DNA of 64,000 nt from Bradyrhizobium sp. ORS 278 (GTDB taxonomy: Bacteria; Pseudomonadota; Alphaproteobacteria; Rhizobiales; Xanthobacteraceae), in the NCBI RefSeq assembly GCF_000026145.1, contig NC_009445.1, positions 1,364,001 to 1,428,000 on the forward strand. Reading direction: 5' to 3'. Shown here piece after piece: positions 1 through 64,000 of this stretch. The notes below the pieces were generated by a model. The model was not told the origin of the DNA. It worked only from the letters and a program-made list of their open reading frames with translations, and ran no database searches. A program made the translations under genes and the position numbers. Numbering within the stretch: position 1 is the first letter of the stretch; every line of letters begins with the position of its first letter.

Positions 1-2
1 TC

Positions 3-86
3 GTCTTTATCGGCCTTCACGTCGTCGTCGCGTCGGTCGACCGCATGACGCGTGCGCGCCGCGAACTGCTGGAGGAGGCGAGATGA
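3..86 (+). CDS. C-terminal end of a GvpA/J/M-type gas vesicle protein (partial)
   Basis: The window opens inside a reading frame that ends at a TGA overlapping the next start codon (ATGA). The 27 visible residues include a hydrophobic stretch running into ASVDRM, followed by a basic, charged tail. This resembles the end of the conserved helix in GvpA-related minor shell proteins (GvpJ, GvpM, GvpS), where ASVD/ASVE is typical. The direct overlap with gvpL/F supports membership of the gas vesicle operon. Too little is visible to choose a subfamily, and the 5' end lies outside the window. Confidence 0.55.
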   Translation, partial: VFIGLHVVVASVDRMTRARRELLEEAR

Positions 87-736
87 CCCTCATCGCCGGC
101 TTTGCGCTTCCCCACCATCCTCTCGCGGACGAGGTGGCGGTGCGCGATCTCGCGCGCGGCGTCCTGGCCGTCATGCCACCCGCGGCCGCAGACGTGAGAG
201 CGTCCCGCTACAAGACAGCGGTGCGTTGGTGCTCGACCGGGCCGTTCCTGCCGGTGCCGTGGCAATTGTCGATCGACGAGCAGGCCTTCACGGCCGCGCA
301 TGACACTGCCATCGAGCGGCTGAGGCTCGCCGTCGCCGATATCGAGTTGACCGTGGAATTTGCTTTCTGCATCAATGCACGGACCTTCGACGATGCTCCG
401 CAGGCCGCGCGATCCGAGGCTGGATCTGCCGGACGCGCCTATCTGCGCCAGTTGCAGAAGCTACATCCCTCGCATGCCTCGCATCTGGCGCGCCGGCTGT
501 CCGCAGCCGCGCGTGACCGGCGGTTCGATCTACCGTCGGTACGCGTCGAGCAGGGCGTGGCGGAAGGGATTCTGAGCTGTGCTGCGATCGATGCGGCGGC
601 CCTCGGCGGCTGCCTGATTGAGCTCGCATCTGCCGGGACGCAGCCCGGCGTCGTCGAAGGACCGCTTCCCCCATTCGCGACGGCTGCCCGGGTGCTGGCG
701 TCGATCGGTCTCCCCATTGGACGGCATCACGCATGA
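83..736 (+). CDS. gvpL: Gas vesicle protein GvpL/GvpF family
   Basis: This 217-residue protein has the GvpL/GvpF pattern. An N-terminal half begins with short beta-type segments. A GRAYL motif follows near residue 120, heading a long charged helix. A GPLPPF motif near the C-terminus matches the family's GPWPPY-type ending. GvpF/L proteins are accessory proteins needed to assemble gas vesicles and contact GvpA. The start is the ATG at 83, with GGAGGAGG five bases upstream and overlapping the preceding stop, so the gene is translationally coupled. It also overlaps gvpK at its 3' end (ATGA). GvpF and GvpL cannot be separated by eye. Confidence 0.85.
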   Translation: MTLIAGFALPHHPLADEVAVRDLARGVLAVMPPAAADVRASRYKTAVRWCSTGPFLPVPWQLSIDEQAFTAAHDTAIERLRLAVADIELTVEFAFCINARTFDDAPQAARSEAGSAGRAYLRQLQKLHPSHASHLARRLSAAARDRRFDLPSVRVEQGVAEGILSCAAIDAAALGGCLIELASAGTQPGVVEGPLPPFATAARVLASIGLPIGRHHA

Positions 737-1056
737 CAGATTTTGAAGATGCCTTGCAAGCGGCGGGCGTGGAGAAACTGGCCGAGGCGTTGACCGGGAG
801 GGTGGAGATCAATCCCGACCAGGTCCGCCAGGATCTCGCGCGCCTGGTGCTGACGATCCTCGAATTTCTCCGGCGACTGATGGAAATGCAGGCGGTCCGC
901 CGCGTCGAAGCGAACAGTCTGACCGACGAACAGGAAGAAAATCTCGGACGGACCCTGATGCTGGCCGCGGCGGCGATCGAGGATCTGTCGCAGCAGTTCG
1001 GCCTGCGGCGCGACGAACTGAATATCGAGCTCGGGCCGCTCGGCAGGCTCATTTAG
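733..1056 (+). CDS. gvpK: Gas vesicle protein GvpK
   Basis: This 107-residue protein shows the GvpK signature: a central VRQDLARLVLTILEFLRRLM segment followed by QAVRRVE, and a C-terminal LGPLGRLI. GvpK is a small helical accessory protein required for gas vesicle formation in organisms that carry it; its exact role is unsettled. The ATG overlaps the gvpL stop (ATGA). No separate ribosome binding site is visible, so translational coupling is likely. The length is normal for the family. Confidence 0.9.
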   Translation: MTDFEDALQAAGVEKLAEALTGRVEINPDQVRQDLARLVLTILEFLRRLMEMQAVRRVEANSLTDEQEENLGRTLMLAAAAIEDLSQQFGLRRDELNIELGPLGRLI

Positions 1057-1065
1057 GGACGATCG

Positions 1066-4000
1066 ATGATGCTTCAAATCGACAAGAAGACCGACAGTCT
1101 TGGTCAGCTGTCGCTGCAGCTGGTCGTCATGCCGATCGCCGTGTCCTGCCTGCTGATCCTGGTTTCGCCGATCGTGGCCAAGGCCGGCTACTCCGATCAG
1201 ATGCCTTTCGGGGCCGGAATCATCGTTGCACTGTTGGCGCAGAGCGCGCTGGCCTGGTTCGCGTTGCAGCGGAATCTGCACCTTCCGCTGCGGCGCCTGG
1301 TCGACTATCTGCGCGAGGTTCGCAAGAGCGGCGGCGCTGCGCAGCCGCCGGAGACCGCCGGCATCCTGCGCGATATCACCGACCTGACGCGGGATGTCGT
1401 GCAGAGCCAGATCATGATCGGGCATTATGTCGTCAGCATCCACGCCATTGAAGAAGTGACGCAGGCGGTGCGCACCGTGGCACGCACCGCGAAGGCGGAG
1501 CTGACGGGAATTGCGCATGCGACATCGAAGCTGGCCGAGGATCTGAACGAGAACAGCGGGCAGCTGTCGCGCGCGTTCACCGACATCCAGAAGACCTTCG
1601 ATGCCGAGAAGGGCAAGCTCGATCGGATGCGCGAGGCGAACGTGGCCGAGGTCGAAACGGTCCGGCTCGCGCCCGTGATGTTCGAGAACGTGGTTGCGCG
1701 GTTCGAGGAGCGCGCCAATGCGCTGCTCAAATCCATCGGCAAGGATCCGCGGCTGGTGGCCGAGCTGGAGAATCTCGCGCGCGCCGTCACCTGTGCGGGC
1801 GTGGAATTGAAGGAGAACGGCGCCGGCCTCGCGGAAGTCAGGTCGGCCGTGAATTCCGTGGCCTCCCAGGTGCGTCCGACCGGCGCGATCCTCGATCGCC
1901 TGGCCGAGATGTCCGAGAGCATCGTCCAGATCCGCAACGCCGCCGGCACACGCGAAGCGGAAGCGGTGAAGGCTGCGGCCGCGGAGCTCAAGGAGACCGT
2001 CATCGATATCCGCGAGCAGACCGTGACCGAGCTTGCGAAGATTCGCGAGAGCCTGGGATCAAAGGCCACGCGCGAGGATGTCGGCGTGCTCGACGGTGCG
2101 GTCCGGCAGGCGAATCAACTCGTGGTGGATGGCCTGCGCGACATGCGGGGCCTGGTCGCGAGCCAGGCTGCGTCCGCGGTCGAGACCATCGTCGAGCGCA
2201 CCAAGGGATCGATCGCGGGCGCGATGGAGCCGGTCTTGAGCGATCTGCGCGGCGTGGCGCGGCGCGTCGAGCCGCTGGACGGCCGCATCACGGAGCTCGG
2301 CGGCTCCGTTTCGCAGCTCGCGACCACGGCAACGCTCGACCACAGGCTCTCCGAGCTGCAGCGCGCGCTTCTGCAGAAGGACGCGACCAAGCTGCCGCTG
2401 CCGAGCGCGGACGACATGGCCAATCTCTATTCGGTGCTGTCGCATATCGGAGCGCAGCTCGATGCGGTCAGCTCCCGGGTCAAGACGGACGCCGTCATCA
2501 TCGATGGCCTGCAGCTGCTGCGCGACGATTCGATCCGTCATCATGCGTCGCTCGCCGAGCTGGTCGAGCGCGCCAGCAAGACCCAGCAGGAGAGTGCGTC
2601 GGAGACCCACCTCGTCGTGGCCAAGCAGCTGGAGAACATCGAGGTCCAGATCGCCTCCGTCGAGCAGCGCACGGTGGGACTTGATGGCTCGCTCGTCGAG
2701 ACCGGCCGCACCTTGCAACGGCTGTCCGAGGCGCAGTCGGCGTCGCTGGCCGACAGCCGCGAGCGGCTCGCCCGCGTGCAGGACGAATTGCTGCAGCGCC
2801 TCGATATCGCCGGCGAGCTGACGCAGCTCCTGCAACAGGGCGCGTCGACCAGCGAGGCCGTTCGGCTGCTCGGCCAGCAGGTCGTCCGCGCCACCGAGGC
2901 GCAGGAGCACGCGGTCGGAGCCATCATCGCCGACAGCGATGCCAAATGTGAGCGGCTGTCGGCCCGGGCGATGGAGTCGCGCGCCGGATCGGAATCGGCG
3001 TTCCTCAACCTGCTGTCGCGGATCGAGGGCAGCCTGACCTGCGTCTCGGACGGCCTCAACGCCGTCGACGCGACGTCGTCGCGGATCGCGCACTCTCTGG
3101 AGCAGAACCGGGCGTTCCTCGAGCAGATCGAGATCGTCCCGCGCTTCGACAGGCTGTCTCAGGAGCTCGCTCTGCTGTCGCGCGACCTCGCCGACAGCCG
3201 GCGGCTGTCGGAAGCCCGGGTCGACAGCATGAGCCAGGAGCTCGGCGACCATGTCGCGGAGGCGTTGCGCAGGCTCGCAGGGCTTGCCGCTGGTGTCGCC
3301 GAGCAGGCGCAGACGCTGGATCGGCTGTCGTCGGCGCAACTGCAGCCGATGCTCGCCGCGGCACAGACCATTCAAGGTCGCCTTGGTGAGCTTGCCGAAC
3401 GTCTCGGCGGCTCCCCGGATGACGACGTGAATCGCATGCGGCTGCACACGATCGAGCAGACGCTCGGGCAGATCACGCATCTGCTTGGGCTGGTCGAGCA
3501 ACAGCTCGGTCTCACATCGCGCGGCGTCGCCGACATGGCTGGCGAGCTCGGCAAGGCGCTGACCCAACAGGAACGGGTGGCCAGCGCGGTCAAGGATGAG
3601 GTCCGCCTGGTCGATGAGCGTCTCGCCGCGCGGATCGACGACGGCCGCGCGGCGTTCGACGGGGGGTTGGCGCGGATCGATCAGCGGTTTGCCGCAGTCG
3701 ACGGCGTTGCGCAGGCGGTCGACGAGATCGCCGGTCTGCTCCGGGCCCATGATGTCGCAACGACCGCGCTGCAGGCGGACATGCAGGCGCTTGCGTTGCG
3801 CGTCGAAGACAAGGTCACCACCAGCGCGTCGGACGTCGTCACCAACTGCTCCAGGCTGGTCGGCGGGCTGGAGCGGCAGACGGACGAAGCGGTCACCCGG
3901 CTCATGAATGCGATCCTCGCGGCCCGAGCGGCCGTGAGCGAGGGGCAGGCCAGACCATCCGATGCCCAACCCGCATTCGCGATGGCCCTCGGCCCGCAGC

Positions 4001-5880
4001 TGGCCGATGTCGGCAGCCGGCTCGACATCGTGCTCGACCGCCTCGACGACCAGCTGCCACATCAGCTCGATGGCCTCGTCGAGAACCTGAGGCGTGATCA
4101 GTCGGCCTTTGCCGGCCGCGTCGATCAGATCATCGACAGGCTGCAATTGGTCCACACCGCGGTCGCTGAGCTGGCAGGCCGTGCGAACGCGGTCGACAGT
4201 GCCGTGCAGCCGATCAAGGACGGTGTCCAATCTCTCAGCCAGGCGCAGGCCCGCATGCTGACGGATGTCTCGCGACAGGTGACAAGCCTGGCCGAGACCA
4301 TGTCCGGCATGCCGCAGGCTTTCGGGCGCCACGTGCAGCATCTTGCGGGGCAGGCGGACGTGGCGCGGATCGATAGCCGCCTCGGCGAACTGTCGGTGCA
4401 GGTGACGCGGATACTCTATCTTGCCGGCGATGATCAGAGGCCAGGCGCAACCGGTGATCTCGGGATCGGCGCGAACACGGCAATCGCCAAATATCCGCTG
4501 CTACGCGAGGTCACGCTGACCTCGGGCGGTGGCGCGATGCCCCACGCTCCGTTCGGCGCCGCCGCCGGATTGAGCGGGCGGCTCGACGAGATGCTCGATC
4601 GTCTCGAAGATGTGTCCGAGACCATTCATCGCGGCTTGGCCGAGGTGCGGACCATGCTGTCGTCCGCGACCTCCGAGCTTCAGCCCAACCTGATCGGTCT
4701 GCGGCTCGAAATCATCCGCCATCTGACGGAGATGTCGTCACGGATCGACGCGGTCAAGACGACCGATCGCGCCGGGCAGTTCGAAAGCGCGATGGCCGCG
4801 ATGGCGCGGCAGTTCGCGGACTTCAAGGACTTCGCCACTGGCGTGGCGCAAGGCAGCGTGCGCGAGGTGATGGCTGGCGTTCACGCCATTCCGTCGGGCC
4901 GCCGCGAATTGGCGGAGATATGCGATGCGATTGAGCGCCTGCAAGCAGGCGTCGAAAGCGCCGTTGCCGGACGCCAGGAGCTCACCCGCTGGTCATCGCC
5001 GGGAACAACGCTGCACCCTGTCGCCGCAGGCCATGAGTCCTCGGAGGTCGGGAGCCGGCTCGACGATATCGTGCTCCGCCTCGATCGGATCTATGACGGA
5101 CTGGAAACGCGCGAGCAGGTCTGGCCGCGGACGGCTGTTGCGCGGCAGGCGATCGAGATCGACGTCCAGCCTCTCTATGACAAGATCAGGCTGCTGTCGC
5201 AATTCGCCGATTCGGCGCTGGTCCGAACACAGCATGCCATGGCCTCGGCGGCTGATGTCGTGGCGCAGGACAATCAGAGCCGGCACGACGGCGGCGCCGC
5301 GATCGAGCAGCTCTCGCACGACCTCGCGGCCGTGCTGAGCCGGTTCGCCGAGTTCGATCGCAAGCTTCAGGCCATCGCGGGCAGGATCGAGCAGCTGCCG
5401 GCCGGTACGCGTTCGGAGGACATCGGCACGGCGTTTGTCGAGACGATGCTGGAATGCGAGGCCCGGATCGAAAGCTCGATGAGCACCGTCAGGGACGAGC
5501 TCAAGTCCTTCGGCGACCGGCTGGACAGCACCAAATCGGCGGCCGTGACGGTCGCCGGCCCGGTCGAAGCGGGCGCCTATGCGCATCCGTTGTCGCCATC
5601 CATGACGACCGTGCTCAAGCTGATGAGCGGATTCACCTCGGCGATCGAGGATCGCTTCAATTCGCTGGAAGGCCTGCTGTCGGGCCAACTCGGCGATCAG
5701 GACGAGGACGTGGTCAAGACGTTCAACGACAGCCTGGCGGCGATGCGGAAGCTGACCGACGAGTTTCTCGACATCAGCTCGGCGATCAGCAGCGAGCTGT
5801 CGTCGCATCTCGACGAGCGGCCTTCGGCCACCGGCGGCGCGGCGAAGCGGACTCCGGATCTGCGCAGGACGCGGCGCTGA
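1066..5880 (+). CDS. Giant membrane-anchored coiled-coil protein in the gas vesicle cluster
   Basis: This 1604-residue protein starts 9 bp after gvpK on the same strand. Two hydrophobic segments lie near residues 15-40 and 50-68, joined by a short loop. A basic HAMP-like linker (FALQRNLHLPLRRLVDYLRE) follows. The remaining ~1500 residues are almost continuous heptad-type helix rich in Leu, Ala, Glu, Arg and Asp. A recurring element of the form SRLDxxLDRLxD appears at least three times, near residues 985, 1170 and 1330. The layout resembles a chemoreceptor or scaffold protein, but no methyl-accepting hairpin tip is evident. I do not recognise a named family. Position suggests a role in vesicle clustering, positioning or anchoring; this is inference. 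Start could be either of two adjacent ATGs. Confidence 0.75.
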   Translation: MMLQIDKKTDSLGQLSLQLVVMPIAVSCLLILVSPIVAKAGYSDQMPFGAGIIVALLAQSALAWFALQRNLHLPLRRLVDYLREVRKSGGAAQPPETAGILRDITDLTRDVVQSQIMIGHYVVSIHAIEEVTQAVRTVARTAKAELTGIAHATSKLAEDLNENSGQLSRAFTDIQKTFDAEKGKLDRMREANVAEVETVRLAPVMFENVVARFEERANALLKSIGKDPRLVAELENLARAVTCAGVELKENGAGLAEVRSAVNSVASQVRPTGAILDRLAEMSESIVQIRNAAGTREAEAVKAAAAELKETVIDIREQTVTELAKIRESLGSKATREDVGVLDGAVRQANQLVVDGLRDMRGLVASQAASAVETIVERTKGSIAGAMEPVLSDLRGVARRVEPLDGRITELGGSVSQLATTATLDHRLSELQRALLQKDATKLPLPSADDMANLYSVLSHIGAQLDAVSSRVKTDAVIIDGLQLLRDDSIRHHASLAELVERASKTQQESASETHLVVAKQLENIEVQIASVEQRTVGLDGSLVETGRTLQRLSEAQSASLADSRERLARVQDELLQRLDIAGELTQLLQQGASTSEAVRLLGQQVVRATEAQEHAVGAIIADSDAKCERLSARAMESRAGSESAFLNLLSRIEGSLTCVSDGLNAVDATSSRIAHSLEQNRAFLEQIEIVPRFDRLSQELALLSRDLADSRRLSEARVDSMSQELGDHVAEALRRLAGLAAGVAEQAQTLDRLSSAQLQPMLAAAQTIQGRLGELAERLGGSPDDDVNRMRLHTIEQTLGQITHLLGLVEQQLGLTSRGVADMAGELGKALTQQERVASAVKDEVRLVDERLAARIDDGRAAFDGGLARIDQRFAAVDGVAQAVDEIAGLLRAHDVATTALQADMQALALRVEDKVTTSASDVVTNCSRLVGGLERQTDEAVTRLMNAILAARAAVSEGQARPSDAQPAFAMALGPQLADVGSRLDIVLDRLDDQLPHQLDGLVENLRRDQSAFAGRVDQIIDRLQLVHTAVAELAGRANAVDSAVQPIKDGVQSLSQAQARMLTDVSRQVTSLAETMSGMPQAFGRHVQHLAGQADVARIDSRLGELSVQVTRILYLAGDDQRPGATGDLGIGANTAIAKYPLLREVTLTSGGGAMPHAPFGAAAGLSGRLDEMLDRLEDVSETIHRGLAEVRTMLSSATSELQPNLIGLRLEIIRHLTEMSSRIDAVKTTDRAGQFESAMAAMARQFADFKDFATGVAQGSVREVMAGVHAIPSGRRELAEICDAIERLQAGVESAVAGRQELTRWSSPGTTLHPVAAGHESSEVGSRLDDIVLRLDRIYDGLETREQVWPRTAVARQAIEIDVQPLYDKIRLLSQFADSALVRTQHAMASAADVVAQDNQSRHDGGAAIEQLSHDLAAVLSRFAEFDRKLQAIAGRIEQLPAGTRSEDIGTAFVETMLECEARIESSMSTVRDELKSFGDRLDSTKSAAVTVAGPVEAGAYAHPLSPSMTTVLKLMSGFTSAIEDRFNSLEGLLSGQLGDQDEDVVKTFNDSLAAMRKLTDEFLDISSAISSELSSHLDERPSATGGAAKRTPDLRRTRR

Positions 5881-6370
5881 GTTGTTGCGAAGGGCGGTTG
5901 TCAGCACGCGCTGCGCCGGCGCGTGGCGTTAGCGCGATGTCGCAAACCCCACGCGTCATACCCCGGGGATCAGTGATCTATCTGTGAGTTGGACGTCCTT
6001 ACATACACCTAAGTACAGCGGTCCTGATGCCTAAGCAGCAGGATTGACGAGTGAAGAATTTAGCCGCCTCGCCGATCATTCGAGTCGGATCAAGATGGCG
6101 CAGCGTGTCTCGGCTGCCGGCCATGCCATGATCACCGTGCGTGGGCCGGGCGATTTGCGCCTGCGGCCAGGTGCGGGCATTTCAAGAATTGAATACTTGA
6201 TTTTACTAGACAATACTTGTCGCTCATCCAGTAATTTAAACTAATTATTAGAACAGATCTGTAATAACCCTAGTAATTCGATTTGTGACTTCGGTTCAGA
6301 TCGAAGGGCAGATGCATCGGGAAAATCCTGGATGCGACACCACAACCGCAGAAACGCATGAGGTAAGTCC
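5881..6370. other. Intergenic region upstream of gvpA, no convincing gene
   Basis: This 490 bp stretch separates the giant coiled-coil gene from gvpA. Its right half (about 6185-6300) is clearly AT-rich against a GC-rich background. It contains an AATACTTG direct repeat and a perfect ACAGATCTGT palindrome at 6254-6263. A 66-codon open frame at 6044-6244 has no ribosome binding site and no recognisable features. I read the region as the promoter and control region of gvpA. Confidence 0.5.
6192..6219 (+). promoter_or_regulatory. Direct repeat AATACTTG, candidate activator sites for gvpA
   Basis: AATACTTG occurs at 6192-6199 and again at 6212-6219, a 20 bp period that places both copies on nearly the same DNA face. 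They lie in the AT-rich patch about 155-180 bp upstream of the gvpA start codon. The repeat is directly visible; its role as a binding site is inference. Confidence 0.3.
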
Positions 6371-6583
6371 GTGGCTATTGAGAAGAGCATTGCATCCAGC
6401 AGCATCGCCGAAGTGATCGATCGTGTCCTCGACAAGGGCGTTGTGATCGATGCGTTCGTCCGTGTCGCGCTGGTTGGTATCGAGCTGATCGCCATCGAGG
6501 CCCGCGTCGTGATCGCGTCGGTCGAGACCTGGCTGAAATATGCCGAGGCGATCGGCCTCACCGCGCAGCCTTCGGCGGCGTGA
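6371..6583 (+). CDS. gvpA: Gas vesicle major structural protein GvpA
   Basis: This 70-residue protein is the main shell protein of gas vesicles. It matches the family along its length: a variable N-terminus with [15 protein letters not shown], then [16 protein letters not shown], then [21 protein letters not shown]. These are the helix 1, beta-hairpin, helix 2 elements that form the amyloid-like ribs. The start is a GTG at 6371 with AGGTAAG about eight bases upstream. Unusually, it sits downstream of gvpL, gvpK and a 4.8 kb gene, with its own AT-rich control region, which would allow higher expression than the accessory genes. Confidence 0.95.
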
Positions 6584-6656
6584 CAACGATCCTGATCCTG
6601 AGGCGCCGGGAATTTCTCGGCAGCCTCAGGGTCGGTCCCTTCAAGTCAGTCAAGAC

Positions 6657-7433
6657 ATGGCTTTCGACATGAGTGGTTCGGATCAGTCCGGTGCAGGCAG
6701 AAGCTGGGCCGAGATCAAGGGCGAGGTTCGGGACTATCTCGGAAGTCTCAGGGCGGAGCGCGCCGCGCGCCGTCGTCAGCCGGCAGGTGCCCTGGCGCCG
6801 TCGCCGAAGAAATCCGCGAAACCAGCCAAGCCCTCGCCATCGGGGCAGGGCGCGACCACCGTACGCGCAACCCCGGGCAAACCAGCAGGCGGTCAGGGCG
6901 ATGCCCGGCACCTCAAGCAACTGACGGCCCGTTCCGAGGCGGCTCTGCGCAAGATCGATGATCTCCGGCGCGCGCGCCGGCGCCATGCCGCAAGTTCGGC
7001 CGGCGCGGCGCAGGCCATCGCGACAGCGCCGGTGAAGCCGCTACGCGCTGCGGCTGCCAGGAAGCCTGCCGCGTCGCGGGCCGGCGCCGAGCAAGCGAGA
7101 GCCGACAAGCCGCCTCCACCGGCCGCAAAACCTGCCGCCGCCTCCGTCACGCCCGCTGCGGCCGATCCGAAACCCGAGACGGCCACGCCGCCCCGGCCTC
7201 GTCCTGCCGAGATCAAGCACGGCTTCGTCCGATCGCTCGCGTCGAGCCGCGATATCGATGAGTTGCGCGCGCTCGGGCCGGCCCTGAAGGCGAAGCTGCG
7301 GCGGCTCAATATCCGCACCGTCGGCGAATTGGCGGCGCAGCGGCCCGACCATCTTCGCACGCTGCTCGGGCCGCCCGGCCGGCTCATCAATCTGGAATCG
7401 ATCGTCGCGAGCGCACGGTCGCAAATCAAATAG
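6657..7433 (+). CDS. Gas vesicle cluster protein with Ala/Pro/Lys-rich linker and C-terminal helix-hairpin-helix-like segment
   Basis: This 258-residue protein has three visible parts. The first ~35 residues include WAEIKGEVRDYLGSLRAERA. A long low-complexity Ala/Pro/Lys/Arg-rich linker, likely disordered, fills about residues 40-185. The C-terminal ~70 residues contain DIDELRALGPALKAKLRRLN and GELAAQRPDHLRTLLGPPGR, which resemble tandem helix-hairpin-helix motifs of the DUF4332 or RNA polymerase alpha-CTD type. I do not recognise a named family. The ATG at 6657 is preferred over in-frame codons from 6540, which would overlap gvpA; no strong ribosome binding site is visible and the ATG at 6669 is possible. 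Confidence 0.7.
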   Translation: MAFDMSGSDQSGAGRSWAEIKGEVRDYLGSLRAERAARRRQPAGALAPSPKKSAKPAKPSPSGQGATTVRATPGKPAGGQGDARHLKQLTARSEAALRKIDDLRRARRRHAASSAGAAQAIATAPVKPLRAAAARKPAASRAGAEQARADKPPPPAAKPAAASVTPAAADPKPETATPPRPRPAEIKHGFVRSLASSRDIDELRALGPALKAKLRRLNIRTVGELAAQRPDHLRTLLGPPGRLINLESIVASARSQIK

Positions 7434-7485
7434 AACAAGCCGTCGAGGTACCGATCACGGGCGCGGAGAACAGAGGAGCATCGAC

Positions 7486-7977
7486 ATGACGAGATCCGCT
7501 GCAATCAGAAGGCTGAGCAGGACGCGCGCCAGGGCTGCGGTCACGCAGCGCCAGGCCCGTGCGAACTGGAATGCGGAGCGGCTGGCCGCCAAGCGCGAAG
7601 CGGACGCGCGCTCGGCCGCCGAGATTGCCGCGCGAGCGGTCGAGCGGCTCGAGGCGCTTGCGGATACGGAAACCTATCTCGGACGCATATCGGACGAACG
7701 CCGGCAGAACCATCTCGCGCTGAAGGACCGGCTGTGCGCCGATGTCACGCGGATCGTCTCGGACGTCAATCAGATGTTCAGCGAGTTTCAGACCCGGTCC
7801 GAGTCGCGGCTGCAAGCCCTCGCCGATGGTCGGCAGGATGTCGCCGTCATGCTCGCCGAGTTTCACCTCGCCCGCGAGAAGATGCGCCAGGAGCAGCTGA
7901 GCTTCGGGGAGGCGCTGCGCCAGCAGCTCCAGGCCGACGCCGCGCGCATCTGCCGAGAGGATTTCGCGGGACGCTGA
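7486..7977 (+). CDS. Small helical protein of the gas vesicle cluster, GvpC-like candidate
   Basis: This 163-residue protein is almost entirely amphipathic helix. It has a basic N-terminus, no transmembrane segment and no signal peptide. Two imperfect repeats start at MFSEFQTRSE and MLAEFHLARE, about 25 residues apart. Both pair an aromatic-containing motif with Arg/Glu/Gln-rich helix. GvpC, which binds and stiffens the outside of cyanobacterial vesicles, is built of 33-residue helical repeats with LLAFH/LLAFY motifs, so a GvpC analogue is plausible but unproven. The ATG has GAGGAG about seven bases upstream. This is the last gene of the gvp cluster on the plus strand. Confidence 0.7.
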   Translation: MTRSAAIRRLSRTRARAAVTQRQARANWNAERLAAKREADARSAAEIAARAVERLEALADTETYLGRISDERRQNHLALKDRLCADVTRIVSDVNQMFSEFQTRSESRLQALADGRQDVAVMLAEFHLAREKMRQEQLSFGEALRQQLQADAARICREDFAGR

Positions 7978-8041
7978 CCCGACGATCGGGAGACCGGCAG
8001 TCATTCGCCTGTCGATCATCTCAGCGATCGTGATCCCATCG

Positions 8042-8698
8042 TTACTTCGCCCCCGAAAACAAGCCTTTGAAGAAATCGACAGCGCTCGCCGACTTTGACG
8101 GGTCGGGCGGCGTTGTCTCGGCCGCCGACGCCTCGGCCGGGCGCTCGTGAACATGTTTTGTCCGACGGTGGCCCCGCTCGGCGCTCCGGCTGTGTCGCTC
8201 CGAGCTGTCCCTGACTGTGATTGTGATCTTCTTCGATACGAGCGGCGGATCGAAGTTGAAGTGCATGCCGTCGCCCATCACGAGCTGGAGCGTATGCTTG
8301 CCTGGAGGGAGATCGATCAAGGCCTCAGTCTCACCGCCGCCATAGTGAAGATGCTTTCTGTCCTGAGGAATCGGCTCACCGGGGCTGATCGGTTCGTTGG
8401 AATCGATCAGAAGGTGATGATGACCGGTGTTGGAAAAGCTGTCGCCGGCATGCGTCACGCCCATGTTGCGCAGGCCGAAGCGGCACCAGAATGGGCTCTT
8501 CACGGTGTCGCCGTCGTCCGGGGAGATGATGTAGAGGTACGCGTCCTTGGGAGCCGTCCTGGCCTGCGCCGCTGCGTCGCTCGGCGCCAGCATGATCGCA
8601 ACGGCGAAGGCGAAAGCCGCGATCGACGCATGATACAAACATCGCCAGAACGGGCGACCGGACGGCGGCGCGGCGTGCGCGGAGCTCACACTTTTCAT
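8042..8698 (-). CDS. Secreted DUF4399-type protein
   Basis: Read from the ATG at 8698, the protein has 218 residues. A signal peptide of roughly 45 residues ends near SDAAAQA. The conserved part follows: YIISPDDGDTVKSPFWCRFG, then GHHHLLIDS, HLHYGGGETEA, and PPGKHTLQLVMGDGMHFNFD. The HHHLLID and HLHYGGGETEA motifs are characteristic of DUF4399 domain proteins, which are periplasmic and of unknown function. The C-terminus is charged and His/Arg-rich. An upstream in-frame TTG at 8779 would lengthen it. The ATG is favoured because it gives a compact signal peptide and a GGGGAG lies just upstream, although spacing is tight. Confidence 0.8.
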   Translation of the reverse strand: MKSVSSAHAAPPSGRPFWRCLYHASIAAFAFAVAIMLAPSDAAAQARTAPKDAYLYIISPDDGDTVKSPFWCRFGLRNMGVTHAGDSFSNTGHHHLLIDSNEPISPGEPIPQDRKHLHYGGGETEALIDLPPGKHTLQLVMGDGMHFNFDPPLVSKKITITVRDSSERHSRSAERGHRRTKHVHERPAEASAAETTPPDPSKSASAVDFFKGLFSGAK

Positions 8699-8877
8699 AA
8701 CTCCCCGACTCACAAAATGCTGACGATCAGGCATGGCAATATTGGACGGTGTCGCAAATCGATACACCGACGACAGCAAGGCAAAATTGAGGTTCCGGCA
8801 GGCCGCGCGACGCGCTTGCCGATCAGAATCGAACTAAACTGATGCGGCGGGCGCCGGTGGTCGCGGGCGATCCGCGG

Positions 8878-10527
8878 TCATAGCGACAGAGCGACGCGGA
8901 AGCCGTGCGTCGGATATCTCACCCGCCCATCATAGCGATCGCGGCTGCCGCTGCGGGCATAGCTCGCATCGTTCTTCCACGAGCCCGAGCGGATGACATG
9001 GAGGAAGCTCTGCTCGTCTATCCAGGCCGAGCCATCGGACGGCGCGCCCTGATAGGATTTGTGCCAGCTGTCGGCAACCCATTGGTCGACGCCGCCGCCC
9101 ATGTCGTACAGGCCGAACGGATTGGCTGGAAAGCTTCCGACCTTCATCAACTGCGGCGGCGCATCGGCCTCGTTGCAGCGGTTGCAGTTGGCCATGCCGG
9201 GGCGCATCTGATCACCCCACCAGAATTTCGTGGCCGCCCCGCCGCGCGCGGCATATTCCCATTCGGCCTCGGTGGGAAGCCGGAACGGCTTTCCGATTTT
9301 CCGCGAGAGCCAACCGAGATAGTCCCTGGCATCGTCGTAGCTGACATTGGTGACCGGATTGTCATCCGGACCACTCGTGACGTCAGTGCACGCCTTGTCG
9401 GCGACGCATTCCTTCCATTCGCCAAGCGTGACCGGGTATTTGCCGAGCGCGAACGGCTTGATCGCGACGCGGTGAGCCGGCAGCTCGGACGTTTCCGAAC
9501 CGCCCATGGTGAACGTGCCGCCCGGGATCATGACGACGTCAGGCAAGCGAATGTTGGCCGCTTCAGCACTTGGAGCTGGCGGTGCGACGGCAGGTGTCGC
9601 GTCCGCGACGCGCGTATCGCTTTGGACTTGGGCTTCGGCTCGAGCTTGCACTTGAGGTTCGACTTGAGGTTGGACCTGAGCTTGGACTTGAGCTTGGACT
9701 TGGGTTTGGACTTGAGTCGGCGGCGTCTCGCTGGTCACGGCGTCCGCGGACGCGTCTGCTGACGGGCGCGGATCGGGGGCCGTCGCGGTCGCTACGGGCT
9801 GGAGGCCGGCGACGGGCGAGGGCGGAGGTTCGATCTTCGCGCGATCTGGCAGTGGTTCGGACAGTTCGGCCGTTTTCGGCTGTGACGATGGCGCCGAAGC
9901 GGGCTCTCGCGCGAGGACGAACCACAGACCGGCGGCCGCGAGCAGCGATGCACCGAGACCTGCGGCGACGCGGGTCCAGAGCCGCGGACCGCGCTCCGCG
10001 GTAGCAGCAGCCTTGCGGAGCCGGCCGGCCAGCTTGTCGAGCCCGTGGGCCTGCCAGATCTCGGCGCGTCGCCGCGCCTCATCCGGTTCGTATTGAGCGA
10101 TCGACACGCCGGGAATGCTGCAGACGACCCGGGGCGACCCTCCGGCGCCTGGAATGGTGGCCTCGACGTCCGCGGCCTCGCAAAGGTTTGCAAGCGATTG
10201 CTTCAACGGGCCGCACATCATCAGCAGCAGGCCGCCGTCGCCATTGCTTCGTCGCTGCTGGATCTCCGGACACGACGCCTGCTCGGCGAGATGATGGAAG
10301 CTCGGGCCGCGCAACGCGTTCAGCGCGACGCGTACGACGCGGCCGCACCGCTCGCAAGGCACCGGATAGGTGACCGTGCCCAGCGCTGTCTCGCCGGCCT
10401 CGGACACTCCGGTGTGCGGCGGCTTGAGGACGTCGAGGCTTGTCATTGCGCGCGAGCCATTGTGGATCGGCCTCGCCGTTGCTTCATTGTCCCCAGGCGG
10501 TGAACGCATCCGCGAATGCGCGCTCAC
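8878..10527 (-). CDS. Membrane protein with SUMF1/formylglycine-generating-enzyme fold lacking the catalytic cysteines
   Basis: This 549-residue protein starts at a GTG with GGGAG six bases upstream and overlaps the previous gene's end by 44 bp. Domains in order: an N-terminal ~150 residues with a CERCG motif (possible zinc ribbon); one transmembrane helix near residues 188-205; a Val/Gln-rich linker of repeated VQAQ/VQPQ units near 272-308; and a SUMF1 domain from about residue 325 (VVMIPGGTFTMGG, RLPTEAEWEYAARGG, GLYDMGGGVDQWV, RYPTHGFRVALSL). Active formylglycine-generating enzymes carry two cysteines in the late CxxxxC region. Here that region reads NDASYARSGSR, so oxidase activity is not expected. 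A binding or scaffolding role in the periplasm is more likely. An in-frame ATG at 10446 is an alternative start. Confidence 0.8.
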   Translation of the reverse strand: MSAHSRMRSPPGDNEATARPIHNGSRAMTSLDVLKPPHTGVSEAGETALGTVTYPVPCERCGRVVRVALNALRGPSFHHLAEQASCPEIQQRRSNGDGGLLLMMCGPLKQSLANLCEAADVEATIPGAGGSPRVVCSIPGVSIAQYEPDEARRRAEIWQAHGLDKLAGRLRKAAATAERGPRLWTRVAAGLGASLLAAAGLWFVLAREPASAPSSQPKTAELSEPLPDRAKIEPPPSPVAGLQPVATATAPDPRPSADASADAVTSETPPTQVQTQVQAQVQAQVQPQVEPQVQARAEAQVQSDTRVADATPAVAPPAPSAEAANIRLPDVVMIPGGTFTMGGSETSELPAHRVAIKPFALGKYPVTLGEWKECVADKACTDVTSGPDDNPVTNVSYDDARDYLGWLSRKIGKPFRLPTEAEWEYAARGGAATKFWWGDQMRPGMANCNRCNEADAPPQLMKVGSFPANPFGLYDMGGGVDQWVADSWHKSYQGAPSDGSAWIDEQSFLHVIRSGSWKNDASYARSGSRDRYDGRVRYPTHGFRVALSL

Positions 10528-13500
10528 CGTCCGCTCCCTTCTCGATCGCCAGCACGGCGCGGCTGCCGCCGTTGTACACGATCGGGATATCGATCCACTC
10601 CTTGCCTTTCAGCAGCAGGACATTGCGGGTCTTGTCGACCTCATTGGCCGACAACGCGATCATGAAGAACTCCGGCGTGACCTTCGCCGTCAAGGTGGAT
10701 AGCGCCGAGCCGCGGCCGGCCTCCTTGGCCTTCATGCTGACGCCCTTCAACGAATCGACGCCGGCGTGGCTCGGGTCATCGGGCCAGTTGAATTTGACCT
10801 CCATGATGTGGCTCGCCGGCATGTCGGCCTCCTTGTTCGGCCGCAGCGATAACGTGGCCTTCATCTGTCGGTCGATCTCGACATCGCCTTTGATCGACGC
10901 CGGTACGCTGCCTGCGGCACGCTCGACCCGCCAGGTCACCTTTCCGAGAAAGCGCTTGCCGAGCGGATCCTGCGGATCCTCCTGGTACAGCACGGCATGG
11001 GAGATGATCGGCTCGGCCGCGCTCCCGGTCGTGGTGGCGTTGGCAGCCGTGGTCCTGACGTCCGGTGTCATCCGTTCGGCGGCGACCTTGTGCGGCCCCG
11101 GCTCGGCCGGCAGCGCCGCTGCGGGAGAGCCCGCATTCCACGCGACCGCGACCTGGGTCGTGACCGTGTGCCACGCTGCGGCGAGCCGGCTTGCCGCCGG
11201 TGGCCAGGAGATCGACGCGCCGACGATGGCCATCGCGACGACCGCCGCTGCGGCCATGACGTATCGCCGCAGCGAGCCGCGCGGCGGTGTGATGAGATCG
11301 TCTTGGACGGCGCGTGCGCGCTCCGCGAGCGCCGGATGCTTGATGATCTGGTCACTCTGCGCCCGCCTGGCTCGGACCCGCGAATTCCTCGCCGGCTTTT
11401 CACTCTCATCGGCGGGAGCGACGACGAATGTTCCCGCGGCGTCGTCCAGCGCCGGCGGCGCATGTGCCCCCGGCTGTCTCTCCGCAGCCGTCGTGGCGGT
11501 ACCTGTTTCGATCAAAGCCGGCGAAGATGCGCCGGAGGAGCTCGCCGCGCCGCGCAGCCAGTCGGGCGCTGGGCCAAGCACCGGCATGACGGACGGGGCG
11601 CTGTGTCTTGCGAGCGACAGGTTCTCCGCCACCGTGGCGATCTCGTCCTCCAGCGAATAGGCGGGCCGCACCACCAGGGACGAGTCCGGCGGAATGTCAG
11701 CCGTCACGCCACCGGACGCATCAGCATGTCCACCGTAAGCCGATGGCTGCAGGCGCGTGAAGGGTTGCGATGAGCTCGCCATCGGCAGCGCGACAGGTTC
11801 GTCACGGCGCGCATGCTCGCGAAGCCGGATCGTCCGGCCGGGGAACAACAGATCGAGGAGCTCGCAAAGCGCAACCTTGGGCGGCATGAGCTGGCGAATG
11901 AAGGCCGGAACGCCGCCGAGAGCGGTCGGCACGACAGGGCCCGCGGCGCCATGGCCTTGCCCAATCATCTCGTCAGCCGTCCGGTCCTCGGTCACGGCGA
12001 GAACCTTGCGTCCTCGGAGCAGGACGGTGAGCTCGCGCAAGTCTGATTGCGCGGCGTCATCGATAACGACAAGATCGAAGGCGCTCAGTCGCGCCGGCAA
12101 CTGCTCGGCGACGCGCCATGCCGGCATCAGCTGGCATGGAATGCCGTCGTGGCAGTTTTCGAGAGCTTCGCGGGCCACCTGGCGCAGCTGAAACGCACTG
12201 GGGCCGGAGCAGGTCGCGGCGATCTTTCGCCAGGCTGTCATGAACCTCGTAAACGACTGCCGAACGGCGCTGCTGGCGTTCTGGGCCAGTGCGAGATGCA
12301 TTCGCGCCACGACGACCTGCTCGAACAGCTTGCGCAGACCGGCCTCCAAGGCCACGCGCCGGTCGGACAGATCCTGCAGCAATTGCTGTTGACCGAGGCC
12401 TTCGGTCTGTCGCATCAGCACCGCCCAATTCCAGGCCATCACCCAGTCCGCGAGCAACACCGGATCGCCGTCAGCGGTCGCGGGCTCGGTCTTGATCCGC
12501 CCGGCGAATGCATCCGCTCCGGCTTCGGCGATCGCCTGATGGACCTCGTTGATCAGCTCGATGTCCTGGCGACGCTCGTGCAGGCGCTGCAACCAGCTGC
12601 GAACGGCACTCCAGCGCGACTCGAGGTCTTGTGCCTCGACGTCGTCGCGGCCGATCTGTGACAGCACCTCGGCGTCGACCCGGACCTTGATCGCACCGCA
12701 GTCTTGAAACAACGCGTTCAGCCGCGTGAGCTCCTTGCGCTGCGTTCCGACGCGAGCGGCGATGCGCCTGATCGTAGACGCCAGCGCAGTCATTCGGCGG
12801 CCGTCGTCCATCAAGCGGGCGATCTCGCCGTCCGCCAGCGACAGCTTCGACGCGGCGGATAGCACATTGCGCTTGGCCAGCGTCGCGGTGACGAGTGCGA
12901 CCTCGACGCTCCTGACGATGCGGTCGTAGCCCGTGAGCCCATGCAGGGAATCCTGCGCCGGAGAGGGCACGCCGATCTCCGCTGCCAGCGACCGCCATCG
13001 CACGTCGAGCGAATGCAGGTGGCGCCGCCATGTGAGATGATCGCGGACATGCGCCCAATCGGCGGCGCCATTGGCCGGGAAGCCGGCCACCTTGATCGTG
13101 TCCAGCGTCTGCTTCAACGCGCGTCCGGAGAGCGAGAACGGCGCGAAGCGCCTTTCGCCGGCCGCCAGCCGCTCGACCGCTCTCATGAGCTCCTCGCTGG
13201 CAAACGCGTCCTCGGGCACGTCCACGGGCCTCACGAGGAAGTCGGCCCGTCGCGACAACATGGACGACGCGTCGCGGGCAAAATCGATCAGGATGCCGCT
13301 CTCGACGCCGATCTCGCGGGACAGCGCGCCGATCGGCGACAATCTTGCAAGCCACGGCTCGTCGGCAATCACCTGATGCGCGGCGGCCAGCGCCTCGAGA
13401 TCGTCCGCGAGTCTGTCCGCGCCGTCCGGCGCGAGCATCTCGACCGCTGCGCCGGCCAGCCGGCGGTCGCCGCTGTCGTCTTGAGTGTGCGGCGCGACCG

Positions 13501-15418
13501 GCTGCAGATCCCGGTGCAGACGCGCCAGCGCCGCGGCCTCGGGCACGCTCGCCATGTCCGGCAGGGGGGCATCGACATAGCGGAGATCGTCAGCGAGTCG
13601 GATCCGCGCGGCCCGGGCCTGATCGACCGCCGCAACGATCAGATCCGTCTCGCTCAAAAATCGCCGCGGCCGATCGGCGAACCAGGCGTACGCGTCTCGA
13701 TCGGCGATCAAGCCGGCCAGCGCCTCGAGTGGCAGGGCCGCTCCCTCGGAGCGCAGCATCATGCTGCCGGCGATGTCAGCGACCTCTTCATCAAGGCCGG
13801 CGATCTCGTGGCTGGTCGCGAGGATGTCGCGCTCGAGCTGATTGACGTGCTCGGCCTGATCATGCAGCTCGGTCGTATCGATGATGGAGAGCAGCCTGTT
13901 GACCACGCTCTCCGCGTGCTTCAGCACGTCCTTGTCGGAGCCCGTCAGGTCGACCGTCAGCTCGCGGACAGCGAAAGGCAGTTTGTCGGCGAGGAGCGAC
14001 AGCGCCAGCTCGTTGCGAGACACGACGAGCACGCGCAGCCCCAGCGCGAGATGGTGACAGACAACGTTGGCGATGGCGGCGGTGCGGTCGGCCGCATCTG
14101 CGCCCTTGACCACAAGTCCGTCCGACCTCTGAAGCTGGCGCACCATCTCCATCTGGTCCGAGTTCGTCGGCAGCGGGAAAAACAGATCGCCGCGATCGGC
14201 GGCCATCTGCGCCGCGGGCGCGATGTCTATCGGATCACCGATGACGCCGGAGAGTCGCCGCCGTGCGCCGTCATTGAGATCATGATCCGATGCCCCAAGC
14301 AGCAGATGGGTCATTGCGGCCAGGCAGCCCTCATTGCCGGGCATGTAATCCAGCGCGCGTTTCAGGCGCTTGATGTCACGCAGCAACAGGGCGTCGGAAC
14401 GCGGCCGTGCGAAGATGACCCATCGGTCGGAGACGACCAATTGCTCGCTTTCCTCGGGCAGCAGCAGGGCCGAGTCCGGCATCGTCGGGCAGTAGATTCC
14501 GTGCGGATCCAGCTGTGAGCCGATCGCGCTGAGAATGGGCTCGAAGCTCGCGGGTTGGAACGGCGACAGCTCGGCGCCGCGCTCGAGCAGCTGCTCGGCC
14601 GTGTGGCCCGCAAGCCTGGCTGCCGGCGTGAGGAGCTCGAACGCCTTGAGATTGGCCGTCGCCGCAACCATGCGCGGTCGGATCCTGATCTCGGAGTCGG
14701 CGTTGTCGAGCAGTTCGATCTCGACGAGACGTTCGAGCAGAGGGAGCTCCAAGTCGCCCCCGTGGCGCCGCCAACGGGAGACCCCGATCCCCCACACGAT
14801 CTCGCAACTCGAATCGATGCGCCCAGCGCTCGTTGCCTTGGCCAGCTCGCACAGCCGCTGATGCAGCGCGATGGTCCGGCGGCGGGGCCGTTCGGCGGTC
14901 GCCCAGATCGTCCAGGATCCGGCGAGGTAGCGTTCCAGACGCTCGACGACATCCGGGCGCTGTTCGAGGTGCAAACGAATGGTCCAGAGCCCGGCAAAGG
15001 TGGAGGACTCGTCGGCCAATGTGCAATGTTCGGCGCGCGCGTGGCCTGCTGCGATCAGCCGGTCCTTCTCCCCGGTCGGCACGGTGATCGTCACACGTTG
15101 TCGAACCAGCGGACGACGATCCGGGTCCGACGGCACAACGATCCACATCGTCAGGTCGGGCTCGATCTCGGGCGGATCGACGGCGATCAGCCGCTCGACC
15201 GCGAGCCAGACAGGACCATCCGCATCAAACGTGTTGTGGGTGACGCCGGGCAGGTCTTCCAGTTCGTGCTGATGGAAAGAAAAGCATTGTCCGCCGGCGA
15301 GCTGGTGGTCGGACAGACGACTGACAATGCCGGCGTCGCGCAGGATCGTCTCGGTCAGCTGACCAAGCACGTTCTGCAACGGCGCGACCGCCGACTCCAG
15401 CCGATGGACAGCGTTCAT
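10484..15418 (-). CDS. Membrane-anchored protein with a degenerate superfamily I helicase core
   Basis: This 1644-residue protein begins at an ATG preceded by GGAGAGG. Residues ~1-400 resemble the N-terminal region of large AAA/SF1 (Dna2/DUF4011-type) helicases. At ~416-480 the helicase start is recognisable: PTNSDQMEMVRQLQ, then VLVVSRNELALSLLADKLP. The phosphate-binding loop between them reads GADAADRT instead of GPPGTGKT, so the Walker A lysine and glycines are gone. A Walker B-like VVIDDAAQSD lies near residue 1117, and FPGRTIRLREH near 1220. The second RecA domain is then cut short. A transmembrane helix follows (~1383-1403) and a ~175-residue C-terminal domain ending KGADGERAFADAFTAWGQ. 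ATP hydrolysis by the usual mechanism is unlikely. It overlaps the SUMF1 membrane gene. Confidence 0.8.
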   Translation of the reverse strand: MNAVHRLESAVAPLQNVLGQLTETILRDAGIVSRLSDHQLAGGQCFSFHQHELEDLPGVTHNTFDADGPVWLAVERLIAVDPPEIEPDLTMWIVVPSDPDRRPLVRQRVTITVPTGEKDRLIAAGHARAEHCTLADESSTFAGLWTIRLHLEQRPDVVERLERYLAGSWTIWATAERPRRRTIALHQRLCELAKATSAGRIDSSCEIVWGIGVSRWRRHGGDLELPLLERLVEIELLDNADSEIRIRPRMVAATANLKAFELLTPAARLAGHTAEQLLERGAELSPFQPASFEPILSAIGSQLDPHGIYCPTMPDSALLLPEESEQLVVSDRWVIFARPRSDALLLRDIKRLKRALDYMPGNEGCLAAMTHLLLGASDHDLNDGARRRLSGVIGDPIDIAPAAQMAADRGDLFFPLPTNSDQMEMVRQLQRSDGLVVKGADAADRTAAIANVVCHHLALGLRVLVVSRNELALSLLADKLPFAVRELTVDLTGSDKDVLKHAESVVNRLLSIIDTTELHDQAEHVNQLERDILATSHEIAGLDEEVADIAGSMMLRSEGAALPLEALAGLIADRDAYAWFADRPRRFLSETDLIVAAVDQARAARIRLADDLRYVDAPLPDMASVPEAAALARLHRDLQPVAPHTQDDSGDRRLAGAAVEMLAPDGADRLADDLEALAAAHQVIADEPWLARLSPIGALSREIGVESGILIDFARDASSMLSRRADFLVRPVDVPEDAFASEELMRAVERLAAGERRFAPFSLSGRALKQTLDTIKVAGFPANGAADWAHVRDHLTWRRHLHSLDVRWRSLAAEIGVPSPAQDSLHGLTGYDRIVRSVEVALVTATLAKRNVLSAASKLSLADGEIARLMDDGRRMTALASTIRRIAARVGTQRKELTRLNALFQDCGAIKVRVDAEVLSQIGRDDVEAQDLESRWSAVRSWLQRLHERRQDIELINEVHQAIAEAGADAFAGRIKTEPATADGDPVLLADWVMAWNWAVLMRQTEGLGQQQLLQDLSDRRVALEAGLRKLFEQVVVARMHLALAQNASSAVRQSFTRFMTAWRKIAATCSGPSAFQLRQVAREALENCHDGIPCQLMPAWRVAEQLPARLSAFDLVVIDDAAQSDLRELTVLLRGRKVLAVTEDRTADEMIGQGHGAAGPVVPTALGGVPAFIRQLMPPKVALCELLDLLFPGRTIRLREHARRDEPVALPMASSSQPFTRLQPSAYGGHADASGGVTADIPPDSSLVVRPAYSLEDEIATVAENLSLARHSAPSVMPVLGPAPDWLRGAASSSGASSPALIETGTATTAAERQPGAHAPPALDDAAGTFVVAPADESEKPARNSRVRARRAQSDQIIKHPALAERARAVQDDLITPPRGSLRRYVMAAAAVVAMAIVGASISWPPAASRLAAAWHTVTTQVAVAWNAGSPAAALPAEPGPHKVAAERMTPDVRTTAANATTTGSAAEPIISHAVLYQEDPQDPLGKRFLGKVTWRVERAAGSVPASIKGDVEIDRQMKATLSLRPNKEADMPASHIMEVKFNWPDDPSHAGVDSLKGVSMKAKEAGRGSALSTLTAKVTPEFFMIALSANEVDKTRNVLLLKGKEWIDIPIVYNGGSRAVLAIEKGADGERAFADAFTAWGQ

Positions 15419-16320
15419 GGTGCCTCTCCGATCACAGCGGCGACGACATGGCGCATTCGTTTCACCCTCGCGTTCTCACCTTTTCGTCTCTCACAAAGAG
15501 AGGCGGTCTGGTCCGTCGAGAAAAACGACGAACGCTGCTCGTCGCGATCAATGCCCGGCAGCTGACGCTGCGGATTTGCGAGAAATCCCGGCGAAGGTCA
15601 GCCTCGACCAGGCTAATCGATTGACAATAGGGTCACGCAATGCGGCGATATGATGGGACAGACAACAAGAAGCCTGGTCATTGAAAATCGTCGCCAACTG
15701 ATTTGTTTACATTTCGAAAGTTGCCGCCTTGGGTCGTCGTGAGCTCCCTTAGAATCTCTTTAAAAGCCCGATGCGATCCCAGACGCGCCTGCCATGATCG
15801 ATGTCGGCAGGTATTTGTAGGCGTCCAGACGCCGCTCGATGCAGCAAGCGAAGCGACGTATCGCCGCAATCTTCCGCGCTTTCGCTTTGCATTTTTGCGA
15901 GATTTCAGCGTCTCGGCTCCGCCGTGCCATTCCCCGACCGCAATTTCTCGCGGACTGCGGCCATCGCTGACAAAGTGTGGCGTCGTCGTTTGTCCGGGGC
16001 CAAAGCCGCGTATTTGCAGGCCCGGGCGGCCGCGGCATCCGCGCCGCGCGCTCGGCCCCTCGATCGAAGATAATTATTAGCAACTCAAATAACTTAGCAA
16101 AATCGAAAGCGCCATCCGCGGGCGCAATCGAGGCTGGCGCGCCGCCGTCGCGCAAAGGCCGCCGCCAAAGTGCTGACACGCCAGCATCGTCGGCGAGCCC
16201 AAGTATCGACATCGCATGCTTCTAGCGCGAATGGCTCGCAGTTGCGTGCGAGTTCGATTTTCACGGCTGTGCGGATGAAGGGGATGCTCTTCCGCGCATC
16301 ATCATGGGGAGGTTCTACTG
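15419..16320. other. 900 bp intergenic region between divergent genes, no gene seen
   Basis: This region lies between the minus-strand pseudo-helicase gene and the plus-strand porin gene and must hold both promoters. Short open frames on both strands lack ribosome binding sites, recognisable motifs and typical third-position composition. An AT-rich patch lies near 16068-16110, and a run around 15690-15780 is less GC-rich than its surroundings. I see no RNA gene or repeat here. Confidence 0.4.
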
Positions 16321-18153
16321 ATGGTCTTGATTAGCTGTGTCGGGAGAAGCGCGGATCGCTTCGCGTCTTCACACCACGGCGCTCCGAGTGTCGGGAGGAG
16401 CAACCGTTCGCTTCGGAGCCGCAGCGCGCTGCCATCGTATCTGCTTGCCGCAGTGTCGACGCTGGCGCTGAGCGCGGCGGCACAGGCCGCCGACGACGGA
16501 TCGTCGCGATCCGCGGACAGCGCTGCGGTCAAGGCGCTGATGGCGAAGATCGAGTCCATGGAGCAGCGTATCAACACGCTTCAGGTCGAGCTCAAGGATG
16601 CGAAGGCGAAAAAGCCTGCCGGCGTCGGGCAGTCCGCGTCGCTGGCGTCCAGGGCGCCGTCAGGTGCCGTTGCGTTGACGGGCGCCAAGGATCTGCGCGG
16701 CGGCGCGATGAAGGCGTCCGACAATGCGCCGTCCATGTCGAAGTCGGTCGGCAATGCCATGGCGCTCGCGGATTCCAAGGACGTCGATGCCGCCAAGCCA
16801 AAGACCGCCGATGCACCGCAGTCGTCAACTCCGGCATCCCGGCTGGCGGCGGCGTTCGCCGATTCGGACCCCAAGCCGAAGTTTCTGCCGGCAGCCGATT
16901 TGAAGGCTCCTCCGCCCGCGTCTAATAAGGACCTGTTCGGCGCGGCGCCATCGCCGGTGCCGGGGATGCGGATCGGCATGTATGGTGAGATCAAGCTCGG
17001 TTCGCAGCAGAATCCCGCGGCCAACGGCCAGTGGCAGAACGGCTTCGATATGGCGCGTCTGGTGCTGCTGCCGACCTATCAGGTCAACGACTACATCACC
17101 TTCAATGCCGAATTGGAATGGGAGCATGGCGGTACTGCGTTCGACAATGACGACAAGCTGCATGGCGCCGTCGAGGTCGAGCAGGCCTTCTTCGACGTCA
17201 AGTTCAACGATCACTTCACCTTGCGCTCGCCGGGTATCGACCTGATCCCGATCTCGTTCACCAACCTGTATCATGAGCCGACGCTGTTCTACAGCGTGCA
17301 GCGGCCCGAGCTCGCCAACGGTCTGATCCCGACGACCTGGTACGCTCCCTCGGCCGGCTTCTACGGCAAGATCGTCGACGGCTTGAACTATCAATTCCAG
17401 GTCAGCCAGAGCGCCGAGGACTTCGGCGACGATTTCGATCACCGCGGCGACAACGGGCACATCATATCCGGAGGCTATGCGGGCGGCATCACCGGTGGCG
17501 AGGCGCTCGCGTTGGCGAAGGCCCCGGTCGGCGACTTCCGGCAGATGAGCAACGAGCTCGCGTATACGCTGCGTCTCAGCTACACGCCGTCGTTCCTTCC
17601 CGGCTTCGCCGGGAGCTCGGCGATCTACTATTCGCCGAACGTGACACCACGCGGCGCCTACGCCACCCAGCCGGATGGCACGGAGACGCCGCTCGGCAGA
17701 AACGCAATGACGATCTTCAACACCGAGGCCCGATATCGCGTCCCGAACACCGGACTGGAGCTGCGCGGCGAATATGCCTATGTGCATTTCTCCAACCCCG
17801 AGAATCTGAGAGCCAACAACGATCTCGACGACGCGAACAATGTCGGCAAGAGCATGTGGGGCTATTCAGGCGAGATCGCCTATCACTTCAGAGCCCCGAA
17901 CGACTACGACATCGTGCCGTTCTATCGCTACACCCGGCAGAACTTCCAGACGTCGGGCATGCTCGGCTCCGATCTGACCAATGGACTGAACAATCTCACC
18001 GGAAGCGGCGACATGACGTTCCACGATGTCGGCCTCGCCATCTTCCCCAACCCGAGCCTGGTCTACAAGATCAACTACACCAAGGTCATCGACCACAGCG
18101 CGACCGGTGCGATGTCCGACCGCATCCTCGCGGGTGTCGGCTGGCTCTGGTAA
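16321..18153 (+). CDS. Outer membrane porin with N-terminal coiled coil
   Basis: This 610-residue protein starts at an ATG with GGGGAGG about eight bases upstream. A long basic N-region leads into a signal peptide ending SAAAQA near residue 56. A short coiled coil (MAKIESMEQRINTLQVELKD) and an Ala/Lys/Ser-rich linker follow. The beta barrel starts near residue 218 (MRIGMYGEIKLG). Alternating strands run to the C-terminus, which ends in the aromatic GVGWLW expected of outer membrane barrels. VEVEQAFFDVKF and LIPISF...HEPTLFYSVQRPE resemble the phosphate-selective porin O/P-like group. Substrate is unknown. It precedes the type II secretion operon, with a hairpin between them, so it may be a separate transcript. 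Confidence 0.8.
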   Translation: MVLISCVGRSADRFASSHHGAPSVGRSNRSLRSRSALPSYLLAAVSTLALSAAAQAADDGSSRSADSAAVKALMAKIESMEQRINTLQVELKDAKAKKPAGVGQSASLASRAPSGAVALTGAKDLRGGAMKASDNAPSMSKSVGNAMALADSKDVDAAKPKTADAPQSSTPASRLAAAFADSDPKPKFLPAADLKAPPPASNKDLFGAAPSPVPGMRIGMYGEIKLGSQQNPAANGQWQNGFDMARLVLLPTYQVNDYITFNAELEWEHGGTAFDNDDKLHGAVEVEQAFFDVKFNDHFTLRSPGIDLIPISFTNLYHEPTLFYSVQRPELANGLIPTTWYAPSAGFYGKIVDGLNYQFQVSQSAEDFGDDFDHRGDNGHIISGGYAGGITGGEALALAKAPVGDFRQMSNELAYTLRLSYTPSFLPGFAGSSAIYYSPNVTPRGAYATQPDGTETPLGRNAMTIFNTEARYRVPNTGLELRGEYAYVHFSNPENLRANNDLDDANNVGKSMWGYSGEIAYHFRAPNDYDIVPFYRYTRQNFQTSGMLGSDLTNGLNNLTGSGDMTFHDVGLAIFPNPSLVYKINYTKVIDHSATGAMSDRILAGVGWLW

Positions 18154-18165
18154 CGGGCAAAGAGG

Positions 18166-18189
18166 GGCCGCTGTCTGCAAGCAGCGGCC
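18166..18189 (+). terminator. Hairpin after the porin gene
   Basis: A perfect 8 bp stem (GGCCGCTG / CAGCGGCC) with an 8-base loop lies 13 bp after the porin stop codon. No run of T follows, so it is at best a weak or processing hairpin separating porin from gspD. Confidence 0.4.
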
Positions 18190-18276
18190 ATTCCTCGCTA
18201 GGCAAGCAACGATCCGGGACGAACGTCAGGGCATCTCGTCCCGGAGTCGCAATGCAGGACGTCATCGGTAGATCGG

Positions 18277-20619
18277 GTGGGCGGACGAGTGAGTGATTTA
18301 GCTGAGATGGGCCCGGGTTGGCTGCGATTTCGCACACTCGCGACGCTGACCTGGCTGGCGTTGGCGCTCGGGGGGTGCAACCCTGCGACGCTCGGCAACG
18401 ACAATCGCGGTGACGACGTGCTCGACAAGGTTGGGCGCCTCGATCTTTCTCCGCGCTATCCGAGGCAGGTCATGCCGGAGCAATCGCCGGCCGCGCGGCG
18501 CGCCAGGGCGGAAATCTATGGCGGCACTGACGATCCCAGAGACGCGCGCGCGGAGGCACCGGCAGCCACGCTTCCGGTGCAGCAGGTGGCCGCCCATTCG
18601 CAGGCCGTCGGCAACGGCTTCGAGCTGAATTTCGAGAATACGCCGATTGCGACGGTCGCCAAGGTCGTGCTCGGCGACGTGCTCGGTGTGGGCTATACGA
18701 TCGATCCGCGGATCCAGGGAACCGTGAGCCTGTCGTCGGTGCGTCCGGTGCCGAAGTCGGACGTGGTCTACGTGCTCGAGAATGCGCTGCGCCTGGCCGG
18801 GACAGCCCTGGTGCGCGACAATTCCGGCTATCGTCTGATCCCGTTGGGCGAGGCGGTCGGCGCGGGCAATGTGGACGCGCCCGGCGCGACGGCGGAGCCC
18901 GGCTACGGCATCACGATGCTTCCGCTGCAATACGTCTCCGCGCCGACGCTGTTGAAGCTGCTCGACAGCTTTGCGCTCAAGCCCGGCACCGTGCGGGCGG
19001 ATCCGGGGCGCAACGTCCTGCTGATCCAGGGAACAGGGGCCGAGCGGCGAACCGCCGCCGATGCGGCGCTGAGCTTCGATGCGGACTGGATGCGCGGTCA
19101 ATCTGTCGGGATCTTTCCGATCGAGAACGGCAATCCGGAACCGATCGTCGCCGAGCTCGAGAAGATCATGGATACGGGCGACAGCGGCCTCGGCCAGAAC
19201 ATGGTCAAATTCCAAGCGGTCAACCGCATGAACGCTGTCATGGTGATCAGCCGCAAGCCCGCACTGCTGCGTACCGCGGAGACCTGGATCAAGCGGCTGG
19301 ATACCGGCAGCACGCTGCGCAACAGCGTTCATGTCTACCGCGTCAAATACGGCGAGGCGCGGCAGATGGCGCGGGTGCTGAACGAGATGTTCACGGGCAA
19401 TTCCAGCGCGGTCGCCGACGCGTCGTCGACGGACCTCGCCCCGGGATCTGGATCTTCGTCGAGCTCGAGCAGCGAGCGGCTGTCGGCCGCCGGAACGACA
19501 GCGTCCACCGGCTTCTCGGGCGCGTCTCAGGCCAACATCGGCGTGGTTGCCAATCGCGGCTTCAATGGCACGCCGCCGCCGACACAGGTCGGCCTCGATG
19601 GCGGCTCTGAGGCGCGCGCGTCCTCCGCCGGCGGCAAGCCGCTGATGGATGGCGTGCGCATCACGCCCGACGTGGTCAACAACACGCTGCTGATCTACGC
19701 CGACCGGGAGAACTACCGCATCATCGAAGCCACGCTGCGCCAGTGCGACCGGCCGCAGCTCCAGGTCGCGATCGATGCCACGATCGCCGAGGTCACCCTC
19801 AATGACAATCTGACCTATGGCGTGCAGGCCTATCTGACCAGCAAGAATCTCGGCTTGCGGCCCGATCAGGGCTCGCTCCTCAACACCACATCGACCTCGG
19901 CACCGGCGACCGTGGCGTCGGCGGCGGGAACGATCACCAACGCGTTTCTGAGCCGCGCCTTCCCGGGTTTCAATTTCCTGATCGGATCGGAATCGCAGCC
20001 GAGCGCGATCCTGAGCGCCCTGCATACGGTCACCGATGTGAAGGTGCTGTCCAATCCCTCGCTGGTGGTGATCGACAACCAGGCGGCGACGTTGCAGGTC
20101 GGCGATCAGGTGCCGGTCTCGACCGGCAGCGCCACGGTGCTGACGACCAACAACACGGTCGTGAATACGATCGACTACCGCAACACCGGAATCATCCTGC
20201 GGGTCGCGCCGCGGGTGAACGAGAACGGCAATGTCCGGCTGGAGATCGAGCAGGAAATCAGCAACGTTTCGCCGCAGACTGCCAACAGCCTGACGCCGAC
20301 GGTGGCGCAACGCAAGGTCAAGAGCTCGGTTGCGGTAGCCAGCGGTCAGACCGTGCTGCTGGCCGGCCTCATCAGCGAAACTCATCAGGGCACGCGTACC
20401 GGCTTGCCGGGCGTCGACCAGATTCCGGGCTTTGGAGATCTGTTCAGCAACAACGACCGCAGCCGAGGACGCACCGAGCTGATCATCTTCATCCGTCCGC
20501 AGATCATCCGTGACGGCACCGATGCGCATTACGTCGCCGAGGAGCTGCGCTCGAAGCTGCGCGGAACGATCAAGCCGGTGTCAACCAGCGCGCTCCAGGC
20601 GCAGCGGGCCAGCCGATGA
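18277..20619 (+). CDS. gspD: Type II secretion secretin GspD (lipoprotein)
   Basis: This outer membrane channel of the type II secretion system is 780 residues long, normal for the family. A lipoprotein signal (LALALGGC) lies near residues 28-35. N0 follows (NGFELNFENTPIATVAKVVL), then N1-N3 modules with VYRVKYGEARQMARVLNEMF and a Ser-rich insertion near 385-400. The secretin core contains VKVLSNPSLVVIDNQAATLQ and GDQVPVSTG, ending with LIIFIRPQII. The chosen start is a GTG; in-frame GTG at 18289 and ATG at 18307 are equally possible because no clear ribosome binding site distinguishes them. The lipid anchor suggests the secretin may reach the outer membrane without a separate pilotin; this is inference. 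It overlaps the next gene (ATGA). Confidence 0.95.
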   Translation: MGGRVSDLAEMGPGWLRFRTLATLTWLALALGGCNPATLGNDNRGDDVLDKVGRLDLSPRYPRQVMPEQSPAARRARAEIYGGTDDPRDARAEAPAATLPVQQVAAHSQAVGNGFELNFENTPIATVAKVVLGDVLGVGYTIDPRIQGTVSLSSVRPVPKSDVVYVLENALRLAGTALVRDNSGYRLIPLGEAVGAGNVDAPGATAEPGYGITMLPLQYVSAPTLLKLLDSFALKPGTVRADPGRNVLLIQGTGAERRTAADAALSFDADWMRGQSVGIFPIENGNPEPIVAELEKIMDTGDSGLGQNMVKFQAVNRMNAVMVISRKPALLRTAETWIKRLDTGSTLRNSVHVYRVKYGEARQMARVLNEMFTGNSSAVADASSTDLAPGSGSSSSSSSERLSAAGTTASTGFSGASQANIGVVANRGFNGTPPPTQVGLDGGSEARASSAGGKPLMDGVRITPDVVNNTLLIYADRENYRIIEATLRQCDRPQLQVAIDATIAEVTLNDNLTYGVQAYLTSKNLGLRPDQGSLLNTTSTSAPATVASAAGTITNAFLSRAFPGFNFLIGSESQPSAILSALHTVTDVKVLSNPSLVVIDNQAATLQVGDQVPVSTGSATVLTTNNTVVNTIDYRNTGIILRVAPRVNENGNVRLEIEQEISNVSPQTANSLTPTVAQRKVKSSVAVASGQTVLLAGLISETHQGTRTGLPGVDQIPGFGDLFSNNDRSRGRTELIIFIRPQIIRDGTDAHYVAEELRSKLRGTIKPVSTSALQAQRASR

Positions 20620-21143
20620 GGGGGCGCTCCACGTTCTTCGTTGCCGTCCTGGCGCTGTGTCTCGGCATGACGACGGCCGATGCCCGGCCACGTGGAGACG
20701 GATACACGGCGTTCGCGCGGGGGGATTATGTCCGTGCCGCGGCCCTGCTCGCGCCGCTGGCGGAGCGCGGACATCCGCGCGCCATGACGGCGCTGGGCTA
20801 CATGTACGACAACGGCTTCGGCGTTCCGCAGTCGTATGAGGCGGCCGTCGAGCTGTATGGCGGGGCGGCGGAGAGCGGTGAGCCGGCGGCGCAGCACCTG
20901 CTCGGGCTGAGCTATGACAAGGGGCACGGCGTGATCCAGGATCACGTCCTGGCCTACAAATGGCTGAGCCTCGCAGCTGCCGCCGCGCCGCTACGCCAGC
21001 GCGACCCTTACCTGCGAATTCGCAACGCTGTCGCGTTCAAGATGTCGGCCGATCAGATCATCGAGGGTCAGCGGCTTGCGCTCGCGTGGCGGCGCGCACG
21101 GCCTGGCGGAGCTGGCTTAGCTGGCGCCGCGGCAGGTTTGTAG
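20616..21143 (+). CDS. Secreted Sel1-repeat protein inside the type II secretion operon
   Basis: This 175-residue protein has a signal peptide (about 23 residues, ending ADA). Two to three Sel1-like repeats follow: AMTALGYMYDNGFGVPQSYE and AAQHLLGLSYDKGHGVIQDH, each with the LG-Y--G-GV---- pattern. Sel1 repeats form TPR-like solenoids that bind proteins. Its ATG overlaps the gspD stop, so it is co-translated with the secretin. A periplasmic helper or assembly factor for GspD is a reasonable inference. Sel1 genes are not a standard part of gsp operons. Confidence 0.8.
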   Translation: MRGRSTFFVAVLALCLGMTTADARPRGDGYTAFARGDYVRAAALLAPLAERGHPRAMTALGYMYDNGFGVPQSYEAAVELYGGAAESGEPAAQHLLGLSYDKGHGVIQDHVLAYKWLSLAAAAAPLRQRDPYLRIRNAVAFKMSADQIIEGQRLALAWRRARPGGAGLAGAAAGL

Positions 21144-21255
21144 TTGTTCTAATGAAACGATCTTACAAGCGTCATCTTTGACTTCGAGAACGGGTGGCTC
21201 TCAGCCGTGCCCTCCGCGATGAGGTGATCGACAACCAATTGTCACGAGACGCGCC

Positions 21256-22869
21256 ATGAGCTCGACTTCTCCTTTTCGACTGGCCGACGAAGACGGTGAG
21301 GTGAGATCGTCGCAGGGCGCCGATCCCGAATCTCCCGACTTTGCCGACGCGATCGCGCGGCAGCTCGGCCTGCCGCGGATCGGGCTGGCCGGGTTGCTCG
21401 CGGCCAAGCCGCTGACCGAGCAGTTTTCGCGGCGCTTTCTCCGGGAGACGGCGGTCTTTCCGTTTCAATCGGCCGACCGTGAGCCGTGTCTCGCGGTGGC
21501 AGATCCGCGCGATAGTGCGACGGCGCGCGCCGCGGAGCTCGTGTTCGGCGGACCGGTCGCGCTGGTGGTGGCCTCTGCGGAGGATATCGGCACCGCGCTG
21601 AATCAGCTTGTTGGCGATGACGATGCGCCCGCCCGCAGCGAGACGGGTGAGCCGCAGCTGCGCGAGGACGATATCGAGAGTCTGCGCGACCTTGCCACCG
21701 GCGCGCCGGTGGTGCGCGCCGTCAACGATCTGTTCGAGCAGGCGGTGGAGCTGCGCGCCAGCGACATTCATGTCGAGGCGATGCGAAGCGGCTTGTCGAT
21801 CCGGATGCGCGTGGACGGCCTGCTGAAGCCGGTCGCGGGGCCTTCGGGCGTGCTGCCCCGGGCCGTGATCTCGCGCATCAAGATCGTCGCCGGCCTGAAC
21901 ATTGCGGAACGTCGGCTTCCTCAGGATGGCGCCGCGCGGCTGCGTGTCGGCCGCCACGAGCTGGACGTCCGTGTCGCCGTGATGCCCACGCAGCATGGCG
22001 AATCGGCGGTGATCCGGCTGCTGCCGAAGGACCGCGGACTGCTGTCGATCGAGAAGCTGGGCTTTGCTCCTCACGACGATCGAACGCTGCGCCGGCTGCT
22101 GGCGCTGCCGCATGGCATGATCGTGATCTGCGGGCCGACAGGCAGCGGCAAGACCACCACGTTGGCGACCGCGCTGTCGATCCTCAACGAGCCGACACGC
22201 AAGATCCTCACCATCGAGGATCCCGTGGAATACGAGATCCCCGGAATCAACCAGTCGCAGGTCAAGCCTGCCGTCGGGTTGACGTTCGCGTCCGCGCTGC
22301 GATCCTTCGTGCGTCAGGACCCCGACGTCATCATGGTCGGCGAAGTTCGCGATAGTGAGACGGCTCACGTCGCGGTCCATGCCGCGCTGACGGGTCACCT
22401 GGTGCTTACCACGCTGCACACCGAGAACGCGGCGGCGGCCGTGCCGCGGCTGCTCGATCTCGGCGTCGAGGACTTCCTGCTGCGTTCGACGCTCCGGGCG
22501 GTGATCGCGCAGCGGCTGGTGCGCAAACTATGCGTGCGGTGCAGGTCCTCTCATCTGTTGAGCGCCGACGATCTCTCCGCAGATCCGCGATATGCCGCGG
22601 TCGGCTTCGATGTCGGCGAAACCGTCTACATGCCGGCGGGCTGCGAGAGCTGCGGCGGGACAGGCTATCGCGGCCGTCTCGGCATCTTCGAGGTCCTGGA
22701 GCTCGACCAGGACATCCGGTCGCTGATCCAGGGTACGACTGACGCCGCAATGATCGATCGCAGCGCCATTCGCAACGGGATGACCACGATGCTCGATGAT
22801 GGCGTTGCGAAATGCCGGGCCGGCGCGACGTCGGTCGCGGAAGTCTTGCGCGTCACGACGCTGCGGTGA
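21256..22869 (+). CDS. gspE: Type II secretion ATPase GspE
   Basis: This 537-residue cytoplasmic ATPase drives pseudopilus assembly. The N-terminal domain is degenerate relative to classic GspE. The catalytic core has Walker A GPTGSGKTTTL near residue 293, the Asp box TIEDPVEYEIPG, Walker B-type DPDVIMVGEVRD, and the His box HLVLTTLHTENA. The four-cysteine zinc element is present (CVRC ... CESC) in the C-terminal domain, as expected for GspE/PilB. The ATG at 21256 begins 112 bp after the Sel1 gene, the largest gap in the operon. The operon continues with gspF four bases downstream. Confidence 0.95.
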   Translation: MSSTSPFRLADEDGEVRSSQGADPESPDFADAIARQLGLPRIGLAGLLAAKPLTEQFSRRFLRETAVFPFQSADREPCLAVADPRDSATARAAELVFGGPVALVVASAEDIGTALNQLVGDDDAPARSETGEPQLREDDIESLRDLATGAPVVRAVNDLFEQAVELRASDIHVEAMRSGLSIRMRVDGLLKPVAGPSGVLPRAVISRIKIVAGLNIAERRLPQDGAARLRVGRHELDVRVAVMPTQHGESAVIRLLPKDRGLLSIEKLGFAPHDDRTLRRLLALPHGMIVICGPTGSGKTTTLATALSILNEPTRKILTIEDPVEYEIPGINQSQVKPAVGLTFASALRSFVRQDPDVIMVGEVRDSETAHVAVHAALTGHLVLTTLHTENAAAAVPRLLDLGVEDFLLRSTLRAVIAQRLVRKLCVRCRSSHLLSADDLSADPRYAAVGFDVGETVYMPAGCESCGGTGYRGRLGIFEVLELDQDIRSLIQGTTDAAMIDRSAIRNGMTTMLDDGVAKCRAGATSVAEVLRVTTLR

Positions 22870-22873
22870 GCCG

Positions 22874-24088
22874 ATGAGCACATTTCGATATCGTGCACTG
22901 ACCGAGAGTGGCGACGTCGTGCATGGGACGATCTCGGCCGCGACAGCGAAGGATGTCATCGACCGGATCGAATATCTGCGTCTGTTGCCGATCGAGACGA
23001 TCGAAGAGAAGATCGGCAGCTCGGTCAGACGTGACATGGCGGCCTGGCTTGGCGGCCCTGGCCCGGGCGGTGTCACGACGTTCACGCGCGACCTGGCGCT
23101 GCTCCTGAAAGCCGGCGCACGGCTGGAGGACGCGCTCGAGCTTCTGGCCGGCGACGCCGATATCGGGCGGCTGCGTGCGATCGTCAGCCGGCTGCGATCC
23201 AGCATTCTTGCGGGCGAGAGCTTTGCCGATGCGCTGGCGCATCATCCGACGCAGTTTCCTCCGATGTATCTGGCGCTGGTGCGGGTCGGCGAGGCCTCGG
23301 GCAGCCTCGATCACGTGCTCGACGTGCTCGGCGCGGAGCGGGCGCGGGCGGAGGCGATGCGTCGCAAGCTCGGAGATGCGCTGCAATATCCGCTATTCGT
23401 CCTGGTCGCCGCCTTCCTGGTGATGCTGTTCTTCTTCATCGTCGTGCTGCCGCAGTTCTCGACCGTGCTGCGCGATTTCGGCGCGAGGACGGACGCGGCC
23501 ATCACGACGTTTCTCGACATCTCCGAATTCCTCCGCAGCAACGGCGCGGCGATCGCGTTATTGGGAAGCGGAATCGTCGCCGCGGGTATCCTGCTGCTCG
23601 GGCGTGCAAGCATTCGAGGCGCGGTGATCGCGCGTCTGTGCCGCCTGCCGGGTCTTGCGGCCGTGTTCGGGTCGTATCGCACCAGCGTGTTCTGCCGCAA
23701 TCTGGCAATCCTGCTCGGTAGCGGCCTGACCCTGACGGCGACCTTGCGCATCCTGGTCGACATCATGTCGGTCACCGGCGACGGCGCGGTTTGGCGCGCC
23801 GCCGCTGACCGGGTGCGGCAAGGCGGCAAGCTGTCGGAGGCGCTGACGTCGGCGGACATCCTGCCGGCGATGGCCACGCGGATGATCCGGATCGGCGAGG
23901 AGACCGGGCAATTGCCGGTTCTCGCGGGACGGATCGCTGAATTCTACGAGGCCAAGCTGCAGCGCAGCCTCGACCGTATCGTCGGTATCGTCGGCCCCGC
24001 GGCCATCATACTCATCAGTACCGTCGTCGGCGGCCTCATCGTATCGGTGATGACCGCGCTGTTGTCGGTCACTCAACTCGTCGGGTAG
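22874..24088 (+). CDS. gspF: Type II secretion inner membrane protein GspF
   Basis: This 404-residue polytopic platform protein begins at the ATG four bases after gspE, within GGTGAGCCG. It opens with the family signature FRYRALTESGDVVHG. Two repeated GspF domains follow, each beginning with LLKAG-RLEDALELLA / LLGSGLTLTATLRIL-type helices. Three transmembrane helices are visible (near 175-200, 225-250 and 370-400). GspF bridges the ATPase and the pseudopilus. Length and layout are normal. Confidence 0.95.
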   Translation: MSTFRYRALTESGDVVHGTISAATAKDVIDRIEYLRLLPIETIEEKIGSSVRRDMAAWLGGPGPGGVTTFTRDLALLLKAGARLEDALELLAGDADIGRLRAIVSRLRSSILAGESFADALAHHPTQFPPMYLALVRVGEASGSLDHVLDVLGAERARAEAMRRKLGDALQYPLFVLVAAFLVMLFFFIVVLPQFSTVLRDFGARTDAAITTFLDISEFLRSNGAAIALLGSGIVAAGILLLGRASIRGAVIARLCRLPGLAAVFGSYRTSVFCRNLAILLGSGLTLTATLRILVDIMSVTGDGAVWRAAADRVRQGGKLSEALTSADILPAMATRMIRIGEETGQLPVLAGRIAEFYEAKLQRSLDRIVGIVGPAAIILISTVVGGLIVSVMTALLSVTQLVG

Positions 24089-24094
24089 CGGAAG

Positions 24095-24586
24095 ATGAAG
24101 CGTCGGATGACACAGGCAGGACTGAGCGGCGCCGCGCGGCAGGCGCGCAGCGACAGAGATGATCATGAGAGCGGCTTCACGCTCGTCGAGATGCTGGTCG
24201 TCATCGCCATCATCGGGATGATCATGGGCCTGATCGGTCCGCGCGTGCTGACATCGCTGAACGAATCCCGGGTCAAGACCGCGCGGATTCAGATCCAGAG
24301 TTTTTCCAGCGCGCTTGATCTGTTCTATCTCGACACCGGTCGCTATCCGACCTCATCCGAGGGATTGGCGGCGCTGGTCCGGCCGGCCGCGTCCATCCCA
24401 GGCTGGGCCGGACCGTATCTCAAGGGAGGCAACGTTCCGAGCGATCCCTGGAGCCATCCCTACGTCTATCGCGCGCCGGGACAGCACGTGCCGTATGAAA
24501 TCGTATCGTATGGATCAGACGGTCAGGAGGGCGGCGTCGATCTCGCGGCGGACATTTCGTCGACGGCAACGGTCGGTGCCAGATAG
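24095..24586 (+). CDS. gspG: Major pseudopilin GspG
   Basis: This 163-residue type II pseudopilin has a rather long 27-residue leader ending ESG. Cleavage falls before FTLVE, with Glu at position 5 of the mature protein, and a hydrophobic helix follows. The C-terminal half contains YPTSSEGLAALV and PYLKGG-VPSDPW-HPYVYRAPG, diagnostic of GspG including its calcium-binding region. GspG is the main subunit of the pseudopilus. The ATG has GGAAG immediately upstream and lies seven bases after gspF. Confidence 0.95.
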   Translation: MKRRMTQAGLSGAARQARSDRDDHESGFTLVEMLVVIAIIGMIMGLIGPRVLTSLNESRVKTARIQIQSFSSALDLFYLDTGRYPTSSEGLAALVRPAASIPGWAGPYLKGGNVPSDPWSHPYVYRAPGQHVPYEIVSYGSDGQEGGVDLAADISSTATVGAR

Positions 24587-24588
24587 CG

Positions 24589-25062
24589 ATGACGCGGGGC
24601 GACGGCAACGAGGCCGGCTTTACCTTGATCGAAATGATGTGCGCGCTCGCGATCGTCGCCACGTTGGCGGCCGTGCTGCTGCCCGCCATGCCGCGACAAA
24701 CCTCCCGGTCGCAGCTGGAGGCCTATGCGATTGAGCTCGCTGCTTTGCTGAAGGCTGATCGAAACGCCGCCATGAATCGCGGCCTCGAGGTCTCGACCCG
24801 TATCGACACCCGGGCGCGTTCGATGCGCTCCAGCGTCAGCGGACAGGAAATCCGTCTTCCGGATGATGTGCGATTCGAGACGGTGCTGCCGCGCAGCTGC
24901 GACGATCGGCCCGCCTTCGAGAGCATCAGCTTCTTCGGCTCGGGCATGTCCTGCGGCGGCGTCGTTTCGCTCACGCATCTCGACGCCGGCTACCAAATCC
25001 GCGTCAACTGGCTGACTGGAAGGATCGAAATTGTCTCGAATGCCGGCATCGCTGGACGGTAG
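24589..25062 (+). CDS. gspH: Minor pseudopilin GspH
   Basis: This 157-residue prepilin-like protein has cleavage signal AG|FTLIEMM (Gly10/Phe11, Glu at +5) and a single hydrophobic helix. A beta-rich domain follows with FFGSGMSCGG and YQIRVNWLTGRIEI, the GspH/FimT pattern. It sits between gspG and gspI, the usual order. It begins two bases after gspG and overlaps gspI by 23 bp. Confidence 0.9.
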   Translation: MTRGDGNEAGFTLIEMMCALAIVATLAAVLLPAMPRQTSRSQLEAYAIELAALLKADRNAAMNRGLEVSTRIDTRARSMRSSVSGQEIRLPDDVRFETVLPRSCDDRPAFESISFFGSGMSCGGVVSLTHLDAGYQIRVNWLTGRIEIVSNAGIAGR

Positions 25063-25441
25063 CGCGAGCGCGGGATTCACCCTGCTCGAAACGCTGGTTG
25101 CGCTCGCAATCCTGGCGCTGTCGATGGTCGCCATCGCTGCGCTGATGGGATCCTCGGCGCGCGGCAGCCGCAAGCTCGAGCAGCACGTCGCGCTGGTGCA
25201 ATCGGCCTACAATGCGCTCTGGCTGGCGTTTCCGTCGCGATCTTGGTCGCCGTCGCGGACGCAGTCGGGGGAAACGATGGCGCATGTCTGGCGCGCGCAA
25301 GTCGAGCCCTTTGCCACCGATGTCGGAACAAGCTCATCCACCTGGATCCCTGAAAGGATCTTGCTGCAGGTTCGCGCGCCGTCCGGCGCGACGATGGAGT
25401 TGGAGACGGTTCGTCTGTTTCGAAAGCAGGCCGGGCGATGA
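25040..25441 (+). CDS. gspI: Minor pseudopilin GspI
   Basis: This 133-residue pseudopilin starts at the ATG at 25040, inside the end of gspH; an in-frame TTG nine bases earlier is an alternative. The cleavage site SAG|FTLLETLVALAIL has Glu at +5 and is typical. GspI forms the pseudopilus tip with GspJ and GspK. The body is short and its sequence is weakly conserved, so the call rests on the leader, the length and the position between gspH and gspJ. Confidence 0.9.
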   Translation: MPASLDGSASAGFTLLETLVALAILALSMVAIAALMGSSARGSRKLEQHVALVQSAYNALWLAFPSRSWSPSRTQSGETMAHVWRAQVEPFATDVGTSSSTWIPERILLQVRAPSGATMELETVRLFRKQAGR

Positions 25442-26142
25442 TCACGCGAGCCGACCATGCCCAATCGGGCTTCACCTTGATCGAGGCGCTGGCCGCAATG
25501 GTTCTGATGGGGCTGCTCGTCTCGGCCCTGGCCCTGTTGACAGCGCAGTGGCTGCCGAACTGGGATCGCGGCCTGCACCGCATCCAGCGCAGTGAATCGG
25601 TGAGCGTCGCGCTCGATCGTATCAGCGCCGATATCGCGGCCTCCGAATTCATCCGGGCCGACGCGCAGAGCAAGTCTGTTCTGTTCGATGGATCGGAAAC
25701 CTCGGTCACCTTTGTCCGGATCTCGCTGGGCGCGAAGAGTGGTCGCGGCCTCGATCTTGTTCGCATCGCCGAGACCGGCAGCGGCGACAGCGCCGTGATC
25801 ACGCGTAAGCGCGCGGCGTTCGCGCCGGGTCGCTCGTCCGGCCCAGACCTCGGCGATCCCGTCGTCCTGCTGCAAGCGCCTTATCGGGTGTCGTTCGCCT
25901 TTGCCGGAGCCGATCGCGACTGGACGCCGTCGTGGCATGACGCCGAGCGGCTGCCCTCCGCGGTGCGGGTCACCTTGCGCAACGCAGCCGACGCGAAGGC
26001 GCCGGCGATCTCGCGAATCGTGGCCATCCGTGTCTCGGCGCCGGCCGACAGCGTCTGCAGTCCGGCAGACCGGACATGCGACCGGCAGGCGCCGTCCGCA
26101 GGCGCCACCGTCGGACGCGCCGCCGCGCGAACGGAGCCATGA
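25438..26142 (+). CDS. gspJ: Minor pseudopilin GspJ
   Basis: This 234-residue pseudopilin has leader and cleavage signal QSG|FTLIEALAAM (Gly11/Phe12, Glu at +5). The globular part carries LDRISADIAASEFIR and SVTFVRIS, in line with GspJ/PilW-like tip proteins. It overlaps gspI (ATGA) and is overlapped by gspK. Confidence 0.9.
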   Translation: MITRADHAQSGFTLIEALAAMVLMGLLVSALALLTAQWLPNWDRGLHRIQRSESVSVALDRISADIAASEFIRADAQSKSVLFDGSETSVTFVRISLGAKSGRGLDLVRIAETGSGDSAVITRKRAAFAPGRSSGPDLGDPVVLLQAPYRVSFAFAGADRDWTPSWHDAERLPSAVRVTLRNAADAKAPAISRIVAIRVSAPADSVCSPADRTCDRQAPSAGATVGRAAARTEP

Positions 26143-27080
26143 TCATGCCGCGACACAGGCAGCATCGGTCTTCCGATCATCCTGGCGAGCGCGGCTTCGT
26201 CCTGGTCGCGGTGCTCTGGATTCTGATCTCGCTGGCGGGGCTGGCGGGCGCGCTCTCGGTCTACCTCCACAGCACGGCCCAACGCCTCTCGCTCGACGAT
26301 GCCCGCTTGCGATCAGCCGCGTTGGAAACAGCAGGCCTGGAGCTCGCGGCCTACCAGCTGAGCGCCGTGCCGAAATCGCAGCGCGCCGCGGCGGGCGCGT
26401 TTTCCTTCCGGCTCGATCATGCCCAAGTGTCCGTCGCATTCCGTTCCGAGGCCGCCCGCATCGATCTCAATCATGCCTCCAAGCAGATGCTGGCAAATCT
26501 GTTCGGCGTGCTCGGTGCCCGCGCCGACAAGGCCGGCGAATATGCCGAGCGCATCGTCGCCTGGCGAACGCCGCTCACGGAATCCGGTGCGGATTCCGAG
26601 CGCGATCTCTATCGGACGGCCGGCGTCGACTACACGCCGCGCGGCGCGCTATTCGCCCATGTCGAGGAGCTTCGGCTCGTTCTCAGCCTGCCTCCGGAGC
26701 TGGTCGACAAGGCGATGCCGTTTGTCACCGTCTTCAGCGGCCGGCGCGAGATCGATGCACTGGAGGCTGCGCCGGAAGTCGTGGCTGCTCTGCCCGGGAT
26801 CACGCAGGACGCTTTGAGGACCTTCCTCGATCAGCGCGCCGGGCTGCGCCGCGAGCCGAAAGCGCTCGCATCGGCGCTCGGACCGGCCCGCACCGGCGCG
26901 ACGCTGGACGTCGGCGACGCAATGCGGGTGTGGATCACGATCGTCTTCGACGCCGGTCGCCGGGCTGCCGCCGAGGCCGTCATTCTGCTGAGCGACGGCG
27001 ACGAGCCCTATCAGATCCTGGCGTGGCGGGACGTTGCCGGCAATCCCGCGATGCTCAGGCCGACGGGGAGGGCGCTGTGA
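26139..27080 (+). CDS. gspK: Minor pseudopilin GspK
   Basis: This 313-residue tip pseudopilin has prepilin signal GERG|FVLVAVLWILISLAG. The residue at +5 is not Glu, which is a known trait of GspK. The large insert domain carries RIDLNHASKQMLANLFGVLG, where LNHAS is the family landmark, and an ALPGIT segment near the C-terminal SAM-like fold. It starts within the gspJ stop region and overlaps the gspL start by one base. Confidence 0.9.
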   Translation: MIMPRHRQHRSSDHPGERGFVLVAVLWILISLAGLAGALSVYLHSTAQRLSLDDARLRSAALETAGLELAAYQLSAVPKSQRAAAGAFSFRLDHAQVSVAFRSEAARIDLNHASKQMLANLFGVLGARADKAGEYAERIVAWRTPLTESGADSERDLYRTAGVDYTPRGALFAHVEELRLVLSLPPELVDKAMPFVTVFSGRREIDALEAAPEVVAALPGITQDALRTFLDQRAGLRREPKALASALGPARTGATLDVGDAMRVWITIVFDAGRRAAAEAVILLSDGDEPYQILAWRDVAGNPAMLRPTGRAL

Positions 27081-28174
27081 TGACGTTTGTGGACAGGGCA
27101 CGCCGCGAGCTGGCGGCCTTTATCGGCTCGGTTGCTGCGGTTATCGTCGATGGCATCGGCCGGCTCGACCTCAAGCCGCCGATCCAGTTGGTCGAGACGG
27201 ACCGCAACGTCTTCGTTCTGCGGATGATCGCGCGCGCCGGGCGATCGGCGCCGCCGGATTGCCAGCTCCATCTGCCTGACGTTGAAGCGATAAGCCCCGC
27301 GCTTCCCGAGAACTGGCGCGCGGCCCTGCGGGGCAGCCGGATCGAGATCATGCTGAGGCCGGATCGCTTCCTGTCGCGGCCGCTGGATTTGCCGCGGCGG
27401 GCTGTCGAGTTTCTCGATGCCATGGTGCGATCGCAGCTCGACCGGTTGACGCCGTGGACGGCGCAGGAGGCCGTGTTCGGAAACACGGCTCCGGTCACGC
27501 TATCCGGGGATCGCATCCAGACCATAGTGATCGCGGCCCCGCGGACGCGATTGGATCCGCTGATCAGGCTCGCCGAGTCCTGGCATGCAGCGTCGGTGGT
27601 GTTGTTCGCAGCCGCATCACCGGCGCTGGCGAGTCAGCCCGTTGCGCAAGATGCGACGCGGCTGATCGAGCAGCAACTGCGCGGCTCGCGCAATGTCGGC
27701 CGGGTCAGTCGCCTGCTGACCGCCGGGCTGGTGGTTGCGACGATAGCGGCGGCGCTGTCGCTCGCCGCGGCGAGCATTCTTGGTGGACGGCTCGAGGCGC
27801 AGCAGAGCATGCTGTCGCGGGGGATTGCCGAGCGGCGCGCGGCGCTGCGGCTCGATCTGGAGGGGAGTGACAACGCGGCCGCGCGCGGTCTCATGCGCCG
27901 CAAGCAGGAGACGACCGCCAATGTCCTGGTGCTGGAGGCGCTGGCCCGTGTGCTCCCGGACAACACCTATCTTACCGAACTGCGGATCGAGAAGGACAAG
28001 TTGCTGATCGCAGGCGTCACTCAGGATGCCCCCGCGCTTGTCAGGCTGATCGAGCAGTCGGCGCATTTCACGCATGCGACCTTCTCCGCGCCGACGACGC
28101 GTTCGGCTGAGGAGGCCGGTGAGCGTTTCCGCATCGAAGCCGGCATCAAGCCGCATGTCGGACCCGGCATATGA
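27080..28174 (+). CDS. gspL: Type II secretion protein GspL (PilN-like)
   Basis: This 364-residue protein starts at the ATG sharing its first base with the gspK stop. An N-terminal cytoplasmic part (~1-210) lacks obvious actin-like motifs and is shorter than classic GspL. A transmembrane helix follows (VATIAAALSLAAASILGG, ~215-235), then a periplasmic PilN-type segment with LEALARVLPDNTYLTELRIE and VRLIEQSAHF. GspL links GspE to the inner membrane platform. Position before gspM and the PilN-like region support the call. Confidence 0.85.
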   Translation: MTFVDRARRELAAFIGSVAAVIVDGIGRLDLKPPIQLVETDRNVFVLRMIARAGRSAPPDCQLHLPDVEAISPALPENWRAALRGSRIEIMLRPDRFLSRPLDLPRRAVEFLDAMVRSQLDRLTPWTAQEAVFGNTAPVTLSGDRIQTIVIAAPRTRLDPLIRLAESWHAASVVLFAAASPALASQPVAQDATRLIEQQLRGSRNVGRVSRLLTAGLVVATIAAALSLAAASILGGRLEAQQSMLSRGIAERRAALRLDLEGSDNAAARGLMRRKQETTANVLVLEALARVLPDNTYLTELRIEKDKLLIAGVTQDAPALVRLIEQSAHFTHATFSAPTTRSAEEAGERFRIEAGIKPHVGPGI

Positions 28175-28722
28175 GCACCGCAAATCCCCTGGGCACATCC
28201 GCGCCGCGCTGGACCGCCGCAGCCATCTATGCCGGCCTGCTGCTCGTGCTGATCATCGCGGCAGTCCTTCCGATCGAGACAATCCTCGACCAGCGCGCCG
28301 AGGTGGAGGGGTTGACCGACACGCTGCGGCTGCTCGAGGCCCACGGCATGGCGACGACGGGTCAAGCTGGCAGTGAAGCTCCTGCGAGGGGATCGGCCTT
28401 CCTGGAAGGACCGACCGTCACCGTGGCGGGCGCCGCGCTGTTGCAGCGGCTCGGCGAGGTGGTGAGCCGTCATGGCGGCAGCACGTCATCATCGCAGCTC
28501 GATGTGCAGGGCCCTCGCGCCAAGGAGGGACAGATCAGCGTCACCGCGAATTTCGACGCCGAGCAGGCCGCCCTGCAGCCGATCCTCTACGATCTCGAAG
28601 CCGGCATGCCGTGCCTGTTCATCGACGCACTCGTCGTGGAGGGGAGCGCAGTTTCGGCGGCCTCGGCCGGCAAGCTCCGCGTCACGATCACGCTCTCAGG
28701 ACAGTGGCAGGGCCCGCAATGA
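28171..28722 (+). CDS. gspM: Type II secretion protein GspM
   Basis: This 183-residue protein has one N-terminal transmembrane helix (AAAIYAGLLLVLIIAAVLPI) and a short periplasmic ferredoxin-like domain. AALQPILYDLEAGMPCLFID resembles the GspM subtype-b/PilO pattern. It overlaps gspL at ATGA and gspN at ATGA, so the three are tightly coupled. GspM pairs with GspL in the inner membrane platform. Confidence 0.85.
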   Translation: MSTANPLGTSAPRWTAAAIYAGLLLVLIIAAVLPIETILDQRAEVEGLTDTLRLLEAHGMATTGQAGSEAPARGSAFLEGPTVTVAGAALLQRLGEVVSRHGGSTSSSQLDVQGPRAKEGQISVTANFDAEQAALQPILYDLEAGMPCLFIDALVVEGSAVSAASAGKLRVTITLSGQWQGPQ

Positions 28723-29339
28723 GTCGTCTCGTCAGACTATCTGTCATCGTCTGCTGCGTCGTCGCCGCCAATCTCGGCAGCACCGGTTCGCCGGCGGCGG
28801 AGCAGCCGGCCGTGTCACGGCCGCCGATGGCAAGCGGCAATCCGCTGTGGTCCATGCCGCTCGATCAGCTCTCGGCCACGCGCGAACGGCCGTTGTTTTC
28901 GCCCTCGCGCCGTCCTCCGCCGACCGAAGCGCCGCCGCCGGCGGTCGCGGATGTCCCGGTGGCGCCGGAACCGGGCCCGCCGGAGCGGCCGTCGCTCGCG
29001 CTGGTCGGGACGGTGGTCAACGGCGATCATGGCCTCGCCATCTTCCTCGATCCCGGCAGCAAGACGCCGCTGCGGATCAGGGCCGGTGCGGACTACCAGG
29101 GCTGGACGTTGCGCCGGGTGGAGGCGAGGTCGGTGACGCTGCAGAAGGGCGACGATCTCGCGGTGCTGCGTTTCGCGTCGCCGGCGGGGCCGCCGGCTAC
29201 TCCTATCGCCACGACCATGGCCGAGGTGCCGTCGACGCAAACGGCCCCTCCTCTGGCGCAAGCAGGGGCGCCTTATTTCTCGCCGGAGTCACGGCTGCTT
29301 CGGATGCATCAGCGTCAACGCGCGGGGCGCCGGCAATGA
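28719..29339 (+). CDS. gspN: GspN/GspC-like periplasmic protein
   Basis: This 206-residue protein has an N-terminal signal anchor (LVRLSVIVCCVVAANLG). A Pro-rich linker follows (PPPTEAPPPAVADVPVAPEP), then a small beta domain (LALVGTVVNGDHGLAIFLDP ... LRRVEARSVTLQKGD). That beta domain resembles the homology region of GspC, which contacts the secretin N0 domain. No other gspC is visible in the operon, so this last gene may serve that role. The C-terminus is basic. The stop at 29337 ends the operon; no prepilin peptidase gene follows. Confidence 0.75.
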   Translation: MSRLVRLSVIVCCVVAANLGSTGSPAAEQPAVSRPPMASGNPLWSMPLDQLSATRERPLFSPSRRPPPTEAPPPAVADVPVAPEPGPPERPSLALVGTVVNGDHGLAIFLDPGSKTPLRIRAGADYQGWTLRRVEARSVTLQKGDDLAVLRFASPAGPPATPIATTMAEVPSTQTAPPLAQAGAPYFSPESRLLRMHQRQRAGRRQ

Positions 29340-29423
29340 TTCGGGCCACGCCGGTAGGAAACGCCCGGCGGCGTGCGGCAGCGGCCCGCGGCGCCTCCGG
29401 CCGCGCGAGGCCGCCGGCTGTCG

Positions 29424-29738
29424 TCAGCGCTTGCACAATCCGCTGGTCAGGACCCAGCCCTTCTCGGTGAGGGCCGCGGAGACGATATCGAAATACAGCC
29501 GCTTGTCGGGATCGTCCTCGGAGACGAACGAGACCTGGCACAGGAAGCGGCCGTTCGCATCGCCCTTGTCGCAGGTCGCCTCGACGATCTTCAGTCCCTT
29601 GTCGTGGCGCACGCCGGATGAAGGGGCCTCCTGCTCATAGGCCTGCTGGATGATCTCGGTCGTCGGCGCGCCGCAGGCGATGCCGGTCACATTGCAGGCC
29701 CAGGGGAGAACAACGGCGAGAACAGCAGCAGGCAGCAT
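29424..29738 (-). CDS. Small secreted protein or lipoprotein of unknown function
   Basis: This 104-residue protein has a short hydrophobic N-terminus ending LPWAC, a possible but imperfect lipobox. A compact domain with three more cysteines follows (CGAP, ATCDKG, FLCQVSF) and the end is SGLCKR. I do not recognise the family. AAGGAGA lies about 11 bases before the ATG. It converges on the end of the secretion operon and is probably independent of it. Confidence 0.65.
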   Translation of the reverse strand: MLPAAVLAVVLPWACNVTGIACGAPTTEIIQQAYEQEAPSSGVRHDKGLKIVEATCDKGDANGRFLCQVSFVSEDDPDKRLYFDIVSAALTEKGWVLTSGLCKR

Positions 29739-30098
29739 CCTTCGGTCTCCTTTGGCGGCTGTGGCCGGCTGGCCGCCGATGCAGCAGTACGGCTCGGTGC
29801 CGCTGATCTTTCGCGACTATTCAGATAGAACGCGAACTACGTGGGTTGATTGTCGTTTTTGTGTCGACCCTGTCCGCCCTGCGCACGCTGCGAGGTCGAG
29901 CCATCTTGTTAGATCGATTCTTAACGAGCTCGTCCGGCATTCTCACAAAACGAAAGAAACGGTCACAAAGGAGACACCCAACATCCATAGCGACAAAGGG
30001 CAAGGTGCGAGCTCGCTGATTGCAGGCGGCTGGAGCGAGATGCTCGAAGCCGCGCCGCCTCGCACCGATTGTCTCTCGAGCGAAAATGGGGATCAGAC
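29739..30098. other. Intergenic region before the multicopper oxidase
   Basis: This 360 bp stretch separates the divergent small secreted protein from the multicopper oxidase. The part from 29925 to 29990 (AACGAAAGAAACGGTCACAAAGG) is less GC-rich and may hold the oxidase promoter. No gene, hairpin or repeat stands out. Confidence 0.35.
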
Positions 30099-32315
30099 AT
30101 GTTAGTCGGGCGTCTGCACAAGCCAATGATAAGAACACTGACGTCCGCTGTCGCGCTGCTCGCCGCACTGACCTTTGCCGGGGCCGCCGCATGCGCCCAT
30201 GACCTGGCCGAGCCGACAGTGTTCAGGAGCAGGCACGGCGTCCTGGATCTGCTGATGATCGCCCGCGCCAAGCCGATCTCCACGATCAGCTATGCGCCAC
30301 CGGGCGGATCGCCCATGAGCCCGACCGGCTGGGTGTATGAGATCTGCCCGCGGCCCGCCTCCGGCACCACCTGTCCCGCCGACTCGGCCGTGGCGGACTA
30401 TGGCGGCGTGCGGCTGGCGCTGCAGAAGGGGGACACGCTCAAGATAAGGCTGGTCAATCAGCTGCCGCAGCTCGACCCGGCCAAGGTGAACCACAATGTG
30501 GATCCCGGCCAGGCCAATTTGTTCCGCAATCCGACCAACCTGCACACCCACGGCCTGATCGTCGAGCCGCGGGCGCCGACCCTGAGAGACCAGACCTTCG
30601 GTGACTACGTCTTCGTCCAGATCTACAACTCGGCCAACGGCATGCCGGTGCCGCAGACGACGCATCAGCACGGCTCCAACAAGATGGACTATGCGGATTT
30701 CCGCATCGAGATTCCGCGCAATCACCCGTCGGGCCAGTTCTGGTTTCACCCGCATATCCACGGCCTGTCGCTGAACCAGGTCTCGCAGGGTCTGGCCGGC
30801 ATCATCTCGGTCGGCGAGGTCTCGGACTACGCCCATGGCGACGCGCGCGACACGCCGTTTCCCGATGCGAGCGTGCGCCATCTGATCCTGAAGGACATTC
30901 AGGTTGCACCCGGTGGCCCGGTTCAGTTCGACGCCGGCCCGGCGCAGACGACGCCGGGCGAGGTGATCAATCAGGAGGATCCCGGCTTCTGCGCCCAGTT
31001 TCCGGCCGACAGCTCCGAGGTGCGCGAGGGCTCTTGTCCAGGTGTCGATGCCTCCGCCGATGGCGGCTCCAACTTCAGCGGCGGCAAATGGTACTTCACC
31101 GTCAACGGCCGGACCTTCCCGAAGATCAAGATCACGGATTCCGACGGCGAGGTCTGGCGGCTCACCAATGCGTCGGGCAGCCTGTCCTACAATCTTCAGC
31201 TGACCGAGGACGAGTCGCAGAAGCCGATGATCATGCAGCTCATCTCCGTGGACGGCGTCAGTGTGAATCTCCCGCAGGACACCACGATGGATACGATGGT
31301 CCGGCTCGGCGGCGCGCGCTTCCGCGTCGTGCCTTGTCCGCCGTTGCCGACCTCGCGCTTCCATTCGAAGCCGGTCTGCGTCACCCAGATCGTGATGATG
31401 CCGAGCTCGCGCACCGAGGTGTTCGTCACCTATCGCGATCCCGCGACGGGGGCGATCGCGAGCCCCGGCCATTCCGCGTCCGCGACCTTCAAGATGGCAG
31501 GCCTGACGATGGGCAGCGGCGACCAATGGCCTGCGGTCGATCTCGCCAAGGTGCACTTCCATCAGCACGGGTCACGGCACCACATCGCGTACGGCCTGGA
31601 CATCAGGGGCGACGCATTGGCGACGATGCAGCCGTCGGGCATCCTCGACGCCAAGGTCCCCTACGCGAATGCGGCGGCGCTGCCTGCCGGATGCAAGCCG
31701 TTGCCGGCGGGACACCGCCGCCGCATCTTCTTCGGCCTCGCCGATCTGACCGACGACGGCACCTTCGGTCTCGGCTATGAGGAGGTCGATGAGAACGGCA
31801 ATCCGGTGCCGGGCACGCAGCTGCCGGTCAGCCAGTTCGATCCGGCGCAGAACATCGTCTGCCTGCCGCTCGCGGCAGGGCAGCGTCCGGTCCACGAGAC
31901 CTGGGAGCTGGTGCAGCTGTCGACGGAGAACCACAACTTCCACATCCACCAGACCCGGTTCAGGACGATCAACAGCAAGGCCGGCGAGAACACGCCGTTG
32001 TCGGTGTCGTTCAACCGCAGCATCGGCGGCGGCATGCTGCAGGACAATGTTCCGCTCGGCGTCGCGACGCCCAATGTGCCGGAGGTGATGGACGCGCAAA
32101 GCGGAGTCTGCAGTATCGAGCAGTGGCGCAATGGCCAGTGCACCTCGAAGCCGGTCGTCGTGGATATCCCGTTCTCGCAGGTCGGCGAGTTCGTCTATCA
32201 CTGTCACATCCTCGAGCATGAGGACGGGGGCATGATGGCGAAGATCAAGGTTGTCCCCTCACCCTCACCCTCACACGGCAACCCCTGGGAAGCGATGAAC
32301 CAGATGCCTTGGTAG
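30099..32315 (+). CDS. Secreted multicopper oxidase
   Basis: Read from the ATG at 30099, the protein has 738 residues; an ATG at 30126 is also possible. A signal peptide is visible (IRTLTSAVALLAALTFAGAA). Copper motifs in order: NLHTHG near residue 149, TTHQHG and FWFHPHIHG near 190-222, HNFHIHQTRF near 611, and VYHCHILEHEDGGMM near 699-713. The last supplies the type 1 Cys, His and axial Met ligands. All four motifs needed for the type 1 and trinuclear centres are present, so the enzyme should be active. It is longer than typical CueO/laccase (~500). The substrate is not evident; metal oxidation is one possibility. Confidence 0.9.
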   Translation: MLVGRLHKPMIRTLTSAVALLAALTFAGAAACAHDLAEPTVFRSRHGVLDLLMIARAKPISTISYAPPGGSPMSPTGWVYEICPRPASGTTCPADSAVADYGGVRLALQKGDTLKIRLVNQLPQLDPAKVNHNVDPGQANLFRNPTNLHTHGLIVEPRAPTLRDQTFGDYVFVQIYNSANGMPVPQTTHQHGSNKMDYADFRIEIPRNHPSGQFWFHPHIHGLSLNQVSQGLAGIISVGEVSDYAHGDARDTPFPDASVRHLILKDIQVAPGGPVQFDAGPAQTTPGEVINQEDPGFCAQFPADSSEVREGSCPGVDASADGGSNFSGGKWYFTVNGRTFPKIKITDSDGEVWRLTNASGSLSYNLQLTEDESQKPMIMQLISVDGVSVNLPQDTTMDTMVRLGGARFRVVPCPPLPTSRFHSKPVCVTQIVMMPSSRTEVFVTYRDPATGAIASPGHSASATFKMAGLTMGSGDQWPAVDLAKVHFHQHGSRHHIAYGLDIRGDALATMQPSGILDAKVPYANAAALPAGCKPLPAGHRRRIFFGLADLTDDGTFGLGYEEVDENGNPVPGTQLPVSQFDPAQNIVCLPLAAGQRPVHETWELVQLSTENHNFHIHQTRFRTINSKAGENTPLSVSFNRSIGGGMLQDNVPLGVATPNVPEVMDAQSGVCSIEQWRNGQCTSKPVVVDIPFSQVGEFVYHCHILEHEDGGMMAKIKVVPSPSPSHGNPWEAMNQMPW

Positions 32316-32882
32316 TCGCGGACGGACGATGTCCTTCGTGGCTCTCATCGGACCGACGCCGCATCCGCGGCGTCGGTCACGCCGAGTTCTTCGGCGGTGC
32401 TGCCTCACCTGCTCGCAGGCGGTTGTCGTGTTGATCGCTGAGCGCACATGCGTCGGCGTAGTCGCACGACGTTCGACTTTCTTTGAATCGATCTAAACTG
32501 CCGCAGGCGCGATTGCGCCTCGCTGAAAAGGCGGCTGGACTCACTGCGAGCGGTCCATTCAGGCATCTCGAGATGCGGCAATCCTTAGCAACATTCTTAT
32601 TCCCCAGCCACTCCGGCAAATCGCCAACATCGTCGCGGCAATTCGCCGCAATCGGACCACTTACTACGTTGGCTCTGACAATCAGAACGGTTTGCAGGAA
32701 GCGCGTTGGTGATGTCGGAAGAACTCGGTCGGATCGGCGCCCGGCGCAGTCCAAGGAAGCGGCGTCGGTCCATTCGCGACAGACGCTTCGGCAGCGTCCT
32801 GGACAGCTGAAAGCGGTCGGGCATGACGTCATGTCGATCCAAGGGGAGGGCATGTCATGAACAGGAATTTGAGGTGGACGCG
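32316..32882. other. 567 bp intergenic region, no convincing gene
   Basis: Apart from a strong hairpin just after the oxidase gene, this stretch shows short open frames on both strands (for example 32483-32860 on plus) that lack ribosome binding sites and recognisable motifs. It probably holds the promoter of the FMN-binding protein gene. Confidence 0.4.
32351..32378 (+). terminator. Strong hairpin after the multicopper oxidase gene
   Basis: A perfect 12 bp stem (GACCGACGCCGC / GCGGCGTCGGTC) with a 4-base loop begins 36 bp after the oxidase stop. There is no T-run, so it may stabilise the 3' end rather than terminate by itself. Confidence 0.5.
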
Positions 32883-33341
32883 ATGAACGAATGGCTGAAA
32901 TGGACTGCGCCCGCTGCGGCCGTCATGTCGATCGCTGCGCCGGCCTACGCCATGCAGTACATGAGCGTCGAGGAAGCGCAGAAAGCCGCTTTCCCGGGCG
33001 CGAGCTTCGCCGAGGTCCAGCCGGGCCGCGTGTGGAAGGCGAGCAATGGCGGCTATTTCTACTATGACAGCGTCGTCGGCAAGCATCTGCTGATCGACTA
33101 CACGGTCGCGATCGGTCCTGACGGCCGGGTGCGCCGCGTCGAAATCCTGAACTACCGCGAATCCTATGGCGGCGAGGTGCACGATCCCAACTGGCTCGGC
33201 CAGTTCGTCGGCAAGGGCAGCCAGAACGAACTGCGCATCAACTCGGATATCCGCAACATCTCCGGCGCCACGCTGTCATCGACGCATCTGACCGAGGGCG
33301 TGAAGAAGGTGCTGACCTATCATGCCAGCCACTTCCGCTAG
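32883..33341 (+). CDS. Secreted FMN-binding domain protein (covalent flavin carrier)
   Basis: This 152-residue protein has a signal peptide ending APAYA at about residue 23 and then an FMN-binding domain. The flavinylation motif SGATLSST lies at residues 127-134. In NqrC and RnfG the threonine of SGAT carries FMN through a phosphoester bond, so Thr130 is the expected site. GAGGTGG lies six bases before the ATG. The next gene, overlapping by 20 bp, encodes ApbE, the enzyme that attaches this FMN. The protein is therefore a likely periplasmic electron carrier. Confidence 0.85.
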   Translation: MNEWLKWTAPAAAVMSIAAPAYAMQYMSVEEAQKAAFPGASFAEVQPGRVWKASNGGYFYYDSVVGKHLLIDYTVAIGPDGRVRRVEILNYRESYGGEVHDPNWLGQFVGKGSQNELRINSDIRNISGATLSSTHLTEGVKKVLTYHASHFR

Positions 33342-34200
33342 TCTTCGGCGCGCGCGCGCCCTGCTCGGGACGTTCGTCGAGATCGATGTCGCCGAAGCGC
33401 AGGGCGTGGACGTGGAGAGCGCCGTTGAGACGGCGTTCTCCGCCGTGGCCGACGTGCATCGGCTGATGAGCTTCCACGATTCCGAAAGCGACGTGTCACG
33501 GCTGAATCGTGCGGCTTCGCGGAGCGCCGTGACGGTGCATCCCTGGACCTACGAAGTTATCGAGGTGGCCGTGAACATGGCGCGTCATTCGAACGGCGCT
33601 TTCGACATCGGCGTTGCCGGCGCCGCGCAGCCGGTCGCGGGCGCGCCATCGCCGGCGGCCGATGCGATCGAGCTGCTCGCCGATCACCAGATTCGCTTCC
33701 GCGATTCTGGCGTGAAGATCGACCTCGGCGGCATCGCCAAGGGCTTCGCCGTCGATCGCGCGATCGTCGCATTACGGAGCTGCGGCGTGCGTTCGGCCAT
33801 GGTCAACGCCGGCGGCGATCTCGCGACGTTCGGAACCGGTGCCCGCATCGTCCATATCCGCGACCCGCGTTCGCCGGACCGGCTGCTGTGCGAAGTCGAG
33901 GTGAGCAATGGCGCGCTGGGCTCGTCGGCGCGCCGCTTCGATCCGTTCCGATCGGCGCAGACGACGGCGACCGCTGTCGTCGATCCCGCCACCCGCCTGC
34001 CGGCTCAGGGCGCGCTTGGCGCGACGGTCCGCGCTCCCTCCTGCATGGTCGCGGATGCGCTGACCAAGATCATCATGATCGCGCCCCGGGGCGCCGTTGC
34101 GCAGCTCGCGCGATACGACGCGAGCGCGATGCTGGTCGCGCCGAACGGCGACATCCTCACGACACCGAACTGGCAAGGAGATCTGCAGCATGCGGCTTAA
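33322..34200 (+). CDS. apbE: FAD:protein FMN transferase (ApbE family)
   Basis: This 292-residue enzyme transfers FMN from FAD to a Ser/Thr of a target protein. Visible motifs: LLGTFVEIDV at the start, a central DLGGIAKGFAVDRA, the AMVNAGGDLATFG loop, and SSARRFDPF towards the end. There is no obvious signal peptide before RARALLGTF, so it may be exported by another route or act before export. It overlaps the flavoprotein gene upstream and the membrane protein gene downstream, so the three are one operon and the upstream protein is its probable substrate. Confidence 0.9.
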   Translation: MPATSASLRRARALLGTFVEIDVAEAQGVDVESAVETAFSAVADVHRLMSFHDSESDVSRLNRAASRSAVTVHPWTYEVIEVAVNMARHSNGAFDIGVAGAAQPVAGAPSPAADAIELLADHQIRFRDSGVKIDLGGIAKGFAVDRAIVALRSCGVRSAMVNAGGDLATFGTGARIVHIRDPRSPDRLLCEVEVSNGALGSSARRFDPFRSAQTTATAVVDPATRLPAQGALGATVRAPSCMVADALTKIIMIAPRGAVAQLARYDASAMLVAPNGDILTTPNWQGDLQHAA

Positions 34201-34717
34201 AGGCGCGTTTCGGTTTGCCCTTTATGGGATTTTCGGGCTTCTGTTCGCCAGCGGAGCGTTCTGGATCTACGCCGATCAGATGAAGACCCGCTCGGAGCTC
34301 AACAGCGACGCCTGGCAGCAGGCGGCGGCCTATCTGCTGAGCCTGCATGGCGGCGCCGCGATGGTGACGTTGATGCTGCTCGGCGCGCTCGGCCCGATGC
34401 ACGTGCAGCGCGCCTGGCGTGCCCGCAAGAACCGCGCGACCGGCATCGTCAGCCTGGCGATGTACGGCCTGCTGATCGCCACCGCGTTCGGCCTCTATTA
34501 CGTCGGCTCGGAAGCGCTGCGGCCCTGGATCAGCACCGTCCACATCGTCTTCGGCCTCGGCGTTCCCGCCGTGATCATGGCCCACATCGTCGTCGGCCGC
34601 GCCAGCGTCGCGCCAGCGCCGCAGCCCATCCGCGCCCGGGCGGCCGCCGCCACCCTGGTGCCCGCCGACGCACCGGACGAGCCCGAACTTGTCGGCGCCA
34701 TGAACAAGGTCGGTTGA
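34190..34717 (+). CDS. Four-helix membrane protein, possible b-type cytochrome partner
   Basis: This 175-residue protein has four transmembrane helices: ALYGIFGLLFASGAFWIY, AAAYLLSLHGGAAMVTLMLL, SLAMYGLLIATAFGLYYV, and VHIVFGLGVPAVIMAHIVVG. Histidines lie inside or at the ends of helices 2 and 4 (SLHGG, GPMHVQ, TVHIV, MAHIV), as in DUF4405-like and other small haem-b membrane proteins. AAGGAG precedes the ATG by about nine bases, and the gene overlaps the end of apbE. It could pass electrons between the quinone pool and the flavoprotein; haem binding is inference. Confidence 0.7.
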   Translation: MRLKGAFRFALYGIFGLLFASGAFWIYADQMKTRSELNSDAWQQAAAYLLSLHGGAAMVTLMLLGALGPMHVQRAWRARKNRATGIVSLAMYGLLIATAFGLYYVGSEALRPWISTVHIVFGLGVPAVIMAHIVVGRASVAPAPQPIRARAAAATLVPADAPDEPELVGAMNKVG

Positions 34718-34787
34718 CATCGTCGTCAATCGGGGCGCGGCGACCCGCGCCCCGGCTACTGATCGTTTTTGCTGGGGCAGGGCGCTC

Positions 34788-34821
34788 GGGCGGATTGGGC
34801 CCGTAGGGCGCTAATCCGCCC
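34788..34821. repeat. Palindromic repeat related to the GGCGGATTA/TAATCCGCC family
   Basis: GGGCGGATT ... TAATCCGCCC form inverted ends around a short centre. The same arm sequence bounds the two MITE-like elements at 35991 and 36561. It is a short member of the same family. Confidence 0.7.
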
Positions 34822-34836
34822 TATGCCCGCCGCGCC

Positions 34837-34960
34837 GACGCAACGCATCGGCGGGCGCCGATCCGGGACCCATAGCCGCCGTTTTTCATGTGTTACGCGG
34901 CCGCGCCGCCTGCCGTCTCAGCCATCACGCGGTATGGATCCCGGCGTTCGCCGGGATGAC
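34837..34960. repeat. Composite palindromic repeat, copy 1
   Basis: The unit runs from GACGCAACGC through GCCGATCCGGGACCCATA and TTTTCATGTG to a right end GGTATGGATCCCGGCGTTCG followed by CCGGGATGAC. Copy 2 (36848-36994) shares most of this with small changes. The right end is itself a hairpin (CCCGGCG / CGCCGGG). It is non-coding and probably mobile or REP-like. Confidence 0.7.
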
Positions 34961-35060
34961 CCGGCCCTTAGCCCTATGCGCTGAATGGACCGCGAAGGTT
35001 GCGCAAATTGCGAAAAACAGCTTCAATGAATGGCCTTCCTGGTGCCCGGTAAGGAATCCC

Positions 35061-35846
35061 ATGGAGCAACGCTTCACGTTTGACGCGGTGGCAGGCCTCT
35101 ACAAGACCGCACGTCCTGATTACCCCAAAGCGCTTATCGACGATGTCGTCTCATATGCCGATCTGAAAGCCGACGATAGAATCTTGGAAGTCGGCTGCGG
35201 GACGGGGCAAGCCACCTTGGGCTTCGCCACGCTCGGTTTTTCGATACTTGCGACGGATCCCGGTCCCGAAATGCTTCGCGGCGCGCGCGAGAGCCTGGCT
35301 GGATTCGACAATGTCGCGTTCCTGGAGACGACTTTCGAAGCCTTCCCTGAACACCGTCCCACCTTTCGCCTGATCATCGCCGCGCAATCCTGGCACTGGG
35401 TCTCCCCTGGGGTTCGATTTTCAAAGGCCGCTACGGTGCTTTCACATGGCGGTACACTCGCGGTGTTTGGGCACGTTCCAGTGGGACTGCCTGCCCCTCT
35501 GCTCAAGGAGCTCGAGCAGACCTATCTGCGTCTGATCGGAAGCTGGCAGCCGCCACCCGAGGCTTGGTACCTTCCAAACGGTCCCTTCAGGAGCTGGTTC
35601 GAGCAGTCGGGGCTATTCGAAGCAATCGAGCACAAATGCTATCGCTGGAAGCGCCAGCAAACGACATCAGGCTACACGGACTATCTCCGATCACGATCCG
35701 ATCACCGGATGCTTCAGCGAGAAAAGCGCGACGAAGTCCTTCGCGAAGTCGCGAACGCGATAGATAAGTTCGGAGGACATTTTGAGCTGGACTACGAAAC
35801 CCATCTCTATATCGCTCGGCGCATGGATCGAGAGTTGGATGCTTGA
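35061..35846 (+). CDS. Class I SAM-dependent methyltransferase
   Basis: This 261-residue protein opens FTFDAVAGLYKTARPDYP, the start typical of UbiE/YcgJ-like methyltransferases. It has the SAM-binding motif ILEVGCGTGQAT at about residues 44-55 and the acidic ATDPGPEML loop. The substrate is unknown; AQSWHWV resembles the trans-aconitate/phenazine-type methyltransferase pattern. The ATG at 35061 has AAGGA about seven bases upstream. It stands alone between repeats, so it may be an accessory gene. Confidence 0.85.
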   Translation: MEQRFTFDAVAGLYKTARPDYPKALIDDVVSYADLKADDRILEVGCGTGQATLGFATLGFSILATDPGPEMLRGARESLAGFDNVAFLETTFEAFPEHRPTFRLIIAAQSWHWVSPGVRFSKAATVLSHGGTLAVFGHVPVGLPAPLLKELEQTYLRLIGSWQPPPEAWYLPNGPFRSWFEQSGLFEAIEHKCYRWKRQQTTSGYTDYLRSRSDHRMLQREKRDEVLREVANAIDKFGGHFELDYETHLYIARRMDRELDA

Positions 35847-36215
35847 GCAGTAAGGCTTCTCGATCCCTGCTTGACGCTGTGAACGTCCTGTTCGGGGCAA
35901 AGCTGCCCCAAACCGTCGCGCGCTTCTCGGACCGGCATGCCGCCGAGCACCTCGTCCGGCGCCATCAATCGTAATTCATCTTGCAGGGCCGTAGGGCGGA
36001 TTAGCGTTAGCGTAATCCGCCGTGGCCAACCAGATCCGTCAATCTCAAGCAGGAGCGAGGAGTGCGTTGGGCTGCGGACATTGCAGCGCCCCGACTTGGA
36101 GATCGGACGCGTCTCCGTCTCGATCGCCATGAGAGCATGCTGACACGGAAGACTCGCGCTCTTGGTGCGCCGATGGCGGCGGATTACGCTCCGCTAATCC
36201 GCCCTACGCGCTGCC
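35847..36215. other. Intergenic region filled by a MITE-like element
   Basis: About 217 of these 369 bases are the first MITE-like element (35991-36207). The rest (35847-35990) shows no gene. Confidence 0.5.
35991..36207. mobile_element. MITE-like element, copy 1 (217 bp)
   Basis: The element is bounded by 13 bp perfect terminal inverted repeats, GTAGGGCGGATTA and TAATCCGCCCTAC. Each end carries a further internal palindrome (TTAGCGTTAGCGTAA on the left, GGCGGATTACGCTCCGC on the right). There is no coding capacity. Copy 2 lies 354 bp downstream in the same orientation with an imperfectly matching interior. Both copies are preceded by GGGCC and followed by GCGCTG. Confidence 0.7.
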
Positions 36216-36476
36216 TCATCTCGGGTCAGCTTGGCGCGAACTGAACACCACCCGGCCGTCGATTGAAAACGTGATGTCGTCATCGATGCCGATGAAGACA
36301 TCACCTTCCTCGGTGGTTGTGAATTCCAAGGGTCGATCCAGATCATTTTCAAAGATGATTTCGGCGCGTGATCCGGGCGCGATCTGTTCATACATTGCCC
36401 AAGGCTCGATCTGTATACCCATCGGCCTCTGATCTCTATTCTCAATTATGATCACTCGCGAAGGGCTGTTCTTCAT
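36216..36476 (-). CDS. Small hypothetical protein between two MITE-like elements
   Basis: From the ATG at 36476 the protein has 86 residues. It is a beta-type sequence (SRVIIIENRDQRPMGIQIEP, AEIIFEND, DVFIGIDDDITFSIDG) that looks like a genuine folded domain, with no signal peptide and no membrane segment. The open frame extends upstream to a TTG at 36599, which lies inside MITE copy 2. That longer form would take its first residues from the mobile element, which may supply a start or a promoter. I do not recognise the family. GAGG lies about 13 bases upstream of the ATG, a poor spacing. Confidence 0.55.
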   Translation of the reverse strand: MKNSPSRVIIIENRDQRPMGIQIEPWAMYEQIAPGSRAEIIFENDLDRPLEFTTTEEGDVFIGIDDDITFSIDGRVVFSSRQADPR

Positions 36477-36560
36477 GAGATCGTGTTTTCCTCTGTCATA
36501 CGTCGTTGCCACAAACTCGCATTCACTCGCGTCGGATCTTATGACACCCGTCTCGGGGCC

Positions 36561-36779
36561 GTAGGGCGGATTAGCGTTAGCGTAATCCGCCGTGTCCAAC
36601 CAAATCCGTCAAATTTTTAAGAAGGAGAGAGGAAGCCGCTGGCTGCGGACGACGCAGCGCCTCGGTTCGATTTATGATACGTCTCCGTCTAGATCGCTAA
36701 GATAGGATGCTGACACGGACGATCCGTGCTCTTGGTGCGCGCCGATAGCGGCGGATTACGCTCCGCTAATCCGCCCTAC
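36561..36779. mobile_element. MITE-like element, copy 2 (219 bp)
   Basis: It has the same 13 bp terminal inverted repeats as copy 1 and the same order of interior landmarks (ATCCGTCAA, GGCTGCGGAC, CGTCTCCGTCT, GCTGACACGGA, GCTCTTGGTGCGC), with substitutions and small indels between them. Divergence suggests either old insertion events or duplication of a gene-plus-MITE block. Confidence 0.7.
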
Positions 36780-36847
36780 GCGCTGAGTTTGGTACGACCG
36801 CATTGGCCAGTCGAGCTCTGAGCAGCTAAGCGCCATCCCGCGCAGAT

Positions 36848-36994
36848 GTCGTCCCGGGCAAGCCTGCCGACGCAACGCGTCGGCGGGCGCCGATCCGGGA
36901 CCCATAACCACCGCTTTTCATGTGTCACATGGGACGCGCCGCAAGCCGATTTCAGACATCACGCGGTATGGGTCCCGGCGTTCGCCGGGACGAC
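36848..36994. repeat. Composite palindromic repeat, copy 2
   Basis: The 147 bp unit is bounded by GTCGTCCCGG on the left and CCGGGACGAC on the right, perfect 10 bp inverted ends. Its interior matches copy 1 (GACGCAACGC, CGATCCGGGACCCATA, TTTTCATGTG, ATCACGCGGTATGG). The right end contains GTCCCGGCGTTCGCCGGGAC, a strong hairpin. Confidence 0.75.
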
Positions 36995-37615
36995 GGCCGA
37001 GCATGTTGCGGACAGCTCGGCCTCAGCCCAAACCAGGGCGCATCGGCATTCGAATTGTTTCCGATTATCGGAAAACATCTTGACGCTCCCCCCAAATCAA
37101 TGGTCTTATTCGGTCATCCCGTCCCAAGCGAAGGGGCGTACGCGCGGTCGTCACGATACGTGGGGCGGGGATGCGGTGGCCGTGGCGGATCAGGCGCTGT
37201 TGCGCGACGAATGATCGGCTGCGGACGATGAAATCGTGTGGTCCTGGCCTCTCGTCGCTGAGGTCAAGTCCGACAGCGTTGCTTGACGGCACGCGCGGAC
37301 GATGGGGGCAAGAACGCCGATCCCCAGGGAGATCACGTATAACTCGTAAGCCCATCGCGCAGGGAATGCCGGATGCTCGGCTGAACCTGTGGTGACTGCC
37401 GCCTGCTATTTCTTGTGCAGGCGGGCCATGGGTGAGGCCTTCACCCGGCATTCCCTGCGCCCTCGCATTGGTCCGGGGGGGGCAGCCGAAAAACTTCGAG
37501 CGCGCGACGCTGCGAGGCTGCTGGCGCGTGTCGATGGTCAACTTGGCACCAGCATCTCGGTTGCACGGAGGCATCACCGTGGTCATGGAGGGCACCAACG
37601 CTCGCCCAAATCTCA

Positions 37616-37735
37616 GCTGTCGTCCCTGCGAACGCAGGGACCCATAACAACCGGCTTCCATGAGACGATGACTGGCAGCTGCGCGCCAAAGTTAGATTCC
37701 GCCGTATGGGTCCCTGCGTTCGCAGGGACGACAGC
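37616..37735. repeat. Composite palindromic repeat with perfect 31 bp inverted arms
   Basis: The left arm (37616-37646, starting GCTGTCGTCCCTGCG) and the right arm (37705-37735, ending CAGGGACGACAGC) are exact reverse complements over 31 bp, with a 58 bp spacer. Each arm also contains its own small hairpin (GTCCCTGCG-CGCAGGGAC). It is related in design to the repeats at 34837 and 36848 but differs in arm sequence. Confidence 0.8.
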
Positions 37736-37982
37736 GCAGCCAATCGTGCCCACCGGGACATGCCATGAACCCAATGGCCGCTGGGCCGACCAATTGATCA
37801 GCCGCTGTCAGGCCGGAGCCCTTCGCCCGCTCCAGCCCTGCGGCCAAGGGTCGCCTGTGTCATGTTCTTGAACATGCTTCGCATCTGGTTCCTCGTCGCT
37901 GTCATCGAACCATTGAAATGCGCCCCTATGATCTCAGCCCTTTTGCTCGGTCGCTCCCGGCCACATTCCCCGAGGTATCCTC

Positions 37983-39041
37983 ATGTCTGAGACCGTCAAC
38001 CTGCCGGCGGTTCACGCCGACCAGTCGGTGGTCGCCCGCATCCGCTCCGAGATCGACATCTCGGATCGCTCTCGCCTCGTCACCTTCGGCGACCGCGCCC
38101 AGCGCTCGGTGGTCGAATTCGCCGATCGCATTCTCGCTCAGACCCAGAACCGCGAGATGGGCACCACGGGCAAGCTCCTCACCGACATTCTCGCCAAGGC
38201 GCGCGGTCTCGATCCGGCCACGCTCAAGGATGCCGGTCTGCTGAGCCGGATGTTCTCGTCGATGGAGGCGCGCGTGCGGCGCTTCGCGGACGCCTTCGAC
38301 GACGTCGCCTCGCAGGTCGACCGCATCTGCATCGAGCTCGACCGCAACAAGGAGACGTTGCGGCGGGATATCGCCTTGCTCGACGATCTGCACGAGCAGA
38401 CCAAGTCCGCGCTGACCGAGCTCGATGCGCATATCAGCGCCGGCAAGGCGTTTGTCGACGACTACCGCCGCGGGCCGCTGCTCGAGCTCGAGCGCGCGGC
38501 CAAGGCATCCGCCGAAGGCAGCGACGCGCTGATGGCGGCGCAGACCTATCAGGACGCGGTGCAGGCGCTGGATCGGCTCGAGAAGCGCATCTTCTATCTG
38601 CAGCAGGCCCGCCAGATCGGCATCCAGCAGCTGCCGCAGATCCGCATCGTGCAGTCCGGCGACGAGACGCTGATCGAGAATTTGCAGGCGACCACCGAGC
38701 TGACGATCCCCGTCTGGAAGCAGAAGATGATCCTGCTGCTCGGCCTGCAGCGGCAGAAATCGGCGCTGGAGCTGCAGAAGACCGTCACCGATGCGACCAA
38801 CGAGATGATGAAGCAGGCGTCGGAGATGATGAAGACCCAGGCGATCGCGATCGAGCAGCAGTCGCAGCGCGGCATCGTCGACATCGAGACGCTCGACAAG
38901 ACCAACCGCGACCTGATCGACACCATCACCGGCGTGCTGACGACGCAGCAGGAGGGCCGCAAGAAGCGTGAGGAGGTCGAGCAGCGCATGGCGCAGCAGA
39001 CCGCCGAGCTGAAGGCCGTGCTGTCCAAGGCGCCGGTGTGA
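37983..39041 (+). CDS. TelA family toxic anion resistance protein
   Basis: This 352-residue cytoplasmic protein is nearly all helix and belongs to the TelA/YaaN/YceH family. Typical segments are LDRNKETLRRDIALLDDLHE, TYQDAVQALDRLEKRIFYLQ and IPVWKQKMILLLGLQRQKSA. TelA was named from tellurite resistance plasmids, but most members have unknown roles in envelope stress. There is no membrane segment. It heads a four-gene plus-strand operon: its stop overlaps the next gene's GTG. A partnership with an XpaC-like gene, as seen here two genes later, is also known in Bacillus (xpaC-yaaN). Confidence 0.9.
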   Translation: MSETVNLPAVHADQSVVARIRSEIDISDRSRLVTFGDRAQRSVVEFADRILAQTQNREMGTTGKLLTDILAKARGLDPATLKDAGLLSRMFSSMEARVRRFADAFDDVASQVDRICIELDRNKETLRRDIALLDDLHEQTKSALTELDAHISAGKAFVDDYRRGPLLELERAAKASAEGSDALMAAQTYQDAVQALDRLEKRIFYLQQARQIGIQQLPQIRIVQSGDETLIENLQATTELTIPVWKQKMILLLGLQRQKSALELQKTVTDATNEMMKQASEMMKTQAIAIEQQSQRGIVDIETLDKTNRDLIDTITGVLTTQQEGRKKREEVEQRMAQQTAELKAVLSKAPV

Positions 39042-40618
39042 GCGGTGCAGCCATGAGGCGCGTCCTTGCGATCGTTCTGGCCACCGTCTGGCTCGCGGCC
39101 TGCGGCCAGAGCGCCGGGCCGCAATTCTCGATCCTGTCGGGATCCGAGAACGACGTGATCGAGCCGCTGGTGCAAGAGTTCTGCCGCTCCCGTGGCGCCA
39201 CCTGCGACATGCGCTTCCAAGGCTCGCTCGACATCGCGCTGTCGCTGAAGCCTGGCGCGGAGATCAAGGCCGATGCCGTGTGGCCCGCGGCCTCGATCTG
39301 GATCGACATGTTCGACACCGGCCGACGGGTGAAGTCGGTCAAGTCGATCGCGCAGATGCCGGTGATCCTCGGCGTGCGCCGCTCCAAGGCGGAGGAGCTC
39401 GGCTGGATCGGCGCCAAGGTGACGACCAAGGACATTCTCTCGGCCGTGCAGGCCGGCCGCCTGAAATTCCTGATGACCTCCGCCACCCAGTCCAACTCCG
39501 GCGCCTCGGCCTATCTCGCGATGCTGGCCTCGGCGATCGGCAAGCCCGATCTGATCGAGGCCGGCGATCTCGAGCGCGAGGGCGTGGTCGCGACCGTGCG
39601 CTCGCTGCTGCGCGGCGTCGATCGGTCGTCCGGCTCCAGCGGCTGGCTGGCCGATCTGTATCGCGAAGGTGAGCGCAACGGTACGCACTACCAGGCGATG
39701 TGGAACTATGAGGCCGTGATCAAGGAGACCAACGACAAGCTCAAGACGGATGGCTTCGAGCCGCTCTATGCTGTTTACCCCGAGGATGGCGTCTCCGTCG
39801 CGGACTCGCCGCTCGGCTTTGTCGATCGTGGCCGTGGCAAGGAGGTCGAGAGCTTCTTCGCCGAGCTGCAGGCGTTCCTGCTAAAGCCGGAGACGCAGGC
39901 CCGGATCGCCAGGACCGGACGCCGTGTCGAGCTGGCGCGGGCGGCGCAGCTCCCGGCCGATCCCGTCACCAATGTCGATCCGTCGCGCACGCTCACCGTG
40001 GTCAGGCCGCCCGAGCCCAAGGTGATCCAGCTTGCGCTGGCGACCTATCAGGATGCGCTGCGGCGGCCGTCGCTGACCGCGCTCTGCCTCGATCTGTCGG
40101 GAAGCATGCAGGGCCATGGCGAGACGCAACTCCTGGAGGCGATGCGTTTCCTGCTGACGCCGGCGCGGACGCGTGAGATGCTGGTGCAATGGTCGAAGCA
40201 GGATGAGATTCTGGTGCTGCCCTTCAATGACCACGTGCTGTGGGTCGCGAGCGCCAGTGGCGACGAGCAGGAGCAGGCCGGCCTCTTGAAGCAGGCGCTG
40301 CAATTGCACGCGGGCGGCGGCACCGATTTCTACCAATGCGGCGCGCGGGCGCTGGCGGCGATGAAGCCGACCCTGGACGGTGGCGCGCATCTGGCGGCGA
40401 TCGTGATCATGACCGACGGCAAGAGTTATGGCGATCGCGCCACCTTCGAGGAGCCGTGGCGGGCCGATGGCGGGCGCGTGCCGGTGTTCGGCGTGACCTT
40501 CGGCGACGAGGCCGACCGCAAGCAGCTCGATGCATTGGCCAAGCTCACTGGCGGCCGGGTGTTCGATGGCACCAAGAATCTCACCGACGCGTTCCGTGCG
40601 GTGCGTGGATATAATTAG
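39038..40618 (+). CDS. Lipoprotein fusing a solute-binding domain to a von Willebrand factor A domain
   Basis: This 526-residue protein has a lipoprotein signal with LAAC lipobox at about residues 19-22. Residues ~30-300 look like a periplasmic binding protein of the type seen for molybdate or phosphate-like anions (FSILSGSENDVIEPLVQEF, KADAVWPAASIWIDMF, MTSATQSNSGASAYLAML). Residues ~335-526 are a von Willebrand A domain with an intact MIDAS (DLSGS near 352, GGGTD near 427, MTDGKS). The start is a GTG overlapping telA; an ATG 15 bases later is also possible. The fusion is unusual and suggests a surface or periplasmic sensor coupled to TelA. Confidence 0.8.
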   Translation: MSGAAMRRVLAIVLATVWLAACGQSAGPQFSILSGSENDVIEPLVQEFCRSRGATCDMRFQGSLDIALSLKPGAEIKADAVWPAASIWIDMFDTGRRVKSVKSIAQMPVILGVRRSKAEELGWIGAKVTTKDILSAVQAGRLKFLMTSATQSNSGASAYLAMLASAIGKPDLIEAGDLEREGVVATVRSLLRGVDRSSGSSGWLADLYREGERNGTHYQAMWNYEAVIKETNDKLKTDGFEPLYAVYPEDGVSVADSPLGFVDRGRGKEVESFFAELQAFLLKPETQARIARTGRRVELARAAQLPADPVTNVDPSRTLTVVRPPEPKVIQLALATYQDALRRPSLTALCLDLSGSMQGHGETQLLEAMRFLLTPARTREMLVQWSKQDEILVLPFNDHVLWVASASGDEQEQAGLLKQALQLHAGGGTDFYQCGARALAAMKPTLDGGAHLAAIVIMTDGKSYGDRATFEEPWRADGGRVPVFGVTFGDEADRKQLDALAKLTGGRVFDGTKNLTDAFRAVRGYN

Positions 40619-41278
40619 ATGCCGAGTGCGTCGTCAGAGACCGGGTGGATCGTCGGCGGCCTGATCGCCGCGATCGCGATCCCTGCGCTCGCGATCGGTC
40701 TCGGCATGCCGTTCTGGCTCGCCTGCGTGATCGGCCTCGGCGCCGGCGGCGGCGCCATCGCGGCACTGGCGCCGCGCGCCGCGTTTCCGTTGCTCGATGC
40801 CAGCGGCGCCGCACGCGGCAAGGTTCAGCTCGCGCGCGAGCTCCTGAGCGAGGCCGCGCCATCCGCCGAGCAGCTGGACGAGGCCTCGGGCAGGATCCGC
40901 GAGCGCAAGGTCGCCGACGGCGTGCGGCACCTCGCGGTCATCGCCCGCCGCATCTTTGCGGGCATCGAGAAGGATCCGCTGCGGCTCGATCGCGTCAGGC
41001 GGTTCCTCACTTATTATCTGCCGCGCGCCGCGGAGATCGCCCATGCCTATGCCGAGCTGGAGCAGGCCCCGGTGGCCGATCCGCAGCGGCTGGCCTCGAC
41101 GCGCGAACTGATCGACCGGCTCGACGCCGCGTTCACACGCTACGCGGCGAGCCTGCAGGATGCCGATCTCGACAAGCTCGACATCGAGCTCAAATTGTTG
41201 AAGAGCGCCCTCGACGAGGATCTCGGCCCGGCCGCGCCGCCGGCCGCGTCGCTCGAGCGAGGGCGGGACAAGGTCTAG
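40619..41278 (+). CDS. XpaC-like membrane protein
   Basis: This 219-residue protein has two adjacent transmembrane helices near the N-terminus (WIVGGLIAAIAIPALAIGLG and FWLACVIGLGAGGGAIAALA). A cytoplasmic helical domain follows (~65-205), with DGVRHLAVIARRIFAGIEKD and RVRRFLTYYLPRAAEIAHAY. The YYLP segment and helical layout match the XpaC (5-bromo-4-chloroindolyl phosphate hydrolysis) family, a frequent neighbour of TelA. It starts directly at the previous stop (TAGATG). A scaffold linking TelA to the membrane is inferred. Confidence 0.65.
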   Translation: MPSASSETGWIVGGLIAAIAIPALAIGLGMPFWLACVIGLGAGGGAIAALAPRAAFPLLDASGAARGKVQLARELLSEAAPSAEQLDEASGRIRERKVADGVRHLAVIARRIFAGIEKDPLRLDRVRRFLTYYLPRAAEIAHAYAELEQAPVADPQRLASTRELIDRLDAAFTRYAASLQDADLDKLDIELKLLKSALDEDLGPAAPPAASLERGRDKV

Positions 41279-41287
41279 GAGGGGCAG

Positions 41288-42397
41288 ATGCCCATTTCGC
41301 GCCGCGCTCTCGGGATCGGCCTGCTCGCGACATCGGCGGCGGCCACCGGCGGCTATCTCTATCTCGATCAGCATCCGGAGATTGCCGGCAAGTTCGGCGC
41401 GCCGAAGAATCTGTTCGGCTTTGCCGGCGGCGAAAAGGAAGGCTTCCTCGGCAATGCGCGCGTGCGCAATCTGCTGGAGCGCCGCTTCGGGCTCGTGCTG
41501 GACGCGCGCCGCGCCGGTTCGGTCGAGATGGTGCGCGAGCGCGCGCTGCTCGATCAGAAGCCGCAATTCCTGTGGCCCTCATCCTCGGTGCTGGTCGAGG
41601 TCGCGCGCGGCTCAGGCGTGAAGATATCGCGCGATCAGGTCATCTTCAACTCGCCGATCGTGCTGTACTCCTGGGACCGCATCGCCGACGGGCTGGTGAA
41701 GGCCGGTTTCGCCGAAGCGGCGGGCGGTCCGCGCTACACCGTCGATCTCCTGAAGCTCTTGAAGGTGATCATCGCCGGCGAGTCCTGGGCTCAGATCGGC
41801 GTTTCCGATCTGTTCGGCCGTGCGCGCATCGTCTCGACGGATCCGAACCGTTCCAACTCCGGCTTCATGTTCGCAGGGCTCGCCGCCAATCTCCTGAGCG
41901 GCGACGTGATCGCGCTCGACGCTTTGCCGCGCATCGACGGCGACGTCGCCACCGTATTTAAACGGATGGGCTTCAAGCCGCCGTCCTCCGGCAAGCTGTT
42001 CGACGACTACATCGCCGGCGGCGCCGGCGCGCAGCCGCTGATCGTCGGCTATGAGAATCAGCTGGTCGAGTGGGTGCTGCAGGATCCCGAGCGCTGGAAG
42101 CGCGTCGAGGCCAATGCGCCGGCCAAGCCGGTGATCATCTATCCCAAGCCGACGGTGTTCTCCGCCCATCCTTTGATCAGCATCGAGCGCGGGGCCGATG
42201 AGCTCATCGAGGCGTTGACCAGCGAGGCGCTGCTCGAATTGGCCTGGGAGGACCACGGTTTTCGCGGTCCGCTCGGGACCATCGGCAAGGCGCGCAATCC
42301 GCTGCTGCAGGCGCGCCTGATCGATCGCATCGATGCGGTGCTGCCGATGCCCGACGCGCCGGCGATGATGGCGCTCTTGGATCATCTCGCCGCGTGA
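41288..42397 (+). CDS. Tat-type exported solute-binding-like protein
   Basis: This 369-residue protein has a twin-arginine-like signal (SRRALGIGLLATSAAATGG). The rest resembles the binding-protein half of the lipoprotein two genes upstream: a ligand-cleft layout with SVEMVRERALLDQKPQFLWP, IVSTDPNRSNSGFMFAGLAA and PLIVGYENQLVEWVL. The SNSGF/SNSGA element shared by both proteins suggests they descend from the same family or bind the same ligand. No ABC permease or ATPase genes are nearby, so transport is doubtful. It is the last gene of the telA operon, with GGAGGGG upstream of its ATG. Confidence 0.7.
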   Translation: MPISRRALGIGLLATSAAATGGYLYLDQHPEIAGKFGAPKNLFGFAGGEKEGFLGNARVRNLLERRFGLVLDARRAGSVEMVRERALLDQKPQFLWPSSSVLVEVARGSGVKISRDQVIFNSPIVLYSWDRIADGLVKAGFAEAAGGPRYTVDLLKLLKVIIAGESWAQIGVSDLFGRARIVSTDPNRSNSGFMFAGLAANLLSGDVIALDALPRIDGDVATVFKRMGFKPPSSGKLFDDYIAGGAGAQPLIVGYENQLVEWVLQDPERWKRVEANAPAKPVIIYPKPTVFSAHPLISIERGADELIEALTSEALLELAWEDHGFRGPLGTIGKARNPLLQARLIDRIDAVLPMPDAPAMMALLDHLAA

Positions 42398-42539
42398 GGG
42401 GAACACTGTCGAGCATGACGGACGTTGCCGATGCACATCGACGGAGAAGCAGCCGTTTTCTCGCGCTGTGTGACTCAAAAACCAACGCGTTTCAGCAATC
42501 AGGAGTTACGCCTTACGAATCGCTAAATTTATCTTCCGC

Positions 42540-42557
42540 GAATCACTTCCCTGATTC
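42540..42557. promoter_or_regulatory. Palindrome upstream of the parA-type gene
   Basis: GAATCA and TGATTC form perfect 6 bp arms around a 6 bp centre, 36 bp before the parA-type start codon. It could be an operator; this is inference from position and symmetry. Confidence 0.3.
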
Positions 42558-42592
42558 ATTTTCGCCACCGGGGTCAATCTGGAGGCCAAGGT

Positions 42593-43270
42593 ATGAACGT
42601 TATTGTTTTCGCATCGCGTAAGGGCGGTTCAGGCAAGAGCACCCTGGCCGCCCATCTCGCTGCGCAGATCAAGGCGAGCAAGTCCTGTCTGCTCATCGAT
42701 GCCGATCCCCAGGGATCGCTGACGCTGTGGCACAAGCTGCGCGGCACCAACGAGCCGCCGATCAAGACCGCGGTGAACTCGGTGAGCGCGATCGTGGCGG
42801 CCGCCCGTCGCGACGGCGTGGAGTGGGTGCTGATCGACACGCCGCCGACGGTGTCCGCCGTGGTCGAGGATGCGATCAAGAACGCGACGATGGTGATCAT
42901 CCCGGCGCGTCCGGGCGTGTTCGACGTCAACGCGGTGCAGGAGACGATCCAGACCTGCCGCGCCGCGCGCAAGCCATATGCCGTCGTCCTCAACGGCGCT
43001 CCGGCGCGTCGCGACGACGCCGAAAGCCCGATCGTCACCATCGCCCGCGAGGCGCTGGCCAAGTTCAAGGCGCCGGTGTGGGGCGGACAGATCACCAATC
43101 GCGCCGATCTTCTGATGGCGCTGGGACAGGGCGAGGGCGTGCGCGAATATTACGCCGAAGGCCGCGCGGCGGCCGAGATCGCCCGCCTGTGGGCCGCGAT
43201 CGAGCGTTCTGTGAAGGCGATTCGCGGAACGGTGTCGGCCAACGGGGCCATGCACAAGCAGGCGGCGTGA
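42593..43270 (+). CDS. Orphan ParA-family ATPase
   Basis: This 225-residue ATPase has a deviant Walker A RKGGSGKST at about residues 9-17, LLIDADPQGS as the A' motif and VLIDTPP as Walker B. These define the ParA/MinD superfamily of small proteins without a DNA-binding N-terminus. No parB or parS-like cluster is nearby, so chromosomal segregation by the usual ParAB pair is unlikely. Such orphans often position protein clusters. GGAGG lies about nine bases upstream of the ATG. Confidence 0.85.
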   Translation: MNVIVFASRKGGSGKSTLAAHLAAQIKASKSCLLIDADPQGSLTLWHKLRGTNEPPIKTAVNSVSAIVAAARRDGVEWVLIDTPPTVSAVVEDAIKNATMVIIPARPGVFDVNAVQETIQTCRAARKPYAVVLNGAPARRDDAESPIVTIAREALAKFKAPVWGGQITNRADLLMALGQGEGVREYYAEGRAAAEIARLWAAIERSVKAIRGTVSANGAMHKQAA

Positions 43271-43312
43271 TCCGCACCATGTGAGCCGGCGCCGCGCAGA
43301 ACGCGCGGCGAA

Positions 43313-43483
43313 TCAGGCGACCATCAGCAGATAGAAGGCGATCGCCGGGGTCAGGGTGAGGATCACCGACCAGATCCCGACCGCCCAGAGAATATCCTCG
43401 ATGCTGAATCCCTGATGCTCAGGGTATGGATCATCCTGAAAAGCCACGACGCCCCCGCGTTCTCTGACGTTTTCAACATCCAT
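43313..43483 (-). CDS. 56-residue single-pass membrane protein
   Basis: The minus-strand frame begins MDVENVRERGGVVAFQDDPY, continues with PEHQGFSIEDILWA, and ends with a hydrophobic helix (VGIWSVILTLTPAIAFYLLM) and VA. The acidic, Pro/His-containing head followed by one transmembrane helix looks like a real small membrane protein rather than chance coding. It converges on the parA-type gene. There is no strong ribosome binding site. Function unknown. Confidence 0.5.
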   Translation of the reverse strand: MDVENVRERGGVVAFQDDPYPEHQGFSIEDILWAVGIWSVILTLTPAIAFYLLMVA

Positions 43484-43633
43484 AGCGGATCATCTTTAAA
43501 CATCAGGTTTCGCGCTATCCCGTTTTTGCCGACCCCCGTTAGTCCCGATTAACCAAGAACCGCGCGGGGCCGGCTCTGCCGTCCTCGACCCCCAAAGGTT
43601 GCGACAGAGCCGACGATTGCGTGCGGCGACGGC

Positions 43634-44554
43634 TCAGGCGACGCGGCTCTTTGCCGTGGCTGTGCGATGCGCGATCTCGTCATCGAGCCGTGCGGCGAGG
43701 TCGGCACCGACCTCGACCATTGGCAGCCGCACCTCCGCGCTCGAGATCACACCGGTCCGGGCGAGCCAGTACTTCGCCGGAGCCGGGCTCGGCTCAGCAA
43801 ACAGCAGCCGCGTGAGAGGCTCGACCTGGATCCAGCACGCCGCAGCGGCGTCGTGACGGCCTGCCTGCACATGCTGCAGGAGGGCAGCAAAGGTTTCGGT
43901 CTCGATATGCGCCGACAGCAGGATGGCGCCGTCGGCGCCGGCCTGCAGCGCGTCGAAGCTCTGGGCGTCCTCGCCGGTCAGGATCTGGAAGCCTGCGGGC
44001 CGGCGCACGATCAACTCCCGGGTCTGCGTGCGACTGGCGCAGCAATCCTTCAGTCCCGCAATGGCCGGATGCGCGGCGAGTTGCAGCAGCGTGTCGTTGT
44101 CGAGACCGACGGCGGAACGGTAGGGGATGTTATAGAGCACGATCGGATGCGCGGCGCGCTCAGCCAACGCGGAAAAATGCGCCAGCAGCCCGCGCTGCGA
44201 CGGGCGGACGTAAGGCGGGCTCGAGATGAGATAGAAATCGATCGGCCATGCTGCGGTCCGATCGAGCGCCTCGATCAGATCGGATGTCGCGACGCCGCCG
44301 AGGCCAAGACAGATCGGCAGCTGCCGGCCGATGGACGTGAGCTCATCGTGGACCACACTGACGAGCCGTGCGCGTTCGTCCCACGACAGCGCCAATCCTT
44401 CGCCGGAGGTCGCGCCGAGCACCAGGCCATCGACGGCCTTGCCAGCGTAGTGCCGAACGAGGTTGCGCAACGACGCTTCGTCCAGGGCGCCGTGGCGGAA
44501 CGGCGTGATCAGCGGCAGCCAGAGTCCTTGCAGGGGTGTTCGAGCGGTCGTCAT
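43634..44554 (-). CDS. Dihydrodipicolinate synthase family protein (DapA-like)
   Basis: Read from the ATG at 44554 (GAGGAG ten bases upstream), the protein has 306 residues. It is a TIM-barrel class I aldolase: LWLPLITPFRHGALD at the start, GATSGEGLALSWDER, YNIPYRSAVG with the catalytic-region Tyr, and AGLKDCCASR with the Schiff-base Lys. These support pyruvate-dependent aldolase or lyase activity, as in 4-hydroxy-tetrahydrodipicolinate synthase. YNIPYR and the alanine/arginine-rich C-terminus differ from housekeeping DapA, so it may be a paralogue acting on another keto acid. It lies downstream of two terminator-like hairpins. Confidence 0.85.
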   Translation of the reverse strand: MTTARTPLQGLWLPLITPFRHGALDEASLRNLVRHYAGKAVDGLVLGATSGEGLALSWDERARLVSVVHDELTSIGRQLPICLGLGGVATSDLIEALDRTAAWPIDFYLISSPPYVRPSQRGLLAHFSALAERAAHPIVLYNIPYRSAVGLDNDTLLQLAAHPAIAGLKDCCASRTQTRELIVRRPAGFQILTGEDAQSFDALQAGADGAILLSAHIETETFAALLQHVQAGRHDAAAACWIQVEPLTRLLFAEPSPAPAKYWLARTGVISSAEVRLPMVEVGADLAARLDDEIAHRTATAKSRVA

Positions 44555-44593
44555 GGTCCATCTCCTCAAGTGTTGAGCCGGAGACGGGACATA

Positions 44594-44622
44594 TAAAAAG
44601 CCCCGTCCTGGCGGCGGGGCTT
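44594..44622 (-). terminator. Intrinsic terminator just upstream of the DapA-like gene
   Basis: On the minus strand AAGCCCCG ... CGGGGCTT form a perfect 8 bp stem with a 9-base loop, followed by TTTATAT. It lies 40 bases before the DapA-like start codon, where read-through would decide expression of that gene. Confidence 0.7.
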
Positions 44623-44808
44623 GGTAGTGCGGCGTGAACTCGGAAGAGAGTCTAGCGCGCGCGTCCACTGGTCCCCGGATGGGGAGCTTTTTTCGACGAC
44701 AGCTTGACGTGCGGCGACGTGGACATTGGATCTACATGCGCGGTCGGCGCCACGGTGTCAACGTCACCGAGGCGTGATGACGTTGTCGGGGCATAAAACG
44801 GTCCCGCC

Positions 44809-44840
44809 AAAAAAATAGCCGGGCCCGAAAGAGCCCGGCT
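44809..44840 (-). terminator. Intrinsic terminator downstream of the LysR gene
   Basis: On the minus strand AGCCGGGC and GCCCGGCT form a perfect 8 bp stem with an 8-base loop, followed by A and seven T. It is 186 bases after the LysR stop codon, so it ends either the trxB-lysR transcript or a separate short RNA. Confidence 0.8.
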
Positions 44841-45025
44841 GGAGGTATTGGCCAATGAGGCCGACACAATCACCTTCCAAAGAGGGATTCCTGAGCGCCT
44901 GCACCACTGGAGGAGGGGGACAATGCGCGGCGCCAACGCTCAGCACACGGACACTATGGTCCTCGACACGGCCCCGCAGCAAGCAGGTGCGCCGCATGTC
45001 AGACATGCACTGTCAGATGTGCGGA

Positions 45026-45919
45026 TCAGGCCGGCCAGCGCTGCGCTTTGCTCACGACAAAGTCACGGAACACCTGCACGCGCGCGACCGTCTTCAATTC
45101 CTCGGGATAGACAAAGTAGGTGTCGAGCTGAATCGAATCCGACTCGCCGAACAGCTGCACGAGACGGCTGTTTTCTTCGACGAGATAGTCCGGCAGCGCG
45201 GCAATGCCGAGGCCCTGCTGACAGGCGCGCACCAGACCGAGGATGTTGTTGACCTTGAAATAGGCCTCGCGCGGACCGGAGCCGTTGCGGCCGGCATCGA
45301 CCAGCCAGTTGCGGTTCTGCAGATGCGGCGCGACCTGGCCGTCGGCCAGCATGATGATGCGATGGTCGTCGAGCTCGTCGAGCGTGCGCGGCGTGCCGAA
45401 GCGCTTCACATATTCCGGCGAGCAGTAGGCGTGGAAGCTGATCGCGAACAGCTTGCGCTGAATCAGGTCGGGCTGCGTCGGCTTGCGGGTGCGGATCGCA
45501 ACGTCGGCCTCGCGCATCGACAAATCGAGCTCCTCGTCGGTGACGATCAGCGAGATCCGGATCTCCGGATACATCGCGGTGAACTCGCCGAGCCGCGGGA
45601 TCAGCCAGTTGATGCCGACGCCGGGCGTGGTCGTGATCTTGAGATCGCCGCTCGGCCGCTCGCGGCTGTCGGTCAGCTTGGCGCGCGCGGCCTGCAGCTG
45701 CATGAAGACGTCGTGCGCCGTGCGGAACAGCAGATCACCCTGCTCGGTGAGGATCAGCCCGCGCGCGTGGCGATGGAACAGCGAGACCGCGAGCTCCTGC
45801 TCGAGCGCGCTGACTTGGCGCGAGACCGCCGATTGCGACAGCCCGAGCTGCTCCCCGGCATGCGTGAAGCTGCCCGCTTCCGCCGCTGCGTGAAACACCT
45901 TCAGCTTGTCCCAATCCAT
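45026..45919 (-). CDS. LysR-type transcriptional regulator
   Basis: This 297-residue regulator begins MDWDKLKVFHAAAEAGSFTH. The winged helix-turn-helix continues with GEQLGLSQSAVSRQVSALEQ, and a type 2 periplasmic-binding-like effector domain follows. A longer start ten codons upstream (45949) is possible; neither has a convincing ribosome binding site, and the shorter form fits the family. It lies 37 bases (or fewer) downstream of trxB on the same strand and may be co-transcribed with it. Targets are unknown. Confidence 0.85.
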   Translation of the reverse strand: MDWDKLKVFHAAAEAGSFTHAGEQLGLSQSAVSRQVSALEQELAVSLFHRHARGLILTEQGDLLFRTAHDVFMQLQAARAKLTDSRERPSGDLKITTTPGVGINWLIPRLGEFTAMYPEIRISLIVTDEELDLSMREADVAIRTRKPTQPDLIQRKLFAISFHAYCSPEYVKRFGTPRTLDELDDHRIIMLADGQVAPHLQNRNWLVDAGRNGSGPREAYFKVNNILGLVRACQQGLGIAALPDYLVEENSRLVQLFGESDSIQLDTYFVYPEELKTVARVQVFRDFVVSKAQRWPA

Positions 45920-45956
45920 ATCCGTAAATCCATCCCGTGATCGTGGCATCGTCAGT

Positions 45957-46922
45957 TCATTCCGCAGCGGCGCGTTCGCTCGCCGCGTGGGCGATGAAGC
46001 GTTCGGCCTCTAGCGCGGCCATGCAGCCCATGCCGGCGGCGGTGATCGCCTGCCGATAGGTTTCGTCGGCGACGTCGCCGGCCGCGAACACGCCGGGCAC
46101 GGAGGTCGCGGTCGAGCCAGGCACCACCTCGACGTAGCCGGAGGGTTTCAGCTTCAGCTGGCCCGCCACGAGCTCCGTGGCAGGCGCATGGCCGATCGCG
46201 ATGAACACGCCGTCGGCCGGCAGCTCGGTCAGCGCGCCAGTCTTGACGTTCTTGAGCCGGACATGCGTGACCTTGGACGGCGAACTGGCGCCGCAGATCT
46301 CGTCGAGAGCGCTGTCCCAGACGACCTTGATCTTGGGGTGCTTGAACAGCCGCTCCTGCAGGATGCGCTCGGCGCGAAAATGATCGCGCCGATGCACGAC
46401 CGTGACGGTGGAGGCGAAGTTGGTCAGGAACAGGGCCTCTTCGACGGCCGTGTTGCCGCCGCCGACCACGATGACCTCCTTGCCGCGATAGAAGAAGCCG
46501 TCGCAGGTGGCGCAGGCGGAGACGCCGAAGCCCTTGAACGTCTCCTCTGATGGCAGACCGAGCCAGCGCGCCTGCGCGCCGGTCGCGAGAATCACCGTCT
46601 CGGCGAGATAGACGTCGCCGGAATCGCAGGTCAGCCGGAACGGCCGCTGCGCCAGCTCCAGCTTGGTCACCAGGTCGGTCCTGATCCTGGCGCCGACGTG
46701 GGTTGCCTGTTTCTCCATCTGCTCCATCAGCCAGGGACCCTGGATGACGTCGGCGAAGCCCGGGTAGTTTTCGACGTCGGTCGTGATCGTCAGCTGGCCG
46801 CCGGGCTGGATGCCCTGGATCAGCACCGGCTCAAGCATCGCCCGTGCCGCGTAGATCGCCGCGGTATAACCGGCGGGGCCGGAACCGATGATGACGACTT
46901 TGGCATGGATCGGAGCTTGCAT
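45957..46922 (-). CDS. trxB: Thioredoxin reductase
   Basis: This 321-residue flavoenzyme reduces thioredoxin with NADPH. It has the FAD-binding VVIIGSGPAGYTAAIYAARA at the start, the redox-active CATCDGFF (CxxC) in the middle, the NADPH-binding VIVVGGGNTAVEEALFL, and the C-terminal GVFAAGDVADETYRQAITAA. Length and motif order are standard for bacterial TrxB. A LysR gene follows on the same strand. Confidence 0.95.
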   Translation of the reverse strand: MQAPIHAKVVIIGSGPAGYTAAIYAARAMLEPVLIQGIQPGGQLTITTDVENYPGFADVIQGPWLMEQMEKQATHVGARIRTDLVTKLELAQRPFRLTCDSGDVYLAETVILATGAQARWLGLPSEETFKGFGVSACATCDGFFYRGKEVIVVGGGNTAVEEALFLTNFASTVTVVHRRDHFRAERILQERLFKHPKIKVVWDSALDEICGASSPSKVTHVRLKNVKTGALTELPADGVFIAIGHAPATELVAGQLKLKPSGYVEVVPGSTATSVPGVFAAGDVADETYRQAITAAGMGCMAALEAERFIAHAASERAAAE

Positions 46923-47206
46923 GGCGACGAGAACTCGCTGGAAAGGGGAGGATCGACGACGCAGCGAGCGGAATGCGTGAAAGAAACGCCCCGAGGCCCC
47001 ATCGAAAATGTCAAATCCAAGTCTATGCGATCTGGCGAGCCATGCAAGAATTGCAACGCATCTCGGCGAATTTTCCCTTCACGACCCGGTCAACAGGGGA
47101 AATCGAGAGTAATAAAATTGCGCGAATTGAGCCGGTTGCGCTAAGAGAGTTGCCGTTCACTCCGGGAGCCCGTCTCCCGCCTGTTCCCGCCAGCCCCCCA
47201 ATCCCC

Positions 47207-47686
47207 GTGACCAAGAATCTTGACGAGATCGATCTCAAAATCCTGAGCGAAATTCAGGCCGATGGCAGGATCACCAACGTGGAACTGGCCAAGCGGGTCG
47301 GCATCTCGCCGCCGCCGTGCCTGCGGCGCGTCAGGACGCTGGAGGAGGAGGGCTATATTACCGGCTATCGCGGCCTGCTCGACCCTCGCAAGCTCGGCTT
47401 CGACGTCACCGTGTTCGCGTCGGTCCACCTGTCGAGCCAGGCCGACGCCGATCTGAAGGCGTTCGAGGAGTTCGTGCGCGCGGAGCCGCTGGTGCGCGAA
47501 TGCTGGATGCTGTCGGGTGAGGTCGACTTCATTCTGAAATGCGTGGCGCCTGACATGGCGACGTTCCAGGAGTTCGTCACGCACCTCACTGCGGCGCCGC
47601 ATGTGCGCAATGTCCGGACTTCGCTGGTGCTGCACAGCTCGAAATACGAGGCGGCAGTGCCGCTCGAGGTCAAGGGACGCGGCTAG
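47207..47686 (+). CDS. Lrp/AsnC family transcriptional regulator
   Basis: Read from the GTG at 47207, this 159-residue regulator starts TKNLDEIDLKILSEIQADGR. The helix-turn-helix continues with ELAKRVGISPPPCLRRVRTL, and a RAM/ligand-binding domain follows (LLDPRKLGFDVTVFASVHLS, CWMLSGEVDFILKC). The open frame extends about 78 codons upstream, but the family start and length fit the GTG. The region before it, shared with divergent trxB, is moderately AT-rich and probably contains both promoters. Confidence 0.85.
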   Translation: MTKNLDEIDLKILSEIQADGRITNVELAKRVGISPPPCLRRVRTLEEEGYITGYRGLLDPRKLGFDVTVFASVHLSSQADADLKAFEEFVRAEPLVRECWMLSGEVDFILKCVAPDMATFQEFVTHLTAAPHVRNVRTSLVLHSSKYEAAVPLEVKGRG

Positions 47687-47694
47687 CGATCGGC

Positions 47695-47796
47695 GTCATC
47701 CGGGCCAGCCCCGAACGAGGCTGGACCCGGGCTATCGAGATCGTCGTCTCAACCCTGGATTCCGGGTTCGATGCTCGCGCATCGCTCTGGAATGAC
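47695..47796. repeat. Dispersed palindromic repeat of the GTCATTCCGG type
   Basis: The unit begins GTCATCCGGG and ends CTGGAATGAC, imperfect inverted ends around CCAGCC-GGCTGG and internal hairpins. This type, with ACCCGGG and GCTCGCGCATCGC landmarks, is familiar from Bradyrhizobium intergenic DNA (from memory). It sits between convergent lrp and doxX genes. Confidence 0.6.
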
Positions 47797-47814
47797 CGTC
47801 GGGAGAGCGGAGGC

Positions 47815-48219
47815 TCAGCTCTTCTTGCCCAGCAGCGCGTCGACGCTGATCGGCCCGCCGCCGGCCGTGGCCAGATACAGGCAGGAGAAGCAGAACGCGA
47901 TCGCAGCGGTACCGTTGTTCAACAGCGGCAGCCACACCGGCTCGCCGGTCTTGAACATGTGGCCGAGGAAGTAGGCGAAGGCCATCTGGCCCGAGAGAAT
48001 GAAAGCCACCGGGCGCGTCAGCAGGCCGACCATTAGCAGCGCGCCGAGCACGAGCTCGATCATGCCGGCCGTGTAGATCAGCGGCGGAATGTTTGCGAAG
48101 TACGGAACCACCGGAAACTTGAAGATCTTCGCCACGCCGTACTGAAACAGCAACAGGCCTGTGATGAAGCGAAACAGGCTGAGCGCAGCCGGTTGCCATT
48201 TCGAGAGCATCTGCTCCAT
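47815..48219 (-). CDS. DoxX family membrane protein
   Basis: This 134-residue protein has four transmembrane helices with the DoxX pattern: RFITGLLLFQYGVAKIF at the start, PPLIYTAGMIELVLGALLMV, and GHMFKTGEPVWLPLLNNG before the last helix. DoxX-type proteins act in quinone-linked or thiol-linked redox processes in the membrane, but this one has no diagnostic partner. A GGGGGAT lies upstream of the ATG. Confidence 0.85.
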   Translation of the reverse strand: MEQMLSKWQPAALSLFRFITGLLLFQYGVAKIFKFPVVPYFANIPPLIYTAGMIELVLGALLMVGLLTRPVAFILSGQMAFAYFLGHMFKTGEPVWLPLLNNGTAAIAFCFSCLYLATAGGGPISVDALLGKKS

Positions 48220-48410
48220 GTCTGATCATCCCCCAATCAAAGCTAATGATGTAAGCGAGCGCCGCGCCGTCCGAGCGGCGCCGTTCCCGCCCTGCACTTA
48301 GCTCATTACCTAAACCCCGTCACTGCCGTGGATCTTCCGGTCCCGATGAATTGACCGTGTGCTGCCGAATGGCATCGGTTCGAGAGGGATGCGCGGCGGG
48401 GGACCCGTCA

Positions 48411-48441
48411 AAGGAGAAAGGGCCGCGCTTTCGCGCAGCCC
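48411..48441 (-). terminator. Intrinsic terminator after greA
   Basis: On the minus strand GGGCTGCGC and GCGCGGCCC pair around GAAA with one G-T wobble, followed by CTTTCTCCTTT. It lies 37 bases after the greA stop. Confidence 0.7.
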
Positions 48442-48477
48442 TTGTTCGATCAGACGCCCGAGAACAACAATGAGGGC

Positions 48478-48954
48478 TCAGCGCCACTCCACTTTGGCGA
48501 TCTCGTAGGACTTGGCGCCGCCCGGAGCCATGACCTCCACGGTGGTCCCCATCTTCTTGCCGATCAGCGCGCGTGCCAGCGGCGAAGTGATCGAGATCTT
48601 GCCCTTCTTGGCGTCCGCCTCGACCTCGCCGACGATCTGCCAGACCGCCTTCTTCTCGGTGTCCTCGTCGATCAGGGTCACGGTCGCGCCGAACTTGATC
48701 GTGTCGCCGGAGAGCTTGGCCACGTCGATGATGTCGGCGCGCGCGAGCTTGTCCTCAAGCTCTGCGATGCGGCCTTCATTATGCGACTGCTCTTCCTTGG
48801 CGGCGTGATATTCCGCGTTTTCCGACAGGTCGCCATGCGAGCGCGCCTCGGCGATGTGCTCGATGATGCGCGGGCGGTCCACCGACTGTCGCTGCTTCAG
48901 CTCGTTCTCCAGCGCGGCGTAGCCGCCCGCAGTCATGGGAACCTTTTCAACCAT
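48478..48954 (-). CDS. greA: Transcription elongation factor GreA
   Basis: This 158-residue factor rescues backtracked RNA polymerase by stimulating cleavage of the transcript. It has an N-terminal coiled coil with [20 protein letters not shown] followed by [13 protein letters not shown]; the DLSENAEY tip holds the acidic residues for cleavage. The C-terminal FKBP-like domain has [25 protein letters not shown] lies just before the ATG at 48954. It is 212 bases downstream of carB on the same strand, with its own terminator. Confidence 0.95.
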
Positions 48955-49166
48955 CTCTTCTCGTCCTTCAGTCGTGCGAGCAAGGCCGCGCACGATCAGC
49001 ATCTCCAGAATGGACCTTCGGGGCCCAAAAGCATAGCCGCTCAAGCCGATGATAGCGACCCGTCAAAGGCCGGACCAACATCAAACGGAGCGGCGAGTTC
49101 CTGCCGAGAGCGCTTTATTTCCGATGATTGCCAATCGCTTAGCGGGCATTCGCCCGCGCCACGCGA

Positions 49167-52631
<3,465 letters not shown>

Positions 52632-52670
52632 TCAGGCTCACGGACAAGAAACGGGCAGGGAATCGGGCAC

Positions 52671-52699
52671 AAAAAAAGGGCGCGCGTTTCGCGCGTCCC
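52671..52699 (-). terminator. Terminator-like hairpin in the carB leader
   Basis: On the minus strand GGGACGCGCG, AAA, CGCGCGCCC form a stem with one bulged A, followed by seven T. The T-run ends 40 bases before the carB start codon and the hairpin lies 97 bases after the MFS stop. It may terminate the MFS transcript or act as an attenuator for carB. Confidence 0.7.
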
Positions 52700-52795
52700 C
52701 GAAGGCCCAGGCGCGACCGGTGCTCGCGCGCGAGGGGTCTTTAGACCAGTTTATCCAAGCCGGAAAGAGCCTTACGTCCTCATCAACGGGCAATT

Positions 52796-53956
52796 TTATA
52801 CCGGTTTCAATCGCTCGCGACGGTGTCGGAGGATGAGAACCGCCAGCCCGGCGCCGACGCTGAGGCCGCCTACCCAACCGAGATCGGCCGGCGCGGCGGT
52901 CGAGAGCACGATTCCCCCGAGCGCACCGCCAAGGGCGAAGCCGAAATACATGAACGAGGAGTTGAGCGACAGCGCAACTGTCGCAGCCTGAGGCTCGATC
53001 CGGATCAAGCTCGCCGCCTGAGCCGGAAAGAAGCTCCAGCCGCAGAGACCCCAGACGCCGATCGGCACCAGCACGAGGACATGGCTCAGCTCAGGAGAGG
53101 CCGTTTTCACCGTCACCGACAGCATGCCAAGTGCTGCGGCCATGCCGGCGAGGCTCAATGCCATTGTCGGGGTCGGCCCAATGCGATCGGCCAAGATTCC
53201 GCCGAGGACGTTGCCCACCGCGGCGGCGGAGCCGAATACCAGGAGTGCCACGCTGATCTGATTGGTGGTGAAGCCGAGACCGTGCAGCGGAACCGCCAGA
53301 TAGGTGAAGACGGTCAGGCCGCCGATCGCCCACAGCATCGTCGTTACAACCGCATAGATGACGGAGGCATGGCGAGCGATCGCAAGGCGGCTGCCGAGGC
53401 TCGGAGCCGCATGGGGCAGCTTGGCCGGCACCCGCAGGAGCACGCCGATCAGGGCGAGGGCGCCGAGCGCCGCCACCAGAGCGAAGGTCGCGCGCCAGGA
53501 CGCCTGGCTCCCGACGAAGGTGCCGAGCGGGACGCCGATCACCGTTGCGACGGTGAGGCCCGAGGTCACCAGCGCGACGGCGCGGCCGCGCCGCTCCGGT
53601 GCCGAGATCGCCACCGCAACGCCGATCGCAGTCGGCGTGCAAAGCCCGGCGCCGAGGGCCATGAGAACGCGTGAGATGATCAGCAGCGGATAGCCTGGCG
53701 CGATGACAGCGAGTAGGTTGCTCGCGATGAAGACGGCGAGCGCCAGGATCAGCACCGTCTTGCGGTCGACATTGTTGAGGACCACGGCGAGCAGGGGCGA
53801 GCCGATCGCATAGGCCAGGGAATAGGCGGTCACCAGCTGACCCGCGGTGGCTGGTGAGATTCCAAGATCGGCGGAGATCGCGGGCAACAAGCCCGCGATC
53901 ACGAACGCTTCGGTCCCGATCGCGAACGTCGCCAAAGCCAGCCAGATCACCAGCAT
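52796..53956 (-). CDS. Major facilitator superfamily exporter (DHA1 type)
   Basis: This 386-residue protein has twelve predicted transmembrane helices. It carries motif A-like SLGLAYAIGSPLLAVVLNNVDRK-type sequence between helices 2 and 3 and motif C-like VTSGLTVATVIGVPLGTFVG in helix 5. It resembles the YdhP/AraJ group of drug or sugar exporters. It is divergent from an ArsR-family regulator, with two identical palindromes between them, so repression by that regulator is likely. The substrate is unknown. Confidence 0.85.
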   Translation of the reverse strand: MLVIWLALATFAIGTEAFVIAGLLPAISADLGISPATAGQLVTAYSLAYAIGSPLLAVVLNNVDRKTVLILALAVFIASNLLAVIAPGYPLLIISRVLMALGAGLCTPTAIGVAVAISAPERRGRAVALVTSGLTVATVIGVPLGTFVGSQASWRATFALVAALGALALIGVLLRVPAKLPHAAPSLGSRLAIARHASVIYAVVTTMLWAIGGLTVFTYLAVPLHGLGFTTNQISVALLVFGSAAAVGNVLGGILADRIGPTPTMALSLAGMAAALGMLSVTVKTASPELSHVLVLVPIGVWGLCGWSFFPAQAASLIRIEPQAATVALSLNSSFMYFGFALGGALGGIVLSTAAPADLGWVGGLSVGAGLAVLILRHRRERLKPV

Positions 53957-53971
53957 CGTTCATCGCCCATT

Positions 53972-53989
53972 GTTCAATATTTATTGAAC
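53972..53989. promoter_or_regulatory. Palindromic operator 1 between mfs and arsR-type genes
   Basis: GTTCAATA-TT-TATTGAAC has perfect 8 bp arms. An almost identical palindrome lies 48 bp away. Both lie in the 117 bp divergent promoter region, as expected for binding of the winged-helix regulator encoded at 54074. Confidence 0.75.
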
Positions 53990-54019
53990 TATTGGCCGAT
54001 CATGCACGTTTGTCAATTG

Positions 54020-54037
54020 GTTCAATAGATATTGAAC
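54020..54037. promoter_or_regulatory. Palindromic operator 2 between mfs and arsR-type genes
   Basis: GTTCAATA-GA-TATTGAAC is the second copy, with the same 8 bp arms and a different 2 bp centre. It lies 36 bp before the regulator start codon. Confidence 0.75.
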
Positions 54038-54073
54038 ATTGAGGCCGATGTCGTTGGTCTGTAGAGTCATCCC

Positions 54074-54442
54074 ATGAGTCGAGCCCTCCATCATCCCACC
54101 CGCGATCAGATCGAGCTGCCAGCGGTCCTGGACTGCCTGGGGGATCCGATCCGGCTCGCCATCGTGTATAATCTGGCCAAACTGGAGCACGTGGCGGGCG
54201 AGCTGCGCTGCGGCGATTTCAATGCGCTCAGCGGCAAATCCAATCTCGCCTATCACTACGCCCGGCTCCGCGAGGCGGGTCTGATTCAGACGCGCATCTC
54301 GGGCACCACCCGTTTCATTCGGCTGCGTCGCGATGATCTCGAAGCGCGCTTTCCGGGGATGCTGACGACCATCATCTCTGCCGCGACCCGCGACGCCGCA
54401 CGGCTTCAACTGCCCGAGTGCGAGATCGCGACGGAGGCATGA
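54074..54442 (+). CDS. ArsR-like winged-helix transcriptional regulator
   Basis: This 122-residue protein is a small winged helix-turn-helix repressor. LDCLGDPIRLAIVYNLAKLE is the typical ArsR opening, and KSNLAYHYARLREAGLIQTR is the recognition helix region. The wing is ISGTTRFIRLRRDDLEARFP. There is no CxC metal site in the recognition region; one Cys lies in GELRCGDF. Effectors other than a metal are therefore likely. Divergent transcription with the MFS exporter and the two operators between them define a simple efflux control unit. Confidence 0.85.
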   Translation: MSRALHHPTRDQIELPAVLDCLGDPIRLAIVYNLAKLEHVAGELRCGDFNALSGKSNLAYHYARLREAGLIQTRISGTTRFIRLRRDDLEARFPGMLTTIISAATRDAARLQLPECEIATEA

Positions 54443-54510
54443 TTTGCGGCTTGTCTGATGGCGTGCGGGGATCGTGGTGGGGAGCCCCGGAGCTGCGGGA
54501 CAGCATCGAT

Positions 54511-54587
54511 TGGAGGCCCGGCCTGGACTTGAACCAGGTTCAAGAGCGTTGCACCGCTCTTCGCGTCGTAGCTTCCGCCACCGGGCC
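54511..54587 (-). tRNA. Non-canonical tRNA-like gene with GCA anticodon position and encoded CCA
   Basis: The 77-base minus-strand element folds as a cloverleaf. The acceptor stem is perfect (GGCCCGG / CCGGGCC), followed by U73 and CCA. The T arm is perfect (CCTGG-TTCAAGT-CCAGG). The anticodon stem GAGCG/CGCTC encloses only six bases, GTGCAA, which would place GCA (Cys) after U33. The D arm (GCG-GAAGCTACGA-CGC) lacks the usual GG, and resembles a Leu-type TGGCGGAA sequence. U73 and GCA are cysteine identity features, but the short loop and odd D arm make normal decoding doubtful. It could be a degenerate tRNA, a specialised tRNA, or an old integration remnant. Confidence 0.5.
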
Positions 54588-54690
54588 GAGGGTGATCTTA
54601 CCTTTCACGGCCGCGTCAGCCAGCGCGTGTTTCAGTTAACCCTAATCCCATTGCTCCCTGTGGCAGGAGAGAGCGGGGAGGAGCGGGCGG

Positions 54691-55395
54691 TCAGCGCGTT
54701 CCAGCCATCGGTCGCGCCACGAAGGTCATCCGCCAGGGATTGTGGCCGATATTCTTCGGCGCCCGAACCGCGCTGAAGCCGGCCCTCTTGAGCCGCGCCA
54801 GCATGTCGGCCTCGCTGTAGCGCTGCAGGCCGACCTTGGTCCGCAGCTGCCGATAATCCGACAGGGCCGTGGCGACCAGACCCACCAGGGCATCCCTGAG
54901 GAAGCCGTCGCGCGCGGCGAACCGCAGCAGCGCCAGCACGTCGCGAGCCATGCCGACCTCCGGCCGGAGGATGTCGCCGAGGACGAACTTCCCCGAAGGC
55001 TTCAACAGCCGCCTGATGACGCCCAGCGCCGTGTCGAATTCGCTCTCGCTCATGTATTGCGCGACGGAGTTCATCACGACGAGATCGATGGACGCCTCCT
55101 GCATGTTGCGCAGCTCGTCCAGGGAGCGGACCCGGATCTTGGTGTTCGGGGCAAACCGCGCGATCAGCCGCCCGCGCACGCCGGGCGCGGGTTCCGCCAG
55201 GATCAGGGTCATGCAGGAGTCTGCGACCTTGGCGGCCGAAAGCGCCTCACCGCAGGAATAGTCGAGGACAACAGCATCCGGCGCGGGGATATAGCTGACG
55301 ATGTCGCGCGCGATCCCTTGAAAGTGCAGGTCCCGGTGCAACTTGCTCGCATAGATCGTGTGTGTGGAATCGTAATAGTCGATCCAGTCGTCCAT
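54691..55395 (-). CDS. Class I SAM-dependent methyltransferase
   Basis: This 234-residue protein starts at the ATG at 55395; a TTG five codons earlier is possible. It begins MDDWIDYYDSTHTIYASKLH. The SAM motif is VVLDYSCGEALSA, where DYSCG replaces the common D-GCG, and VVMNSVAQYMSESEFDTALG marks the later methyltransferase region. Such DYSCGEA variants occur in a rhizobial family of unknown substrate. It stands alone between the tRNA-like gene and dps. Confidence 0.8.
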   Translation of the reverse strand: MDDWIDYYDSTHTIYASKLHRDLHFQGIARDIVSYIPAPDAVVLDYSCGEALSAAKVADSCMTLILAEPAPGVRGRLIARFAPNTKIRVRSLDELRNMQEASIDLVVMNSVAQYMSESEFDTALGVIRRLLKPSGKFVLGDILRPEVGMARDVLALLRFAARDGFLRDALVGLVATALSDYRQLRTKVGLQRYSEADMLARLKRAGFSAVRAPKNIGHNPWRMTFVARPMAGTR

Positions 55396-55503
55396 GGCGG
55401 GTTCCGGCAAACACAGTTCCTTGAACGGAACTGGAGGGGTCAGCGAGCGTTAACGGGTCCGATCACCCGTGTCCATTGCTGCTTCTAACAGGAAGGTTGA
55501 CCC

Positions 55504-56031
55504 GTGAGTAAAGCAAAGTCCGACAAGACTGCCCCCGAGCTCGATACCCCGACCGATCTGTCCCCCGATGCCGTGAACAAGATCCAGACGGCGCTGAACA
55601 CGCTGTTGGCGGACGCCTTCGCGCTTTACCTCAAGACCAAGAATTTCCACTGGCACGTCAGCGGCCGGCATTTTCATGACTACCATGAGATGCTCGACGA
55701 ACAGTCGGATGCGATCTTCGCCACCACGGACCAACTGGCCGAGCGTGTCCGCAAGCTCGGCGGCACGACGCTCAAATCGATTAGCCAGATCAGCAAGCTG
55801 CAGACCATCAAGGACAACAACGAAGAATATGTGCCGCCGCGCGAAATGTTGCGGGAGTTGATGGAGGACAACAAGCATATCGCGGCCGCGATGCGGAAGG
55901 CGCACGAGCTGTGCGACGATAACGACGATCCAGCGACCGCGGGTTTGCTCGAGAACTTCATCGACGAGACCGAGCGCCGCACCTGGTTCCTGTTCGAGGC
56001 CAGCCGCCAGGAAGGCAGCAACGCGGCGTGA
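55504..56031 (+). CDS. dps: DNA-protecting ferritin-like protein Dps
   Basis: This 175-residue protein is a Dps: a four-helix bundle that forms a 12-mer, stores iron and protects DNA. The ferroxidase motif is KNFHWHVSGRHFHDYHEMLD with the D/E ligands at QSDAIFATTDQLAER. The N-terminus is Lys/Asp-rich. The start is a GTG with AGGAAGG about nine bases upstream. A strong intrinsic terminator follows 25 bases after the stop, so the gene is monocistronic. Confidence 0.95.
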   Translation: MSKAKSDKTAPELDTPTDLSPDAVNKIQTALNTLLADAFALYLKTKNFHWHVSGRHFHDYHEMLDEQSDAIFATTDQLAERVRKLGGTTLKSISQISKLQTIKDNNEEYVPPREMLRELMEDNKHIAAAMRKAHELCDDNDDPATAGLLENFIDETERRTWFLFEASRQEGSNAA

Positions 56032-56056
56032 GCCGATTGCCAGATACAATCTTTAA

Positions 56057-56091
56057 GGACGCGCTGCGACGACGTGGCGCGTCCCTTTTTT
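56057..56091 (+). terminator. Intrinsic terminator after dps
   Basis: GGACGCGC and GCGCGTCC form a perfect 8 bp stem with a 12-base loop, followed by C and six T. It is a clear rho-independent terminator for dps. Confidence 0.85.
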
Positions 56092-56178
56092 GTAGGCGTT
56101 TCATGTCTGTCGCGCTGGGGGCGCGCGACGCGGATTTGACGCCCACATCGTGGGAGCGCGCGGCCGGGGTACTCTCGT

Positions 56179-56631
56179 TTATTCCGCAACCGCAGCACCG
56201 AGCGACGGCTGGCGGTTCGCCAGCACGCGCGCCGCGGCCATCCCGATCATCATGGCGATCACGAACAGCACGATTGCCGGCGAGCCGTAGCCGAGCCCGA
56301 CGAAGGCGGGGCCCGGGCAGATGCCGGCAAGGCCCCAGCCGATGCCGAAAATGGCAGGTCCGGTGGCGATACGCCAATCCAATGTCTGCGTGTGCGGCAG
56401 ATGGAAGCGATCGGCGAGCAGCGGGCGTTGCCGTCGGAAGACGAGCCGGAAGCCGATGAAGGCTGTGCCGACGGCGCCGGCCATCACGACCATCAGGCTA
56501 GGATCCCAGCCACCGGTACGGATCGCGGCGAGATCGAGAAAGCTCAGCACTCTTTCCGGATTGGACATGCCGGAGAGCAGCAGCCCAAGTCCGACGACAA
56601 GTCCGATGATGAACTGGATCAGGATGATCAT
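56179..56631 (-). CDS. YeeE/YedE-family sulfur transporter subunit (PmpB-like)
   Basis: This 150-residue protein has about four transmembrane helices and the motif GIGWGLAGICPGPAFVGLGY, whose Cys is the thiosulfate-relay residue in YeeE-type transporters. With the adjacent 140-residue protein it forms the two halves of a split YeeE/YedE permease known as PmpA/PmpB. Such pairs import or export small sulfur species and are controlled by BigR. It lies seven bases downstream of its partner. Confidence 0.85.
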   Translation of the reverse strand: MIILIQFIIGLVVGLGLLLSGMSNPERVLSFLDLAAIRTGGWDPSLMVVMAGAVGTAFIGFRLVFRRQRPLLADRFHLPHTQTLDWRIATGPAIFGIGWGLAGICPGPAFVGLGYGSPAIVLFVIAMMIGMAAARVLANRQPSLGAAVAE

Positions 56632-56638
56632 ATCGGCA

Positions 56639-57061
56639 TCACATCACATGCCGGACGAGGAAAGTGGTTGCGACCGCGGTGGCCATGAACACCAGCGTGG
56701 CCAGGATGGAACGCGGCGACAGGCTGGCAATGCCGCAGACGCCATGGCCAGAGGTGCAGCCATTGCCCCAGACCGCGCCGAAGCCGACCAGCAATCCCGC
56801 CAGCACGAGTGCCATCGGGCCGGCCTGGAGACGCAGAGGCGGCAGGCTGCCCGTCGCGAGCCGCACCATCAGGGTTGCGGCGATCAGGCCGCCGATGAAG
56901 GCGAACCGGCCGGCGAGCGTGCCATCCCAAGGCGGCAGCAGCCGGGCGGCGATCCCGCTCACTCCGGCGATCCGGCCTGTCAGGCCCATCATCAGAACGG
57001 CCGCGATCCCGATCAGGACGCCGCCCGCGAGCGCGGTCAAGACCTCATATTCGCTGGTCAT
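56639..57061 (-). CDS. YeeE/YedE-family sulfur transporter subunit (PmpA-like)
   Basis: Read from the ATG at 57061, this 140-residue membrane protein has four helices and the motif GFGAVWGNGCTSGHGVCGIA. GNGCTSGHG is the conserved Cys motif of the first half of YeeE/YedE transporters. It is divergently transcribed from a BigR-like regulator, with a palindromic region between them. No Blh/ETHE1 sulfur dioxygenase gene, the usual third member, is nearby. Confidence 0.85.
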   Translation of the reverse strand: MTSEYEVLTALAGGVLIGIAAVLMMGLTGRIAGVSGIAARLLPPWDGTLAGRFAFIGGLIAATLMVRLATGSLPPLRLQAGPMALVLAGLLVGFGAVWGNGCTSGHGVCGIASLSPRSILATLVFMATAVATTFLVRHVM

Positions 57062-57106
57062 AATGCTTTCAGGTCCTCGCGGTCCGCGAACGTTGCAATC
57101 CACAGT

Positions 57107-57130
57107 CATATGCATTAGTTCTTATATGCG
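57107..57130. promoter_or_regulatory. Candidate BigR-type operator between pmpA-like and regulator genes
   Basis: CATATGCATTAGTTCTTATATGCG is an AT-rich imperfect palindrome (GCATTA / TATATGC arms) in an otherwise GC-rich divergent promoter region. BigR boxes in other bacteria are AT-rich inverted repeats that overlap the promoter, so position and type fit; binding is inferred. Confidence 0.5.
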
Positions 57131-57150
57131 AAATCTGAGAAGTAACAATC

Positions 57151-57480
57151 ATGACAGTGCGGGTCGCACGCAAAGCGAAGGCCGCTTCGGTGGCTGCGGG
57201 TCTGGAACACAAGGCGGAGGAGGCTGCGCGCCTGCTGTCGGCGATGGCCAACCCGAAGCGGCTCATGGTGTTGTGCAACCTGATCGACGGCGAGCGCGCC
57301 GTGGGGGACCTCGCCGAGCAGGTGGGTTTGCGCCAGGCGGCGCTGTCCCAGCACCTCGCGATGATGCGCGCGCTCGATCTGGTTGCGACCCGGCGCGACG
57401 GCCAGACGATCTATTACCGCCTGGCGAGCGACGAGGTCCGCGAGGTTCTGCAGACGCTGTATCGGCTGTATTGCGCCTGA
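57151..57480 (+). CDS. BigR/SqrR-like ArsR-family sulfide-responsive regulator
   Basis: This 109-residue winged-helix repressor has ARLLSAMANPKRLMVLCNLI as opening and GLRQAALSQHLAMMRALDLV as recognition helix. One Cys lies in VLCNL and the other in the terminal YRLYCA. BigR and SqrR sense persulfides through just such a pair, which forms a disulfide or polysulfide bridge and releases DNA. Together with the divergent PmpA/PmpB genes this points to sulfide or reactive-sulfur control. Confidence 0.85.
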   Translation: MTVRVARKAKAASVAAGLEHKAEEAARLLSAMANPKRLMVLCNLIDGERAVGDLAEQVGLRQAALSQHLAMMRALDLVATRRDGQTIYYRLASDEVREVLQTLYRLYCA

Positions 57481-58008
57481 TCAGCGCGCACGGTGCCACA
57501 AGCGGGTGAGCGGGCCGCTCGCGCCACGCACCGGATCGGTCTCGGGCAGCGGCACCTCCGGAATGGTCCGTAATGCGCGGGCGTGGTTCTCCGGCGTTGG
57601 CCTGGTGATCTGCATCTGAGGCCCGGGCGGGTAGGCGCCGACGATGCAGAAATCCGCACTCGCCGAGATGCATTGATGTCCCGTGCCGGCCGGCAGGATG
57701 GCAACGTCACCTGGCGCGAGCTCGAGTTCGCGCCCCTGATCGCCGCCGAAGCGCACGCGGGCCGTGCCACTGGCGACGCCGAGCGCCTCGTGCACGGTCG
57801 CGTGATAGTGCAGATAGTCATAAACGCCGTTACGCCACATGTCGCCCCAGCCATTGCCGGCGAACATGCGCTCGATGCTGGCCGCGGGATCGCCGCGGTC
57901 GAGGGCGATGGCCTCTCGGTACACGAGGAACGGCATCGGGTTGTTCGGCACCAGTCCGTCATCGGTAAAGACAATGCCGATCGGCTCACTGCCTTTCACG
58001 TCGGCCAT
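57481..58008 (-). CDS. Cupin domain protein
   Basis: This 175-residue single-domain cupin has metal-binding motif 1 YDYLHYHATVHEALGV and motif 2 LAPGDVAILPAGTGHQ. The His residues (HYH, then TVHE, and GTGHQ) suggest metal binding. It resembles YjlB-type cupins, whose function is unknown. It ends directly beside the stop of the sulfur regulator and is transcribed towards it, so the two are convergent. Confidence 0.85.
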   Translation of the reverse strand: MADVKGSEPIGIVFTDDGLVPNNPMPFLVYREAIALDRGDPAASIERMFAGNGWGDMWRNGVYDYLHYHATVHEALGVASGTARVRFGGDQGRELELAPGDVAILPAGTGHQCISASADFCIVGAYPPGPQMQITRPTPENHARALRTIPEVPLPETDPVRGASGPLTRLWHRAR

Positions 58009-58094
58009 TGTCGCTCTCCGTCAGACGCCCCGATCGGTGAACTCGGCCGGTGTCGCGAAGGTTCCGGCCGCCCGCGAGGCGTTTTCCCGTCCGA

Positions 58095-58123
58095 TTGACA
58101 CCTTCGTCCATGCCTCATATCGT
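58095..58123 (+). promoter_or_regulatory. Candidate sigma-70 type promoter for the ROK regulator
   Basis: TTGACA at 58095-58100 is followed after 17 bp by TATCGT at 58118-58123. It lies 15 bases before the ROK start codon, in the region shared with the divergent cupin gene. Confidence 0.4.
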
Positions 58124-58137
58124 TACAATAAGTAAGA

Positions 58138-59325
58138 ATGAACGGGGAGGATGGTTTGCGGCTGGTCCGGAGTCGGCAGGAAACGAGGGCAGCCATCCTC
58201 GGCTACCTCTGGTGTTCCGGCGGCTCGTTCCGGCCGGACCTCGCCCAGGGTGTTGCGCTGACCGAAGCCAGCATCTCGCGTATCATCAGCGATCTCAAAG
58301 CCGAGGGCGTCATCCAGGAGAGCCGGCGCGCGGTGCCCTATCGTGGCGGTCCGAGCCAGTTCGTCACCTTGAGCAGCGCCATCGCGGTCGCGGCCATCGA
58401 GATCTCCAACAATCGTCTCTATGCCGCCATCGGCACGCTCGCCGGCGAGACGCTTTACGCGCAGCCTCACGAACTGCCCGATGGTCTCGGCGCCCCTGAC
58501 GTGTCAGCGACAATCGCGCGGACCGTCGGCGAGCTCGGCGGTTGGGCGACGCGGAATGGCATCGCGCTGGAGCAGCTGGCCGTCTCGATTCCCGGATACG
58601 ATCCGGAATCGCGCGCCAGCCCGATCGTGGCGCTCGATGCTGCCGAGCTTGCTGATGTCGTGCAGCGCGCCCTGCCGGGCACCCCGACACGCATGACCAA
58701 TTCGATGGTGGCGCGCGCCGTTGGCCATCGGCTGCAGATGGGCACGGGTGTGCTCGGCGGCTCGTATTTCTTCGTGTTCGTCGGCCATGGCGTCGGCGCG
58801 GCCATCGTCGACGAGCTTGCCGAAAGCGGCGATGTCGAGACCTGCGAGATCGGCCACGTCGTCATCGAGCGCGGCGGCCGCTGCTGTCGCTGCGGTCATG
58901 GCGGCTGCCTCGAACCCTACGTCTCGACCGTTGCGCTCGCCGACATTCTCCGGGTGCAGGAAAGCGAGTTGATCGGCGCCGGCGATCGCTGGCCCGAAAT
59001 CTATCGCATCTCCAGCGCGGCACGGGCGGAGATCAGGGCACGCCTCGCCCGGCTCGGTCTCGCGATCGGCAACGCGCTCAATCTCAACCGTCAGCGCAAT
59101 GTAGTCATCGCAGGGTGGCCAAGCGCTCTGCCAGCCGAGGATCGCGCCATCGTCATGGCGGCGATCGGCGAGTCGCGCCTCGGCGGGCTGCAGGGCATCA
59201 CGCTCAGCTTTTCCGAGGCCAGCCTCGGGCGCGAGCCACAGGCGGGGCTGGCGCTCGCCGCCTTCTCGTTCATCCGCCGCAGCGGCGCGCGTCGCGCGCA
59301 ACTCAAGCAGTCGATCTCGAGCTGA
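58138..59325 (+). CDS. ROK family transcriptional regulator
   Basis: This 395-residue protein pairs an N-terminal winged helix (TRAAILGYLWCSGGSFRPDL, LTEASISRIISDLKAEGVIQ) with a ROK sugar-kinase-like domain. The zinc site GGRCCRCGHGGCLEPYVS near residue 250 is intact. The GHGVGAAIVDE phosphate loop is present, but kinase activity is uncertain in regulators. It sits 45 bases before a solute-binding protein gene on the same strand, so it probably controls that gene in response to a sugar or amino sugar. Confidence 0.85.
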   Translation: MNGEDGLRLVRSRQETRAAILGYLWCSGGSFRPDLAQGVALTEASISRIISDLKAEGVIQESRRAVPYRGGPSQFVTLSSAIAVAAIEISNNRLYAAIGTLAGETLYAQPHELPDGLGAPDVSATIARTVGELGGWATRNGIALEQLAVSIPGYDPESRASPIVALDAAELADVVQRALPGTPTRMTNSMVARAVGHRLQMGTGVLGGSYFFVFVGHGVGAAIVDELAESGDVETCEIGHVVIERGGRCCRCGHGGCLEPYVSTVALADILRVQESELIGAGDRWPEIYRISSAARAEIRARLARLGLAIGNALNLNRQRNVVIAGWPSALPAEDRAIVMAAIGESRLGGLQGITLSFSEASLGREPQAGLALAAFSFIRRSGARRAQLKQSISS

Positions 59326-59370
59326 TCACACGTCGGCAGCGTCACGTCCGACGATCATGGGAGGGGAAGA

Positions 59371-60942
59371 ATGAAACGACACCACGCTCTGGCCGCCGCT
59401 CTGCTCTGTCTGGCCGCGGCCCTGCCGCCCACATTCGCGCGCGCCGAGAGCGTGCTGAGGGTGAAGCCATCGGGCGACCTCAAGGTGCTCGATCCGACGA
59501 TCGCCGCGGATTCGATCGCGCGCAATTTCGGCTACATGATCTACGACACGCTGTTCACGGTCGACGACAAGCTCCAGGTCAAGCCGCAGATGGTCGAGAG
59601 CTGGACCACCTCCGCCGACCGCAAGATATGGACCTTCAAGCTGCGCGACGGGCTGAAGTTCGGCGACGGGGCGAGCGTGACGTCGGAGGATGCTGTCGCC
59701 TCGCTCAAGCGCTGGAGCCAGGCCGATGCGATGGGGCAGATGCTGAACGCCCATGGCGCGTCATGGGATGTCGTCGATGCCACCAGCTTCACTCTGACGC
59801 TGAAGGAACCCTGGGGCTTCGTGCTCGATGCGCTCGCCAAGCCCGGCGCGCCGGTGCCGTTCATCGTGCCTGCGCGAGTTATCGCCGCAACCACTGCCGG
59901 CCAGCCGCTCGCGGAGCAGACCGGCTCCGGCCCGTTCATCTTCAAGAAGGACGCGTGGGTGCCGGGCTCGAAGCTCGTCTTCGTCAAGAACCCGTATTAC
60001 GTGCCGCGCGCTGAGCCGCCCTCCGGCCTGGCGGGCGGCAAGGTCGTGAAGTTCGATCGTGTCGAATGGCTGATCATTCCGGACCAGCAGACCGCGCTCG
60101 ATGCGCTGAAGAAGGGCGAGCTCGACATCGCGGAGGACATCCCGACCGATCTCCTTCCGGTGGCGAAAGCGAGCAAGGACGTGGTCGTCTCCAACCAGGA
60201 CGAGATCGGCGTGGCGCAGCAGATCCGGCTCAACTCGACCCAGCCGCCGTTCGACAATCCCGCCATTCGTCGCGCCGCGCTGCTCGCCGTCAATCCGCAG
60301 GACTATATCGAGGCCTGGGGCGGCGGCGAGGGCAGGCTGATCAAGGCCTGCAGATCGTTCTACATCTGCGCCTCGCCCTACTATACGGAGGCCGGCTTCC
60401 CGTCCTTCGATCTGCAGAAGGCGAAGACGCTGTTGCGCGAGAGCGGCTATGACGGCACGCCGGTCGTGATCCTGGACGCGTCCGAGAACGCGCAGATCCA
60501 TCCTGCGAGCCTGGTCGCCGAGCAGCAGCTCAAGGCCGCCGGCTTCAAGGTCGACGTTCAGGCGATGGACTGGGCGACGGTGGTGAGCCGTCGCACCAAG
60601 AAGGAGCCGGTCGGGCAGGGCGGCTGGTCGATCTTCATCTCCGGCCCCGGCGGTCTCGACATGATGCTTCCGATCAGCCATCTCGGCCTGCGCTCGAACT
60701 GCGACAAGGCGTGGTTCGGCTGGCCCTGCGATGCCGAGATCGAGAAGCTGCGTGCCGCATTCGGCGACTCCGCCGACATCGCCGAACGCAAGGCGCTGGC
60801 CGAGCAGATCCAGCTGCGCGCTGTGCAGACGGTTCCCTACATCCCGATCGCGGTAGCCTATCAGTTCCGCGCGGCGCGCGCCGATCTCACCGGGATGCTC
60901 AATCCGCCGGCGCCGGTGTACTGGAACGTCTCACGCAAGTGA
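59371..60942 (+). CDS. Family 5 ABC transporter solute-binding protein (orphan)
   Basis: This 523-residue periplasmic protein has a signal peptide ending FARAE and the layout of oligopeptide/dipeptide-type (SBP_bac_5) receptors. DLKVLDPTIAADSIARNFGY opens the protein, IWTFKLRDGLKFGDGASVTS is the family motif, and NPPAPVYWN lies near the end. GGAGGGG lies before the ATG. No permease or ATPase genes follow: the next gene is a convergent thioesterase. It therefore depends on a transporter elsewhere or has a sensing role. The upstream ROK gene is likely its regulator. Confidence 0.9.
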   Translation: MKRHHALAAALLCLAAALPPTFARAESVLRVKPSGDLKVLDPTIAADSIARNFGYMIYDTLFTVDDKLQVKPQMVESWTTSADRKIWTFKLRDGLKFGDGASVTSEDAVASLKRWSQADAMGQMLNAHGASWDVVDATSFTLTLKEPWGFVLDALAKPGAPVPFIVPARVIAATTAGQPLAEQTGSGPFIFKKDAWVPGSKLVFVKNPYYVPRAEPPSGLAGGKVVKFDRVEWLIIPDQQTALDALKKGELDIAEDIPTDLLPVAKASKDVVVSNQDEIGVAQQIRLNSTQPPFDNPAIRRAALLAVNPQDYIEAWGGGEGRLIKACRSFYICASPYYTEAGFPSFDLQKAKTLLRESGYDGTPVVILDASENAQIHPASLVAEQQLKAAGFKVDVQAMDWATVVSRRTKKEPVGQGGWSIFISGPGGLDMMLPISHLGLRSNCDKAWFGWPCDAEIEKLRAAFGDSADIAERKALAEQIQLRAVQTVPYIPIAVAYQFRAARADLTGMLNPPAPVYWNVSRK

Positions 60943-60953
60943 GACGGCCCGAG

Positions 60954-61445
60954 CTAGGCCTTGGGCAGTTCGAACACCAGGCAGGTGGTGGTGGCATGCG
61001 CCAGCAGACGGCCTTCTAAATCGGTGATGCGCGCCTCGGCGGTCGCGGCGCGGCGGCCGAACGACATTGTCGTGCCTTCGGTGCGCACCACGCCCGTCGT
61101 CTCGGTCATCGCCTTGACGAACGAGATCTTGAACTCCAGCGTGGTGTAGCCGCTGCCCTGCGGGCAGCGCGTCTGCACCGCGAGGCCCATCGCCGAATCC
61201 AGCAGGATCGCGGCATAGCCGCCGTGCACCGAGCCGATCGGATTATAGTGGCGCAAGCCGGGCACGCTGTGCATCACGACATGGCCGGGCTCCGCGGTGC
61301 AGTCGAACGGCGTGACGGTCTGCATGATCGGCGGCTGCGGCAGCGTTCCCGCAAAGATGCCGCGCACGAAATCGAGGCCCGGCATCGAGGCCAGCACCGA
61401 CACCGACACCACGCCATAATCACCACGTTCGACAGTCTCGCTCAT
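60954..61445 (-). CDS. PaaI-type hotdog thioesterase
   Basis: This 163-residue protein has the hotdog fold with PIGSVHGGYAAILLDSAMGL, in which HGG and the Asp on the helix are the catalytic elements of PaaI/YdiI-type acyl-CoA thioesterases. SGYTTLEFKISFVKAM is the following strand. Such enzymes hydrolyse aryl- or medium-chain acyl-CoA. It lies downstream of carA on the minus strand, but a strong terminator separates them. Confidence 0.85.
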   Translation of the reverse strand: MSETVERGDYGVVSVSVLASMPGLDFVRGIFAGTLPQPPIMQTVTPFDCTAEPGHVVMHSVPGLRHYNPIGSVHGGYAAILLDSAMGLAVQTRCPQGSGYTTLEFKISFVKAMTETTGVVRTEGTTMSFGRRAATAEARITDLEGRLLAHATTTCLVFELPKA

Positions 61446-61540
61446 CTCGGCCGATCTCCATTAAATGATATTGATCATATGAAAGAACCAGCCGCAGCGC
61501 GAGCCTGAAACGGCGGCGTCGTGATCACAAGGTCGGATGC

Positions 61541-61567
61541 AGAAATGCCCGGGAGCGACCCGGGCAT
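61541..61567 (-). terminator. Intrinsic terminator after carA
   Basis: On the minus strand ATGCCCGGG and CCCGGGCAT form a perfect 9 bp stem with a 5-base loop, followed by TTCT. It lies 25 bases after the carA stop. Confidence 0.7.
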
Positions 61568-61591
61568 GTGATGTCGATCAGTCTGCCGGCC

Positions 61592-62788
61592 TCAGGCCGC
61601 GCTGCGCTTCTTCTCGCGCATCAGCTCGGCGAAGCGCTGGAACAGATAATGCGAGTCGCGCGGACCGGGCGAGGCTTCCGGGTGGTACTGCACGGAGAAC
61701 ACCGGCTTGCCCTCGAGCTGAATGCCGCAGTTGGAGCCGTCGAACAGCGAGATGTGGGTCTGCGTCGCGCCCGCCGGCAACGTGTCCTGGTCGACCGCGA
61801 AACCGTGGTTCATCGAGGTAATCTCGACCTTGCCCGTGGTCTCGTCCTTGACCGGATGATTGGCGCCGTGATGGCCCTGATGCATCTTCTTGGTCTTGGC
61901 GCCGACCGCGAGGCCGAGCATCTGATGCCCGAGGCAGATGCCGAAGGTCGGCGTCCCCGAGGCGATCACCTGCTGGATGACCGGCACGGCATACTTGCCG
62001 GTCGCGGCGGGATCGCCGGGACCGTTGGACAGGAACACGCCGTCCGGCTTCATCGCCATGATGTTCTCGGCCGAGGTCGTCGCCGGCACCACCGTCACCT
62101 TGCAGCCGACGCCGGCGAGCAGGCGCAGGATGTTGCGCTTGATGCCGTAGTCGATGGCGACGACGTTGAACTCCGGCTTGGCCTGCTGGCCGAAACCCTC
62201 GTTCCACACCCAGGGAGTTTCGTCCCAGTTGAAGCGCTGCGTCGAGGTGACCATCGGCACGAGGTCCATGCCCTCGAGGCCCGGCCACTCCCGCGCTTCC
62301 TTCTTCAAGGCGTCGAGATCGAAGGTGCCGTCCTTGGAATGGGCGATCACGGCATTCGGCATGCCCTTGGAGCGGATCAGCGCGGTCAGCGCGCGCGTGT
62401 CGATCCCTGAGAGCCCGATGATGCCGCGGGCGCGCAGCCATTGGTCGAGATGCCGTGTGGCGCGGTAGTTCGACGGATCTGATATCGCGGTGCGCAGGAT
62501 CACCCCGCGCGCGCCCGGCGTCGCCGCCATGTTCACCGTCTCGATATCCTCGTCGTTGGTGCCGACGTTGCCGATATGCGGGAAGGTGAAGGTGATGAGT
62601 TGTCCGGCATAGGACGGATCGGTCAGGATCTCCTCATAGCCGGTCATCGCGGTGTTGAAGCAGACCTCGCCCACGGCGTGGCCTTCGGCGCCGAGGCCGT
62701 AGCCTTCCAGCACCGTTCCATCGGCGAGCACGAGGAGCGCGGTCGGTTTGTGGTCCGGCCAGGCAGCGTCAGTATCGATGTGTGTCAT
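61592..62788 (-). CDS. carA: Carbamoyl-phosphate synthase small subunit
   Basis: This 398-residue glutamine amidotransferase supplies ammonia to CarB. The N-terminal domain has [40 protein letters not shown] and [17 protein letters not shown]. The C-terminal class I GATase has the nucleophile [14 protein letters not shown] and the dyad region in [10 protein letters not shown]. Length is standard. It is about 9 kb from carB, on the same strand but not in the same operon. It is divergent from yqeY. Confidence 0.97.
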
Positions 62789-62980
62789 GAGGCCCCTACA
62801 TAGTGGGACGAGAGCCCGACGTCAAAGCTGGAAGTGGCCGATTCACACGCGATTTCGGTCAATTTGCGCCGAGAATGGCCGGATTTCGTCGTCGGCGAGC
62901 GGAACGGATGCGGAACCGAGTTGTCTCGCGGGGGCGAACCGCCTAGACCAGCCGTCAACCGAATTTACGAGGGCAAGATC

Positions 62981-63436
62981 ATGCTGCGCGACGACATCAA
63001 CAACGCGGTCAAGGAGGCGATGAAGGCCAAGGACGAGCGCAAGCTCTCCACCCTTCGCATGGTCAACTCGACCCTGAAGAACGCCGACATCGCCGCGCGC
63101 GGCGAGGGCAAGCCGCCGCTCACCGACTCCGACGTGCTCGCGGTGCTGCAGAAGATGATCAAGCAGCGCCACGAGTCCGTCGAGCTGTACGAAAAAGGCG
63201 GCCGCGCCGAGCTGGCCGCCAGTGAGCGTGAGGAGATCGCGGTGATATCCGCCTATCTGCCAAAGCAGATGAGCGACGACGAAGTGAAGTCGGCCATCGC
63301 AGCCGCCGTCACCGAGACCGGCGCTGCCGGCGTGAAGGACATGGGCAAGGTCATCGCGGTGCTGAAGGCGAAGTACACGGGCCAGATGGATTTCGCGAAG
63401 GCGAGCGCGCTGGTGAAGGCAGCGCTGTCGAGCTGA
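62981..63436 (+). CDS. yqeY: GatB/YqeY domain protein
   Basis: This 151-residue helical protein is the YqeY family: LRDDINNAVKEAMKAKDERK at the start, LSTLRMVNSTLKNADIAARG, AVLQKMIKQRHESVELYEKG, and ISAYLPKQMSDDEVKSAIAA. The domain matches the tail of GatB/GatE, which binds tRNA, but the function of the stand-alone protein is unclear. GAGGG lies nine bases before the ATG. It is commonly adjacent to carA, as here. Confidence 0.9.
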   Translation: MLRDDINNAVKEAMKAKDERKLSTLRMVNSTLKNADIAARGEGKPPLTDSDVLAVLQKMIKQRHESVELYEKGGRAELAASEREEIAVISAYLPKQMSDDEVKSAIAAAVTETGAAGVKDMGKVIAVLKAKYTGQMDFAKASALVKAALSS

Positions 63437-63480
63437 TCTCTCGATTGTTACCCACGAGCGACCCGCAACGGCGGTGCGCT

Positions 63481-63618
63481 CCCTCTCCCCGTTCTTCACG
63501 GGGAGAGGGCTGGGGTGAGGGGCAGCCGCACGGGGAGTGTGCGCCGATAGACCTGTAACCCCTCACCCGGATTGCATCTTGCGATGCAATCCGACCTCTC
63601 CCCGCAAGCGGGGAGAGG
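63481..63618. repeat. Palindromic repeat cluster with CTCTCCCCG hairpins
   Basis: Three hairpins stand in a row: CCCTCTCCCCG/CGGGGAGAGGG at 63481-63509, GGATTGCATC/GATGCAATCC near 63569-63592, and CTCTCCCCGC/GCGGGGAGAG near 63596-63618. The unit also contains GGGGTGAGGGG and CCCCTCACCC as inverted ends. This is a common type of non-coding repeat in Bradyrhizobium and relatives (from memory). It may act as a transcript 3' end for yqeY. Confidence 0.7.
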
Positions 63619-63671
63619 TAAGGGCCCGCACCAGCGCTTGAACTAACAACCGAGAGGGAAACACCTCCGCC

Positions 63672-64000
63672 ATGCTTCAGGAAACGTCCGACTACGACCA
63701 GCTGTATCGCGACTTCCGCTGGGACATCCCGGCGCAGTTCAACATCGCCGTCGCTACCTGCGACCGCCACGCCGACGGCACGGGCTGCCTCGCGCTGATC
63801 GTCGTCGAGGAGGATGGCGCCGCGCGCCGCGTGTCGTTCGACGAGTTGCGTGACGCCTCCTGCCGCTTCGCCAATGTGCTGAAGGCCGACGGCCTGGCGC
63901 AGGGCGATCGCGTCGCGGTGTTCCTGTCGCAATCTCTCGAGCTGCCGATCGTCCATCTCGCCGCCTTCCGCGCCGGCCTCGTCTCGGTGCCGCTGTTCAC
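63672..64000 (+). CDS. AMP-binding acyl-CoA synthetase, N-terminal part (runs off the window)
   Basis: The first 109 residues are visible. They begin MLQETSDYDQLYRDFRWDIP, continue with FNIAVATCDRHADGTGCLAL, and include VSFDELRDASCRFANVLKAD and GDRVAVFLSQSLELPIVHLA. This matches the start of AMP-forming acyl-CoA/acetyl-CoA synthetase-like enzymes. The catalytic motifs lie beyond the window, so the substrate cannot be judged. Confidence 0.8.
   Translation, partial: MLQETSDYDQLYRDFRWDIPAQFNIAVATCDRHADGTGCLALIVVEEDGAARRVSFDELRDASCRFANVLKADGLAQGDRVAVFLSQSLELPIVHLAAFRAGLVSVPLF

Follow-up and report, generated by a model that had tools for sequence, protein, structure and literature searches.

A putative membrane-anchored pseudohelicase in Bradyrhizobium sp. 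ORS 278, apparently descended from a helicase-nuclease

Proteins that keep a helicase fold after losing its catalytic motifs are already on record. AddB of AddAB is of this sort, and yeast Utp25 is a pseudohelicase. A study on Deinococcus radiodurans PriA reports a pseudohelicase that has no ATPase or unwinding activity and binds DNA (PMC4504706). In this study, we describe a gene of Bradyrhizobium sp. ORS 278 whose product appears, at the level of sequence, to be a catalytically dead descendant of an Upf1/Dna2-type SF1 helicase-nuclease; pseudohelicases as such being established, searches of open-licence papers turned up neither a membrane-anchored example nor any account of the family to which this protein belongs. 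The Upf1, Ighmbp2 and Dna2 SF1 helicases of solved structure differ from it in having a complete ATP site and two RecA domains and in being soluble and active.

The gene lies in a stretch of 64,000 bases (positions 1,364,001-1,428,000 of the single 7,456,587-base contig) that is referred to as the window, and coordinates are positions in this window unless a locus is named. An earlier note, made from the letters alone, had read the open reading frame at 10484-15418 on the minus strand as a helicase fold turned into a membrane-bound, non-catalytic protein. The frame does run without interruption over 4.9 kb and 1644 residues, and the motifs lie where they had been placed: the Q motif TNSDQ at residue 418, GADAADRT at 439, VIDDAAQSD at 1118 and FPGRTIRLREH at 1192. 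A frame or assembly artefact is ruled out, as orthologues (L006 from STM 3809 and L007 from a MAG) are collinear in two independently sequenced records. Among relatives found by protein search, the closest named ones are from Bradyrhizobium sp. STM 3809, ORS 375 and SSBR45G. NCBI names these relatives “helicase” or “AAA family ATPase”, for which the motifs described below give no support.

The protein is barely visible to single-sequence profile scans. A Pfam scan returned no family, and so no match to the PF18741 nuclease; the NCBIfam model antiphage_ProA was matched at 3.6e-10 with 37.9 bits, far below its cut-off of 1500, and the PADLOC model PDC-S37 at 2.9e-6; the best PDB match by sequence had an E value of 1.6. 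BLASTP against P0103, the closest intact helicase-nuclease tried, gave 606/1300 identities (47%) and 1053 bits, an alignment far beyond chance that bears out the SF1 helicase frame claimed before. Within it, KGADAADRTAAIANVV of the window protein stands gap-free opposite QGPPGTGKTHTIANII of P0103. The former Walker A loop GADAADRT (residues 439-446; 14081-14104, minus strand) is aligned without gaps to GPPGTGKT. It had been described as having neither glycines nor lysine; the lysine is indeed gone, but the first glycine of the loop is still there. The former Walker B, VIDDAAQSD (residues 1118-1126; 12041-12067, minus strand), stands opposite VILDEASQSD of P0103, with DDAA where the catalytic Glu of DExx has become Asp, and the motif IV remnant FPGRTIRLREH (residues 1192-1202; 11813-11845, minus strand) stands opposite FPDKLVILKEH.

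The remaining parts of the helicase region are shared with intact relatives as well. The N-terminal domain (residues 1-410; 14189-15418, minus strand) aligns with them throughout, and a long, mainly helical insert in RecA1 (residues 501-1090; 12149-13918, minus strand; secondary structure from the model) is common to them. A RecA1 fold of the Upf1 kind is present in the predicted structure, so that a model with no RecA fold, the outcome that would have spoken against the earlier reading, was not obtained; VIA matches to Upf1 cover model residues 1-1192, the part before RecA1 falling in residues 1-410. Homology with P0103 runs out near residue 1271, within RecA2. The note was right that this domain is cut short, but the cut falls at about residues 1271-1275 and not directly after FPGRTIRLREH, because the conserved helix LEDEIATVAENLSLAR (residues 1256-1271; 11606-11653, minus strand) still aligns to intact RecA2. 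This helix, at which the BLASTP alignment ends and whose column pattern is kept in subclades A and B (see below), is the last remnant of RecA2, with the fusion point just after it; a complete RecA2 with motifs V and VI is lacking.

Protein searches, each scoring 8000 candidates, returned at least 89 relatives in the first instance and at least 147 in a second search made with an alignment of distant members, the best 120 of the 147 being listed. The relatives are of two kinds: those with the architecture of the window protein, and full SF1 helicases with a C-terminal PF18741 nuclease (e.g. P0074). The intact members (P0103-P0105 and P0107; P0074-P0076; and L022 and L023 from the same genus) are collinear with the window protein over some 1270 N-terminal residues and share its N-terminal domain, RecA1 and helical insert, but they keep GPPGTGKT, DEAS, GDD[RK]Q, motif VI and the MTES_1575 nuclease, and have neither the transmembrane helix nor the C-terminal domain. 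P0103 matches the ProA model at 3.3e-68 (230.4 bits) and PDC-S37 at 5e-63, and P0074 does so at 4e-73 (246.7 bits) and 1.8e-70, which places the N-terminal 1270 residues in the broad ProA/PDC-S37 helicase-nuclease family. Ancestry from a helicase-nuclease is well supported by these alignments. As P0103 and P0074 themselves fall far below the NCBIfam ProA cut-off of 1500 bits, a defence role of the intact relatives is a lead and not a result.

Behind the core comes a variable linker rich in Pro, Ala and Ser (residues 1276-1375; 11294-11593, minus strand; composition taken over 1204-1375), then a hydrophobic helix (residues 1387-1405; 11204-11260, minus strand; hydropathy 2.07) that is predicted to span the membrane with its N-terminus inside, and finally a C-terminal domain (CTD; residues 1470-1644; 10487-11011, minus strand). 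The CTD is beta-rich in the model and predicted to be periplasmic; its match to an IalB/MotY-like fold is weak. The fusion of the core to a transmembrane helix and an envelope domain had been proposed from the window alone, and it holds for the family: a hydrophobic stretch precedes the CTD in 103/103 CTD-bearing proteins, and its N side is the richer in Lys and Arg in 102 of them, from which the helicase part is predicted to lie on the cytoplasmic side of the inner membrane and the CTD on the far side. Hydropathy alone is unspecific: a stretch of 1.6 or more occurs likewise in 6/45 proteins that lack the CTD.

The CTD belongs, by its matches, to a widespread envelope protein family. Matches to the query were obtained in 60/60 genomes of the genus, always covering the CTD region (the weakest, in G051, at 2.6e-9), and in 7/16 genomes of other families of the same order. 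A full-length match of the pseudo-helicase kind was confined to one of the 60, the source genome itself; helicase-length matches in G008, G015 and G043 are not of this kind, and the two that were read (L022 and L023) have an intact P-loop. In the source genome, the CTD is also found after a transmembrane helix in a 546-residue protein (L004) and on a 484-residue caspase-like protein with a signal-peptide-like start (L005). The neighbour of the CTD gene in L025, L027, L028 and L029 is a gene that we take to be purA. These purA-adjacent envelope proteins (L004, L025 and L027-L029) and L005 share the CTD with the window protein, a transmembrane helix preceding it in L004 and L029, but they have no helicase part. 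At L026:7170-8624, a caspase-like domain (PF00656) with a signal-peptide-like start is joined to the CTD, a possible periplasmic caspase homologue.

A family alignment was made of 148 proteins, comprising 145 from the searches, two intact ones of the same genus and the paralogue of the same genome. GxxxxGK[ST] is present in none of the 102 CTD-bearing proteins in which the site is covered, the window protein included, and in 41 of 44 others; the three exceptions are P0073 and P0106, which are short and resemble subclade C, and P0145, which has GPPGTGTS. Motif VI is found in 0/103 CTD-bearing proteins vs 40/45 others, the nuclease motif in 0/103 vs 39/45, and motifs V and VI are gone in 103/103. 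A local mutation in one strain is ruled out by this family-wide loss of the loop. The reading of the protein as membrane-bound and non-catalytic gains support here. Within its subclade the commoner pattern of the loop is G-x-x-G-x-[DE]-R-T, and GADAADRT is the variant of it seen in this strain.

A tree was built from 128 of the 148 proteins, leaving out those of 1400 residues or fewer and 12 named rows. The CTD-bearing proteins take a nested position in it and form five subclades: A (38 rows, with the window gene), B (14), C (20), D (9) and E (14). Subclade B, which holds the paralogue of the same genome, is nested within A. Support was 100/100 for each of B, C, D, E and A+B, 73.7/89 for all CTD-bearing proteins together, and 100/100 when the intact proteins P0103-P0105 and P0107 were counted with them. 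Earlier trees were made from 87 of 89 proteins (P0071 and P0073 out) and from 79 of 89; in the latter, without P0103-P0105 and P0107, the CTD-bearing clade reached 100/100. One fusion event is the simplest reading and is not proven, since support for the clade stands at 73.7/89 with the four intact proteins and at 100/100 without them.

The remains of the ATP site differ among subclades. The site of the catalytic Lys holds Arg in 38/38 rows of A, 14/14 of B and 7/9 of D, Lys in 19/20 of C, and Thr, Ala or Met in 14/14 of E; the Gly before it has become Asp or Glu in 38/38 of A, 13/14 of B, 8/9 of D and 7/14 of E, and Ala or Thr in 20/20 of C. At the Walker B site, Glu persists in about 17-18 of 20 rows of C and in 12/14 of E, and in none of the 14 of B or the nine of D; the 38 rows of A have DD (32), DE (3), DH, AD or ED (one each). 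A separate analysis of the P-loop columns took 71 of 73 CTD-type rows (P0071 and P0073 out), 43 of them from subclade A, along with 16 intact proteins. GPPGTGKT is invariant in the 16 and replaced in 43/43, and the Walker B Glu, present in all 16, is Asp in 39, His in one and Glu in three of the 43. Every subclade thus shows a dead or weakened site of its own type, consistent among its members. The Lys was likely lost at least twice, though a single loss with a return in C fits the same states; separate losses of the Glu are likelier, as it is present in most of C and in 3/43 of A.

Subclade E (P0114, P0116-P0122 and P0124-P0129, all CTD-bearing) has a TxSCxxTI-like stretch in place of the former P-loop, and Gln or Glu in place of the Walker B Asp; P0124 comes from a Xanthobacteraceae MAG.

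Selection was estimated by counting methods from two orthologue pairs. Against STM 3809, dN/dS was 0.24 for the whole gene, 0.20 (0.17-0.24) for the core, 0.13 for the P-loop block, 0.10 for the Walker B block, 0.38 for the RecA2 remnant, 0.82 (0.51-1.34) for the linker and 0.08 for the CTD; residues 1-400 gave 0.14 and residues 501-1100 gave 0.27. Against the MAG orthologue, a rougher set because synonymous divergence is high (0.85 overall), the values were 0.32 for the core, 0.11 and 0.10 for the P-loop and Walker B blocks, 0.48 for the RecA2 remnant, 0.64 (0.42-0.88) for the linker and 0.21 for the CTD. The same counting gave 0.08-0.25 for genes nearby, and the variable linker provides an internal contrast to the constrained core and CTD. 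Selection is purifying and the whole-gene ratio is not near 1, in agreement with the earlier proposal that the degeneracy is selected and not decay. A helicase fold that has lost its catalytic motifs and is under purifying selection, the pattern by which a pseudohelicase is recognised, is found here. As shown by these comparisons, the ATP-handling residues were lost along different paths in the five subclades, with the fold under selection throughout.

The gene is the first of three in an operon. The second (8878-10446, minus strand; ORF open back to 10527) encodes a 522-residue protein with a zinc-ribbon-like (CxxC-type) N-terminus, a transmembrane helix and an FGE-sulfatase-fold domain (PF03781, 1.3e-52); the third (8042-8638, minus strand; ORF open back to 8779) encodes a predicted exported DUF4399 protein of 198 residues (PF14347, 4.3e-36) with an export-signal-like start. 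This gene order recurs at 4/4 loci read for it: the window, L006, L007 and the paralogue's locus L024. The first and second genes stand 31-37 bases apart there, and the DUF4399 gene lies 9-279 bases further downstream, start sites being those of a simple gene caller. At L024:8324-13540 (same genome, C1 about 6,549,800-6,555,000), the paralogous pseudo-helicase has 45% identity and is followed by FGE-fold and DUF4399-like genes. Five long chromosomes could be checked, and in all of them each of the two paralogues occurs once. A search with the partner's N-terminal 200 residues, likewise scoring 8000 candidates, gave at least 18 homologues (19 matches including the query), and for eight of the 18 the longest contig equals in size that of a subclade A pseudo-helicase, which suggests that these eight share a contig with one. 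The intact helicases L022 and L023 have no FGE-fold or DUF4399 neighbours at the loci read.

The FGE-fold partner matched the PvdO model at 3e-41 and GldK at 3.7e-21, all below cut-offs, and the stretch RSGSWKNDASYARSGSRD, which presumably lies where FGE has its catalytic cysteine pair near the C-terminus, has no cysteine; none was found in the RSGSWK[NK] stretch at the 4/4 loci aligned. GldK is a structural envelope protein. The partner shares the FGE fold with the GldK, GldJ and PvdO types, but differs from them in its zinc-ribbon-like cytoplasmic N-terminus and transmembrane helix. FGE domain matches occur in 58/60 genomes of the genus. In a published survey, FGE-sulfatase domains are reported as joined to 33 bacterial metacaspases (PMC3501461). 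As the contexts of both the CTD and the FGE domain vary, the two extracytoplasmic modules of the operon seem to be set on varied partners across the membrane in these bacteria. At the two loci read in other genomes of the genus, L044:793-2403 and L046:1492-3093, a related FGE domain (53% and 62% identity) follows a transmembrane helix and an adenylate-cyclase-like N-terminus (L044 matched NCBIfam LipJ at 1.9e-14), possibly a transmembrane cAMP receptor family; this setting has a flavour of signalling.

Divergent from the operon, at 16321-28174 on the plus strand, a porin-like gene precedes a set of type II secretion genes, namely those for the secretin and GspE, further gsp-like ones and a PilN-like one, and the porin-secretin order is kept in L006 and L007. 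A general link to type II secretion is unsupported: such genes adjoin the subclade A operon (window and L006; secretin and porin in L007), while upstream of the paralogous operon in L024 there are instead two genes resembling, by eye, a membrane-fusion/efflux pair. Nothing at the loci read points to the present locus having come from a phage or a defence island. Elsewhere in the window, 1066-5880 (plus strand) encodes a predicted exported protein of 1604 residues with no Pfam match over cut-off, and an open frame of 1251 residues at 49236-52991 (plus strand), antisense to the gene for the large chain of carbamoyl-phosphate synthase (49167-52631, minus strand), is probably a high-GC artefact.

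The explanation that we favour, with somewhat better than even confidence, is that a defence-type helicase-nuclease was domesticated to serve, independently of nucleotide, as the cytoplasmic scaffold of an envelope complex that spans the membrane. As the comparison shows, an ancestral intact enzyme was cut in RecA2 just after motif IV, and its remaining end, where motifs V and VI and the nuclease MTES_1575 lay, gave way to the linker, the transmembrane helix and a CTD of the envelope protein family of the same bacteria; that this family was the donor is the presumed direction of transfer. In the most likely mode of action, the N-terminal 1270 residues would offer a large binding platform on the cytoplasmic side that needs no nucleotide, with a single helix predicted to span the inner membrane, and the CTD, the FGE-fold partner and the DUF4399 protein would form a periplasmic assembly. 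Such a complex would sense something in the envelope, or hold it, and convey the state to a partner in the cytoplasm by way of the pseudo-helicase and of the zinc-ribbon-like domain of the FGE-fold protein. A role as scaffold or sensor, and not as an enzyme, is probable because the catalytic parts were lost, a membrane anchor was joined and the frame was kept by selection.

A more specific and more tentative form of the proposal, which we think doubtful as a whole, is that an envelope gene captured a phage-defence-type helicase-nuclease as a nucleotide-free transmembrane receptor or scaffold, in which the [DE]R pair (43/43 in subclade A) fills the phosphate pocket and locks the RecA core. That the pair fills this site from within and locks the core in subclade A is a guess. 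On this view, since the sister subclades arrived at a dead site differently, it would be the membrane-bound helicase fold as such, and not its chemistry, that selection kept.

Somewhat less likely is a membrane-tethered nucleic-acid-binding protein whose dead core would grip DNA or RNA and tie it to the inner membrane, either for anchoring or for sensing incoming phage or plasmid DNA. In SF1 helicases, RecA2 usually contacts nucleic acid in part through motifs V and VI, and both are gone in 103/103 CTD-bearing proteins. The operon partners resemble envelope proteins, and no obvious defence island is seen at the loci read. The net charge of the core was uninformative as a sign of lost nucleic-acid binding. 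On the other hand, RecA1 is strongly conserved, and the source family resembles candidate anti-phage proteins (P0103: ProA 3.3e-68 and PDC-S37 5e-63), although far below the NCBIfam cut-off. DNA binding is also reported to be retained by the D. radiodurans PriA pseudohelicase (PMC4504706).

An autoinhibited or very slow ATPase, in which the altered loop binds nucleotide and the protein switches by binding and not by hydrolysis, is improbable. Arg, and nothing else, stands for the Lys in 43/43 subclade A proteins, 42/43 of which keep the Gln of the Q motif, and subclade C keeps the Lys, mostly the Glu, and GDDKQ. However, an acid, Asp or Glu, replaces the Gly next to the Lys site on its N side in 43/43 of A and should repel phosphate; the loop is locally the most variable part of A (entropy 0.99 vs 0.53 and 0.56 in the flanks), whereas in the 16 intact proteins it is nearly fixed (0.04 vs 1.59 and 0.93); where the Lys would be, 14/14 proteins of E carry Thr, Ala or Met; and the RecA2 half of the ATP site is missing. 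A decaying gene that is by chance still open can be dismissed: although the catalytic motifs are lost, and differently so between subclades, decay is ruled out by dN/dS (0.20, 0.13, 0.10 and 0.08 for the core, P-loop block, Walker B block and CTD), and all five long-diverged subclades are full-length, with a 4.9-kb open frame and a conserved operon here.

If the domestication of a helicase-nuclease into an envelope scaffold is right, a defence-like gene would have become a lasting component of the envelope, with one copy of both paralogues on all five long chromosomes checked. The living members of the family form a graded series that leads from the intact proteins (GPPGTGKT, DEAS) through subclade C (AAPGPAKT, DEAS, GDDKQ) to A, B, D and E, in which the site is gone, and it opens the order of the change from enzyme to pseudo-enzyme to direct study. 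These proteins, from Aeschynomene-nodulating bacteria, should be tractable for investigating the uses of a helicase fold without ATP.

Compared with the known pseudohelicases, the window protein resembles D. radiodurans PriA, Utp25 and AddB in having a helicase fold with lost catalytic motifs and, most likely, a non-enzymatic role kept by selection. To our knowledge, none of these three is a membrane protein, and we know of no inactive helicase that was halved, put on a membrane helix and moved to an envelope operon. Their partners and roles have stayed near the ancestral ones, whereas the window protein appears to have been carried into another compartment and another operon.
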